Made by a program: the position numbers and the translations under genes
DNA from: Cristatella mucedo
Lineage: Eukaryota > Bryozoa > Phylactolaemata > Cristatellidae
NCBI GenBank assembly: GCA_009760855.2
Contig: WPIO01000021.1
Coordinates: 186,001-250,000 of the forward strand
Direction of reading: 5' to 3'
Length of the DNA stretch: 64,000 bases
Shown: positions 1 through 64,000 of the stretch, in pieces
Layout of the letters: each line of letters opens with the position of its first letter
Position numbering within the stretch: position 1 is the first letter of the stretch
Notes under the pieces: generated by a model
The model's database searches: none
What the model saw: only the letters and a program-made list of their open reading frames with translations
Told to the model about the DNA's origin: nothing

Positions 1-569
1 TTGCAATATAAATTTATTATTTTTAATATTTTTATTATTAGTCTCCAAAAAGGTGGTAGCGTCACTCAAAAGAATATGATCGTGTCCCAGTTTGTGCTGC
101 CGGGCAGAAGCGTTTAGTTGTCGTCACTCGAGGAGCTCATTCACAGTATTCTCAATCAGGCATCATGCATTGAGTTGTACAGAAAAATCGCCCGTAAACG
201 CAATCAGACTAGAAGCCTACGATTGATAGATCATTTCTACCCACCCCTCCCCGAACAAAAGTTTTTAGCTTCCACTCTTCATTCACCGTGGGAAAGTAAA
301 GCTCAGTTAGGCAGTAATCGATTTGTTAGCTCAGTTAGGCAGGGTTCGGTGGGGAAATTTTTTATAGTAATGAACTTTGTTTCACTTCTAAAATTCCTTA
401 ATCGCTCGCCCCCCTCCACCCGCTGGTCGTATCCCACGGTCGACGGGATGCGACTAGGTAATGCGATTGTGTCATGACGTTTTCCTGCGAAGAGTTCATG
501 GGTTCTGACCTCTCTACATGCCCTGCATGTCAGGGCTTGTCCTGCGTTAGGTACTTTAAGATATCTCAG

Positions 570-828
570 GCCACACGGAGAGACATTTGGACTAAATTTG
601 AAAGGGATGCTCTTGTAGCGCACAACGAGTACAGAAGGCTTCATTCGGCGCCACCCTTGCAGCTGTCACGCAGGCTGTGCAAAATGGCCGACTCTCACGC
701 GAAGTGGCTAGGGGCAAACGACATCTTTGAGCACAGCAAAAAGGAAGAAAGAAGACACGGCGATAGCGTGTGCGGCGAAAACCTTGCCGAGTCCGTCATA
801 TGGTACGACGACTGGAAACCATTAACCG
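570..828 (+). CDS. SCP/TAPS exon a (first visible coding exon)
   Basis: Encodes the N-terminal half of the CAP domain through GENLAES and WKPLTG. It ends at G828 before GTAATC (phase 1). The start is taken at 570 after a TATCTCAG acceptor in phase 0. The frame stays open upstream to an ATG at 474, but that stretch is Cys-rich and unlike the family, so the left boundary is less sure than the right. Confidence 0.85.
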
Positions 829-3800
829 GTAATCAGAGCACTCTAGCTTTCCGGATAACCGCGCGAAATGCTTTAGAAATAGGCGTCTAGTTGTAGCCAC
901 TTGCGTGCCCGTTTCACCTCACGTCGCGGTGATGACTAAGAGTCTGGCTGCAGGATTTCAGTCACTGCGTGCGCTCCGCTCCGCGCGTTTTCGTCGGAAA
1001 CTTAGGTCTAAGCTCAAAATAGATTGAATATGCCGGTGAAGCTTTTTCCTATAAATTGCCAGGCATCGTACGCGAACCAATGAGGCCAACTTGATACTCT
1101 GTCTCTCAGATAGCGATCCTTTTTTGCGTTCTGCATGCAGTAACTTTGAAATAAGTGTCGTCCATCTGCTGCCATTTTCTTACGCTTGGATAAGCATTGT
1201 GTGACGTCAAGATCCGGCTGCTAGTAATTAAACGTTTCATAAGTCTGTAGGCAGAAACTAAATTCTTCAAGAATATTCGATCAAATTCTAATGCTAGCGC
1301 CGCTTCTGTCAACTTTAGTCTAATCCCATTGCACATGCTCGTGCTCTAAAACAATTTACTCACTTAAAGACATCTCAATAGTGTACGAAGTCAGTTTATA
1401 TTTACGATTTTCTCGCAAAGCAAGCTGATGGGTTCTTTAATTCTTTTATTTCCTGCATGCCATATCGATCAGCTTCTTACGCACGGCCGCTTTAGTAAGC
1501 ACGCTTGCATTAGCTGACTACAAAGTGTGATTTACACCTAGGGTACAATCAAATTTATCTTTTAAAAGCCCCAAGCTAAGATGAGTTCGGGCAATTTCAC
1601 AGCACCCATTTCTGCAATGCATCAAGCAAACATGCCATCAGACCGCTTCAAATGTTTTTGAATGTGTGAGTAACTTCTCACACGCTGCCATCAATCTCGC
1701 TCAGCTTTTGGAACTCGGTAGGTGAAAAGCACTTGTCTCTATTAACAGCTTTAAGGCCGTGATTTGTCGAAGTAAGTTTTTATATTGCCACTACGTTCGC
1801 TAACTTGGCACATGACGTGACGTCAATGGCCAACATTAGCTTATCATTGAATGTAGAGATGTAGGCTACAGCAAAGCAGACAGCTCAAAGCTATTCAAAA
1901 AAGTTGTGGCTTTACCGGTTTGCTGCCACTGGCAGGCAGGGTAATGTCAATCAATCTTCAGCATCCTCCAGCCGGTTAAGCCCACCCCTCTATAACTGCC
2001 ATGAAAGCATGAAATTTGATTAATTTGGCAGGACCGCCTGCAATATGCTAACATCAATCGAGAGATCTTAATAAATCTGTAATGCATCTTATAAGACTTA
2101 TGAACCGACAGTGAAAAAACTTACTAGATTTGACCACATTTTAAAGTTCGCGTGATTTCTACTTAATTAAATCCAACTCAGCCTTCATTTTCAAGGTGAG
2201 AGGCACCGAATTACAGAAAGATTCTTGATGTAATACTTCATTTAAATCATTATTTATTAAATAATTAGTTTTATTTAGAACAAGCATGGCTGGGGGAGAC
2301 ACCAAAATATAGAAAAATTATTGACTTAGTACTTCATTTTTAAATCACTATTAATTAACTAATTAGTTTTAACTAAAACAAGCAAACTTTTGACAATTGA
2401 CTTCACGCTTTATGGTTTTGCTGTACATACATTCTTATATCCGTCATTAGGCTGCATGCCGGAAACTGTGAATTACTGAAAAACTATAATTTCCTTGAGA
2501 TCCGTAACAAATTGCATCATTGTGAAATTAATATCATTTTTCAAATCAACATTGAAGGCAATGCTTAGGCTTTGTCCTTAGCAGTCAATCTAAACCAGCC
2601 TAGGCATGAATACCTGTGGTAAACCATGAATTTTCCCGCGAATTTAACATCATTTACTATTAAGTTACAGTGTTATTTACTTTTGCCGAGATCATTCTAC
2701 GCATAAACATATTTTGCCATCGCATCAGAATTAATTTTTTCATTTAGTCAGTGAACGACTAAATTTTACTATCGATTGCTCGGATTAATATTTCCCTGTC
2801 ATTCTAACGGGAGACTGTAATTCGAGCGGCCCTTGAAATATTCTGCACGTCGGTATTCTGGGCTGGATCCTTTTCTTTAGACGATTTGCCAATGTAATCA
2901 TCAGGCTGCACAATCTTGACTTTCATTGTTATGCACATGACATCCAGCTTTGATACTCGTGCTTTGTATCATTCCGGTCTTCCAGCTCGTCAAGAGCTCT
3001 TCCCAGATTAAATGCCGATAAAACAAACTTACGAGCTATGAGCAAACCTAGCGTGACTTCAGCAATTTGAAAAATGTAACCCTCAAACTGGGCTCGGCAA
3101 GAATATCTCCTGTAGTATCTGAAGGAAATCTGGGTTTCGTGTTTCAAATTGATGTTTCACTAGACGACCACATCAGGTCCACAGACAAGTCTGCCTCTCT
3201 TTAGTTACGTAACACTGCAAACATTCGGACCTGCTTAGACAGGAGTACCATCTTCCAGATAGTGCACGCATTTGGAATATTCGGTCTCGAGATCTATAAC
3301 TGGCCATTTTCAGGCCTTAGTGTCATTGAAATTATTTGATTAAAATTGGTGCAAAACTCAGCATCTAGGGGCGTCGAACTCAAATAATGATAATACTAGC
3401 TGATTTAACAGCCCCTTTTACATAGTGACAGAAGAGTCATTACTGCTATCATCACCGCTTGCAGTGGCGATTAAGAATCACCAAACGCAGGATTCGAACC
3501 CATGACCTCGGGACCAAGGTCGTGAAAAGCAACCGCCTTAGCTAGTGTGGTATCACGGCTCACCAAACTCGAAGGTCGCAATTGTCACTTCACACTACTC
3601 ATTCCCTTTGCAGCAAATGTAAAGCGCCTAGAAAGAGATTAAGTTCTCTGAGGGCGCTTTATCAAGTACATTATTATTATTATTATTACCAACCAGCACT
3701 TGCCCCCCATCAATTACCGCATCTACTTTAAGGTTTTGTCGCTTGCTTTTACTTTCCTTATTCTCTCACTTGTATCCAGCCTACCAATCCGAATTACTTC

Positions 3801-5403
3801 CCAATCATTCTCGGTGTCGTACCGCCAGCTTTTGGGACTCAAGTCATTTAGCTGTGCATTGAACGCATCTCAAATCCTTTGGAGACCCATTCTTTAGTTT
3901 GTCTGTTCTCAAAGCTCGGAACTCACTCCCAACTGCCGGCTCTATGATAACTGACTTGACTATTCACTGATTCCCTGAGAATTTTCCTTTGTGTCTTTGT
4001 TAGTTTGGAACTGTAAATGGGATCGCCAAAAAACTGACATGCTTACTTTACAGCATATGTAAATTCCCTAGGAAGAGATTTAGTTCTCTTACAGTGCTCT
4101 CAAATATTCTATTACTATCATTGTTATTTTTTTAGGCTACTAGACGCCCTCAAGTTCACTTTATTGTAGGCAGAGACGCATCTCGCCTCTGGTACGAGGA
4201 AGGCAAGAGTTACGACTACGAAAAGTCACAATTCCAGCCTGAGTGTGGTGAGACTTTCCTTTCCACTCCGCTGAACTCTAGTTGTTTATAAAACCTAGTA
4301 ATAATTGCTTATATTTAATTAATCTAAGTAACTTTTACGCTTAAACTTTACTGTTAGTCGATTCTTTTTCATCTCTATTTCCTAAAGGGATTGTCGCTCT
4401 CCTGAACTGCATATAATAAGCGGACTGATTTAATAATTTGAGCTTACTTTGTCGCTCGGCCTGACAGTAGGCTTAATAATAATACTGGTGTGGAACAATT
4501 TGCTTAATGAGCCTACTAGAACAGAATGCCTTTAAAAATGCCTTTACATATCGTGTAAATAAAGTATTGCGACTGACAATAACACTTACAAATTCTCCTA
4601 CTGCCTTAAAGAACTGAATCTCTCTTTCTAGGCACTCTAAAAATGTGTTCAGGGAAATAAATCTATTATTTTCTTTTGGCAAGAACCGTTTTTACAGGCT
4701 ATGCCAAGTCAATAACCGTAAATTCACAGAAATTGACAATCGAGTTCAAATACTCTGGAGAATGGTCGCGACGTCAGTCGGTAGTGAGTTCCAGGCTTTG
4801 AGAGCATATGAACATGCGACAGGGTCTCCAAAGGATTTGTGGTTCGCTTGAGGCGCAGCTCTTGAGTCTGAAGAGCTAGCGAGACGATACCTGGAAAGAC
4901 TGAGAAGTAATTCGAATTGGTAGGCTGTAGCGAGAGAATTAAGAGAAATAAAAGAGAGTGACAAAACTTGTAAGTAGATACGATGCCTGTTAGGAAGTCC
5001 GTGTAGGTGGTCACAGCTGATTCGCTAACGACCGACAAGCCTATCTGTAGAGCCTTGTACGAACTATAAACGTCACATTGTTCTAGTACGGAGGACTGCA
5101 GGTATTGGCTAATATACTTAAAGTTGGATCTTGCAAAATATTTGACTGTAGGCTAATGTGGTCATCTAGCGAAAGATATTTTTTATTAGGGCACCCAGAA
5201 TGCGTACAGATGGCTACAGGAGATATGCTGATCGAACCGTTTTGAGGATTTTGCTTTCTTTTTTGCAAGCAACACTATAACTAGTAGGTTGGTTTATAAT
5301 CTCTTAATTTAAAATTAACTTTCATCCAAGTAAGAATCTTAGCATTATAATAAGCTGCATGGTAGTAACAATTCCGTTTATTTTTCCGTGTCTCTCTCTC
5401 TTT

Positions 5404-5457
<54 letters not shown>

Positions 5458-8400
5458 ATCTCTCTCTCTCTCCTCTCAACTCCACTTCTTCTATCTATCA
5501 TTCGCTGCAACGTTACCTCTCTTCCTTCCTCTCTTTCTCTCTCTCTCTCTCTCTCGCTCTCTTTCTCCCTTCCTTAATTGCTTTTCCTTAATCCTGTCCG
5601 ACCTAAGTTTCTCTCCCGCTCACTCCCTCGCTTTCCGTCTCGCTTTACTCGCTCTATCTCAGCACTCATTGCAAAGCCGGGAGGCCCAATTGGAGGCTAT
5701 TAAAATCATGTGCTGCTGATAGCAGCCAGCACGTAAGTAAACAAGCTCCTCTGGATAGATCAGAGAGGTTATCAAAGCTGCAATTCAGCCACAAGATGAA
5801 GAATACAAACAAAGTTCTGCCGTGGGAATAAGTTATGTACCTCTCACGGTGCCCTAACGTTTCTCTGAGTATAAAGATAGGGTTATTTCACTTCATATTT
5901 ATATATTCATATATATATATATATATATAAAGATAGGGTTATTTCACTTCATATTTATATATTAATATATATATATATATAAAGATAGGTTTATTTCACT
6001 TCATATTTATATATTCATATATATATATAAAGATAGGGTTATTTCACTTCATATTTATATATTCATATATATATAAAGATAGGGTTATTTCACTTCATAT
6101 TTATATATTCATATATATATAAAAAGATAGGGTTATTTCACTGATGTGAAGATGCATGCATTAAAACTAATGCTGAGCTCTGCAGTGAGCTACGAAATCT
6201 TTTATGATCATAATTATTTACTGAGGTGGTCAGCAAACAAGTACTTTTCAATTCCTAAATTAGAAGAACTTCTCTAGAATTCATAATGCTGCTGCATACA
6301 TATAGTCATAAATAATTTTATATAAAATGTTGTGAAACGTATGTCTCTCATCTCGGACCAGCTTAGTATTCGACCAGCTTAGTATTAGACCAGCTTAGTC
6401 TTGAACCAGCTTAGTCTCTTCCTTGAGTACCCACTCTGAGTTCAGTGAGTATTGGGTTCATCCGTGTTGTTAAATTCAGGAAGCAGCTACGTGTAGGAAC
6501 GCGTCTTCTTATCGCCGCTTGATGAGAGATAACAAGTAGTGCTGTAACAGGGGCAGAGACTGAATCATCCATATCAAGCGCGGTCAAACGTTCAGACCGG
6601 CCCCCTCAGCTGGCGCTGATACTGCCATACAGACGTGGGCCGACATTGTCAAACTCATTAAGCAGAAGATACCACCAGGAGTGTTCATTAATGTCGCATG
6701 GCATACAAATTTCTGTGGATGAAGCTCTTTGCATCTCACAAACGGCAATAGGAAATAGCCGTCGCCAGACAGATTAACAGCAACAGACTGCAAGTCGATT
6801 GTTGCAATTCACGGGCACAGCACGAGCTAGGATACACGCAATATGACACGCGCGTTGCTTACATCAGGGTCACCGTGCATTATCGCATGTTAACATAGGC
6901 TCTTCATATCAGATAAGAACACTGACCAGAAAGCAACTTGTTTGAGGCCTAGCTCCCAGTGATCAGTTTCAGCTACCATTACTCTATTCGAATACCACAG
7001 CATGCAAGCCGTCAGATAAATAAGCTTGCTGCTTGAGCCAAGAGCTGTGAGGAGCCAACCTGTTGATGAGCTCATACAGAAACGATAAAGCAAAGGTAGT
7101 AGTAGTAGTAAGCCAGAGACTCACCCACAGCATGTGGGCTGAAAGAGGACCCACTTGTGTGGCTAGCGACCCGTTCACTGAAAGTCTGAGCTATGGCTGT
7201 AATTATATTTTCCACTACTGACCACAAATGAGGGTTTAGAACAGGTCCTACAGACGCATAGCTCCTCTTGCTTATGATAATGACTGCAATGCTGTCCTCT
7301 GAGGAAATGGTGCGCAATTTCCTTTAGCTGCAGCCAGCATTGATTGGATTAGTTGAAGGTGATTAAGGTACAATTTAAGAGGCTTTTTCAAAACTGTTGG
7401 TGGAAGTCGGTTTAGACCCTGAGGTGTGAGATCGTTCGGCTAGAATATTGAAATGGATACATCGGGTTTTAAACGTGCGTGCCGATGCCTCTCTATCCCA
7501 AACTCTATTTACGTATTCAATTCTTTGGCATGCAGCGCTTTATGATATAGTATTTCATTGGAGCCTTTTGGTTATTAATTTAGTCTAAAGCCTTCGAGTA
7601 AGCCAGCAGCAACTGTTTGGGAATCCATCAGTGATATACGCAAGACCGAAGCCAAAGAAAAAAGTGATTCAGCTGTAGCAGACTTTAAGACTGAGCAGCA
7701 TGTAAGTCTCAGAGTTGTTTGAGCTAGTGACGATTTAAGGTATTCTTCTCATGCTACGTGTCAGCTACCTAGGCTCCATTGAATGCTAGAATGCACTATC
7801 TTCTGGCGCTCGCTGCTTCGCAGTAAATAAAAAAAATTATGTATAATTCACTTGTATATTGCCCTAAGAGAACGTAATTGCCGTTCGGGCGCATCACATA
7901 TATGTCACGGGGCTCGAGCCCACGACCTCGGTACACCTTAACCACTAGGTCAAACCGCGCGGCAAGGCCATTATATTTTGGGACAGGTGCAATACGGCAA
8001 TCCAGACGCTTTAAATGACCCCGGACAGTACTGCATTCTAGCTATGAAAGTCGATGATCTCAAAATGTCGAAGAACTGGGCACCCGGTGCTTGTTGTCAA
8101 CTGCGTACTCAGCGTATGCCGGCCTCAGCTGCTTGTTGACAGCCGATAGATACTAAGCCTGGTGGGGCGTATGGTGCCGACTGCCACATGTGATTGGCTT
8201 GTGCTATTAAGAAACACGGGCTTTATTGGCCATCCTTATCGATGTTTTGTTTCATTCGTTTCTTTCAATTTTATTACCCACAGAGCACAGCTAATTGCAG
8301 ATTGGTCTTTTAAGTTCGTGTAAACCTGTTTGCTTTCTGTTATTATTTATTTCGATTTTTAAAGAAAAGACTCACAAAATATTTAGTTGACTTCTTTCGC

Positions 8401-11323
8401 TGCACTAACTTATTTTTTAAAGGTTCGTATGATCTACTCCTGAGTTACATCTTTGTTGCATTACTTAATTTCGTAATAAAAATAATTATGAGAGGTTCAG
8501 TCCTTATTAAAATCTATTCATATCAAAGGTACTACTTCAACTAGGTTGTATGCAGCAATAAATTTGCTAAACTCTAATGCAAACCAGACTTAAGCTTATT
8601 AATGATTCGATGGACCTTTTTAGCTCACTCAATAAGATTCACTGGGGCGTTAGATATCTGCAGATTGAAGAGTTTGGTTAATCTACAAGCTAAAGAACTG
8701 TTAAAACAGTGACATTGACTCTTAAAATGTATCATTGAATCATCGTAACACTTTTGCTTATATCAAAATATAGCTTACTTAACCCTTTTTGTTCGTGCCA
8801 ATTTGCATACCGATTGTACCGCTAGTCTTAAGAGACTTGTCAATGAATGTGCTTAAGGGAATCTGAATCCCATCGAGTAATGCATATCTACCCGGCTCTA
8901 TTCACTTCCCTCTTAAGAAGTACTGAAAATTTGTGATGTCATTTTTGTCAACATTCTTAGCACGCTATTGTGTATCTAAGGTACATAAAAACGCTAAGTA
9001 ACTTCTTACGAGACAGCATCTCCAGGATATATATAAAAGGGATAGTCCACATTTGGCTGAAAATTCATTCCACTCAGTACTTGTACGAATTGCGATGCAC
9101 TGTGGCCGGGCCTGTAATAATCAATCAGGATTTTATGTAAGACCTAGAGAATTAATTTGAGTTAATAATGATAATAATAATCTATTTTACGTAGCCCCTC
9201 AGAGAACCCAATCTCGTTCTAGGCACTTTACATTTGTTGCAAAAGAAGCACGACCGAATGGTGAGTGGTAGCATGCTCAGTAAACAACAAGAATAACATG
9301 GTTAGGGTTGACATGCACAGGGTCAGTATGCAAGTATTGTAGGTGGGAGCACGCACAGTGTCAGCACGCATAAGCACATAGAGGTCGAATCACGGGGACC
9401 CACCAAATGCTGTTATAAATAGATGCGCTTTTACTTTCTTTTAAATTTGGTCAAGTGTGGAGATTTCATCGCAAGTCGGGAATGATTTCCAGGCTTTAGG
9501 AGCATACAACTAAGGCACGGTCTCCAAAGGATTTGAGGTGTGTACGAGGTGTGGGCAAACAATTAGATTCCTGAAATTGGGTTGTACAATGCTTAGCCTG
9601 GTGGGGAAGTAGATCGGAAAGGTAGCATGAAGCCAAAGAATGAAGGGACCTAAAATTGGGTGATAAAACCTTGAATTCAATGCGTTGCTTGACTGGGAGT
9701 CTGTGACGGTCGGTGAGAAGTGGTGAGATGAGGTGGTAACTACGACGCTCATTACATACAAGCCTTGCAACAGAGTTTTGCACCAGCTGTACGGACCTAA
9801 ATGCATAGGTGGTAGACCAACAAGCAGTGAGTTACAGAAGTCAAGACGGGATGTGACAAATGCGTTTGCCAATTTAGATGTGGTATCCCTGTCTAAACAA
9901 GCCGAATCTCAGCAATGTTACGTAGCTGAAAGTAGGCAGACTTGACTGTGGAGGTGATGTGGTCGTCTAATGAAAGATCGTTTTGGAACGTGACACCTAG
10001 ATTTTGTGTAGATTCAACATAGGATATGCTGGCAGAGCCGATTTTGAGTGTTTGCCTATCCAATTTCTGGCTCACACTTGGTTTGCCCGTAATTTGTAAG
10101 TTGGTTGTCTCATCATTCAATTTAGGAAACCTTGCTGCCATCCGCATGTGGATGTAATCAATACATGCAGCAAGAGAGTTGAGAGAATTTGACTTGCTCG
10201 AGGGTTGGAGAGGATCAAAGCAAAGGTACAGCTGAATGTCATCTGCATAGAAGTGAAAGCCGAGATTGTGCTTGGCAATCACATCGGCTAGAGGGACAGT
10301 ATAAACCGTGAAAAGAACATGACTAAGCACAGATTCCTGGAGGTAACTCATATTTCAGAGGTTTTTCGGATGATTTTTGTCCATTCTTATCAACACTCTG
10401 GAGTCTCCCACTGAGATAGGACTACTGCAATGAGGTCTGTTTATTATCAGAATTATGAGACAAAAACTTTATAGTGTGAATAATCATTCCAGAAATGCCT
10501 AAAGTATGCAGTTGGTGAGTCTAGTTTATAGCAGCATTTTGGATGAATAAATAAAATTCATTTGCATAGCGCCTAAGAGAACTGAATCACTATCCAGGCA
10601 CTTCACATATGCAGCAGGGCTTGAACCCACGACGTTTGTCATCAAATTGACTTTGACCTTGGTCACTAAAGACAAGCATCTTAACCGTTAGGTCAAACCA
10701 GGGTGGCATCAGATTGACTCGTGTGGCAACCATGTCACGTCGTTAAATTATTTGATTAAAAAAACTTGTGCTGATCCTGACTGTTAGGACGCTGTGGTTA
10801 GTAGGCTTCGGCTATAGCCTGCACATTAGTGTGTATTTGCTGCCTCTACTATGAGTCTGCAGCCATGCTTTGGGGCTGTTTATAAACAATGACTTGCATT
10901 ACGCATAGCGATTTTTTGCGAAGCGTTACTTACAGAGTGATTATGAAAACGACTCATTTCACAGCAATTCGCCGCATTTGTTACAGAGCGATCCCTCTGT
11001 CTTTTTTTTGCATACTTAATGCCTCGGAATCGCCCAATTGGCTTAGTAACTATTTCAACTCGCTTGCAGCTCAATTCACGCAGCTGGTATGGAAAAAATG
11101 CAGGATGCTCGGCATTGCATACGTCGAGTATGAGCCACCGAACCACAAGGGATTCGTTAAGACGATTGTCGTTGCAAACTATTATCCGGGCGGCAACAGA
11201 GATGGAGAATTTGAGGAAAACATTGATCCTTTACCGAACGTTAAAATTAAAGGCCATCTGGCTAATAAGCTTGACGAGTACGAAAAAAAGAAAACCAAAC
11301 TGAGGCAAAGAGGTCTTTGGTAA
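570..11323 (+). CDS. CAP/SCP-TAPS (GAPR-1/VAL-like) protein, three 3' exons, 5' end not seen
   Basis: Joining 570-828, 4170-4247 and 11070-11323 gives 195 codons plus stop with no Met at the start. Seen: a CAP domain in order, AHNEYR and PPLQL near residues 17-32, FEHS (H55), GENLA (E70), LWYEE (E97), QFTQLVWK (114-121) and a closing YYPGGN...GEFEENI block, then a short lysine-rich tail and TAA. All junctions are GT-AG, phase 1 at both introns. No signal peptide is visible, so a GAPR-1-like group 2 protein is likely, but the first exon is missing and could encode one. CAP proteins are lipid or sterol binding and often extracellular or membrane-peripheral; the function here is unknown. Odd: the fourth residue of the CAP cavity tetrad, normally His before FTQ, is Gln. 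Introns are 3.3 and 6.8 kb and full of repeats. Confidence 0.9.
2214..2390. repeat. degenerate tandem duplication, about 105 bp x 2
   Basis: Two successive copies share the order AGAAAGATTCTTGATGTAATACTTCATTT / AAATTATTGACTTAGTACTTCATTT, followed by AAATCA-TAATTAACTAATTAGTTTTA and AACAAGCA. Several small differences indicate an old duplication. Confidence 0.6.
3140..3310 (+). repeat. LINE (CR1/L2-like) fragment
   Basis: Conceptual plus-strand reading gives LDDHI, STDKSA, LRNTANIRTCLD and IVHAF, the block between the RT domain and C-terminal region seen in better copies (e.g. 28.0-29.1 kb). It is decayed by stops. Confidence 0.65.
3365..3562 (-). repeat. tRNA-derived SINE, family A
   Basis: On the minus strand it starts with GAGCCGTGATACCACAC, has a box-A-like segment (CTAGCTAAGGCGG) and a box B GGGTTCGAATCC, followed by a body shared with the copy at 27.5-27.69 kb (GCAAGCGGTGATGATAGC, AGCTAGTATTATTATC). 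It is inserted between LINE pieces. Confidence 0.75.
3563..4130 (+). repeat. two LINE 3' ends in series
   Basis: 3563-3692 is a bare LINE 3' terminus with the hairpin AAAGCGCC...GGCGCTTT at 3621-3660 and an ATT-repeat tail. 3693-4130 is a second, older 3' piece with HLKSFGD-like coding and its own degenerate hairpin and tail just before the SCP exon acceptor region. Confidence 0.7.
4170..4247 (+). CDS. SCP/TAPS exon b (78 bp)
   Basis: Begins after TTATTGTAG and ends before GTGAGA. It completes a Gly codon with exon a and encodes RDASRLWYEEGKSYDYEK and onward to QPEC. This is the WYxE segment of CAP proteins, which contains the second conserved Glu of the cavity. Phase in and out both match the neighbours. 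Confidence 0.88.
4465..5265 (-). repeat. old LINE (CR1/L2-like) relic
   Basis: The 3' tail and hairpin are near 4480-4640. The C-terminal region is at 4740-5250 (minus): AAPQANHKSFGDPVACSYAL and [10 protein letters not shown]. The 5' part matches the LDDHI block of younger copies. Confidence 0.65.
5390..5580. repeat. (CT)n microsatellite tract
   Basis: Almost pure TCTCTC runs at 5395-5473 and 5530-5565, with pyrimidine-rich sequence to about 5650. The reading frames of Ser-Leu repeats here are artefacts of the tract. Confidence 0.95.
5871..6142. repeat. minisatellite, about 47-57 bp unit, just over 5 copies
   Basis: The unit ATAAAGATAGGGTTATTTCA, then CTTCATATTTATATATTCATA and a variable (AT)n, starts near 5871, 5927, 5979, 6027, 6074 and 6121. 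Only the AT run changes length, and it shortens from left to right. Confidence 0.93.
6357..6420. repeat. 16-bp tandem repeat x 4
   Basis: ACCAGCTTAGTATTCG-type units start exactly at 6357, 6373, 6389 and 6405, with 1-4 differences per unit. Confidence 0.9.
7838..7975 (-). repeat. tRNA-derived SINE, family B
   Basis: On the minus strand: GGTTTGACCTAGTGGTTAAGG (box-A-like), GTCGTGGGCTCGAGCCC (box-B-like), then the LINE-like tail GCGCCCGAACGGCAATTACG...CTCTTAGGGC. It is one of several dispersed copies. Confidence 0.7.
9160..10370 (-). pseudogene. LINE (CR1/L2-like) 3' half, frameshifted
   Basis: On the minus strand from about 10351: a decayed PQGSVLGP region, FHFYADDIQLYLCF (RT catalytic FYADD), a KLNDE/TNLQI block, LDDHI, then AARLVCNERRSYH, LPVKQRIEFK, LKSFGDRA. 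It ends in the TTTCTAGGCAC-type hairpin and an AAT-repeat tail at 9165-9185. It is 5'-truncated, with several frameshifts and stops. It lies in the second SCP/TAPS intron. Confidence 0.85.
10545..10712 (-). repeat. tRNA-derived SINE, family B
   Basis: On the minus strand: TGGTTTGACCTAACGGTTAAG (box A region), GTCGTGGGTTCAAGCCC (box B), then the LINE-like tail AAGTGCCTGGATAGTGATTC and TCTCTTAGGCGCTATGCAAA. Confidence 0.75.
11070..11323 (+). CDS. SCP/TAPS terminal exon
   Basis: Begins after the acceptor CGCTTGCAG. It encodes AQFTQLVWKKC, the VVANYYPGGN and GEFEENIDPLP motifs (CAP signature 2 region), then about 30 residues rich in Lys and Glu, and TAA at 11321. The upstream reading frame (from 10889) is chance intron sequence. 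Confidence 0.9.
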
Positions 11324-11428
11324 TTTGATTCTGTACTAGAAGACCTGTTAATTTTTTCTGGCGTTATCACGATTTCTCACATTCTTGCGCACCACACGTG
11401 GACAATTACGCTACCTTGCGCGGCTACT

Positions 11429-11434
11429 AATAAA
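11429..11434 (+). other. candidate poly(A) signal of SCP/TAPS gene
   Basis: AATAAA lies 106 bp after the stop codon. A second AATAAA is at 11752-11757. Either could define the 3' end. Confidence 0.45.
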
Positions 11435-11779
11435 ATTGCAGCATTCCATCACAAGCTTGCACTTTTTGGTACAATTCCTCTCGATCGTGACCCAGACAGA
11501 TTGTTGTTGCCATTGGCTAGCGAAATACACTTTCATCCTCTTTGCCGTGCTGTTGGTACAAGCGTTGCCAAGCCTGCCGTCTTGCCACTGCTGCAGCGTG
11601 ATCTTTGCTCCAGTAGCTGGTGTGATTACTTCCAAATGGATTACCGTAGCAGAGGTATGGCTTGAGTTACCGTTTGGAATTACTGGTGCGCTGTTGCTTG
11701 ACAGTCCGAGCATAGGCAACAGTCGTAAACAGCGTGAGCAAGTCGCAGAAGAATAAATCTGTGCAATCAGGTACTTAGA

Positions 11780-12252
11780 GCTAGTGAAAAACTCTGCTGC
11801 TAGGCTTGTCTATCGTGAGCGTCACGTCTGGAAATCACTCCAGAGTTGCGTCACAACATCTCCAGACTTGACCACATTTAAAAAGAAACTAAAATCCCAT
11901 CTATTTACAGCAGCATTGAATGGGTCTCTGCGATTCAACCTCTATGTACTTATGCATGCTGGCACTGTACATGCTACCACTAACAATACTTGCATGCTGA
12001 CCTTGTGCATGTCACCCCTAACCATGTTATTCTTGTTGTTTACTGCACATGCTTACACTAACCACTCCATCATGTTTCCTTTGAAGCAAATGCAAAGTGC
12101 CTATAAAAAGATGTTATTCTTGTTGTTTGCTGCACATGCTTACACTAACCACTCCATCATGTTTCCTTTGAAGCAAATGCAAAGTGCCTATACAAAAATT
12201 GAGTTCTCTGAGAGTGCTATATCAAATGTACTATTCTTGTCATCATTATTAT
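11780..12252 (+). repeat. LINE 3' fragment with internal 87-bp duplication
   Basis: Plus-strand coding remnants AARLVYRERH and LTTFKKKLKSHLF, then the non-coding 3' end. An 87-bp segment (ATGTTATTCTTGTTG to CCTATAAAAAG) is repeated in tandem at 12024 and 12111 with very few differences. Confidence 0.8.
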
Positions 12253-12674
12253 ATGTGGAAAAACATGTTAGACGTTAAAAATATCATATTATTACAGAAA
12301 AATGTTTGAGGCTGAGCTAATCAGTGAACAGGATATAAAGATGCTAGGATAGCCAGTCAGTGAACGGCGCGCTCTTGTTGGCTTGGTTTCACCACACCCG
12401 ATTTTTGGAAGAAAGTTCTTGCCCACACACAAGGATTGGTCGAGCGGCTGCACATGGCGTTAAAGGATATTTTTGGGGTGCTCGAATACATAGGCATGCA
12501 ATCTATGCGCACAGTATTATTTTTATTATAATACATGAATTTATATTTGACTCGGACAACCGAGAGTGCGCTGAATCATTTTCACTATCTCGATTAACTT
12601 TGTATAAAACATATTTAAAAAACCGCGATAGAGTGAAGCCCCGAAAGTCAAAGTGCGAAGTGGCAACGGACGAC

Positions 12675-14040
12675 TGTAATAATATATTCGTATAGTGCCC
12701 TCAGAGTACTTAATCTCTTTCCAGGCACTTTACATTTGCTGTAAAGGAAGCATGATCAAATGGTTATTGGTAGCATGCTCAATGTCAACAAGCATAAAAT
12801 GGTTAGAGCAGACATGCATAGGGTCAGCATGCAAGTTTGGTTAGTGGCAGCATGCACAGTATCAGCTGGCGTAACCACACGAAGGACGAATAACATGGAC
12901 ACCCTAGATGCTGTGATAAATAGATGTGTCTCTTGCTTCTTTTTAAATGTTGGAAGTAAGTTTCGGGCTTTGGGAGTGTTGGGTCTGCTGTACCGTGAGA
13001 GTGGACTACCCCTGCGGAAGCCGCTGATGCGAGAACAGCGGACCCACTTGCAGCAGCTGCTTCCAAGCCAGCGTGCTGGCCGTGTGGCCCAGTTCCGGGT
13101 TTCCCTGATAAACGGCATCATCCTGGGCCGTCTTGGTCTGTGCGCGACTGCCCGCACAAACTCAACAGAGAGCATACGAAATAAAGGCACGGTCTCCAAA
13201 AGATTTGAGGTTCGTACGAGGTATAGGTAAAAGATACGATTAAGAAAAGTGGGTAGTACGATGCTTAGCCTGGTGGAGAGTAGATGTGATAGGTAGGCTT
13301 TAGCCAAAGAATGAAGGGGACTAGAAGTGAGTGACAAAACCTTAAAGTTTATGCGTTGCTTGACTGGGAGCCAATGCGGGTCAGCGAGAAGTGGTGTGCT
13401 GTGGCAACTGCGACGCTCACTACAGACGAGCCTAGCTGCAGAGTTATGCACCAGCTGTAAGCTCGTGATTGCACAGGCCGGTAGACCAGCAAGCAGCGAA
13501 TTATAGAAGTCAAGACGGGATGCCACAAATGCGTGGATCAATTAACATGTGGCATCCCTGTCTAAAAGAAAAACCTGAATTTTAGCTACGTTATGCAGAT
13601 AGAAGTAGGCGGACTTGACTGTGGTGCAGATGTGATAGTCTAATGAAAGGTCACTTTGGAGCCTGACACCTAGATTTTGTGCAGATTCAACAGGAAATAT
13701 GCTGGCAGAACCGATTCTGAGCGTTAACGTTTTCAATTTCTGAATCCCTCTTGGTTCGCCCATACCTAGTAAGTTAGTTTTATCATCATTCAATTTAAGA
13801 AAGTTTTCTGCCATATATGTGAGGGTGTCGTCAATTCAAGCAGCAAGGAAGTGGATATAATTCGACGTGCTTGAGAGCTGGGAGGGATCAAAGCAAAGGT
13901 ACAAATTAGTGTCATCTGCATAGAAGTGAAAGCCTAGACTGTGCCTGGCAATCACATCGGCAAAGGGAGAGCATAACCCGTCAAAAGCGCGGAATCAAGC
14001 ACGGAGCTCTGAGGTACCCCGTATGTTAGAGGTTCTAATT
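12675..14040 (-). pseudogene. LINE (CR1/L2-like) 3' half with a GC-rich insert
   Basis: On the minus strand: the FYADD region near 13.9 kb (decayed), KLNDDKTNLLGMGEP, LGVRLQSDLSLDYH, then [31 protein letters not shown] and the 3' hairpin at about 12690-12740. The LINE sequence is broken after TTTGGGAG at 12976 by about 196 bp of unrelated GC-rich DNA and resumes at CATACGAA near 13173. Confidence 0.85.
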
Positions 14041-14449
14041 TCGTCTAATATTTTAGGTAATTCAAGTGTGGTGGTGACTAAAGGGATTTTGTTATCACAT
14101 TTCCAGAGAGTTCAAATAATGTTAAAACCCCTATTTGAAGGGTTGTGAACAAGTTTTTATGCTCTAACTACGAAAATATTTGACTTATAAATATAGATTT
14201 TTACTTCGCGGAAATCCACATACCGTGATAGAGTCTGGAACTGATTAATCGCATTTAACGAGGGATGACTGTATTACTACATTATCATTATTATTATTGG
14301 CAGTCTTGCCTTTGCATATCTGTGTCAGGCCCTGCTAATTTTTGTGCATCAGCCCTCAGACTGCTTGCTCCCAGTGCTTTACTTAGTTTCCCGAGTAGTA
14401 GTAGCTTGCACTGGAGCATATCTCTCGATATTAGCTTTTTCATCGGCCT

Positions 14450-14600
14450 CATTTGCGTAGTGGTAGAAGAGCCTTAATGGCTCTCACCACCGCTTGCAGT
14501 TTCCAATAAAGGATAGCCCATTGCAGTATTCGAATTCACGGCCTAGGTCGTGAAGAGCAGCAACCTTACCTCCTTGGCTATCACGATCTAGTACTCATCT
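14450..14600 (-). repeat. tRNA-derived SINE, family A (old)
   Basis: Shares TAGAAGAGCCTTAATGGCT, CACCACCGCTTGCAG, a box-B-like GTATTCGAATTC and ACGGCCTAGGTCGTGAAGAG with the 27.5-kb copy. Confidence 0.65.
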
Positions 14601-16569
14601 TCCTCCCGTTTTGATTCGTGGCAGTGACCGCCACGTGACTATGGCACCAACTTGTGAGAAACTCTGGAATAAATCCTCGTTGTTTTGCGTCAAACTTGAT
14701 TGATTCCGTGGCATGTGAGTCACACTATCACCACTTGCTATTCAAATGTAAGTTCAGATTAAATTTTCAAGCCAGAAACTGCCAAACGTCATTAAAATCA
14801 AGCAAACATTATTTATAAATGAATTTCTCGCGATACTCTCGTGCGTCAGCTTCCTTCGGCTGGCTGTGGTAGCATCAATCTACTACCTGAGTGACTATGC
14901 GGAGAGCCACTGTCAGATGAGCATTTTCGAATTGTTGCCTCGCTTGTTCCTTTGGCTTTTATTGCCATGATCTCTTTATCAAGAGGGCAAATTGACTATT
15001 CCTTAAAGTCAACTGTAGGCTGCTCAGGACATGCGGCTACTGTTAATGCGGTTTGGCTATGGCTGAGGAACAACTAATCACGGTAGCCAATAATACAGCG
15101 GACACGAGCGACTTTGTAGCTTCGACCAAACTCGGACACTCTGACCTGGCCTCTTGTACAACAAGCTCCATAACTTAACTGCTGCTAGAAACTATAGAAA
15201 AACTGCCTCGTTCTCATTCTTTGATTTGAGATAGGCTGGATTCTTAGTGAGTAAAGTGCGCAAATTGTCTAGCTTATAACTCAAAATCTAGTTGGTCAAT
15301 GTTGGATAACAGACATTTTTCTGGAATATATCGCCTTTTATGATCCTGCGCTGTCTTCCTCTGCGTAAGCATCTCTTTTTTAAACAAATGCTACACATAA
15401 TTTCTTCAATTTATCTATATAGTAGAAAATGTATGCCATAGGCCTCAACGCATGCGATGGTGGCATGAAAACAGTTAAATTAAGCTAAGCATCACCTGTA
15501 AACACAATAGCTACGATCTTGTTTTAAAAGCTATCGTCATTTTAATGCGTCGTAACGCTTAACAGAGATTTCTGCAGGACGTTAAAGTTACACCTGCTCA
15601 AGATATTGTTTCTTAGAGATTACTGTACTAAACTGGATCTCGCTACGCCCAAGTACCTCAATAGATAATTAGGAAACTAGTTCAGTTGAGGGACATGACG
15701 GCTCTAGATTTTTGGCTTCATATTTAAGCTCTATCTCAGCAGGTAGCTGTGAATGCCACTGAAGAGTTAAAATTGTAGGAGCCGTTTAGAAAAATATTAA
15801 GCTTTCTACTGAACGTGTCAATCATCGCTGTATTTGGGCCTGGACACGAATACTGACGATCATGAATGAAGTGCGAGAGTCTCCAGCTAAAGATATATGA
15901 GCGAAATAAATTGTCTTTTTCTTGCAGTGGAGTACTGATTGTACACAAAAAGATAAGTAGCAGTGAATTCCCCATCAGTAGCCATCGATTAGCAATATTT
16001 GTGTAATTGAATGGCATATATGTGTGTCTCCAAATTCAAGCACAGATTTCTTAGCGGTACACATTCGACGTAACTTTGCGAACTTTTGTTCGAAAACGCA
16101 AGGACTACCCGTGGAGTTTGTTACCGACACCTTCCACAACTATCGCTGTTTCCAAACAGATGCGACGTTAAAATATATGTTATTAATGAATTAATTAATT
16201 AATTAGTAGCTTAAATAATAGTCAGTCAGCTTAAACTCCACCGAATGGCTTATCAGCCTCACTATAATCTTGTAATTTAAATCGGGTTGGTGTCAGAGAG
16301 ATTCCTAGTGAACTTTATAAAATCCTTTATCTAGCATTTGGATCATTTGTTGCATGGATGTTTAGAGTGCTCACTCCTGACCTGTGCCCCCTCTTGACCT
16401 TTACGAGATATCATCGCTATCCTGAGAACGACTCGGGGCTGACATTCAATAGTAGAGGCTCAGCATGAGCGTTGTCGAAAAACACAGTGACTTACATGCG
16501 TATTAGATTTATGTGCCTTTTTATAGCTGATCTCTCTACTTCTGGCTCCCTGGATTTGTATGTGTCCCT

Positions 16570-16849
16570 CTTTTCACCGAGGCGAACACCGATTAGCTAA
16601 CGTTTCGCGAGGCGTTGCATGATAACAGCGAAGATAAGACGAGTGGGAGTGTCACTTCAAAGCAGCCTCGAGAACTAGATCACGTGCCGAGGCAGAGACC
16701 GCAGCCCAGCTGTCGAACGATCACATCGCACAGCGTAGGCAAAGCTAAGACCGCTGAGGAGGCGTGCAACAGTGCTGGGCAGGGGCCAGAGGCTCGACCA
16801 AACGGCTCGGCAGGAATTGAGGGGAAGCCTTGGCTCTCCGTTTGCCGTC
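16570..16849 (+). promoter_or_regulatory. putative promoter / 5' UTR of MRH gene
   Basis: The sequence upstream of exon 1 is clearly richer in G, C and CpG than its surroundings (e.g. ACGAGTGGGAG, GAACGATCACATCGCACAGCG). No TATA box stands out. It is assigned by position and composition only. Confidence 0.35.
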
Positions 16850-17007
16850 ATGTTCAATGCCTACTGGTGGCTTTGGCTGGGCTGCTTGGGAGTCATACGC
16901 GGATGTACAGCGATTGCAATTGTGAAGCAGCTGTCGTCCTGTTCGGTCCAAACCGATGAAGGCATCGTCGACCTGACACCAATAGCTGAGAAAACCGGCG
17001 GACCCAG
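16850..17007 (+). CDS. M6PR: MRH gene exon 1 (signal peptide and start of MRH)
   Basis: ATG at 16850 opens a hydrophobic segment (YWWLWLGCLGVI) ending near TA21, followed by CSVQTDEGIVDLTPIAEKTG, the usual opening Cys and 'DL..L' stretch of MRH lectins. The donor is CCCAG/GTATGG, phase 2. The frame is open upstream to an ATG at 16772, but starting there would bury the signal peptide, so 16850 is chosen. Confidence 0.88.
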
Positions 17008-20000
17008 GTATGGCTGTGTCAATCGCGATGCCTTCTCGAAATCGACTTGACACTAGGCTTATTCGCGTATTTTATAGCTGCATCCTCAGTTGGTCTATCG
17101 AAAGCATTTCTCCACCTTGAAACCGAGTATGCACCTACTTAGGATTTTTAACTTCTTGTGTAGCAATATTGTGTACCAATACTCACGATCACGTCTGCAG
17201 CCAATAGGCACTGGAGACTTTCGAGTCCCGTTGCTGCACTAATTCTAGCTAGCAACCGAATATATACCGGCTGAGGATTTCCATCTTCTCATGTAGCAAT
17301 GTTGTGTAAAAATGCTTATAAGCGCTGGAAACTTTCGAGTTCCTCTTCTGCACTAATCCTATGAGGAAGATTCTGGATGACTAGCTCGCTTGAGGAGTTA
17401 CCTCTTGCTAACGTGGCCGCTGGGCTCTCTAAAGCTGCAGGTCCGCTCCTTCAAAGGACCATCAATAGTAATTCATTTATAATAGACGGGTGACCAGCCT
17501 GGAGACGTCTGCAAATGTAAGATTTGCGTTAAAAAAACGTAGTTAGCCAGGATTTATTATCATTTATACTTCACACCAATCGAAGGTAAAAAATCAGTTT
17601 AGTTAACTTATCACGACTTCAGAAAATGAAATGCAATGCTTTTCACGCTGAGGTCAGCTATCGAAGTAGTACAACTGTTCTGCATTCGTCTTCATAGCGG
17701 TTGGTTTGGATGAGTTCGCATATCGGCAAGGTATCGAATACACTGTTTTGGCCTTACGTGTCCTGCTTGATCTTAGCCGTTTGTGACTCATAGATATTAG
17801 AGATGATGTGGTAATCTAGCGAATGATCTTAAAAGTGGACAACTAGATTCCTTGGGAGGCTGCATGAGATTTTTGGTGTGCTGGCGGAGCCCATTTTGGA
17901 ATTACGCCTTTCTCATCTTTCTTTGTCTGGTTGGAGCTTTGTTTTCCTTTAACGTTTCACGTTCGTTCATTTTTTTCAGTTTGGGAACTTTTGCTGCCAT
18001 TCACATGAGAATTTCAGCAATGAATTCCGCAAAGGAGCTCATAGAGCATGAGGTGCTGGAAGGCAACGAGGAATTAGAGCACAGTTACAGCTGTGCATTA
18101 TATGCATAAAAATGAAAGCCCGGATTACGCTTGACGATTACATTGTCAAGATGAAGAGAATAAATTGTGAAATAAAATACACATAAGCCAGAAATATCAC
18201 ATATTTTAAAAGCTTGCTGATGATATCTCCTTAGAAAACTCCCCCTACGTTAGGACATAACCAGTGCAGGGCCTGCAATGGCCGGCGAGATTATAAGGAT
18301 CTCAAGAAGGACTCGATCAATGCTGTCAAAAGCTGCCGAAATATCCAGCGGAACTTGAACTGAGATTCCTTATATGTTTGCATTTGAATGAGGGGTTTTT
18401 ATAAGCTTACGCCAATGTAGACTCAGAGAGGGATAACTTCAAAAAACTGACCGCCACTTGTTTGTGTTGAAGCTCTGATATGAAAGTTTATCGGGTCTAC
18501 CACAACTCGTATCAGTGGCTTCAACGAGAACGGAAATACCACAACGCGAGCGAAAGTTTTTCAAGTTTCTCGCGTCTTGTCTGGACATCTGCATGACTGC
18601 CCCAACCACAGTCTCTTTGGAGTACACGTGAACTAGACCTGGGGCTAACGACAAATGCATTATCTTATTTATGAAGGAAATCAGCAAGCTTAGGTATCTC
18701 ATCGTGAGCATACTATGTATGGGGTCTAAGTGGCTATTTGCTAAATATTTACATTTATGAATATAAATGTAATTCATTGTATAGCCCCTAGAAGAACTTA
18801 ATCTCTATGCAGGCGCTTCACAAATGCCACAAGGCTTGAGCCCACGACCTCAGTCGTCAGATACATTCACCTTGAGCTTTGTTCGAGGCGAGCAATTTAA
18901 CCACTGGGCCAAACTAAGGCGCCGTAATTAGTCACCTTAGACTGGAAAGCGGATATTGAGATGAGGTCAGCTAGTTCAAGCTTGAAGATGAAGACTGATA
19001 CAGTTTAAGAAAAATGGAGGGTGGTGATTCCAACGGGATATTACCGATGACACCAAGCTCCGCCTTTCCTTCGATTCTTCTCAGCCCTGCGTCTCATTCC
19101 ATTCGATTCATTCCCTTGCATCACTTCAGTCACGTCCGCCCATAGTCTAGATGCGCTATATTCCAAGCAGTTTTTCACTGCATGACCATGTGTCTTTCAC
19201 AGTAATCTATTGGACCTTCATTCATCAAAGGCTTATTGCCAAAATTAGGGCCTGCTTAGATATTAATAGGAAAGCCCAACTAGCTAATGCTTTCGTAACG
19301 TTCCTTTTATTCAGGACTCGTTGCTTTTGTCCTTAATCATCTGCAACTGCTTCAAATCCCGTAATAACTGCTCCTCTGATACCGGCAAAGCTGCCATATG
19401 ACACCACTGATGTCTGAGCTTCCTCCGTTGGCTTCTTACAAATTCTCGAATCGGTTTCAAGCTCCTATGTTTGGCTACCAGGTCATTTCAATAGCTTGCA
19501 CCAGCCTTGATCTATCCGACCTCCTTTCTCCTGTCTGCTGTCGCACCACACGCTCCTTGGCATCTATTTATCTTGTCATCCCTCGAAATTTGAAACCGTT
19601 GGTGATCGAGCCATCAACTCAAGGGCGCCGGAAGTGTGGAGCTTGCATCCAGCTATGGCCTGTAGTGGCAACGACCTTGCATTATTTAGCCTCAGCTAAA
19701 GAAGCATCTTTTAAGGTCAACTTTCCCTTCACGGCAGTGACTTTGTCTTTTTTCCGGTGTGTTTTGTGTGCATTTCTGTGCATGATTCAGTATTTTTTTA
19801 CTAAACAGAGATCCAACTGACCAGTCTCTTCTTGCTTGTTGCAGCATGCTGGCCTAGGCATGACGTTTGTTTGCTTTTCCTGTTTGCATAAGCACGATAC
19901 CGTGCACAGAACTAGCAATTTGTTATTGATTTTCTTGCGGTGAGCTTAATTTGCTTAGATGGTGCTTTAGTTCTCTTATGATGCTATTCAACTGCCTATT

Positions 20001-23000
20001 GTTGCAATTACTATGTTTTTACCTTAGGCATGGGCCCATTTATCATGTCCATCTTTCTGATAAAGACGCTATTCAATCGGTTCGCTATTTGTGGCTTGGA
20101 TTGCTAGGTATGAGCTAACTTGAGGGCGGTTATAGAAATGATTCATGGTTGGTGCATACTAATAATAATAATAGGTTTTTATAGCGCCTTAAGATAACTC
20201 TATGTTTGGCCACGTGTTTTACAAGTCCCTGCAAGAGAAAAAGTTCCCAAGGTTTAGTGAAGTGCAAGGTGTTAGGCATGAAAAATCAAGCAATAACAAG
20301 CATGAGCATATGCTCACTCACGGCCACTGTTAGGAAGTTTCATGGCAAGTTAGATGCACTGAATATTGCATCGGTACGCACGCAAAGCACACCGGAACAA
20401 AAAACCGCAACATTCAGAGCCGAAAGGAACGTGCATCTATAGATGCGACTTCAAATATGGAAGGTCATTGCAGGTAAAGGCTGTACCAGACAACGATTTC
20501 CAGACTTTCGGTGCATCAGATTTGAAGGCTCGCTCACCAAAAGATTTTAAATTTATTGCGATGCTTGTGCAAGATAACGAAATGCTGAGGAGAGGCGCGG
20601 GTGGTGTGAGAGCACGTGACCGGATGAGCAAGGTTGGCTAGGTAGGCTGGTGCATGCCAGTGAAGTGACATGTGACATACATGGGTTCTTGATATTGATT
20701 ATTTGAAGTGAGATAGATCTCAGTGAAGCTCAGACAGAAGTGGGGTGGTATAAATCTACTCATTTGACGACATATCAGAAGACCAGCTGAGTTTCGCACG
20801 TGCTCCCGACGATTAAAGTTACCGGCAGGTAGTCCTGAATAAATTATTTCCAATAATCTATAGAAACCAGTATCTTGGATTGAACTGTTAATCCGTTTTC
20901 TTATATAGAAGCCAGAATTTTCCCTAGCTATCATTTTTAGTACGACCAGCAATAGTTTCCGTATTCGACTTGATAGAGATCATTTCCGTGCCCATCTTAT
21001 AAGCTTGGTAATAATAGTTAGTCTAACGTCGGCAGTGAGCCATAGGTCTATACACGTTACTGAGAGACGACGGATCCAATACTTGTCTCTCCATGTCACG
21101 CCGCATGATTACGTAACTTATGATACGCTCCATACGTTTCCCTTACGGTACTTTAAGCTCCTGTCATAATTAAACGCATAGCACAACCATAGATTCTCAC
21201 CTGCTCTCTAAGCTTATTTAGAAACTGAAACTTAGCTTCGTTGGCTACCTCTCGTTCTCTGGTCATAAGTTATTCCTGATTATATATCCAGTGCGGATGG
21301 CAATAGTTAGTCTGCTGATTTGGGGTCAATTGAACCCCTAATTATGTGCCCGATAGAAATTGGTCGCAAGCTTGGCCAGATTATTTTGAACTTAAGCTTT
21401 GCGAAACTGCTATTCTACAGAATGGTAACCCTGCCATTCTGAAGTACCTGTTATATTCATTTCCGAATGGAAGTTAAAAATACTTATTAGAATGACAGCG
21501 ACGTTAGCTAAACCTAGCTTACTTATCCTTATACGAAAAATTCATGCAAGGCAGGAGTAACTGCTTTGAAAGCACTCTCGCCCAGCCAGTGATAGATCTA
21601 ACTGGTTCCCTCCCGTAAGAGCCAATGCCAAGATTTGATGCATATGTCACCCTCTCTAGACTATATCCACTACACTTTTCGTTGTGAAAAGAAGTATTTG
21701 ATATTCAGGCAAATCCACTTATGGACGCCATCGGAAATTCTACTTGAATGATAGAGAGCAACGATCGTTCTGGTGGCACATGTGGCAGCTCTGGCGTGGT
21801 TCGAATCGTGCACGTCCTATCGTGTTTAATCGGTGTCGGGTAGTGGTTGCATCCCATCCTGAAGGACAGACAGCTGTGGACCTCCGCAAGAGTCACCTCT
21901 CGGTCCTTTTCTATTCATTTGTACAGAGCTTCTGGGAAAAGCGACTCGGTCCCATGCGATCTGATATTATTTCTATGCTGATAATACACGGCGGCCCTCT
22001 TTACTTAATCATCAAAATAAGCTGAGCAACAGATAAATTCATCTTATATCCTTAATAAAATCTATTTTGATGTGTGGCTAATTTTGTTACACTAAGTGAT
22101 GATAAACCCGAGCTTCTCGTCTTAAAATCTCGCCTAAGACTTCGGGGGGGGACTGGAAGAATGCTGCTCTTCCAAGTGACGTCTTCTGTAGTTTCATCAT
22201 GTGATTCGAGTTTAGGTATCCTCTTTGGTAAATGCTTAACAACACGGCCACAGCAAGCCATTAAGTTCGATCCCTGTCTAAGATTAGGGACTGCCTGCCA
22301 CGGTGCGCAGTGCAAAGAATCTTGCTGACTGCCTGGTTCTCTCAAAAGTGGACTATATCAATTCAGCTTAAGCTGCATTACCGAAAAAAAGGTCTTTGGG
22401 CCACTGCAGCTGATGATGAATATGGCTGCGAGATTAGCCACACAAATTTCAAACGTTTTGTTATGTGTCTCCTTTACTAAAAGAGCTGCGATGGCTACCC
22501 GTCGATCAAAGGATACAGAGCTAGATTCTTACCCTGGCCCACAAGAGCCGCCATCGGTTGGTTCCTTCGTGCCTAGGTGAGCTGCTGCCTCATTTTTGAC
22601 CTCTTCGTACTCTCAGTTCCTCTATGCAAAGTTCTATAGGCTTTTTCATCACTTTGGATACAGAATGCTGGCGACAGAAGCTTTTGTTCAGCCAGTCCTT
22701 TATTGTGGGACTAACTTGCACAATTCATTCAGAACGATATATCTTCCCCTGCATTCGACTCTAGCACATCCTTTCCAGCCGACCGGAATTTTTACTGCCA
22801 TTCTACTCACTACCACTTTCTTAGCTGAGCATCTTCCTCTGCTGTGCTTCTTACTTCCGTTTTTTCACGTGAGATGAACTTTGGTAGTTTCTGTGTGCGC
22901 AGCAAAAGCTACTTAGACATTGAGTGTGCGCTACAGAAAAAACATCTCCAGTGAAAAACCCACTTAGTCCGCATGGTCTTTCGGAGTTGCAGACAAAGAT

Positions 23001-26000
23001 TAATTATATTATATTTTCTAGATTTGCTATTTCTGTAGAGCCCATTTGCGGACATTAAAAGAAGCTAGCAGCAGATGACAGTGTGGCGTCCAAAGTTGAT
23101 GCAATAGCCCTGCGAGTAATGCTTGCGGCGAAAATTCTGTGGACTGCTTTTATTAAACTCAATTCTCGCTACCACCAAATAAATGTGTTGAGTTGTTTAA
23201 CTATCGGCGTCTAGAGACGTATAGAAAAGAATTATGTTGACGTTGTCACCGAGAATAATCGTAGATATCAATGGGAAGGACCATTTAAGCTGGAAGGGCT
23301 AACATAACATGCAAGATGCTGAATCAGCGGTTGGATTAAGTGGCCAGTGATCTCCTCCCATAAATTTCAATCTCCATTATTTGAGATATATGAGAGTTTA
23401 AAATCAAAAAGACAATTACATTAGAGGTGTTAAAGTATAATTTTCATACCTTCCCATATCCTGAGGTGTAGACTACCTTTTGCACCTGGGACAAAGTTAC
23501 AAAGGGCGCGCCCTTCCTTTGTCAAAAATTTCTTGAAAATAGCTCCGCCACAGAAGAAATGGAAACGACACACGCTAGCAGGCATATTGATTCAAAAAGG
23601 TTCTATTATTTTTGGTAGCGTACAAGGTAGCTATCACAGCTTTAACTTAGGTGAATTTTTTCTGGCCTTGAACGTGGCAAAGTGGTTTATTACAATTTGA
23701 AAGTCAATACTTCTTTTGTTTCTTCCTCTATGTTTAAAAAGGCCGAATCAGACAGCCTATCTTGCCTAATTGATGCTCTCTGATAAGACAGCATTATCTT
23801 CAGCTTGCTAAAGGAACGTTCACAACTGGCAACTTATGCAGCTATGGTGAGGATAACTTGGCAGGCAAATCTTAAATTACGAAATATCTTTATAACTGGC
23901 AATTAAAGACATAAGTTCAAGTGGGGTCTTTGGTGCTGAGTCGTGACGTCTGGCAAGAACCATATTACAGTCACATATTTCGTTGAAAGCTCTGTTTCAT
24001 CGACGTCTGAACAATACAAGACTCAAAGATCTAGACATCGCTGTCTGAGTTTGGTCTGGTCAAGTTTTTTCAAAAGCTTTCTATGTGGTCAAAGTCTTTC
24101 GATGCGGTCAAAGCCTGACGGTAAAAAGAACTCTTTTAATGGGCAATTACTTTTTTATGGTTTTCTACACTTGCTAAACCCATTTGCCAATTCTAGTGGC
24201 TATGGGTAATTTAGGGTGGACATAGGGAAGAGCGAAACACAGATGCAACATGCAGACTGTTTTGAGGGAGAGTAGAATAGCCAGGTTCTGCAAACTTCAT
24301 GCCCGTAGGCAAGTTGCCTCTTGAACCAGGCTCTGCTCATGGCTCGACCACCTTTCCCAACAAATGGACCTTCTTTGTTCTGATGCAGGTTTGATCCTCG
24401 TAGTGCTAGTTCAGTTCGAAGTGGCTGCGGAATGCCGTAGTGTAAAAAAGGTTTTGTCAAACTTCAGGTTGCCAATATAATTCAGGGTCATCACTGGTGA
24501 AATTGCGTAGACTCTTTATCTACTTCTCTTGTGGTAGTGCTTGCACCCCTAATGCACCCCTAACCTCCAAATGTCGACTTTCTTTGTCTTCACAGAGAAA
24601 ATCTTTTCATGAAGCTTTCACCTAAGCGTTTATTTCTCCAGCGTTATCGTGCTATCTGCGTTCACTCTTTTTACTCCTTGTGACAGTCCTCCGCACGACC
24701 TGTCGTCAGGCTGGGTAGCGCGACCGAGCAACAAGTCTGCTGGCTCCAACACCAAAACCTTTATTTCAAGCTACATCGGCCAAGCGCAGTCTGCACACAC
24801 TAGACGGCTGCTGGCGTCGAGGGATCTCGCCCTCCCCTCCCGTTGTCCTCTTTCGGCAACCTTTATATTCCATTCATGCTGTTCCATATTGCGTGCTATA
24901 TCCCATACTTGTTTTTCGCACCGTCCATGTTGTTTTTCGCACTTTTGGGCCATTGTTCGTTCCGAACCCACCCGACAGCTGGCGGCAGTTTGTGGTAGAT
25001 GGATGTCCCACAGATGCCGCCAATGCATGAATTTGGGCAGGACTGTCGAGCCATCTGCCGAGTCATCGTCTGCCCTCCATCACTCGCGAGCTTTCGGCTG
25101 CTTGGGCAGTCTGAGAGCCCTCATAAGGTCTCCGCAGACTGCAAAGTCATGTTCCCTCACATCCCTCTCCTCCTCGTCAGACAACAGACCAGTGGTCTGT
25201 TGTCTCAAATTGGGGCCGGTCTCCAGTGCCCAGTCCTGCTTCGATCCTTTGACGAGTGGCCGACTATGCACGCGGAAAACCGTCAGCGTCCCCGTTGAGC
25301 CTTCCGGCCTTGTGTCGCACAAGGTATCGAAAGGGTTGAAGGGACAGACTCCAGCAAGCAAGCCGAGTATTGCTCTCTTTGAAGCTATCCAGCCAGGTCA
25401 GCGACCTCTGGTCTGTTTCCGCGATGAACGGACGACCTAACAGGTACACTTCAAAAGCTTGCATGCCTTACCATATCGCCAGACATTCCTTCTCGACCGT
25501 GGGGTATCTTTCTTCCCGAGGCAACAACTTCTTACTATAGTGTAGCGCCCGGCTGGCTTTGGCTGAATTTTAGCGCGAACAAGAGCTGTTCGGCGGCGGG
25601 CTAGAGCCCCTTTGTCCTGGAGCAGTGAGCCAGAGAGGAGCGTCAGTGCGGTTAGAGAGGAAGCGCTTAGGAGCAGGCCAGGAAGCTCTGAGACGAGCGT
25701 CGGCGATTCGGCCTTTAGAATTGGTCCGATACTCGCTTTTAGAGGAACGAGTGCCCGACGGCGTCGAGGCGCAGAGCCGGACCAAAGACAAAAGACACGA
25801 GGCAAAAGACCCAGAGCGAGCGTCGCTCGACTCTTAAATACTTGGCTGAGACAATGGGGCAAGAGCTTAGTGGTATTGGGCCCGGACACCTTGGCCCATT
25901 ACGGAAAGGAATGACTACCGTTCCCAGGCCACTGGCAGGGCACCTCCGTCCAGCTTGAATGGCGAATGGGTTCCAGAAGATTCTTTCTTGGAAAGAGGGA

Positions 26001-29000
26001 AGGCGGGGGTTGACAGGCCAGCCAACATCTATCAGCAGCTTCCGCGAGTATCGGACCAATTCTAAAGGCCGAATCGCCGACGCTCGTCTCAGAGCTTCCT
26101 GGCCTGCTCCTAAGCGCTTCCTCTCTAACCGCACTGACGCTCCTCTCTGGCTCACTGCTCCAGGACAAAGGGGCTCTAGCCCGCCGCCGAACAGCTCTTG
26201 TTCGCGCTAAAATTCAGCCAAAGCCAGCCGGGCGCTACAATAGTACGCGACCGGATGGTCGTCTCTTTTATCGTCCAGCTGGCTCAAGACAGCTGCGATC
26301 CCTCTGTCGGATGCATCCGTCTGGAGCAAGAACTCTCTTGAGAAGTCCGGGTTCCTTTGAATGAGGGCTGAACAAAGCTTGTCCTTTAGGGTCTGGATAG
26401 CTGTTTCGCAGGTGTTTGTCCAGCACATCTTCTCTGGGGCCGCTTTCCGGGTTAGGTCGGTGAGTGCCGTGGCTACAGCCGCATACTCGGGTATGAATTT
26501 CCTGTAGTACCCGCTGAGTCCTAAGAAGTCTCGGACGTGAGTTTTCTTTATGGGCCTCGTGAACTCCTAGACGGCTTGCACCGTGTTCTGACCCAACTTT
26601 ACGGATCCACTTCCCACTGTCTGACCGAGATACGAGCAACGAGGCACAGCCATTTGATATTTCCTCGGATTGGCCGTGAGGCCTACTCGAGACAGTCTCC
26701 GTGGTACTGCCTGCAGGCGATCCAAGTGTTCTTTCCAGGTTTTTCGGTGTATAACCAGGTCATCCAAATATGAGCCAGTTAAGGCTTCCTGTCCTTGGAG
26801 GACCTGATTCATTGGTCTCTGGAATGAGGCAGGTGCTCCCTGAAGACCAAAGGGCATCATCAGGAATTGATATAAGTCGGCTCCTGCCGTGGAGGCTGTT
26901 ATGTGCTGGCTATACTCAGCCATCGGGACTTGCCAGTATCCATTTGTGAGGTCCAATGTGGTAATGAATCGGGCCTGTCCCAAGCAATCGATTAGGTCTC
27001 CGATCCGTGGCATCAGGTAGGCATCCACTCTTGAGAGTGCATTCACCTTCCGGTAGCCTATGCAGAGGCGTAGGGTGCCTTCTTTTTTTTGGCACCACCA
27101 CTATGGGTGAACACCAATCGCTGCTCGACCGCTCAATGATCCCCTCCTCAAACATATCCTTTATATCTTGCTGCACCTGTTTCCTGAACGCATGGGGGAT
27201 TCGGTAAGGTTATGACTGTATGGGTCGCGCGTCCCCGATGTCGATGCGACGCTCGACCAAGCTCGTGCTCCCTGGCTGCTTGATAAACACCCCACTGTAG
27301 GTGTGCAGTAGTGCACTGAGCTCCTTGACCTGCTCGTTCGTCAGCTGGTCTCCCATCGTGGGCTCCTCGGAGTTAACTACGGCTCCAGCCTTTTGGCCCT
27401 CGCTCCTTAGCCAGGCTGGTAGCTCCTCTATCTCCTCGCTGGTTTTCTGGGTCCAGCTCGCCGACCCCTGCACTTGATGGATCGCCCGTAGCATGTTGAT
27501 AAATAAATAAGTTCTAGCTGATTAAACAGCCTCTTTATTGTATAGCGACAGAAGAGCCTTTAAGGCTATCACCACCGCTTGCAGTTGCGATAAAGAATCG
27601 CCCACTGCAGGAATCGAACCCACGACTTCGGGGCCGAGGTCGTGAAAGCAACCGCCTTACCTGGTGTGCCATCACGGCTCACCGTGATGTGGAACACCCG
27701 CCGACGCTTTCGGGCGTCGTGCATGTCCACCGCATAATTGACTTCCCCCATTCTCTCAGTAACCTCGTAGGGCCCCTGCCATTGAGCCCACAGTCTATCT
27801 GAGCTGGTCGGCAGAAGAACGAGCACGCGATCCCCGAGATTAAAGTTGCGGCTCCTTTCGTTCCGATCGTAACAGGTCTTCTGACGCCTCCTTGCGTCTT
27901 CAAGATTATGCCTGACTAGTTCACCCATACTTTCCGTTCTCTCTCGAATGGCTAAGACATGAGACATGACATTCTGCCCAGCCTGCCTATAATAATAATA
28001 ATAATATTGCACTTGATAAAGCGCCCTCAGAGAACTTAATCTCTTTCTAGGCGCTTTACATTTGCTGCAAAGTGATACGCAATAGAATAGTAAGTAAAAT
28101 CATGCTTGAAAAACAAACAAAATGAATAACATGGTTAGGGGTTACATGCACTGGGTCAGCATGCAAATGTGGTTAGTGGCAGCATGAACAGTGTCAGCAC
28201 GCATAAGCACATCGAGGACGAATCACAAGGACCCACTAAATGCTGTCCTAAATAGGTATGTTTTTAAGTTTCTTTTAAATGTGGTCAGGTCAGGGAATGT
28301 TCTGATGCAGGTCGGGAGGGAGTTCCAGGCTGTGGGAGCATACGAGCTAAATGCACGGTCTCCAAAGGATTTAAGGTTTGTACGAGGTATTTCTAGACTG
28401 TTGGATTCCGAAAAGCGAGTGGTACGATGCTTTGCCTGATGGGGTAGTATCTCTGAAAGATAGGCTGGAGCCATAGAATGAAGAGACCTAAAAGTGAGCG
28501 ACAAAACCTTGAAGTCAATCCGTTGCTTGACTGGTAACCAGTGCAGGTCGGCGAGAAGTGGAGTAATGTGGCAACTGCGACGCTCACGACAGACAAGCCT
28601 AGCTGCAGAGTTTTGCACCAGCTGCAATCGCCTGATCGCACATGCTGGTAGGCCAGTAAGCAGTGAGTTGCAGAAGTCGAGACGAAATGTCACGAATGCA
28701 TGGACCAACTTGGACGTGGTATCCTTATCTAAACAAGCCCTAATTTTAGCAATGTTATGAAGCTGAAAATAGGCTGATTTGACTGTGGAGCTGATGTGGT
28801 CGTCTAACGAGAGGTCGCTTTGGAATATGACACCTAGATTTCGAGCTGATGCAACTGGAGATATGCTGGCAGAGCCAATTTTGAAAGTCAGCCTTTCCAA
28901 TTTCTGAATAACACTAGGTTTGCCCATAACTAGTAAGTTAGTTTTATCATCGTTTAGTTTTAGAAAATTTGCTGCCATCCATGATCGGATGTCATCAATG

Positions 29001-32000
29001 CATGCAGCAAGTGAGTTGAGAGAATTCGAGGTGCTCGAAGGCTGGGAGGGATCAAAGCAAAGGTACAACTGAGTGTCATCCGCATAGAAGTGAAAGCCTA
29101 GGTCTTTCCCATGCCTCCTTAAGGACATCCAATGGGCCCCGAACGTTTCGGTCATACAGCAGCGCGAACGGCGAGAATCCCGTCGATGCTTGGGGGACCT
29201 CCCTATAGGCAAACAAGACCTACGGGAGTAATCGGTCCAATCACCTCCTTCTTGGTCCTCGGTCTTTCGCAGTATTGTCTTCAACGTCTGGTTGAACCTA
29301 TCAACCAGGCCATCTGTCTGGGGATGGTAGGGACTGGTGCTGAGCTTTGATACGTAGCAGTCTGTATAGCTCCCTCAGCAACTTCCCAGTGAAGTTCGAT
29401 CCTTGATCCGTTAGGATCTCTTTGGGTACTCCTACCCGAGAGAATATTTCAATAGGCTCCTTGGCTATACTGGCCGCATCAATCTTTCGAATTGGTATGG
29501 CTTTCGGAAACCGAGTCGCGTAATCACAGACCACCGGGATGTACTCATTGCCCGATCGGCTCCTGGTGATTGGGCCTACGAGGTCCATGCCAATGCGCCT
29601 GAAAGGCAAATCCATTATTGGTACAACATACACTCGATTTAATCCGAATGCCACATTATTGCAAATTTATAACATCGTTATCAGTGGCTGAACTCATAAA
29701 ACTTGAGACATGTTTCCCTTAGAAACTTCGGTGCCTTCGATCAAACGGGCGAAAGAAAAAGCACAAAACATGCCTGTATTAATAATAATAATAATGCACT
29801 AGATAAAGCACCCTCAGAGAACTCAATCTCTTTCTAGGTGCTTTACATTTGCTGCAAAGGGAAACGCGATTGAATGGTGAGTAATATCGTGCTTGATAAA
29901 CAACATGAATAACATGGTTAGGGGTAACATGCACAGGGTCAGCATGCAATTGTGGTTAGTGGCAGCATGCACAGTGTCAGCACGCATAAGCACATCAAGG
30001 ACGAATAACAGGGACCCACTAAATGCTGTCCTAAATAGGTGTGTTATTAAATTCTTTTTATATGTGGTCAGGTCAGGGGATGTTCTGACGCAGGTCGGGA
30101 GGGAGTTCCAGGCTTTGGGAGGGAGCATGTGAGCTAAATGCACGGTCTCCAAAGGATTTGTGGTTTGTACGAGGTATTGGTAAACTTTTGTATTCCGAAA
30201 AGTGGGTGGTACGGTGCTTGGCCTGATGGGGGAGTAGATCTGAGAGATAGGCTGGAGCCAAAGAAGGAAGTGACTAAAAGTGAGCGACAAAACTTTGAAG
30301 TCAATCCGTTGCTTGACTGTTAGCCAGTGCAGGTCGGTGAGAAGTGGTGTGATGTGGCAACTGCGACGCTCACGACAGACAAGCCTAGCTGCAGAGTTTT
30401 GCACCAGCTGTAATGGCCTGATTGCACATGCCGGTAGCCCAGCAAGCAGAGAGTTACAGAAATCATGTCGGGATGTCACAAATGCATGGACCAACTTAGA
30501 TGTGGTATCCTTATCAAAACAAGCTCGAATTTTAGCAATGTTATGTAGCTGAAAGTAGGCAGATTTGACTGTGGAGCTGATGTGGTCGTCTAACGAGAGG
30601 TCACTTTGGAACATGACACCTAGATTTTAAGCTGATTCAACAGGAGATATACCGGCTGAGCCAATTTATCATCGTTTAATTTTAGAAAATTTGCTACCAT
30701 CCATGTGCGGATGTCATCAATACATGCAGCAAGTGAGTTGAGAGAATTTGAGGTGCTCGAAGGCTGGGAGGGATCAAAGCAAAGGTACAACTGAGTGTCA
30801 TCCGCATAAAAGTGAAAGCCTAGATTGTGCTTGGCAATCACATCAGCAAGAGGGAGAGTATAAATCGTGAAAAGAACTGGGCCTAGCACGGAGCCCTGAG
30901 GTACCCCATATTTCAGAGGTACCTCGGATGATCTTTGTCCATTCACGTCAATACTCTGGAGTCTGCCACTGAGATAGGACCTGAACCACTGCAGAGCAGT
31001 GCCAGTGATGCCCAGGCTAGATGAGAGGCACTCTAGAAGAAATGTGTGATCGATAGTATCAAAAGCTGCCGAAAGATCAAGCAAAACAAGCAGAGACACT
31101 CTACCTATGTCTGCATTCTTAAGTAGGTCGTTGTACACCCTAAGCAATGCTGACTCTGTGGAGTGATTAGCTCTAAAGCCAGACTGGAACTTACTAGCAA
31201 GGTTTGAAGTTTCAATATATGACTTCAGCTGGTCCGCAGTGTTAGGTAGGGTAAAAGTGACTATTGTATGTGCATAATGCAATTTATCGTGGATTAATAG
31301 AAACTTCTACCTAATAGAGCCTCCGTTTAATATTTACTATGTAATTCGCTTTTACAGAACAATTATTTCCCATTACTGGCTATAATCAAATTGTAGTCAG
31401 TAAAGTGCCCAAAGTTAAAGCCTGAAACTCTTTTTCAATTTAGTTTTTCTGCTGAGATCACATGAATTCTTTCAGTAAATAACATTCCTCTTGTTTGCAT
31501 ATTTTTGGTAGATTCGACAATATGTATTCTAGCTTCGACGTTTATTCTTGGAATCCGTGTGTAGATTACAAGGAACTTGACGATGATGGAAACGCCGAAG
31601 GCTGCGGAAAGATTGCCGTAAGCTGCTTTAACACAGTTGCGGCAAGGCTTACTGCTACTTTACGTGCTTGTCCTCAGCGAGCCGTCATGACCATTATTAA
31701 ATATCAAAAAAGGTTCGCACTGACGTTTTTTGAAAGCTTTAAGTTGCACATTTTTACAAGAATCGTGGAGCTCTGCGGGACGTACAGGTGCAACGTGCGC
31801 ACGCGAATTCATCGTGCCGCCGCCCGGAAGAGCCATGCAAGTAGTAATAATAATAATAGTGCACTTCATAAAGCGCCCTCAGAGAACTCAGTCTCTTTCT
31901 AGGCGCTTTACCTTTGCTGCAGAGGGAAGATAATAAAAGTAATCTCTCGTTTATAGCCCCTTAAGAGAACTGGCTTTCTTGGCGTAAGAACCTTGTAACG

Positions 32001-35000
32001 CAGCGGTTCTCAACCTGTGGGTCGTGACCCCTTTGCGGGTCGAAGGGCCCTTTCACAGGAGTCGCCTAAGACCGTCAGAAAATACGCATTTCAACATTTT
32101 GCACACAACAATTTTATGGTTGGGGTCGCAACAACATGCAGAACTGTATTAAAGGGTTGCGCCATTAGGAAGGTTTAGAACGTAGCTGCACCAACAGTCG
32201 GATTCATATTTCGCTGAACAGGCCAATGGGATTTCGTGGCACTACAGTGGAAGGCGTATAAGTCAAGGCAGTCTCGGAAATTGAAAGCGGAAGTGAGCGT
32301 CCTATTGACTCACCCATTTTGACGCCACCCTTGCGGAGAGAGCGCCATTGCATGCTTGCCTAGACATTTGTCGTCGGTCAGATAAATTATAAAATGGAAA
32401 ATACTAGGATCCAGTCATTGCTGCTTTCTCTACTGCGGTCACAGGTCTTAGATCCGAAAACAGCCCCGATTGAGCAGGCCCATCATCTATCACGCTTTGC
32501 TTGGACTCCTCTCAATCCAGGCGCTTTGACTTTTGACCCCAATTGCCAGCCCGTCGCTCCAACGTTCGACTGAGGCGGAGCCAGGGGGTGGCAGCTGCTG
32601 CCACACTTGGCCATGGTAGGTGGGAGCCGAGACTTTAAAACTCATTCTTCTAAAGCTCACGTAATAGCCTATCCGACTGGCTATTTTGACGTCATTTCGG
32701 TCAGTTTCCACTTGCCTCAGGCGCTGGAGGAGCGCCCCCAGACCCACCTCCATGGCGACTCTAAGCTGCTAGCATGGGAAAGTGACCCGCTAAAGTGATG
32801 TCACCTTGCTAACAAAGAGACCTGTTACAGCATTTGAAGCAAGTCTTTAGTTTTAGCATTGGTGGCTGGGACTGGGGCTGAGAGCTGGAGCTGAGGCCAT
32901 TTCCTCCTCCCACGTTGCAGAGGGGCGAGCACCTGGGCCTAACGCCCTACTCCTACGCCCCCTCTAATGACAATGACGAAATTACGTCATAGCTCCACTC
33001 GATGAGCAACAGCTGAGTTCTGTCAAATTAACGCAATAATAATAATAATATAATTCGCTTTTACAGCGCTATAACTCTGCCTCAGGGTTCGAGCCTCCCC
33101 GCCCCTCCCCCACCTATTGAAAGAGCAAAGTCTTCTAATGTGCGTGCACGCTTGGGGTGGCCTCAAAATTCGGCTTTATAATCGTTTAGCTTGAGGAAAT
33201 TTGCCGATATCCAGGATCGAATTTCTGAAATTGCAAGCAGTAAGTATATCAGTCACTGCAGCAGAATTTGATAGTTTAAACGACAAATACGGCTGAATAT
33301 TATCAGCATAAAAGTGATAGCCGACTTCATTCACCCGAATCAATTTTGTGATGGGTTCAGTATTAATAGATGATAGCAAACAATGACAGTGTACGGACCT
33401 TTGTGGGACTCCGTGGGTGACTGATCTGGTGGATGAGACCTGACCCCACACGACATGAATTGAACATGGTAGGACAAGTGTGATTTGAATCAAACCAGTG
33501 CCTTGTTTGTCAGATCAATCGTTGCTCTCAGTCGTATAAGTCGGATATTGTAATCAATATTGTCGAAGTTAGCTGATAGATCTAGCTAGACAAGGCCATT
33601 GGCATTCACGTCATCATTGCTGCATATAATGACTCTGGTTATACGAATGAGAGAGCAGTTTCAGTGGAGCGCTGTCGCTTGAATCCCAACTGAAATTTGT
33701 CTGACAACTCACTCATTCTTATGTTTCAACGCATAGGCACCCAGAGGAAATTCACAATACTCAAGCAAATGCTGTGAGGAACATGTGGATGTTTTGCTTT
33801 TTTTAATTCGTCATGATATGTAGTGAAGTCAGCCGGAAATAATTTCTGGGTGAAGGAACAACTTACTGAAGGAACGGTCTTCAAAGAATTTATCTTAGTT
33901 TGAGACATACGCGAACGACATGGTTCAGAAAAAGATACCTAGCCTGACTGGGAATAAGTTCTGGTCTGTAAAGCCGGAGCAAGAGGATAAAGAAACCCAT
34001 AGTGAATGACAGCACCATGAAGTCGATATGCTGGTTTGTTGAAATAAAGTTTCGGTCTGTTAGAATTAGTGTAATGTGGTCATTAAGACATCCACGACAG
34101 ACTAGCCTGGCTGCAAAGTTTTGCACCAGCTTTTTAGCACCAACCATATCAGCTCCACATTTGAGTCTTCTACTTTCAGCCGCTTACCATCACAAAAATG
34201 TTGGCTTTTTTTGGGTAATTATACCTGATCTACGTTGTTCCACACAATTGTGACATCCCGTCTCGACTTCTAAAACTCGCTATTTGCAGGTCATCCTGAC
34301 TTGTCTACCGTGAACGTCGCAGTCGCCATATTACACCGCTTCTCACCTACCTGCACTAGCTTGCCATCATAGGGCGCATCGACTTTAAATTGTCGTCACT
34401 TTTAATTCCATTAATTCTATTGCTCCATCTTATCTATCCAAACTAGGTAACAATCAGGGTAGGCATTTTAGCACCGGATCTTCTGACTTAAGTCGTTTGG
34501 CTGTGCATCGAACTAACCTCAAATCCTTTGGAGGCCATGCCTGTAGTTAGTATACTCCCAAAGTGTTGAACTTTCTCTCGACTGATGTCAAGTCATACCC
34601 TGACTTAACGACATTTAAAAAGAAGAAAAAACGCGCCTGCTAATAACAGCCATTGTTGGGTCCTAATGAATTTCCTGTGCTATGCTGTGTGTGCTTATGC
34701 GCATTGATGCGCTGCATTTTATCATTAGTCATTTTGACATGCTTCTTATACACCATTTGTAAAGTGCCTAGAAAGAGAATGAGTTCTCTGAGGTAATATA
34801 AATGTGTTATTATTTTTATTATTATTCTTATTATTGAACCATGTTCTGAAGAGTCTCTTGATCTATCTGTGGTTTATGTTTCTGTGCTTAAAATGATTAT
34901 GACGAGAATAAAAACTTCTACAGCACCCTCGTAAAAAATAAATGTCCCTCTAGAAACTTGAAATATGCTTGAATTGATTCAGATCAACTTATTAGTACTG

Positions 35001-38000
35001 CCATGGCACCTTAAAAATTCAGAATGCATGAGCACATAAAGGACAGCGTGCTGTGAAAATTAGCTGCGTTGTACTACGTGCAGAGTGTAAGTGCCATAAC
35101 TATCTTCCTTTTCGAAGGTATCATAAGGCATCATAGCAAAAATAATGCTTTAAAATACGAGAGATTTTTTTACGTTATTTTAAGGTCTAAATTGACGACA
35201 AAGTAATCAGGCTCATTCTTTCAAGTGTAAATCCCTATAGATTGACCAGTGCTTGGGGGCCATTGAACAGTTGTCAGGTTGATCCCTGACCTCGTCTCCC
35301 CGCTCCCCCGCTTCATTCAGCAGAATAGGCCCACTATCCAACAACCTGTATCGATCGGCTCACCGGCACTTGCTTCACGTCCTCAGCTGCTTGCTCAGCG
35401 GAATAATTTGAAATAACTGTCTTGTAAACAAACCTATTGACGATCATATCCTAACAGTAATCTAAACGGACCCCCTAACACATTTCCTTCCGCGACGTTG
35501 ACTGTGAGCTATTGAAGTTAACAGGCCTAAGATGCTTCCTTTACACTTAAAATATTTTGGAAATGAGTAAATAAACTTAGATTTGCTTACATAAGGATAA
35601 AAGAACTTGAGTACGTGTTAACTGACCACGCTCCTAAAGATTTGCTTGCATCAATTCTTTCACGAGAGAGCCTAGTTTTACAGCAATGCGGACGTGAAGG
35701 CTTAACCTAAGAATCTCTACACAAAATTGGATATCAAATTTTTATATTGAGGCACAAGTTTCACAATCTCTTTTTTCGAGTGAGATAGCATGGGAATACT
35801 CTGACTATCACTTCACTTGGATGCAAACTTCCTATTTGTTCGTCGCTAGTGTTCTCGAGCATTACGTTTTACGAATTTGGCTGATTCACGTTTAGCGATC
35901 TATAAGAAAAATTCTGAATACATGTATTCTGATTTTTAAATGAACTACCGTCGTACTACTTAAACTTAAATTTTGATTGCAACTTCAAACCTGCTCCAAA
36001 TAATCATCAGTAGCAGCTGCCTTGTTATGAAGCTTATATAGTTAAAGGAAATGCTAACGGTTGGTGATGATAGGATTAAGTACCTATGACCGGGCTTTAA
36101 CACAAACTTATTTTTTATCTAGGGCATTAGATCGTATTTTCTAAACTCAATGCAACTAATTCTAATGATTATTTCTTTGTCTTTAAGGCGTGTCAAAAGC
36201 ATTCTTCGGGGTTTTACGGTCTAGGAACCCAGGCATCAGCATCATTTATAATAAATTCTGGAGGCTACGTTGAAATTCAATACAAATCACAATATGGAAA
36301 CAGGTGAGAAGACCTAATAATTTTATGAGTTCTTGGGCGTAGCTATTTCAGAAGATTTAGCAGTTTACTTCGACCAAAGCCCTAGACATTTACTTTGCAT
36401 GGTTTATCTCTAATATGCCAAATTGCTAGTCTTTTATTAAAAAATCTTAAACATTAAAAGAGTTTATTATTTGAAACTCTTTGGTGATTTCATATCACCG
36501 GTCAAGGACTTTTTAGAGTTTCTACGTCGTAAAATACCACCTCATTCATTGTATTTTTTATTAATTTTGTTATATTTTAAGATTCTAACTATAGGTCCGT
36601 TATGGCTGCTGCTGTTTGCTCATGTCAATCTTCTCAAACCGAATAAAAGATGCTTTCCAAAATCATCTTGCAAAAATCATCTTTCCAACGAAGGACTTAA
36701 AACTACAGGCACTGATCGGTTTCCTTTAATTTAGTGCATGCCGCAAAGCGCATTCTTAGCAGTTTTTGTCAGTATTTCCTATCGAAGAAGACGATACTAT
36801 TATTATTAGTGAGAGCTTTTTATCTGTTCTAAAATGTATTCAAACAGCATAATACCTCATTCTGACTTTTTCATGTCACTCTTGCACCTAAAATAGATGG
36901 AAAATTATCTTAATTTAATAATAATAATAATAAAAGGCAGATTTTCAAAGAGCCTAAAGAGAACTAAATGTCTATATAGGCGCTTTACCGCTGGCTGCAA
37001 AAGAGTCAATAAACAATGGTTAGGGGTACGCAAGGTATTATGCTTAGGCAATGACCCAAAAGCAAGCAAGTAGCATGATTGTGCCAACGCGAAAGCACCC
37101 AATGAGACACTACGATCCCGGTTAGCAGGACCTCTGGCTAGTAACAGGATCTGAATCCTGGACAAGTAGGCGTGTAAAACATACAGAGACAAAAACGAAA
37201 ACTTCACTTGGGCAAAATGAAATAATATGGGATCGTCTCCTGTGGGGACAGAAGCTTTGGGTGAGTTCCAGACCTTCAATACATGCTGATTGAGTTTGAC
37301 ATCGGTTGCACACGGTTAATGGCAAAGGCAAGGAGTGCCGTAGAACGTAAATTGCAGCAATCTAGACGCAATTTCAAAAATTTGTTAACAGATTCGGCAA
37401 TCGTAATCTTGTAATAATAATAATAATGCACTTGATTAAGCGCCCTCAGAGAACTTAATCTCTTTCTAGGCGCTTTACATTTGCTGCAAAGTGAAATGCA
37501 ATTGAATGGTAAGTAAAATCATGCTTAAAAAACAAACAAAATGAATAACATGGTTAGGGGTGACATGCACAGGGTCAGCATGCAAATGTGGTTAGTGGCA
37601 GCATGCACAGTGTCAGCACGCATAAGCACGTGATGGACGAATCATAGGGACCCACTAAATGCTGTCCTAAATAGGTGTGTTTTTAAGTTCCTTTTAAATG
37701 TGGTCAGGTCAGGGGATGTTCTGACGCAGGTCGGGAGGGAGTTCCAGGCTTTGGGAGCATACGAACTAAATGCACGGTCTCCAAAGAATTTAAGCTTTGT
37801 ACGAGGTATTTCTAGACTGTTGGATTCCGAAAAGCGGGTGGTACCATGCTTGGCCTGATGGGGGAGTATATCGGAGAGATAGGCTGGAGCCATAGGATGA
37901 AGGGACCTAAAAGTGAGCGACAAAACCTTGAAGTCAATCCGTTGCTTGACTGGTAGCCAGTGCAGGTCGGCGAGAAGTGGTGTGATGTGGCAACTGCGAC

Positions 38001-41000
38001 TCTCACGACAGACAAGCCTAGCTGCAGAGTTTTGCACCAGCTGCAATCGCCTGATCGCACATGCTGGTAGGCCAGTAAGCAGTGAGTTGCAGAAGTCGAG
38101 AAGGGATCCTGGACAAGTAGGCGTGTCTAAACATGCCCTAATTTTAGTGCCGCTCCTTATTTGGAAGAGGCTGACTTAGCTGTAGAAGAATTTTGCTCAT
38201 CCGAAATAAATTAGTCTCCTGAACAATCTAAAATAGCAGCACGGTAATAATTAAATTAGAACTTGTATATCCTCGAAATACCGAAGGGCTAGGATTGCAA
38301 ACTAAAAGCATTATGACACGTTGCCTTTGAAAAAGAAATTGCATAGCTACAGCTAATCCGACAAGAATTTAATAGCAAGCACTAGCACAAAACTTAGCAA
38401 GTGCATCGTATTAGGGAAGCATATTGCAGTAGCCACTGCAATATGCTCCTATTGGAAAAAAAACTAAAGTCTTAGGACTGGATCGCTGACCGAATTCTGC
38501 CAGGTCCATAGATAGCAACCAAGCGGTAACTTTTGGTCCCATTTCTTTATTCCATTCAGTGTGAAAATGGCTCGCTTGCAGAACTGGGGGCAATAATTCA
38601 GAGCATTTAGTGATATGTGTAACCTGGATGAATGTCAGCCGACTCTGGTATGCGACGTGGGCTGAATAATCACTCTCCGGTATAAGGTAATAGCAGATAA
38701 AAGCTCTTTTGGTTTCATTTTTTTTCTTGACGAGCTAGAACACACATAAACGAGAATCTGCGCACATTTAAATGCCAGCATCACGCTCTGATGAGGTATC
38801 CTGCACTCTACGAAGAATAGCATGACTCTCTGAACATGACTCTCAGAGCATTGATGTAGACCACCCTAATTCTGGTTATCTAAGAGAATTAGATGAACAA
38901 ACCAGGTCAGTAATAAATGTAGGAGCCAGTTGCTTCGCTGTGGGAGTCCTTCAAACAAGATCTTCCACATCGAGCCTTGAGTGATACGGGCATATTTGGA
39001 AGTTCAAGTATTTTTTGAGCGTGTATTTATTTTTTCTGGATCGGTCAATAGATTGTGCCTAATTGCAGTCTCTACGTTGATTCATCTTTGCACCCAGCTA
39101 AATATGTGGGATTCGTAGTCTTTTGGAAATAAAACGCTACAGCTTTTAAAGTAATCCAACTGAGTCCTAACCTGGAAAAAAGAGATTAAGAGCGCTTCCT
39201 TTGACGGCTCATATTTTAAAATGCTGTTATGTCTATGGGCATCATGATGATGAATTTCGTTGCTTGCTTTTACCGAAGAACAGCCGGAAGTCACTCCTTG
39301 CTCAAGGGAGTTTTGGGACACGTATCATATACTTTTGCACTGCCTCTGAAACAGCTGGCTGGTATAGTGCAGCACGTTCGCGCTTCGCCGATATGCTTCG
39401 ATTCTGGCAATAGATATCCTGCCACTTTGTGATCTAAAACAGCGAGGATTTTATGATTAATATATATCAGTGAATAAAAACTATTTGCAATTTGCATTTT
39501 TCAGAACGGCTCACGTGCAGCTCCAGTGTTTGGCGTCGCAACCTACTACCATCGTAACAGCTAGTGGCGAGAAGCAACCAGATAATTATGCAAGTAGACT
39601 GACGTTTCATTTTCTTTTCAAACTCCTCTCGAAATATCAAGACGCCGCTATACTATTTTTTCTTGCTAAGTCTGCAAGTCATTTGTATTGCACGCGTCAG
39701 TGTTTGATACTCCATCAAGAAGCGTAGCTCTACACCGTGGTAATGAAGTTCGAAGCTCGCAGTCGAAGCGAAACCTATAAAGCAAGGTTGCTGATAGCAA
39801 TGGACAAGGGCTTTAATGTGGACTACCTGGCGATCTCTTTAGGAACGTTCCAGACTACAGCAGTGAATTTTATAATCGGCCGCCTTATTTACATGCTAAT
39901 CTCCGCGTTCTAGCATTGTGTCCCTTATAGTTGGGCCTCTCGTATTCATGCAGTTGCCATATCTAGAAGAACTTATCAAATCCTCTCACTTTTTCTTTTC
40001 TTATAGTCTTTTTGATTACCAAAGCATATGCATTTATATACTTATATAGTCTATATTTAAAGTCGGTATAACCATTAGCGCTTAGCACTCATCATGTATC
40101 GGCATCTTAGTTATATCGGCAACCGCACCAAGCAGTGCCTCTTTCAAGAACACAAGCCACAAGCCCAATGGAATAATCTCTCAAAAGCCTTTAAGATCCA
40201 GTGACGGAGCCAGGATAGGTCTGGGGGTAGGTCTAGCCTAAACTCTTTAGCCTAGTTTGCAAAGGAGCAGCTCTCACTGATAGCTACAATCGCGTGCATT
40301 TTGCTCTATTTAGTTTTAACTTCTCGCTTCAAGAGCCTCAGAGTAACAGAGGGAGGAGGGGTGCGAATCTACCCATGCAGATTAGCTGGGACCCGTTAGC
40401 TAAGTCGCAGAAAGCGATGGAATTAATCTGACAGCGAGAACTGATTTCGTCCTAAGGTAGCCTTAAACTGAAAGCTATCCCACTGACAGGAGACACGAAC
40501 TGGCCAGTAGGCCGACTAATTCGCCACGCTAACCAGGATGCTAGGCTGGGAGGCATGCGCAGAAATGCCGTCAGCTAAGGGTTTCAAGCAAATAAACGAG
40601 ATAGATGAACCGAAGAATGGCCCCCAATAGTTGGGTCCGAGAGAATAACAACTGCGCAAGCTCTGGAGCTCAGCTTACGTAGCTCAAGCCAGCGACTACC
40701 CTTCGAGAGAAGCGAGAGACCGAATCTGCGGCAACGAAAAAAGGAGTCTAACTTGGACTGCACAGCTGCGTTCCTGTGGCTACTCAGCTAGCATCGTGTA
40801 CCTTGGTGGGCTGTGGTGGTCCACCTTCAAGGTGCGAACAGTCGCTAACGATTTCGGAAATGTTTTAATATCTACTATACCGCGATTTCAAGGATTCTTA
40901 TAGTTTCAACCGTTAGGATCGCTTTTCGTATCATAAGGCGCTTTTCACGGCGAATAACTTCGTACTAACCGACCCACAATAAGCAGTTGGTTTTGGCGCC

Positions 41001-44000
41001 CAGTTGTGACTGGTTGTAATTTAATCGCACACCAGTCCACAATTGCACTGTATTCCGGCAGAACACAGGGGGAAGACACTTGCTTCGCGGTTACAAGTCT
41101 TGTCGGGCAGTCCGGCAGCATCTAGTACCACCATCCATCACCTTGCTAACACCTTAGGGATAGTGTAGAATAGGCTAAAGTATTTGGGTTATATAAGTAT
41201 ATAAATTTCGTTTGTTTAGCCCCTTAAGAGAACTTAATCTATGTCCATGCGCTTCACATAGGCTATGGGGCTCGAGCACACGATCTCGGCCATCAAAAAC
41301 ATTCACCTTGACCTCAGTCGGGGGTTGTCCTCGTCTGAGACTCGTTGCAGAGCAGATAGTAGCAGCCGTGAAACGCCAGCAGCGGTAACTACCAGCAGCT
41401 TCACTCCTCGTTATAACAAAAGTTCCTCTTGAGACAGCAGCCTCACAACTTCCACAGGGAAACCCGGACTCATCACTAGAAAACGTCGGGAAGCTTATCA
41501 ATCTTGCAGTCACAATGGCCGAGTCCGGCCGAGGCCTGCTTTGGGTGCGGACCACGATTTTGTATTGAACAGTCATCCGATGTGCCTCTAAAGCAGGAGA
41601 TTCGATACCACAGCTTTCGGTACTTTGTCCACATCTTGTCGCAAATTGCACTCTCACCCTTTTCGTAATCTTGAAGCACAGTCTAAGCTCTCATTGTTAT
41701 GCTTACGACGCACAAATTTGCCTGCACTTTGATAATAACAATGATAATAATAGTAATAATACATTGTATGATCCCTGCGACAACTTAATCTCTTTCTAGC
41801 CACTTTATATTTGCGGTACAGGATGTATGGTCAAATGATCATTGGTTACATGCACAACGTCAACATGCATAAAACAACATGTAAACAGGTGACATGCACA
41901 GCGCCAATATGTATAATGTGGTTAGTGGTAGCATGCGAAGTGTCGGCACTCATAAGAACACCAAGGACAAATCACGAGGACCCACGAAACGCTGCGATAA
42001 ACAGGTGCGTTTTAAGCTTTTCTTCCTGCTTTCTGGAATGACAAACTCTCTAAACTCCCTTGGTGCAAATTGTTGCGGAGCCTGCCACAACACAGCAACG
42101 TGTGGTGACACTCGAGCCGTCAGGTGTTACCAGAACGGCCCAAACAGGATGCAGTCCGCCCGTTGGCCTGGTACTGTGACTAATCAGCAGTGGCCCCGCC
42201 CCGACGAACATAAGTATCCTTATAGCCATATAAATGATATATCATGCCGGCAGCCTTAAGACACACACGCATTCTGAAACTATTGCATGGCGCTCTATTC
42301 CGTTGATTAAAAGCTGCTTCTCGTGAATGTTTATTTCTTAGCGGTATTTGGCCCTAAGAACATAACACATATATTTCGAACATTCGCAATCGGATCGCTA
42401 AAACTTTCTAAAATTGAATGATCATAAAATTAACTTACTAGTAGATCGCCAACCCTCGTGTAGCTCAGATATAAGAAAATCTATCCCTCAAAATGGGCTC
42501 TGCCAGCTTATCCCATATAGGTACAGCACAAAATCTTTGTGTCCTGTTCCAAAGTCACTTTTTCAACGGATGACACTTCAGCACTACAGTCAAATTTGCC
42601 TACTTTCAGCTACCTAGCATTGCAAAATGTGACAGAACTCAGATAGGTATACCACATATACTGTAAGTTGGTCCACGAGTTTGTTACTTCCCTTCTCGTC
42701 TTCTGTAACTCACTACTTGCAGTTCACGCAGCCTGTGCAATTAGGCGTTTAGATTTGGTGCAAACCCGCGATTCCTTCATAAGTGTAGCAGCTGCCCCGA
42801 CACGCCACTTCCCACCGACCAGCACTGGCTCCTTTTCAAGCAGCAGTCTTATCGTCTTAAATAGTACGTCACTCACTTTTAGGTCTCTTCATTGTATGCC
42901 CCAGCCAACCTGTCCGAACTACTTTCCAATCATTCTACGCAGCGTAGCACCAGTTCTTCTGACTTAATTCGTTTAGCTGGGCCTCGAACCAAACTCAAAT
43001 CCATGAGAAACCGTGCATTTGTGTTCGAACTTTGGAAAAGCCTAGAAGTCACCTGACATTACGACATATCCTGATTTGACGTCATGTAAACCGATGCTAA
43101 AATATACTTTTTCCTCATAATATTTACTAATTTCATACCTTTTCCTCATAATATTTGCTAAGTTCCTGCGAATTGACTTGTTTCTGTGCTTATACGTGCT
43201 GACACTGTTTGTGCTGTCATTAAGCGTATTGACATGCTTCGTTTACACCGTGTGTAAAATCCCTAGAAATAACGTTCATTTCTCTGGTGGCGCTAAACGA
43301 ATTTACTATCAATGTTTTTATAATATTCTGTTGAGAGCAAAATGACCGCAAGGACGATGACTGGTGATATAATCACATAATTTCAATTCATGCACATCTG
43401 CCGCTCACGTGTTGAGCAAACGACTTGGGATTTCCACAGCCTTTGCACGGTTTGCACCCCTATCTAAACATTCTGGCTCCACCACCTTGAAGATCATATC
43501 CCTAATCCTATTTTAGTGAACCTTTACGAGCACTTTGAAACTAATCATATTTTCAAGCTCCAAGGAGTGTTTTTGCACGGATGCAAGCATTGACATTGTA
43601 TTGCACTCTAGTTGATACATTTACTTCATATACACGTATTCGGGCTTGTTTAGACAGGCATACCAAATCTGAATTGGTCCGTGCAAACCTCAAATCCTAT
43701 GGAGACCGTGCCTTTAGTTCGTATGCTCCCAAAGCCTAGAACTCACTCCCGCCTTGCGTCACGACATCCCTTGACTTGACCACATTTAAAAAGAAATTAA
43801 AAACACGCCTATCTATGACCGCAGTTAGTGGGTCCCTGTGATTTGTCCTTTACGTGCTTATGCATGCTGACACTGTTGCATGCTGCTACTAACCACGCTG
43901 GCACGCTTACCCCTGTGCATGTCACCCCTAGCTATCTTATTCTCGTTGTTTATCAAGCATGATACCAATCACCATTCGATCGTGTTTCCTTCGCAGCAAA

Positions 44001-47000
44001 TTTCAAGTGCGTAGAAAGAGATTGAGTTCTTTGAGGGCGCTTTATCAAGTGTATTATTATTATATTACTATTACCTGCACATACCTTTGTGTAAAAGTAT
44101 GTATATTTACCTGGTTATACCTGTATATCTTGTTTCACCTGCAAATTACCCAGATACATATACACGGTTATAAATTCAGAGTAGCCAATATATGGACTGA
44201 CAATTTTGAACATGGCAATTTGCTTTAGTGATCATTATTTTATTCACATATATATTTTTTTATTTATTTTGTAAGTACCACAGCTCTGTTGTTCGCAGTG
44301 GTAAATCTAGTGCGCACATTTTCTAATCTTTAAAATCTGCTAAAACGATCCTCGCAGGTGCTATTGAGTTTTCTGTGGAAATACGCACTAGCATTATTGA
44401 TTTTAGCCAAATGGCCTGTGGGAAATGCCCACTGACATTACTTGAAACACTAGTGGGACAATGGCTGAGGGCGCTCGGTCGTTCCTTGAGAGGCGGCCGT
44501 AACGAAAGGTTGGTAGATGAGAAGCAAATGGAAGTGCAGGAAGACGGTGAAATGACGGTTCGCTAGCACCTCGTGCGAGCACCGACCAATTTATTTCTGA
44601 AAAGTCAATCAATGCGAGAGACTGGAACATTGACTCACTGCTAGATAATTTGTTGGTGCAGGCAAAGTCCAGGTTATTCAACAGCCTCATTTGTATAGCA
44701 GCTCAGTATCCTTATGTTCTGCATCCGCACGCAGTGGGCAGTAGAGAATTTTCAGCTGCAAGACTGGAATCCACAATCTACTCGATGTGTTCTGTATAAA
44801 TCGGATAAAATAAGAAGACTTTAACCGCATCAAGGTCGCTTATCTGTCTCATTTTCATACGCACGCTTAGCTGCATTCGCGCTGTCTTGCTATTTCGCTG
44901 CTACTTTTGTCGCTCTTTAACTCCTACCGCTAATAATAAGTCTTGCAGAGCTTACCCGGCATTTCATGCAGATTTTATTATTTAGTATTTCACGGTTGTG
45001 GGCAACATCTCGTGCCCTGTGAAGACGACTGGTACGAACCCCGGCGGTGGCGGAATTACTGTCGGAAGCATCCTTGTGATAATGTAAGTTAAGTTTTCTC
45101 GACGAATCGTGGTAATCCTGAGAATGCTTGATGAATTCTCGGCAGACCATCTCAATCTATCAAGGTACAAAGCATTCAATGAACTTTTAATACACGATCA
45201 TATTTTCAATGAAGATACTCTCTACTACAATTGCGTAATTTCTTTATTTTTACCTAACCCTAACCTAAAACTGAAATTGTGTGACTCCGTGGATTTTTGC
45301 CGATGGTTAATTCTAAACTACTGCAATTGAATATACGGAAACATAAAAACTACTGAGATTTGTTCTATTGCTTTTATTTGTTAACGCCGCTAAATTGTTC
45401 TGATAGTTTCTAAAACTGTTATCTGTTCGCTAATGTCCTTCTTAGTTCTTCAAAAGTTGTTTAATGTCCTACTTTCGGCGTATATTATGCAGCATTTCAC
45501 TATCCTTATAAATAAATTTGTGTATGCGTGATTGTACGTTAATGTGCCAAGTGCAACTATTACGCCACCGGTTTCCGGCGACCGAATCGAGGGAATACTG
45601 CGCGACTTACGTAGGTCCGCGAAAGTGGGTAATTACCGAAGAGCAACTTGCTACCGCTTCCTTAGCGACCAATTAATGAATGAATATGGAAATGCAGCCT
45701 CCAGTGGCAGAAATGCGAGCTCGAAGTCTAGATGCTCGTAACTGACTTTTTCGGCGATGAGGACAACAAAAAATGCCTATTGAGCCATGTCAAACTACTT
45801 CCGCCGCGTCCCTCTGGTTGTGATAAGGCCGCAATTTCCGAATACGGAGAAATTGGGAAATCGTTAACGAATGCTGCTGGACATATGCAACAAATTACGG
45901 TAATGCACCACAATCAACCAGAACCACTCTAATTGAGCTAATTGAAACAACATCGGCAGCACGAAAGCTCAAATTTCAAATTAAAATGTTATCGTATACA
46001 GTCGGTTTAATGAACCAACAAAATTGTATGCCACTGTGCTCACGCATTCTCACCCAAATGTGGTGCAAAGACGCTGGCCACAACAGGAATCCACTGTAAT
46101 CCACCGCAAATTCCCAGAAAATTGGCTCCGCAAAGATTTAATTTAGATTGCACATTAAAATTCACCATCGATCAAGTGTACCCATGACATTTCACACCGT
46201 AGCGCTCACGTGCGTTCTCGTGCAGTCGACTGCCGCAACCCAGGCTGATACTGCAGCCCCTTCGAAAGGCATGGCGGTCGCTGCACTCGATTGAAAGAGG
46301 TAAGAAAATAAAAGGTTGTCTTACTTATCAACCTCGCCTACGTAGCGGCAGAAGAGATTTAACTAGCGGCTGTCACCACCGCTGCTTGCGGTGGGCAATA
46401 AATGGTAGCCCACAGCTGGACTCAAAGCCACGACCTGGGTCGCGAGGAGCGAGCACGTTACCATTGGGCTAAGACCCAGGGGTTAGTTAGTTAGTTAGTG
46501 CAGTGAGTTACTCGAGAACATGAGCGACTAATTGCACGAAATTGTACGGGAAAACTTTCACAGCCAAAAGTTTCATATGTAATCCTAATTGGAGCTTCGC
46601 GAAGCCACTTTTGTGTAGATTAGTGGTGGACTCAAGTGGATTGGGGGGACGATTGCGGTAGTGGATGAGAACGAACGAGTGCATTGGCCTGAAACTTGGT
46701 AATTCCATTTGAATGACCGTTTGATATAACATTCACTCAAAATTCGAGCTTTGCACAGCTTATTTCCGGTCTATAATCCCATATGTAGAGTGGTTTGCCG
46801 TAGGTTGCGGCGGCTAGCGACAATTCGCTACGGCCCCAGCGGTGCTATGTGTAAATATGAGCCGCGCAGTCTCATTTTAAGTAAGTAACACAAGATAACC
46901 CGCTGACTTATCTGCCTGGCGTGGTTAGGTGCTCGATAGTCTAGCTCCATCTCCGGAGCACCCATAGTTGCTGCCATTTGAAAGCGTTCCGACTTCCGTT

Positions 47001-50000
47001 AAGTAGTCTCACTGGTGTGCACCACCGCCTCGTAGAGGCCAGAGTGCGACCAGAGAGAGGGACGGGACGGCGGATGTCGCTAGACATCATGCATCATTGG
47101 GCGCTTTTTGTTTTCCTCATCGCCGTGAAAGAGTCATTTACGAACGTCTAGACTTCGAGCTAAGTGAATGCGGCACGCGTGCCTAGGTGGGCGCGAGCTG
47201 AAGCCCGTCGCAACATGGCGGCGGCTCAGAACTGACGGCTCAACTGCTGCTCAACCTGGCTCTAGGTGCCTGTCTGCCAGGAGACAGGGAAGGCTAAGTG
47301 CTTCAGAGGTTCACGAGATTGCTGCCACGAATGACTTGACCTCAGCAGCTGCGCGTTTGGCAGTGCAGCAGCTGCTGCTGCACTGCGCAGTATCGAACTG
47401 CCGCTGCACTGCACAGAACACTCGCGGCCTCCTGTTCCGGTCCAAGCGCACTGAGCTCACTCAGCTTGGCAGCTTGGCATGAATCTAGAAAAGCAGCTGA
47501 GTTAAGGTTTCGTTTGCCGGTCAATATTGGTGAGCTGTGGGGGTTAGCCTCTGCTGTTAGCCGTCTACGGTCTGACTGGTGAGTAGGACCGAAATCCGCC
47601 TCCTTACTTTGCTGAGCTACCGCGGCTCTTTAGCTGATTTAGCAGCCTCTTTTTGTATAGCCGCAGAAGAGCATTAAGGGCTGTCACCACCTCTTGCAGC
47701 TTGCAATAAAGGGTTATTGGGCTCTCTATAATTTTGTGCTTATTGGCAAAGTATAGTATGTCAACATAGCAATTCTAATACTTGAAGTGCTTCGCGAGCA
47801 GCGCTACGGTTTTTCTGTACATTTAAGCGAGGTGCTAGATGCTCGATCGATCGAGTCGCGGCGATTCTGCCGAGCTGGTTTGGTCCAGCGGTTAAGGTGC
47901 TCGCCCAGACCAAGGTCTGGCTGAGGTCGTGAGCTCGAGCCGCGAGGCATGTGTGAAGCGCCTGAATAGAGACTATGTTCTCTTGGGGCGCTATACAAAT
48001 GAATTGTATTTTTTAATGAATCATTCGATTCTAGGTCTCTAAAAGGAGTGTTTCATACTGATTTTTCTTTATACTATTAAATAACATAACGATTATTGCG
48101 TAGAAATCTCTGCGCAAATATTTTAATAATAATGAGCTGTCGGGGCTGTTGGTGTCTTTCAGATTCTTTACGATAGTTGTGGTCTACCTGGTGCTTGGTT
48201 CGCTCTACATGAAATTCCGCAAGAATGCCACCGGAAAAGAAATTATACCAAATTACAGCTATTGGATCAGCATGGTGTCTTCAGCTAAGGTAAGCGCTGT
48301 TGACCTACTCAGCTTTGTTTCGGCTCGCGTCGATTCACCTTGAGCTCAGTCAAGCAAAAAACGAGAGCAACGTTGACACTCCTGGAGAATAACGCAACAA
48401 AAAACATCCATGTTTTATGCTACCTTCCCTATAAGGCATTCCCCTTCCTCTAAGTAATTCCCCTTCTCACAACTCACCCCCTAAATGCATTTCTCACTTG
48501 GTTCACCTTACACTCTCAAACTCTTACTCTTTTTTCCGACATATAGCGTCTCATTCGATTACACTTGGGATTCTTTCCTTCGGCAGTCCTTTTGGATACA
48601 TGAATCCTTAGGAATCTGTCTGCATGTTATTACTAACAAATGAAATTATTGCTTTCTAGCATGAGTAAAGTGCCAAGAAATAAATTTAGTTCTCTTAGGG
48701 CACTATAAATTTTTATTATTACTATAACAATTGTATTATTATCGTTAGTACGATACCAAACATTCTTGAATGTTTGTCTCTCCACTGCTCGTGGGAAATA
48801 ACGGCTTATCGAGAAAATTCTAATTAGCGTTCCACGCTACCATTGAGCTGAAACAAATGACATCATCATTCAAGATAACTGAGGAACTTCACTGCCGCAG
48901 GCCTCTTAGACTCATCGCTAGCATTCTATACGTTTATCACCAGATGTGTGTTAGAGATTGAGAACTGACTTAAATGAAAGGTGAGGCTCCGACGGGATTT
49001 CGATAGGGCCTGCTCAAATTAGTCCAGCTCTTATCGAGTGGTATTAGATCACGTTGCAGGCTCAAGCCGTGAGGAGTCTTTTTGACGTATCTTCACGGTT
49101 TCCCTTGCATTTGTTCCTTTATTCAGTACCTGCCGAGCAAATAGCCCCGAGCTGGAGTATTGGTTCTCGCTCTTATGCTGACGACGCAGGCTTCCCTTAT
49201 TATATTATTCAAGCCCTCGGAGTCAGCAGCAATGATTAAAAAACTGATCAAATGAATTTTTTTCAGACGTAAATATACATTTTGCATCTCAAGCGAATTC
49301 CTTAGACTAGACGACGACCAAATTGAATCCCTCCGTTTTGAAACGCTAAGCATATACCTAAAATCAGCGATGAATCTCTTTCGATAGGTGACATAGTTGT
49401 TGAGTCAATCTTCAAGCACTTGTAATTAGAATTTCCTTAACGACCACCCGATTCTTATTCTGCAGACATGATAATACGCCTAGTCATCACGAATGTTTTC
49501 ACTCTGCTTTCATGTAATACTCATTTCAGTGGCTTGATAAGGATTATCCTGGCCCAGCTAACTGTTGCTAGAAGCTGTAAGTTTGCTTTAGTGATGACAC
49601 GGACTTTTCCTTAGACCCTAGGTACGGGTGCTAGATCGGTAGTTACACGAAAAACTGTGCAGTCATGTGTCTCTTTTCTAAAAGAGTTGTTGAGGCTCTC
49701 TTTTAATAGCGGATGTATTCCACATTTCTCCTAATGATCTGCAACTATCACCAAGGCTTCGGTCCACCCTACGTTGCTAAGCCGCTACAACATCTAAACA
49801 CTAATGTGATATTGATTACAGATGACTCAGATTTGATCATGAACCTATATCTGCAAACACGTAGTCATTGCTATCTTACAATGGGAGCTGCAATCACCAA
49901 TATTTATTATAAGCCTCAATTTGAAGCTATACTAATTGACGTCTGGTTGTACCAGCGTTCAGCTCCATCGAACCAACTTGTGGCGGTTGACTTGTATTTG

Positions 50001-51439
50001 CATTTCTCCGGCAACTATTGAGATAATTCTACGAGTCTTTGCACGAGCTTCTAAATATTCACTTTAATGAGTTCTTCTATAGCCAATTGTGCGTGTATTC
50101 TGCTGATAGGTTAGTGTAGCAGCAGGATCAGAGCCAGAAATTTGTCCCTTCGGCCATATGGAGCCTGACCATGAGCAGGCTAGCCAGATTTGATATCCTC
50201 ACTGACTCTAAGCCCGGCGATTAGTGCTCGGACTTCATGTCCCAGGTCATACATTTGAGCGCTGAACCAAGCACCTTTTATTTTCAGGCGCACGCTGGGT
50301 GTACGCCAATACAGTTCTCATTGTGCTACAGAATGAGGCTGTTTAAGTAGCGAATCTTTAGCCGTTATGCACAATCTAAGAGTTAAACTTTTTTGGCTAG
50401 CTTACGATGCAACTGACAGATCATAAAGCTAAGAGCATTCAATTTAAAGGTATTCAAAACGGTTATTAGTGGTAGAAGTACGAACCTTAACCCTTTTAAA
50501 TCTCGGAAAGAGCCCAAGTAGATCTACTGGTGGTATGCAAGTCAATTCTTATTTTGAACAATTAAACAACCAAAACTAGTATTATGGCATAAGGACTATT
50601 TCTGTGCTTTGTCACTGACTATTAAGTCATTCAAAAGGCAGTAAAGTTTACTATATCTTGAAAATCCCTAATTGTGATTATTTGTAACCTGGCTCAGGGG
50701 TGAAATGCTAGCCTTTGAAAACCTATGTCGTGGGCTTCAACCTTACAGAATATGTAGAGCGCATGGATATAGATTAAGTTCTCTTAGAGCCAAACAAAAA
50801 TGAATTCTAGTTTTATATTTAAGGCTCGTACTAATACGTTTTCGCTTCGACGGCTGCTCATCCCTTCAACTATCAATCCGTGCTTAACTACTCTTGGGTG
50901 GCTTCAGACATACTCTCTGTGCTCCCTCGAAGACACGCTCTTTCTCTCGTCAGAAGCTGAAACGAAACAACGGAGGCATTAGCGTAGCTATAGCTCACTA
51001 CGTAGCGATACGAGAAAGTAATAGCACCCTTTAAGTGTACCGTATCAGAAATTAGTGTGAACCTCGGGTCAAGGCAAGATAACGCACTCTCAGGCTTTGG
51101 CCGAGCGGCCATTGGTGGTCTTCTGAGTATCTAAATGTTGGTTCAACCATCAATTGCACCAAGCTCCATTGTGTCTGATCGTTAGGTTAACCGTCAATTG
51201 AATAACGCTCCATCTACCACAGAATGGTCATAAGTGCATGCACAGACTATTAAATGTTCGGGACTATAATTCATATCATAACCCATATTAGAGGTGCGAA
51301 CAGTATGAAAACTGCATATTTACTACATGCACTGGCTTGACTGCACGGCGAGCACTCGTGAATTTTCATTTTATTTTTACAGGACGGCATATATTTCGTG
51401 ATAAGAAGGAAGAAGCGGACTGGTTATGATAACATTTAA
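16850..51439 (+). CDS. M6PR: MRH-domain type I membrane protein, cation-dependent mannose-6-phosphate receptor-like (7 exons)
   Basis: Exons 16850-17007, 31512-31617, 36188-36303, 39505-39589, 44986-45083, 48163-48289 and 51383-51439 join in phase to 248 residues plus TAA. Seen: signal peptide (1-21); MRH domain about 28-165 with six Cys (31, 69, 84, 90, 135, 165), VYSWNPC (63-69) and FYGLGTQ (97-103); Gly-rich linker; membrane span about 179-203; a tail of about 45 residues with KEIIPNYSYW and KDGIYFV, ending YDNI. By family alignment Q91, R127, E149 and Y155/Y156 fit the four residues that contact mannose-type sugar in MRH lectins, so sugar binding is inferred. The likely role is Golgi-to-endosome sorting of lysosomal cargo; a related MRH cargo receptor is the alternative. 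The tail lacks an acidic dileucine, but the terminal YxxI could be an AP-binding signal. One intron is GC-AG. Human CD-MPR is of similar size. Confidence 0.9.
17790..18375 (-). repeat. old LINE relic
   Basis: The minus-strand order matches younger copies: a diverged ATCAAAGCTGCCGAAATATC-type RT start near 18.33 kb, a decayed FYADD area near 18.1 kb and the LDDHI area near 17.82 kb. Indels have destroyed the frame. Confidence 0.6.
18765..18925 (-). repeat. tRNA-derived SINE, family B
   Basis: On the minus strand: GGCCCAGTGGTTAAATTGCT, GTCGTGGGCTCAAGCC, then GAAGCGCCTGCATAGAGATT and TTCTTCTAGGGGCTATACAA (the LINE-like tail). Confidence 0.72.
19030..19810 (+). repeat. old LINE relic
   Basis: Plus-strand pieces DDTKLRLSFDSSQP-like near 19.05 kb, LHDHVSFTV near 19.17 kb, AKIRACLDINRKAQLANAFVT near 19.23-19.3 kb and LASYKFSNRF near 19.43 kb line up with the LINE ORF2 C-terminal half. 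Many frameshifts. Confidence 0.62.
20160..20960 (-). repeat. old LINE relic, diverged subfamily
   Basis: AAT-repeat tail at 20160 and a hairpin remnant. Minus-strand reading has INLKSFGERAFKSDAPKVWK. The rest is frameshifted. Confidence 0.62.
22040..22620 (+). repeat. relic of second LINE family
   Basis: Plus-strand LSDDKPELLVLKSRL near 22.09 kb, then MMNMAARLATQIS-like, LLKELRWLPVDQRIQS-like and LTLAHKSRHRL-like pieces at 22.41-22.56 kb. These match the second family at 58.3-59.6 kb better than the abundant one. Confidence 0.6.
23460..24470 (-). pseudogene. hAT-superfamily transposase relic
   Basis: On the minus strand from about 24460: CRTWLFYSPSKQSACCIC, like the TTF-type zinc-finger entry of ZMYM/hAT proteins. 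After a gap come LRQRCLDL and DVDETELSTKYVTV (24.06-24.0 kb), then RNLRFACQVILTIAA and VASCERSFSKLKIM...RQDRLSDSAFLNIEEE (23.88-23.70 kb), the hAT C-terminal dimerisation signature. Stops and a large internal deletion make it dead. Sequence to 23.46 kb with GGGCGCGCCCTTTGTAACTT (minus) may be its 3' end. Confidence 0.75.
25264..26440 (-). pseudogene. RNase H of the same element, split by a foldback insertion
   Basis: FLLQTDASDRGIAAVLSQ (catalytic Asp) and HPVAYY precede the insertion. After it YSKKLLPREERYPTVEKEC (catalytic Glu) and, in another frame, FIAETDQRSLTWLDSF and HKAGRLNGDADGFPRA follow. Confidence 0.85.
25541..26239. mobile_element. 699-bp foldback element, perfect 196-bp inverted arms
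   Basis: Arms 25541-25736 and 26044-26239 are identical as reverse complements by reading. The termini are TGTAGCGCCCGG...CCGGGCGCTACA, and ATAG is duplicated at 25537-25540 and 26240-26243. The loop (25737-26043) has no gene I recognise. It sits inside the RNase H coding region. TG...CA ends with a 4-bp duplication suggest an LTR-type integrase product with one terminal repeat inverted; a MITE is the alternative. Reading frames in the arms are incidental. Confidence 0.9.
26560..27494 (-). pseudogene. reverse transcriptase of the same element
   Basis: PYRIPHAFR and DMFEEGIIERSSSDWCSPIV, then a frameshift at the run of eight T (about 27083-27090). After it come RFITTLDLTNGYWQVPM (first catalytic Asp), PFGLQGAPASFQRPMNQVL and SYLDDLVIH (the YxDD box as YLDD). 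A linker of about 80 residues joins it to the integrase C-terminus. Confidence 0.88.
27498..27690 (-). repeat. tRNA-derived SINE, family A, inserted in the gypsy-class element
   Basis: On the minus strand: GAGCCGTGATGGCACACCAG, GTAAGGCGGTTGC, box B GTGGGTTCGATTCC, body GCAAGCGGTGGTGATAGCC, end AGCTAGAACTTATTTATTTA. TGAT flanks both sides, consistent with a short target duplication. Removing it restores VFHI-NMLRA in the host reading frame. Confidence 0.85.
27690..28000 (-). pseudogene. integrase C-terminal domain of the same element
   Basis: QAGQNVMSHVLAIRERTESM, LGDRVLVLLPTSSDRL and AQWQGPYEVTERMGEVNYAV are the GPF/GPY-type module. The reading stops at RRRVFHI, where the SINE enters; NMLRA on the other side continues it. 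Confidence 0.85.
28000..29105 (-). pseudogene. LINE (CR1/L2-like) 3' half inserted in integrase
   Basis: Among the best-preserved copies: [92 protein letters not shown] and [20 protein letters not shown] in one frame of over 280 codons. It is followed by the 3' hairpin (about 28016-28060) and a TAATAATAATAATAAT tail at 27991-28005 on the plus strand. It is 5'-truncated. Its frame fuses with the upstream integrase frame, giving an open run of 353 codons (29284-28223). Confidence 0.9.
29110..29654 (-). pseudogene. integrase core of gypsy-class element
   Basis: PFRRIGMDLVGPITRSRSG holds the first catalytic Asp, and EILTDQGSNFTGKLL the second. After a frameshift near 29.31 kb, YHPQTDGLVDRFNQTLKT follows, in which the usual catalytic Glu is Asp. 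It continues into DYSRRSC and is cut at about 29105 by a LINE. Confidence 0.85.
29778..31280 (-). pseudogene. longest LINE (CR1/L2-like) copy, RT nearly complete
   Basis: 31282-30620 (minus): SKFQSGFRANHSTESALLRV, LLVLLDLSAAFDTIDH (catalytic Asp), [34 protein letters not shown] small deletion near 30.66 kb shifts the frame, and 30614-29823 carries the rest ([15 protein letters not shown]). It ends in the 3' hairpin and AAT repeats at 29780-29794. The endonuclease and N-terminal RT are missing (5' truncation). Confidence 0.92.
31512..31617 (+). CDS. M6PR: MRH gene exon 2
   Basis: Acceptor TTTTTGGTAG, donor GCC/GTAAGC. Encodes FDNMYSSFDVYSWNPC and an acidic DDDGNAEGCGKIA segment. Phase 2-to-0; the first base completes Arg53 with exon 1. 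Confidence 0.9.
31846..31930 (-). repeat. bare LINE 3' terminus, 85 bp
   Basis: TAATAATAATAATAGTGCAC, then AAAGCGCCCTCAGAGAAC...TAGGCGCTTTACC and TTTGCTGCAGAGGGA: only the hairpin and tail of the LINE, a very short 5'-truncated insertion. Confidence 0.85.
32001..32188 (-). mobile_element. SPIN-like hAT MITE
   Basis: Begins CAGCGGTTCTCAACCTGTGG and GTCGTGACCCC; ends GGAAGGTTTAGAACGTAGCTG, so the termini are imperfect inverted repeats. Blocks such as CCCTTTCACAGGAGTCGCCT, AATTTTATGGTTGGGGTCGC and GAACTGTATTAAAGGGTTGC fit, in order, the non-autonomous SPIN family as I remember it, with the middle deleted. The strand follows the usual SPIN orientation. No clear 8-bp target duplication is left. 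Confidence 0.8.
33165..34150 (-). repeat. two adjacent LINE relics, second family
   Basis: 33.17-33.72 kb (minus): STRSVTHGVPQRSVHCHCL and YHFYADNIQPYLSFKLS (RT region). 33.73-34.15 kb: KKLVQNFAARLVCRG and the following C-terminal area. Their order shows two separate insertions. Confidence 0.65.
34253..34835 (+). repeat. LINE (CR1/L2-like) 3' relic
   Basis: Plus-strand remnants of the AARLV...HWL region, CLVYRERRSRH-like, TNLKSFGGHA-like and LTTFKKK, then GTGCCTAGAAAGAGAATGAG...TCTCTGAGG and an ATT-rich tail at 34.80-34.84 kb. Confidence 0.7.
36188..36303 (+). CDS. M6PR: MRH gene exon 3
   Basis: Acceptor TCTTTAAG, donor AACAG/GTGAGA. Encodes ACQKHSSGFYGLGTQ...GGYVEIQYKSQYGN. The CQ...LGTQ and I-x-Y patterns are the MRH core, and Q91 is the candidate sugar-binding Gln. 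Ends in phase 2. Confidence 0.9.
36915..37345 (-). repeat. old LINE 3' relic
   Basis: AAT repeats at 36916-36934, then AAAGAGCCTAAAGAGAACTA and CTATATAGGCGCTTTACC, followed by diverged 3' sequence. Confidence 0.65.
37413..38200 (-). pseudogene. young LINE 3' end with chimeric 5' junction
   Basis: 38046-37642 (minus): [56 protein letters not shown]. Intact hairpin and AAT tail at 37413-37475. Beyond 38.10 kb the sequence departs from other copies: the motif GATCCTGGACAAGTAGGCGTG replaces the expected LINE stretch and also occurs, bar one base, at 37151. Confidence 0.85.
39505..39589 (+). CDS. M6PR: MRH gene exon 4, GC donor
   Basis: Acceptor GCATTTTTCAG. Encodes (R)TAHVQLQC...ASGEKQPDNY with the candidate binding residues R127 and E149. 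The only phase-0 junction that keeps the frame into exon 5 is TAT/GCAAGT at 39590, a GC-type donor. The nearby GT at 39594 would shift the phase and lose the exon 5 frame. Confidence 0.82.
41200..41345 (-). repeat. tRNA-derived SINE, family B
   Basis: On the minus strand: GATCGTGTGCTCGAGCCCC (box-B-like), GAAGCGCATGGACATAGATT, then TTCTCTTAAGGGGCTAAACA. The neighbouring long minus-strand frame runs into it and is not a gene. Confidence 0.65.
41730..42035 (-). repeat. LINE 3' relic
   Basis: AATAATAGTAATAATACATT tail, CTTAATCTCTTTCTAGCCAC and the diverged non-coding 3' region (ATGTGGTTAGTGG-like, AGTGTCGGCACTCATAAG). Confidence 0.68.
42410..43320 (+). repeat. LINE relic
   Basis: Plus strand: LNDHKINLLVDRQPS-like start, SYLATWLTTSVVTSLLVFCN-like block, then RSLHCMPQPTCPNYFP, THLKSMRNRAF-like, and a decayed hairpin near 43.25 kb. 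Confidence 0.65.
43625..44072 (+). repeat. LINE 3' piece with internal deletion
   Basis: CGGGCTTGTTTAGACAGGCA jumps directly to AACCTCAAATCCTATGGAGA, skipping several hundred bases present in full copies. It then runs through the 3' region to TTTATCAAGTGTATTATTAT. Confidence 0.75.
44986..45083 (+). CDS. M6PR: MRH gene exon 5 (end of MRH, start of membrane span)
   Basis: Acceptor TATTATTTAG, donor ATAAT/GTAAGT (phase 2). Encodes YFTVVGNISCPVKTTG, which closes the lectin domain, then a NPGGGG linker and ITVGSILVI. Confidence 0.85.
46318..46490 (-). repeat. tRNA-derived SINE, family A (old)
   Basis: Minus strand: GGTCTTAGCCCAATGGTAAC (box-A-like), GTCGTGGCTTTGAGTCCAGC, GCAAGCAGCGGTGGTGACAG, matching the body of family A. 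A short (GTTA)n run follows at 46480-46498. Confidence 0.65.
47624..47725 (-). repeat. SINE family A fragment
   Basis: TTTAGCTGATTTAGCAGCCTC, TATAGCCGCAGAAGAGCATT and CACCACCTCTTGCAGC match the body of family A; the tRNA-like head is absent. Confidence 0.65.
47865..48012 (+). repeat. tRNA-derived SINE, family B (plus-strand copy)
   Basis: TGGTTTGGTCCAGCGGTTAAG (box A region), GGTCGTGAGCTCGAGCC (box B), then AAGCGCCTGAATAGAGACTA and TTCTCTTGGGGCGCTATACA. The tail folds as AGCGCC...GGCGCT with an inner AGAGA/TTCTCT pairing, like the LINE 3' end. Confidence 0.78.
48163..48289 (+). CDS. M6PR: MRH gene exon 6 (membrane span and tail)
   Basis: Acceptor GTGTCTTTCAG, donor GCTAAG/GTAAGC. Encodes FFTIVVVYLVLGSLYMKF, then basic residues and GKEIIPNYSYWISM. 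The PNYxxW box just inside the membrane is characteristic of invertebrate single-MRH receptors and corresponds to the FW region of the vertebrate CD-MPR tail. Confidence 0.92.
48655..48725 (+). repeat. LINE 3' terminus
   Basis: AGTAAAGTGCCAAGAAATAA, TTTAGTTCTCTTAGGGCACT and an ATTATTACTATAA tail. Confidence 0.65.
50690..50805 (+). repeat. SINE family B (old)
   Basis: GGCTCAGGGGTGAAATGCTAG, GTCGTGGGCTTCAACC, then GAGCGCATGGATATAGATTA and AGTTCTCTTAGAGCC. Confidence 0.6.
51383..51439 (+). CDS. M6PR: MRH gene terminal exon
   Basis: Acceptor TTATTTTTACAG. Encodes DGIYFVIRRKKRTGYDNI and TAA. The KDG-x-x-FV start fits the family tail. The last four residues YDNI match the YxxPhi sorting consensus. 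Confidence 0.92.
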   Translation, partial: DGIYFVIRRKKRTGYDNI

Positions 51440-51478
51440 AGTTGAAATACTTTCCATCACATATCTAAAAGTCTTGAC

Positions 51479-51484
51479 AATAAA
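51479..51484 (+). other. poly(A) signal of MRH gene
   Basis: AATAAA 40 bp after the stop codon, in an otherwise short 3' UTR. Confidence 0.7.
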
Positions 51485-54329
51485 GCATGGGGCTTTATTT
51501 TCCTTAAGACGTCATATAGGGCTTTCAAGTGCTGTCAACGCATTGACGGACCTTCGAACAAGCGGATAAAAAGAAACCAGACTCAATAAGCGACCAAGGA
51601 GCAACAGCTGTTGCACTGTCGAGTAGAAGCGTTTTGTTGTATTTACATTATTCCTTAACCCAGACTGTTATCACTTGTATTCGATAGCAAAACCGAGGAC
51701 TCAGTTCAGCAACGTGCAGAAAGAACAGCTACCCTCAGTGAAAACAAAGCGAATTATGGTCTCTTCAACGCTGGCTGATCAAAGGCTTTGTTATTTACTA
51801 CAGCCAGCAATGATCGTAATACAAAGCCTGTTTTCGTAACGCCTTAGGATAAATCACATCTCTATCCTTGTACTGTACAAATCAACGCAAAAAAAGCCCT
51901 ACCCATAATTACATGAAAACTATCGTAATTAGAAAAGCTTGCTAAAGGAAAAAAGAAGGCACTCATTGCCTCTGATTAGTCGAATCCCTGTTTGTAATAT
52001 GCACTGAATTATGCAGTGGCAATGTCACTAATCACACAGAAAAGAGATTCTATGGGGATATTCGATAAGTCAACCGATCACGTCGCTTTCATGCATAGCA
52101 TTTTGTTTCTTAGACCTATCTAGCAGAATAGACAACTTCTCAAGCATATAAATAAAATATTGTAGCACGTGTTCTAGGCTATGAAAATATCAAAAAGTAA
52201 ATTCCGCTTTCAGCTCGAACATTCGTGAATTAATTGTGGCACGCAAATGAATGACTGCTAGTTAATTTGGGCCTAAGATGGTTGGATTATAATTAATGCC
52301 ATCCTTATAAGCACATTGAATTTATGCACCTCCTTCTGAAGTATCAAGGTAATACCAAAAGCTACTCAAGATGATGGACATTTATATATCTCTGCAGTAG
52401 TAGTGTAACAGATGACTTGCTATCATTTTCTGGGGAATCAAAATCTGGGAGCCTTCGAATTTCAGTCAGGAATTGTATCAATTCTGATTATAAATATCTC
52501 CAAACCAAGCCTTGGGGTCACCTATATTGACAACCAGAGCTTCTTTATTATTCAACTCCTCAGCTTGAACGAGCATATCTAGCTATGCTTCTAGATAATT
52601 ACTTATTGTGCTTCATATCCAATTCCTAGATGCTACCTTTGTCTTACTATTACCCTGTGAGGTTGATAGTTTAGCAGAAAATGAACTGAAGCGTGGGATC
52701 CGTGTCCTAGAGTAACCCGGTCTTCTACCATTAGATAATTTCGGACAAGCAAGCAGCGTGCATATGAACAGTGAATTAGTGCTGGAACTCACTCGGACTC
52801 ATTATTCATAAATAGAAAGCATGCTTTGCTGGTGGTACTGTCAAATCCACGTAAAAGAAAAGATGCAAATGCGTCCACCGAGGCTGAATGATAGATAGAC
52901 AGCCCAGAATACGAAATCTGCCAGTCACATGACTAGGTGGCTAGCCAAAGAACTAAGCTTCCTATGGATATTGGGTAGGCAGTCAACCCCTACAACTTAT
53001 TGTCAAATCTTAATATGACGGTCGTCGGCTGGTGAGTGCGGCGATATGTTTCTACGACATTGATCGGTTCGTTTACGCTGATCGGGGGCTGAGCTGCCTG
53101 TGATAATTCAGCACTAGAAATTCAAAGCCTCGCCACCAAAGCAGTAACTTAAATTGAAGTAGTTCGCCATGGGATCACATATAAAGCAGCACTTCCAACC
53201 AGGCCGACAGCTAAAATGTGTTATATTTATCGTATTTCATGAAGGAGATCGTTTATCGTATTTCAATGAAGCATCTAAAAAGATGGGGAACCTTGTAATA
53301 TTTTGACTTTCCACATCCGCTATATCTGGGCAATCGGATGCCGTGGCTCGAAAGCCTTACGCTTCCCATCAACACACACCTCGTCAGTAGCAAATGTTTG
53401 TTCATTTGGTTGCACGAGTCGGACATCTGTAGGCCGTCTTGCGTGTTTTTATAGTTCTCCTGTATATCTTTCAAGTGAGACTTGCTCGCTCAAATTAACG
53501 TAATGGGTTTAGCAGAAGCACTGCTTTGCTAAGGTTATCAGAAAAAATACTTTAGATCAATAAACAGCCTTGATCCTGAATTTTATATTCATTTGTTTGG
53601 GCATTTTACATTTTGATTACTGCTACGGTTTGACTAGCTCATAGGTTTCAGTTGGCATATAACTTAGTTCTTGAGGCTGGACTCGCAAGCAAAATTTAAA
53701 TCTCCTGACTGTAACTGCATTTCTATTTTTAATGCGACAACTGGCAAAAATCTTTGAGCCAATAATTTCTGCACACTCCTCGAGAAATGATTTATGTGTA
53801 GGGCATTTCAAGCAATCCTCTCTTGATAGACAGAATGCACCAAATAATTAAAGTTCGGAACAAACATAATAGCAAGATTCATCATCTGATATTCTTTGAT
53901 TGCAATAGCCTTCTAGATTTATTTTAATAGATATTCATTAGAAAAAAACAGCGTTAACTCACTTCCAATTCTACAGATCCACTACTAAGTTCACAGCACT
54001 CTTCATCGGTAATCACCGATATATTTCATAGATATTTGCATACGTTTTAAATGGGATGCATAGTGCTTTTGTATGCAAACATAATGTGCAGAATATGTGC
54101 CGGTCTAGCTATATTTATGCATCTGTATATATAAATATATCTATGTTATTTATGTACATCAGGTGCAAATATAATGATAAGACATTTTGCCCTTACAAAT
54201 AGCCCTACTAAACAACAAAGAAAAACATTTCAAACAGACATCTGAGAGATCCAAACACTTAGAATACATCTGTATCGATGACTGATAGATGTTTTTAAGT
54301 ATAAGAGAGTCCCTTGATCCGGATTGCCT
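51485..54329. other. intergenic, nothing recognised
   Basis: Between the convergent 3' ends of the MRH and VPS4-like genes. AT-rich, many stops in all frames. I see no repeat of the families above and no splice-compatible coding signal. Confidence 0.6.
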
Positions 54330-54529
54330 TCAAGCTTTTTCACCGTACTTCTTCGTGAAATCTTCAAATGTTTGTAGCTCTTCCTCTGTCACAGTTGGAA
54401 GCACTTTTTGTAAAGCTTGCAGAAAGTCACTAATCGTTACGGCAGGAATATCCACCAAGCCTTTTGGCAGATCCAATAGAGAAGAATGTACAGCAGCTGG
54501 GTAGTCGAGTTGGCATGGAGAATATGTAC
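54330..54529 (-). CDS. VPS4-like terminal exon
   Basis: Acceptor AATATTGCAG; two bases complete Gly. Encodes [35 protein letters not shown] and [15 protein letters not shown] with TGA at 54332-54330. The reading frame on the opposite strand here is a shadow. Confidence 0.9.
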
Positions 54530-56200
54530 CTGCAATATTTCTCCTTAAACCAGAACTGGGCCTGTTGCATCACTGCTTACTAAGATACTTTTTGAATTAA
54601 AGTTAAATTGAAGCATTCTTCAGATAATCCTGCCTTTGAGGTTCTTAAAGATATTAAATGAGTAGGAGCGTGGCTTGGCTATGGGCTAGATGAACGGAAT
54701 AATCACCTAAGAAACTAGCTGAAATTAAATTTATTTGCGACAGAAAGTACATCAGTAGGTGAATAAAACCATCTCATCAGAAACTAGCAAAAATGTATAT
54801 CAAGCATTTAGTAAGCACCTGACTGAAGGTACGGCTCACTTTCCCAGTGATCACCCGGTGGCTAGGCATATGGATGGCGAGAATATGCAGGCCCGTTTAG
54901 GCAACATTTTAGGTCATAATTAAGTGGATTTCGAATTATATTCCTTATCACATTGTATCCAATCTAAAGTAGACGATGAGTACAGATAACGACAAAACTT
55001 GGTGTGTATGTACTCAATAATCCCAGTATCAGCAAATCTAATGTTGCTTTAGTGTATGTATCAAATAGATTTAGCGAAATATGTTCCTTCTACTTTATGT
55101 GCAGATAATGCATCCGTTGATCAACTGGGACCAATCGCAGCTCCTTACCAAAGGATGCTCAAGGCTGAATATTTTTATATCGAAAACGACCTTGGGGTCA
55201 TATTCATCAGCAACTATAGAGGTTTCACGGCTTTTCTTGTCATCTCTGCTAATACTAAGTTATATTACTTCTACAAGGAGAGAATCGAGAGCTAGCAGAA
55301 TCAATAGCTTGTCTCTACGGTAAGTTATCACTAATCGTAGACCGTGGTCATAAATGATTATAATATGCTTTATATTAATGATTATAATAATAATGCTTGT
55401 TTAGCACCCTACGAGAACTAAATTTTTATCCATATGCTTTACAACTCACTGCAAGAAAAGCAATAACCAAGGATTAATAACATACAAGATACATAGACAC
55501 ATATCGTGCTTATACATGCATGCAAAGGTACACAAGAATATACTCAGAATATCTGGTTAACAAGGCCCTTCCCTAATAGCAGGCACTGAATGACGCACTG
55601 GTAAGCAAGCTAAGCAGACAGGGAAAAAGCAAGTTCACTGTGATTAGGCAAAGTTGAGCAAAATAACTGCATATTTAACAAGACCTGGATGATACATAAC
55701 CAATGCAGGTGGTGACATAAACCGGAAGTGAGTTTCTGACTTTCCAGGCATACTAACCTAAGGCCCAATTTACGAACAGATTTCACTTTACCACGAGGTG
55801 CGGCGAGATGACTGGAAGCAGAGGAGTAGGGATGCAAGTGCACAGCGGGTGATCAAAGAAATCAGATATATATGTTGGCACCAGCGAGTGAAGCGACGTG
55901 TAATCACAGTAAGTCTTAAAGTCAATTCGATGCTTGATGTGGCCTACTGACGCTCAGACAGAAGTGATGTGGTGTGGTAGCTACGCCTTCAACGGCAGAT
56001 CAGAGATGCTGCTGAGTTTTGACCGCTTACAGACGGTCACGGCCACAGGCCGGGAGTCCTGAATAAATAAAATTTCAGCGATTTAGATGATTAGCAATGG
56101 AGGTAGTCTTCTGCATGAAACTTTTCAACTTCATACATTTGTCAATTCAGATACCTAAATTATACGCTCTCAAGATGACGATCCTAGAAACTCAACTCCA

Positions 56201-56233
<33 letters not shown>

Positions 56234-59200
56234 TTATTTGATATAGCGCCCTAGGGGAACTTAATCTTTTTCTAGGCACTTCGGATTTGCTACAAAGGAA
56301 ATATGAGAGCAATGTTACCTCATCCAGCAGCACGTTCACGGTTTCCTAGAAGAAGGGCTAAAGTGCCATCATTGTTTAGTTCACAAAATTTGGCCACTAT
56401 TTGGGACTGAATATTTACTTGCAGTTAATCAATTGCCACAGTTGATTCTGGTGACTTCAATGAAAAGTACACCCGTTAGCCATCGGCATGAAAGTGGTGG
56501 CCAATGCCGTGGGCCTAAGATACTTCTTTAGAGGCTCTATCTAAACGGAGAAAAGGCAATTGATCTAGAACAGACCTTCAAGAATTGATCGTCATCCGTA
56601 AGAGACTAGACATGTAATAACAATAATAACACACTTATAATAATAATAATAATGCACTTGATAAAGCGCCCTCAGAGAACTTAATCTCTTTCTAGGCGCT
56701 TTACATTTGCTGCAAAGGGAAGTGCAATTGAATGGTAAGTAAAATCATGCTTGAAAAACAAACAAAATGAATAATATGGTTAGGGGTGACATGCACAGGG
56801 TCAACATGCAAATGTGGTTAGTGGCAGCATGCACAGTGTCAGCACGCATAAGCACATCAAGGACGAATCACAGGGACCCACTAAATGCTGCCCTAAATAG
56901 TTGTGTTTTTAAGTTCTTTTTTAATGTGGTCAGATCAGGGGATGTTCTGACGCAGGTCGGGAGGGAGTTCCAGGCTTTGGTAGCATACGAACTAAATGCA
57001 CGGTCTCCAAAGAATTTAAGGTTTGTACGAGGTATTTCTAGACTGTTGAACTCCGAAAAGCGGGTGGTACGATGCTTGGCCTGATGGGGGAGTATGTCGG
57101 AGAGATAGGCTGGAGCCATAGAAGGAAGGGACCTAAAGGTGAGCGACAAAACCTTAAAGTCAATCCGTTGCTTGACTGGTAGCCAGTGCAGGTCGGCGAG
57201 AAGTGGAGTAATGTGGCAACTGCGATGCTCACGACAGACAAGCCTAGCTGCAGAGTTTTGCACCAGCTGCAATCGCCTGATCGCACATGCTGGTAGGCCA
57301 GTTAGCATTGAGTTGCGGAACTCGAGACGGGATGTCACGAACGCATGGACCAACTTGGACGTGGTATCCTCATCTAAACAAGCCCAAATTTTAGCAATGT
57401 TATGAAGCTGAAAATAGGCACTTGATAAAGCACCTTCAGAGAACTCAATCTCTTTCTAGGTGCTTTACATTTGGTCGAACAAGTACAATTGAAACCACAG
57501 CAGAGTCTTATCAGACAGACTAATGATTGTTCTAATTCGCTCACGCCATTCTGAGCTGCTATTTTCATGCTACTCACTTCCTTCCTGACTGAACGGAGTC
57601 TGGGCAATAACTTTGTAAGACCTCAGAGTTACTTTCAAAGCATAATAAGTATCGGTTGAACGATAACAGATAAATGACTTTTGGAGCAATCAGGAATGAA
57701 TCATTGGAGACTTGAGTTGCACCCAGATTAATTTAACTATATATGAAGCACAAAAATGTTTGGTCTGCATTAGGTGCCCTTTTCACTGGCCTCATATCTC
57801 TCCCAGCTCATCTTTGAAAATTGTCATATTTATTTTTGCAGAACTATATATTGTCGCTTGTATTACGGCCTTCCTCGAGTTTTGAGCACCCAGTGCTGGA
57901 TGGGTTCCTCCAGAAAGACCCAATATTGCACGTTCCCAGTGCTAAAACATTTGCGTTGTTCTCCAGACAATATCCTTGCACATCGGATGTTACAATTGGA
58001 AATATTATAGAAGCACCAGCAACCAACCTGACGCCTATACGAAATGCAAGATTTTCCAAAGTAGCATTAGCACCTGGAAACAGCCTGAAACAATTTTCTG
58101 AAGCTCTCTTTAGACAAATGAAAATAGTTACTTTATAAATACACTTTGACAAAGGCCTGAGATACTGCAGTGAATGGCCGCTGAATAGACCAGGGCCTTA
58201 TTTTAAGAGATTTCGGCTTCTCAGCTCACAATAATACAACCCGGGCTAATAACGAAGCTTAAAATAGTACTCGCTCTTGAAGAATGGTGTTATAAGATAA
58301 ATCTGTGAAATTATCGCTATGTAATGTAATGTATCTCCGTCTGTAACTTTAAAAAGTCATAAAGACCATGTGGGTGTTATGCAAGAGAGTTTTGTATAGC
58401 CCACTCACAGCCTAAACAGTTTTCGGTACGCATTCGGTAGCCAACAGACTTCGTCTTACGCAACAAAGAGAAAGTGGGAAGCATAGCAGAGTCAGGAGAG
58501 CAGTTGGGGTAGTGAGTAGCATAGAAGTAGCAGCTCAGGACCGCTGAGAAGGATGTGCCATAGTCGGCGGTAGGAGAGTAGTTGTCATTGCGTAAGAATT
58601 TTGGAAGCGAGCTCCACAGTCTAGGACCTGCAGAGCTAAAGCTTCTGTCACCAACGGTCTTTAAGCGGAGGAATGGGACAGCTAATTTATTGTCCACACA
58701 GGACCTGAGGGCGCGAACAGGCTGAAATTGATACAGCAGTTCAGCTAGGTATGGAGGATCCAAGCCGTGGCGGGCCTTGTGGGTCAGCGTAAGAACTTTG
58801 CTCTGTATCCATTGCTCAACCGGCATCCATCCAAGCTCTTTTAGCAAAGGAGACACGAGCTCAAACCTCTGGGACTTGAAGACTAGCCTTGCGGCCATAT
58901 TCATAGTCAGCTGCAGCGGCCTAGTTGCTTTCTTTGGTTTCCCAGCCAAAAGGGAATTACAACAATCAAGCCAAGACATAGCTAAGGAGTTAGTTAATTT
59001 TTTTTAAAGCCACTGTGGAAGACAGCTCCTAATCTTAGATAGGGATCAAACGTGATGGCTAGCTGTAGAAGCAGTCTTCTGAATGAAGCTTTTAAAATTT
59101 AGGCAGCTGTCGAAAACGACACCTAAATTTCGAGCATGTTGTGTTGGTCGGACAACAGCATCATCTATTAGAATAGCAAAGCCTTTTAATCTAGCCACAC

Positions 59201-62200
59201 GCTTAGGGTGTTCTATGAGCAGCAGTTCGGTGGTATCGTAATTTATTTTCAAGAAGTTCTCCGACATCCAGGACCGAATGTCGTCAAGGCAACCATTCAG
59301 TTTATCAGTTGTTGCAGCAAATTCCGTCGGTTTTAATGACAAATACAGCTGAGTATCGTCAGCATAAAAGTGATATGCTATTCCACGGGCCTTAATCACT
59401 GTCCCCAGAGGTTGAGTATGAATGAAGAACAGCAAAGGACTGAGGACGGACCCTTGAGGGGCTCCACGGGTGATCCGTCTCGTGAGTGAGACCTGACCCA
59501 CACGCGACACGGATTGATCAGACAAGTACGATTTAAACCACGCCAGTGCCTCGTCTGCCAGGCCGATCGTCGTTCTCGCTATACTAATAGAAGCTTAATC
59601 AACCCTTTAAATTTGATTTTATTATCCAAAATATGCACTAAAAAATAAATCAGTTATAATGCGAAACTTAAAAGTAAATTTCACATGAAGCAGACTATTT
59701 TGGACCCTTCCTGGATTCGGTAAGCATACACTAGGCAATAAAAAGCTACTTGAAAGAAAATTAACAATAAGAGAAATTCTGTTTGCTAACCGTCAGTAGA
59801 TATTTTCCAGAACTGATTCTGTTGCAACCGTCTAACAGGCTCAAATGATGCAGTCTTAACGAGGTTCTGAATGTCACATCCTGAATAGCCTGCTGTCAGG
59901 TCAACCAACCGTTGGACTTCCTGCTGATTCAGCTCAGTTTTCTAAAGAATATAAAGTGAGCCCAATACTTTGACATGCAAGATCTCAGGCTTAAGCAGGG
60001 CTAGGTGTAAAAAAACAATGAGCTATTTTTGCAATGCTTCTAGAATTCTAGACGACGAGGGTCAAAGTTGATGACAAGCAAAATAACCAACTAGTGTCGT
60101 CACACCATAGTAATAGCTTTTATCAAGATGGTTACACATACAATAATCGCATTTATTTACAGTGTATCGACAGTCCTGAATAGAGTTATAGAGATCCCAA
60201 ATATTTGTTAGGGAAAGCTGGCATCCTAGTCAGCCAGATTATGGAACTAATGAGATTATAAGTGGTTTTTTAGTTATGATTAGTAGAAACTGGATCTTTC
60301 ATTACGTATAGCTTAGATTTGTATTAAGCGGTCCTGTCAATTTTATTTCAGCGTCCTATTTGTACAGCTGTGGCCCTCTCGAGCTGAAAAAACGGTTTTG
60401 AAGAGAGCCCACGAACTTACAACTGAGGTACAGGCAACATTGATTGTTGCCGGGCCCTGCTGTCATCTGAGTTACTCTGTATATTGGAACTGCGTACGCG
60501 ACTGTATAGACGCCTCGTTAGACACGCTTTTATGCGCTAGGTCCAGTACGATTACATAACATCATATCCCCTATGGCTATCGCCCGTTAATTGCACTGAT
60601 TTGTTTTTTTTAATATCGTTATGCAGCTACTACATGTGCTGTAATGGAGCACCTCAAGCACAATAACCTTCAGTCAGGTGAGCTGCCGTCTGAGGCTGGA
60701 GAAGGGGTATCTGACAACAGACCTAAAAACTACAGAAACCTCTTCAAAAACAAGTAGAAAAACGCGACCATTCAGAGGGTAAGAACGAGACGATCATGAT
60801 CTCCAAAGGATCTGAGATGGGTAGAAGCACAGCCTAATGATCACAGTCAGAGTTTCGGGTGTTGCAAAAAGAAACCTGAGGAGTAATTTCAGATAGATTA
60901 GTCTGATCAAGAGTTCGTAGGAACCCAAAAGTGAGTAAGATGATCATGGATTCAATGTGCTGCTTGATAAGCAGCCAGAGCGAGCCTGTGAGCAGTGAGA
61001 TGTGGTAGTTGCGACTTTCACGTTCACGGCAGACAAGCCCGGCTGCATGGAATGCACCGGCTGTAAGCATATTAATTAATGCACAGGGAGGAAAACTGCT
61101 AAGGCATAGTAAAAATGATTTGATTGAAAATTACTTGTGCAAGGACTAACTTTGCTGTGTTCCTGTTATTTAAACAGGCCCGTATTGGTACTGTGTTACC
61201 TAATCGTAAGTTAGCAGGCTTAACTTTTGTGTTGGTGCAGTCGTCTAATAAAATGTCGTTTTGGAGCGGAGCACCCTGATTCTGTACAAAAGCTATAGAC
61301 TATATGAGTGCTGAATCCATGTTTATGGTTATGAAAGCCCTTAGCTTTTAGTGAGCCAAAAATCACGCAATCAAACTGGTGGTGACCAAATTTTTCACTT
61401 TGACAACAGAGAAGCCTCAAGAAGACCCGTGATAGTGCTTAATAATAAAAACATTTATACAGCGCCCTCCCTATGAGAACCAATTCTCTTTCTAGGCACT
61501 TTACAAATCCTGGAAATAAAGTTTACCAACTTGTTTGCGAAGGCATACACAATTTCATCACTCACATAAAATAAAATTCATATAGGCAGAGCCAATACTG
61601 AGACGTATTAAGCTTCTGTATAAATGTCTTAATGTAATGGAATGACGAAACGTCAGTCAAAAGTCAGTTTCCAATTTGAGAACTTCAACATAAGGAAACC
61701 ATATGCCGACGCATGTATCTGCGGCATAAATAATACACAGTCATTGAAGTAATTCAGCTTTATTGATGTACGAAAAAATTCATTCGTTTCTAGTCGAGCT
61801 ATAGTCAGCTTGAGGGTGGATTTGTGAAACCTAAATAGCAGATCTCCACAGGCATTGGCCCACTGGCTGCTGCCTCCCACTGGTGTGTTTTGAACACCAC
61901 GTAATTATCACGCAAACTGACATCTAGCAATCACCGATGCACGACAGTCTTGACGTATGATCTTGGTTTGGAGATTGTTCGTTCTTTCTCGCCATGCAGC
62001 AGACGAATGTGCCACTTATATTTGCGCTATAGTTGTGACTGTTATTTTATAGTTTAGCAGAATTCAAGCAATTGTAGCATTTGAGGTTCTAAAGGTGGCT
62101 TACATTTCCGTGCTCCCGGCATTGTCAAACCTAATTTGCTTCTTATTGACCTGCACCACCATCATACTCCCCATGGTATCGATCACCCAGGCAGTTCTAT

Positions 62201-64000
62201 GCACGTGGGGTATTCAGCACTTAATCCTATAGCAGCAGCAGCTACTGTAATAGACTCGTGTGTATGTGAACAGCTGCTACACAAGAGTTGTGGGGAATCA
62301 TGAAAAAATGGTCGAATCTTAAAAACTATGGTAACAAACAGGATCATTACTGCAGAGTGGCTTATAATTAAATACTTAATTTTTAGGGGGTGCTAGAGAT
62401 ATGCTGCTATCATCTAGATCACGAAGTAATAATAAGTTAATCCAAAAAGCAATGGCACCAAGTGGGTTATGTTAATTCCGTTCTCCTATAAAAGCAGCAT
62501 CTGTTTCACACAACATTTAGATAGTCCTGACTCATGCTTTGCGTGCCGTTGATTTAAAATCTCCAAGATTTGACTCCGTGCCATTTAAGACCAATTATTA
62601 CCACGTCTTTGAAGCTTCATCGGCAACTTGTGGCAGGCAGGGGTCATTGCTTAAGTTTGTAGAAATCTGCTGGTGACAGTAACATGCAAGACTAAACCTG
62701 GAAAAATCCTCGACTACTAATTAAATCAAAAAACATAGGACGACTCCATATTTGAATGAAAACAGCATCGGCTGATGTGGCTGTCCCACTATCACCAACT
62801 GCTGGAGGGCTAGCATTGTTCATTGTTCAGCTAGCATTGTTCATTGTTCAGCTAGCATTGTTCATTGTTCAGCTAGCATTGTTCATTGTTCAGCTAGCAT
62901 TTTTAATTGTTCAGTTCAGTTTTTAAAGACACTTGGCAAGTTTAAAAGACATGCAATAACATGAGCAAATTGGAACTACTTCATAAGTGTACAAGTGTTG
63001 ATATAAAAATTATTAAAGCCGGGCTGAGTAGAGAGCACTGGGTGTATGTAATAATGGCTGAGCCCAAGTGCCAGCTCCTTTTTGAAAACTTGCCAATCAC
63101 TTTTCAATCAATACTTTTCTGTTATAGATACAATTTATTTTGATATGCCATTAAAAAGTGAATTAACTATATTGTTATCGAGCAGAATTTTTGGCACTAC
63201 TCAGAGGCATCCACCAGTTCAATAAACTTGCTCATCGTATATTTTCTACCCTGTGCTAATTCAACCCCAATGTAACTTATTGAAGGATTTGAAGATTTGT
63301 ATAGTATTTTATAAGAAAAAAAGAAGGGGTCATAGTAGATGACGCCTCAGAACATGACTCGTAGGAGTGAGTTGATGTTACTAGAATGTCTAATGATATT
63401 AATATCAGCGATAGTGCTTAGTTAAAGGCTGTTTACACTAACATGCATAAATATATCAATAGCTCTGTCACTAATAGTCGTGTTTTCAGTCTACATGCTC
63501 ATCAACCTAATTTATATAGCAGCAAACAAGCCTTAGCGGCAATCAACTCCTTGCAGGGTATGCTGAAGGAATTAAAACTCACGGCATTGATCGTAAATTT
63601 CGAGCTCCTCACCTTACCCCCAATGCTAAAACTTGCAAGTGTACCATGTATGAAGATCTAATACCAAGTAATATCATCACAACTGCAGCCATACTACCCT
63701 CCACGTTCACAATAATTCTTTAAAAAAAGCTTTGAATTACCTGTTGTAGTAGAAGAGTCTTTAGTAATTGCAATCTTGCACTAGAGTTCGGCAATGGAAC
63801 ATAGATGCGCTTCTCAAAACGTCGAAGAAAAGCAGTATCTAAATCCCATGGGCAATTGGTTGCTCCAAGGATGACTGGGCCATCGTCGCTGGGGTGATGC
63901 AACTCCAGAGTACTACTACTCGTGCTCTCGGTGTAAGAACACTCATCCAGCTGACGGAGAAGCTCAGACTTTACTCTCCTGTTATGTTCTTCATCGTGTG
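54330..64000 (-). CDS. VPS4-like AAA ATPase, last three exons; gene continues off the right edge
   Basis: Exons on the minus strand: (64000)-63741, 59941-59791, 54529-54330, joined in phases 0 and 1 with GT-AG introns. Seen: [13 protein letters not shown] (helix after Walker B), [13 protein letters not shown] (sensor 1), [14 protein letters not shown] (second region of homology with both Arg fingers), [17 protein letters not shown] (sensor 2), EPVRRLQ...[12 protein letters not shown], then [20 protein letters not shown] and FTKKYGEKA, the VPS4 C-terminal helix, and TGA. VPS4 disassembles ESCRT-III on endosomes. The Ser/Thr-rich loop before sensor 1 ([20 protein letters not shown]) is longer than in ordinary VPS4, so this may be a divergent paralogue; katanin-type membership is less likely given the VPS4-like C-terminus. 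Walker A/B and any MIT domain lie outside the window. Confidence 0.87.
55385..56330 (-). repeat. old LINE relics
   Basis: 55.39-56.11 kb: AATAATAATGCTTGTTTAGC tail, ACGAGAACTAAATTTTTATC and diverged 3' half. 56.20-56.33 kb: an (AAT)12-like run, then ATAGCGCCCTAGGGGAACTT and CTAGGCACTTCGG, a second terminus. Confidence 0.68.
56330..56590 (-). repeat. relic of second LINE family (RT region)
   Basis: Minus strand: [13 protein letters not shown]-like block, with KGTVIKARG...HFYADD of the 58.3-59.6 kb copy as the match. Strongly decayed. Confidence 0.5.
56630..57420 (-). pseudogene. LINE (CR1/L2-like) 3' end in VPS4-like intron
   Basis: 57353-56868 (minus): [76 protein letters not shown]. Hairpin at about 56664-56703 and AAT tail at 56638-56653. 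Truncated at AAAATAGGCA (57420), where it abuts another LINE 3' terminus (57420-57475). Confidence 0.88.
57420..57475 (-). repeat. LINE 3' terminus abutting the previous copy
   Basis: CTTGATAAAGCACCTTCAGAG...CTAGGTGCTTTACATTTGG with no poly-AAT tail of its own. The 56.6-57.4 kb copy joins it exactly at its tail side, so the two are nested or recombined. Confidence 0.75.
57842..58138 (+). CDS. possible 3' terminal exon of an unknown gene nested in the VPS4-like intron
   Basis: Acceptor TTTATTTTTGCAG, then 98 codons in phase 0 ([56 protein letters not shown]) to TAA. The composition looks protein-like and it is not one of the repeats above. I do not recognise the family. No upstream partner exon is secure: an acceptor/donor pair at 55105-55320 exists but its phase does not fit. 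No AATAAA follows closely. It could be a chance frame. Confidence 0.3.
   Translation, partial: NYILSLVLRPSSSFEHPVLDGFLQKDPILHVPSAKTFALFSRQYPCTSDVTIGNIIEAPATNLTPIRNARFSKVALAPGNSLKQFSEALFRQMKIVTL
58315..59610 (-). pseudogene. second LINE family, RT and C-terminal half
   Basis: 59525-59046 (minus): [39 protein letters not shown] (FYADD), [32 protein letters not shown]. After a frameshift, 58979-58377: [60 protein letters not shown]. Clearly distinct in sequence from the abundant family, and without its 3' hairpin; the 3' end has ATGTAATGTAATGTA. 5'-truncated. Confidence 0.88.
59791..59941 (-). CDS. VPS4-like exon (sensor 2)
   Basis: Acceptor ATTCTTTAG, donor GACG/GTTAGC (phase 1). Encodes [50 protein letters not shown]. 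Confidence 0.9.
60835..61330 (-). repeat. old LINE relic
   Basis: Minus strand: [40 protein letters not shown], then the KIRACL/LDDHI-equivalent area near 61.2 kb. Confidence 0.7.
61438..61525 (-). repeat. LINE 3' terminus
   Basis: TTAATAATAAAAACATTTAT, CAGCGCCCTCCCTATGAGAACC and CTCTTTCTAGGCACTTTACA. Confidence 0.72.
61530..63740 (-). other. VPS4-like intron, mostly featureless
   Basis: Part of the 3.8-kb intron. Apart from the 21-bp tandem repeat at 62.8 kb I see no repeat or exon. Confidence 0.55.
62809..62913. repeat. 21-bp tandem repeat x 5
   Basis: GCTAGCATTGTTCATTGTTC(A) starts at 62809, 62830, 62851, 62872 and 62893. The first four are identical; the last has TTTTTAATT in place of TTGTTCATT. 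Confidence 0.95.
63741..64000 (-). CDS. VPS4-like exon (sensor 1 and Arg fingers), cut by window edge
   Basis: Open on the minus strand from the window edge ([13 protein letters not shown]) to [14 protein letters not shown], then donor CAG/GTAATT. Ends in phase 0. Confidence 0.9.

Follow-up and report, generated by a model that had tools for sequence, protein, structure and literature searches.

The element at positions 32001 to 32188 of the window, by which we mean the whole 64-kb stretch of DNA analysed (positions 186001 to 250000 of contig C133), was confirmed to be a complete, if decayed, copy of a hAT MITE of 187 bp that is present in many copies in the host genome. The MITE is an internal deletion product of elements of ~3 kb found in the same genome, its consensus bases 1 to 93 and ~107 to 187 being the two ends of those longer relics. 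With high confidence, we consider that it arose by deletion from a SPIN-like hAT transposon, was mobilized in trans, and belongs to a family that was most likely acquired horizontally, SPIN being the name that we presume to apply to this element.

The copy lies on the plus strand, with 32001 as its first base (CAGCGGTTCTCAACCTG...) and 32188 as its last, exactly where the sequence-only reading had placed a hAT MITE; it opens with CAGCGGTTCTCAACCTGTGGGTCG and closes with ...AGGTTTAGAACGTAGCTG. Its 5′ terminal inverted repeat spans 32001 to 32016 (consensus CAGCGGTTCTCAACCT, 15/16 bases complementary to the other end), and its 3′ repeat, at 32171 to 32188, has mismatches and an insertion of 2 bases. 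The long relics carry, at their 5′ end, the left block (32001 to 32093), where consensus and relics agree at 88 to 94%, and, at their 3′ end, the right block (32107 to 32188), at 86 to 90%. The consensus was derived from 41 complete copies, from which the window copy was left out because its right end is damaged; aligned end to end, the two span 189 columns, of which 168 match, 18 mismatch and 3 hold gaps. The target duplication is no longer recognizable in the window copy, as the octamers at the left (31993 to 32000, TTGTAACG) and right (32189 to 32196, CACCAACA) target-site positions (plus strand) are alike at 3/8 bases. Within the 64-kb window this is the only copy at E ≤ 0.01.

Outside the element, a search with the joined flanks had 1,820 first-look candidates and listed 42 matches, of which 40 fell within an unrelated repeat of the 5′ flank (31852 to 31929, no strand assigned), at 88 to 96% identity. 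This repeat is thus a high-copy host sequence, which indicates that the flank of the window copy is host DNA. It also contains an inverted AAAGCGCC/GGCGCTTT pair, noted by eye. In the empty-site search with the joined flanks, the host repeat dominated the list, and none of the matches listed crosses the junction by more than 1 to 2 bases.

Several other features of the window and of the assembly were recorded. Open frames at 9510 to 10351, 12756 to 13541, 28223 to 31282, 37642 to 38046, 56868 to 57353 and 58377 to 59525 (minus strand) read, by eye, as reverse transcriptase fragments of non-LTR retrotransposons, and another at 474 to 890 resembles an exon of a CAP/SCP-domain protein (by eye). 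The mitochondrial contig (C688, 21,008 bp) contains a stretch repeated ~2.1 kb apart, together with a further inverted piece that includes part of nad3; by eye, nad2 and a piece of cox2 lie on the opposite strand, and a gene block reads nad1-nad6-cob-nad4L-nad4-nad5, an order reminiscent of molluscs and other lophotrochozoans. Its COX1, judged by eye at conserved places, reads with TGA as W, ATA as M, AAA as K and AGR as S, that is, with the invertebrate mitochondrial code, which is at odds with a flatworm, echinoderm or vertebrate; the host is thus probably a protostome. COX1-like pieces with internal TGA on C166, C83, C549 and C299 are perhaps nuclear copies of mitochondrial DNA.

The abundance of the MITE was examined in the genome of 572,011,866 bases in 688 contigs. 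A similarity search with the window element yielded 2,056 first-look candidates, and all 40 of those scored were matches: the window copy itself was identical throughout (100%), and the remaining 39 showed 87 to 90% identity over at least 173 of the 188 bases, with E values of 3.1 × 10−59 to 2 × 10−54. A 26-base degenerate pattern of both ends found 437 exact matches in the genome (220 forward and 217 reverse), and the reversed control found 0. The first 100 listed places of these 437 comprised 48 left ends and 52 right ends, forming 4 left-right pairs, from which capture-recapture gave ~2,700 copies, a rough estimate whose error is wide with so few pairs. The element was present at 39/39 places sampled from the pattern list, of which 3 (L066, L068, and L071) hold a form of ~0.5 kb and 1 (L065) has ~150 bases inserted. 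The further copies in the host assembly for which the sequence-only reading had asked were therefore found in abundance.

When 31 copies taken from 30 loci were aligned, their ends were sharp and their flanks, by eye, differed from one another, save for one duplicated locus (L015/L029). The 41 complete copies, 18 from the similarity search and 23 from the pattern sample, with L015 and L029 both counted, yielded the consensus of 187 bp, whose terminal inverted repeat agrees at 15/16 bases, a value reached in 0 of 10,000 shuffles. Their 8-bp flanks showed exactly 0, 1 and 2 mismatches in 9, 12 and 9 copies, compared with 0.2, 0.7 and 2.3 for shuffled pairs; cumulatively, 9, 21 and 30 of the 41 copies carried target duplications with 0, at most 1 and at most 2 mismatches, versus 0.2, 0.9 and 3.2. 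The target consensus was nTCTAGAn, with the central T at 67/82 and the central A at 72/82 positions. The family thus displays an 8-bp duplication, short terminal inverted repeats, a length of 187 bp, many copies and a longer partner with the same ends, all of which characterize a hAT MITE.

Copies of the pattern sample lie at a mean Kimura distance of 0.093 from the consensus (0.086 with CpG sites left out) and those of the similarity sample at 0.059 (0.051 likewise), and amplification of the MITE in this host is not recent. A distance of 0.09 would correspond to ~10 to 45 million years at a neutral rate of 2 to 9 changes per thousand million site-years, a rate that is assumed and unmeasured. 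Given a family that multiplied and grew old within this genome (0.093 on average in the pattern sample), to call this copy direct evidence of exposure, as was proposed for a host that is a parasite or shares hosts with other SPIN-bearing animals, goes too far.

Three long relics bearing both MITE ends were found in the same genome, on C676 (2,956 bp), C111 (3,288 bp) and C133 (3,110 bp). Each carries MITE bases 1 to 93 at one end and bases 107 (111 in the C111 relic) to 187 at the other, and the "deleted middle" attributed to the element earlier is accordingly real relative to these relics of the genome itself. A deletion form of 1,123 bp with both MITE ends lies on C5. The C133 relic and the C5 form are bounded by perfect 8-bp duplications (ATCTAAAT and CACTAAAT, respectively) and the C111 relic by one with a single mismatch; no 8-bp target duplication was recognizable around the C676 relic. 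As for the 0.5-kb forms, L066 and L068 consist of the left 358 to 369 and the right 132 to 141 bases of the relics, i.e., they are internal deletions, and L071 retains other pieces. Stops and changes of frame, noted by eye, interrupt the coding sequence of the long relics.

Transposase remains were then sought in the genome with a C-terminal motif that we take to represent the hAT-Buster group. Of 300 candidates, 150 were scored, and these included 130 matches at E ≤ 0.01, the best five having E values of 2.3 × 10−15 to 2.4 × 10−11. Four of these best five loci adjoin a MITE end, and at 4 of the 8 motif loci fetched (L044 to L047), MITE ends stand next to transposase remains; at the C658 locus, transposase remains were present and no MITE end was found within the stretch read. 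Over 49 to 74 amino acids, five relic loci share 50 to 57% identity with this motif. When an uninterrupted 192-amino-acid piece of the C133 relic was searched against the genome, 13 of the 138 candidates scored were matches at E ≤ 0.001. Eight of these rows represent five family loci (C133, C676, C111, C658, and C332:4204514, the last being counted with the family by its transposase match), and the other 5 are distant relatives at 27 to 38% identity. The check for an autonomous transposase, as proposed earlier, turned up broken copies of ~3 kb that retain transposase remains; among the matches listed for the Buster motif and the 192-amino-acid piece against the genome, none was an intact transposase of the MITE's family.

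Database searches with the relic transposase pieces returned no accepted Pfam family (the best hit, hAT dimer, at E = 0.13, fell under the cut-off) and no PDB match above threshold, and neither search returned a SPIN or Buster protein. The remains between the relic ends match, distantly, a protein of the same genome (L100), whose Pfam hits are all subthreshold: the hAT dimer region (E = 0.001), zinc fingers and DUF4371. A hAT-dimer search of the genome gave 138 matches with 150 of 766 candidates scored, the top 63 rows being of like score (≥69 bits). A young hAT with a 640-amino-acid BED-finger transposase was tried as the partner of the MITE and rejected, because the 8 of its loci that were examined from this top group (L033 to L040) lack the MITE's ends, none of them matching its consensus at E ≤ 1. 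Four of these loci (L037 to L040, on C110, C222, C668, and C277) each hold an uninterrupted frame for this transposase, with main pieces 98.9 to 99.6% identical over 2.8 to 3.2 kb, and this separate family may still be active.

The origin of the family was addressed by searching words of the element in printed sequence. The mouse DNA matches described below were found in this way, with the exception of the Ate1 R2 primer, so that each is partly selected, whereas the R2 match is unselected because R2 was not searched for. In the primer listings of PMC2767504 and PMC2837401, mouse Ate1 R1 (TCAGTGGTTCTCAACCTGTG) corresponds to consensus bases 1 to 19 at 18/19 and R2 (CAGGGGTTACCTAAGACCAT), on the same strand as R1, to bases 56 to 75 at 18/20. 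A mouse Kcnq1ot1 primer (GATCGCCTAAGACCATCGGA), as printed in PMC6221546, matches bases 60 to 79 at 19/20, and a mouse Fem1b primer (TCAACCTTCCTAATGCTGCAACT), as printed in PMC12319709, matches the right end at 20/23. Together, the four primers match at 75/82 bases, and the best of 500 shuffles per primer reached 14 to 16; without the searched words, and with R2 included, 34/40 bases match. As we read them, CpG sites of the consensus account for 5 of the 7 mismatches in the primers.

A longer match was obtained with a stretch of the mouse FDH gene, as printed in PMC8376875, which aligns with consensus bases 107 to 187 at 67/81 columns with one gap. Printed mouse DNA, which with this stretch comes from four loci, thus covers the entire right block of the consensus, and the alignment sets in precisely at the deletion boundary, the point at which MITE and relics cease to agree. 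With the searched 13-base word masked, the stretch still scored 38, whereas 500 shuffles reached 14 at most, and without that word 54/68 columns match. In its last 72 bases, 46/59 bases outside the word match without gaps, and 3 of the 13 mismatches are at CpG sites. The FDH copy is more diverged from the consensus than the primers are, and since only 3/13 of its mismatches are at CpG, it shows real divergence.

Other matches did not extend. The printed sequences of Cldn8, BMX, and IL-3R alpha gave chance matches to short words without extension, and a Vps18 primer, which matched at 17/21 against a shuffled maximum of 14, matched at 2/6 outside the searched word and was dropped as chance. Words of 18 to 24 bases of the element had no match in printed papers, and among phages, plasmids, viral contigs and prokaryote genomes the element found no counterpart save a 24-base piece in one phage (E = 8).

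The mouse matches bear directly on the foremost alternative, namely that the MITE is a generic Buster-type hAT element, native to this lineage and vertically inherited, whose ends merely resemble those of SPIN. Similar terminal bases are expected within the Buster group, to which SPIN belongs, the same genome also codes for distant hAT-like relatives, and the likeness to SPIN is an indirect one, through printed mouse DNA. However, the agreement with mouse DNA reaches beyond the terminal bases into subterminal noncoding DNA (the primers at 18/20 and 19/20) and, in the FDH stretch, takes in the whole right block from the MITE/relic boundary. The protostome-deuterostome split dates to >500 million years ago, and noncoding DNA would not remain so alike since then, which argues against vertical inheritance. 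We therefore regard a native origin as improbable. Contamination of the assembly with vertebrate or other SPIN-bearing DNA, for which no supporting point was found, is far less credible still, given that copies reside on many contigs, some of them 10 to 25 Mb in size, with their own flanks and target duplications, and that the window copy adjoins a high-copy host repeat; the host-specific flanks that had been proposed as a check are indeed present. A chance or low-complexity resemblance, likewise with no point in its favor, can be dismissed in view of the E values at the 39 other places (3.1 × 10−59 to 2 × 10−54) and the 437 exact hits of the end pattern, where the reversed control had none.

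Thus, we favor deletion from a SPIN-like parent followed by mobilization in trans, in a family brought in horizontally. A SPIN-like hAT of ~3 kb would have lost its transposase gene, keeping ~93 bp of the left end and 81 bp of the right end, and the short form would have been moved in trans, by cut-and-paste, by the transposase of full-length copies. It would have inserted into nTCTAGAn-like sites, with 8 bp of target duplicated. The family is most likely silent now, because the full-length copies found are broken. Entry into this invertebrate lineage was most likely by horizontal transfer, because closely similar noncoding ends occur in mouse DNA (75/82 primer bases and 67/81 columns), and such likeness across so old a split is unexpected of neutral DNA inherited vertically. 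The mouse matches thus point to the horizontal transfer that had been raised as a possibility from the sequence.

A bolder extension, which we put forward only tentatively and judge rather unlikely, is that this invertebrate is an unreported SPIN host preserving a whole decay series (3-kb, 1.1-kb, 0.5-kb, and 187-bp forms), and that mouse and host perhaps received all but identical source elements, taken from a common pool no more than tens of millions of years apart. Such near identity is suggested by the location of 5/7 primer differences at CpG, and it is made less likely by the larger number of non-CpG differences in the longer FDH copy. If it were true, the host, or something living with it, could belong to a route between land vertebrates and invertebrates.

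Among transposons that have passed between distant animals, SPIN (SPACE INVADERS) is a textbook case, with tetrapods (the mouse among them), Rhodnius and Lymnaea as hosts, and each added invertebrate host, especially one whose long relics allow the parent to be recognized, bears on how DNA crosses phyla. In the genome studied here, the deletion ladder also links the MITE to its parent. A 2008 paper, by its title, deals with horizontal transfer in mammals and other tetrapods. SPIN comprises many nonautonomous deletion forms beside few long copies, and the element described here resembles it in its hAT structure with 8-bp duplications, in its deletion forms beside few long copies, and in the match of both ends to printed mouse DNA. 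It differs from SPIN in its host, and the likeness was drawn from printed mouse DNA rather than from a SPIN consensus or SPIN transposase. Compared with hAT-Buster transposases, the relics share a similar C-terminal motif, whereas they are broken and their Pfam scores are under threshold. A text search of the literature gave no listing attributable to this host, a weak negative since it was made without a species name. In PMC5440852, Biomphalaria glabrata is described as carrying a SPIN-like hAT with ~1,000 copies and no intact transposases in the assembly. By description rather than by sequence, that snail family parallels ours in its similarity to SPIN, its high copy number, its protostome host and the absence of an intact transposase among the copies found. 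SPIN copies of the triatomine bug Rhodnius prolixus also appear in PMC11614815. As snail and triatomine bug hosts are already in print, the general picture is unchanged, and the element is a further SPIN-like case alongside them.
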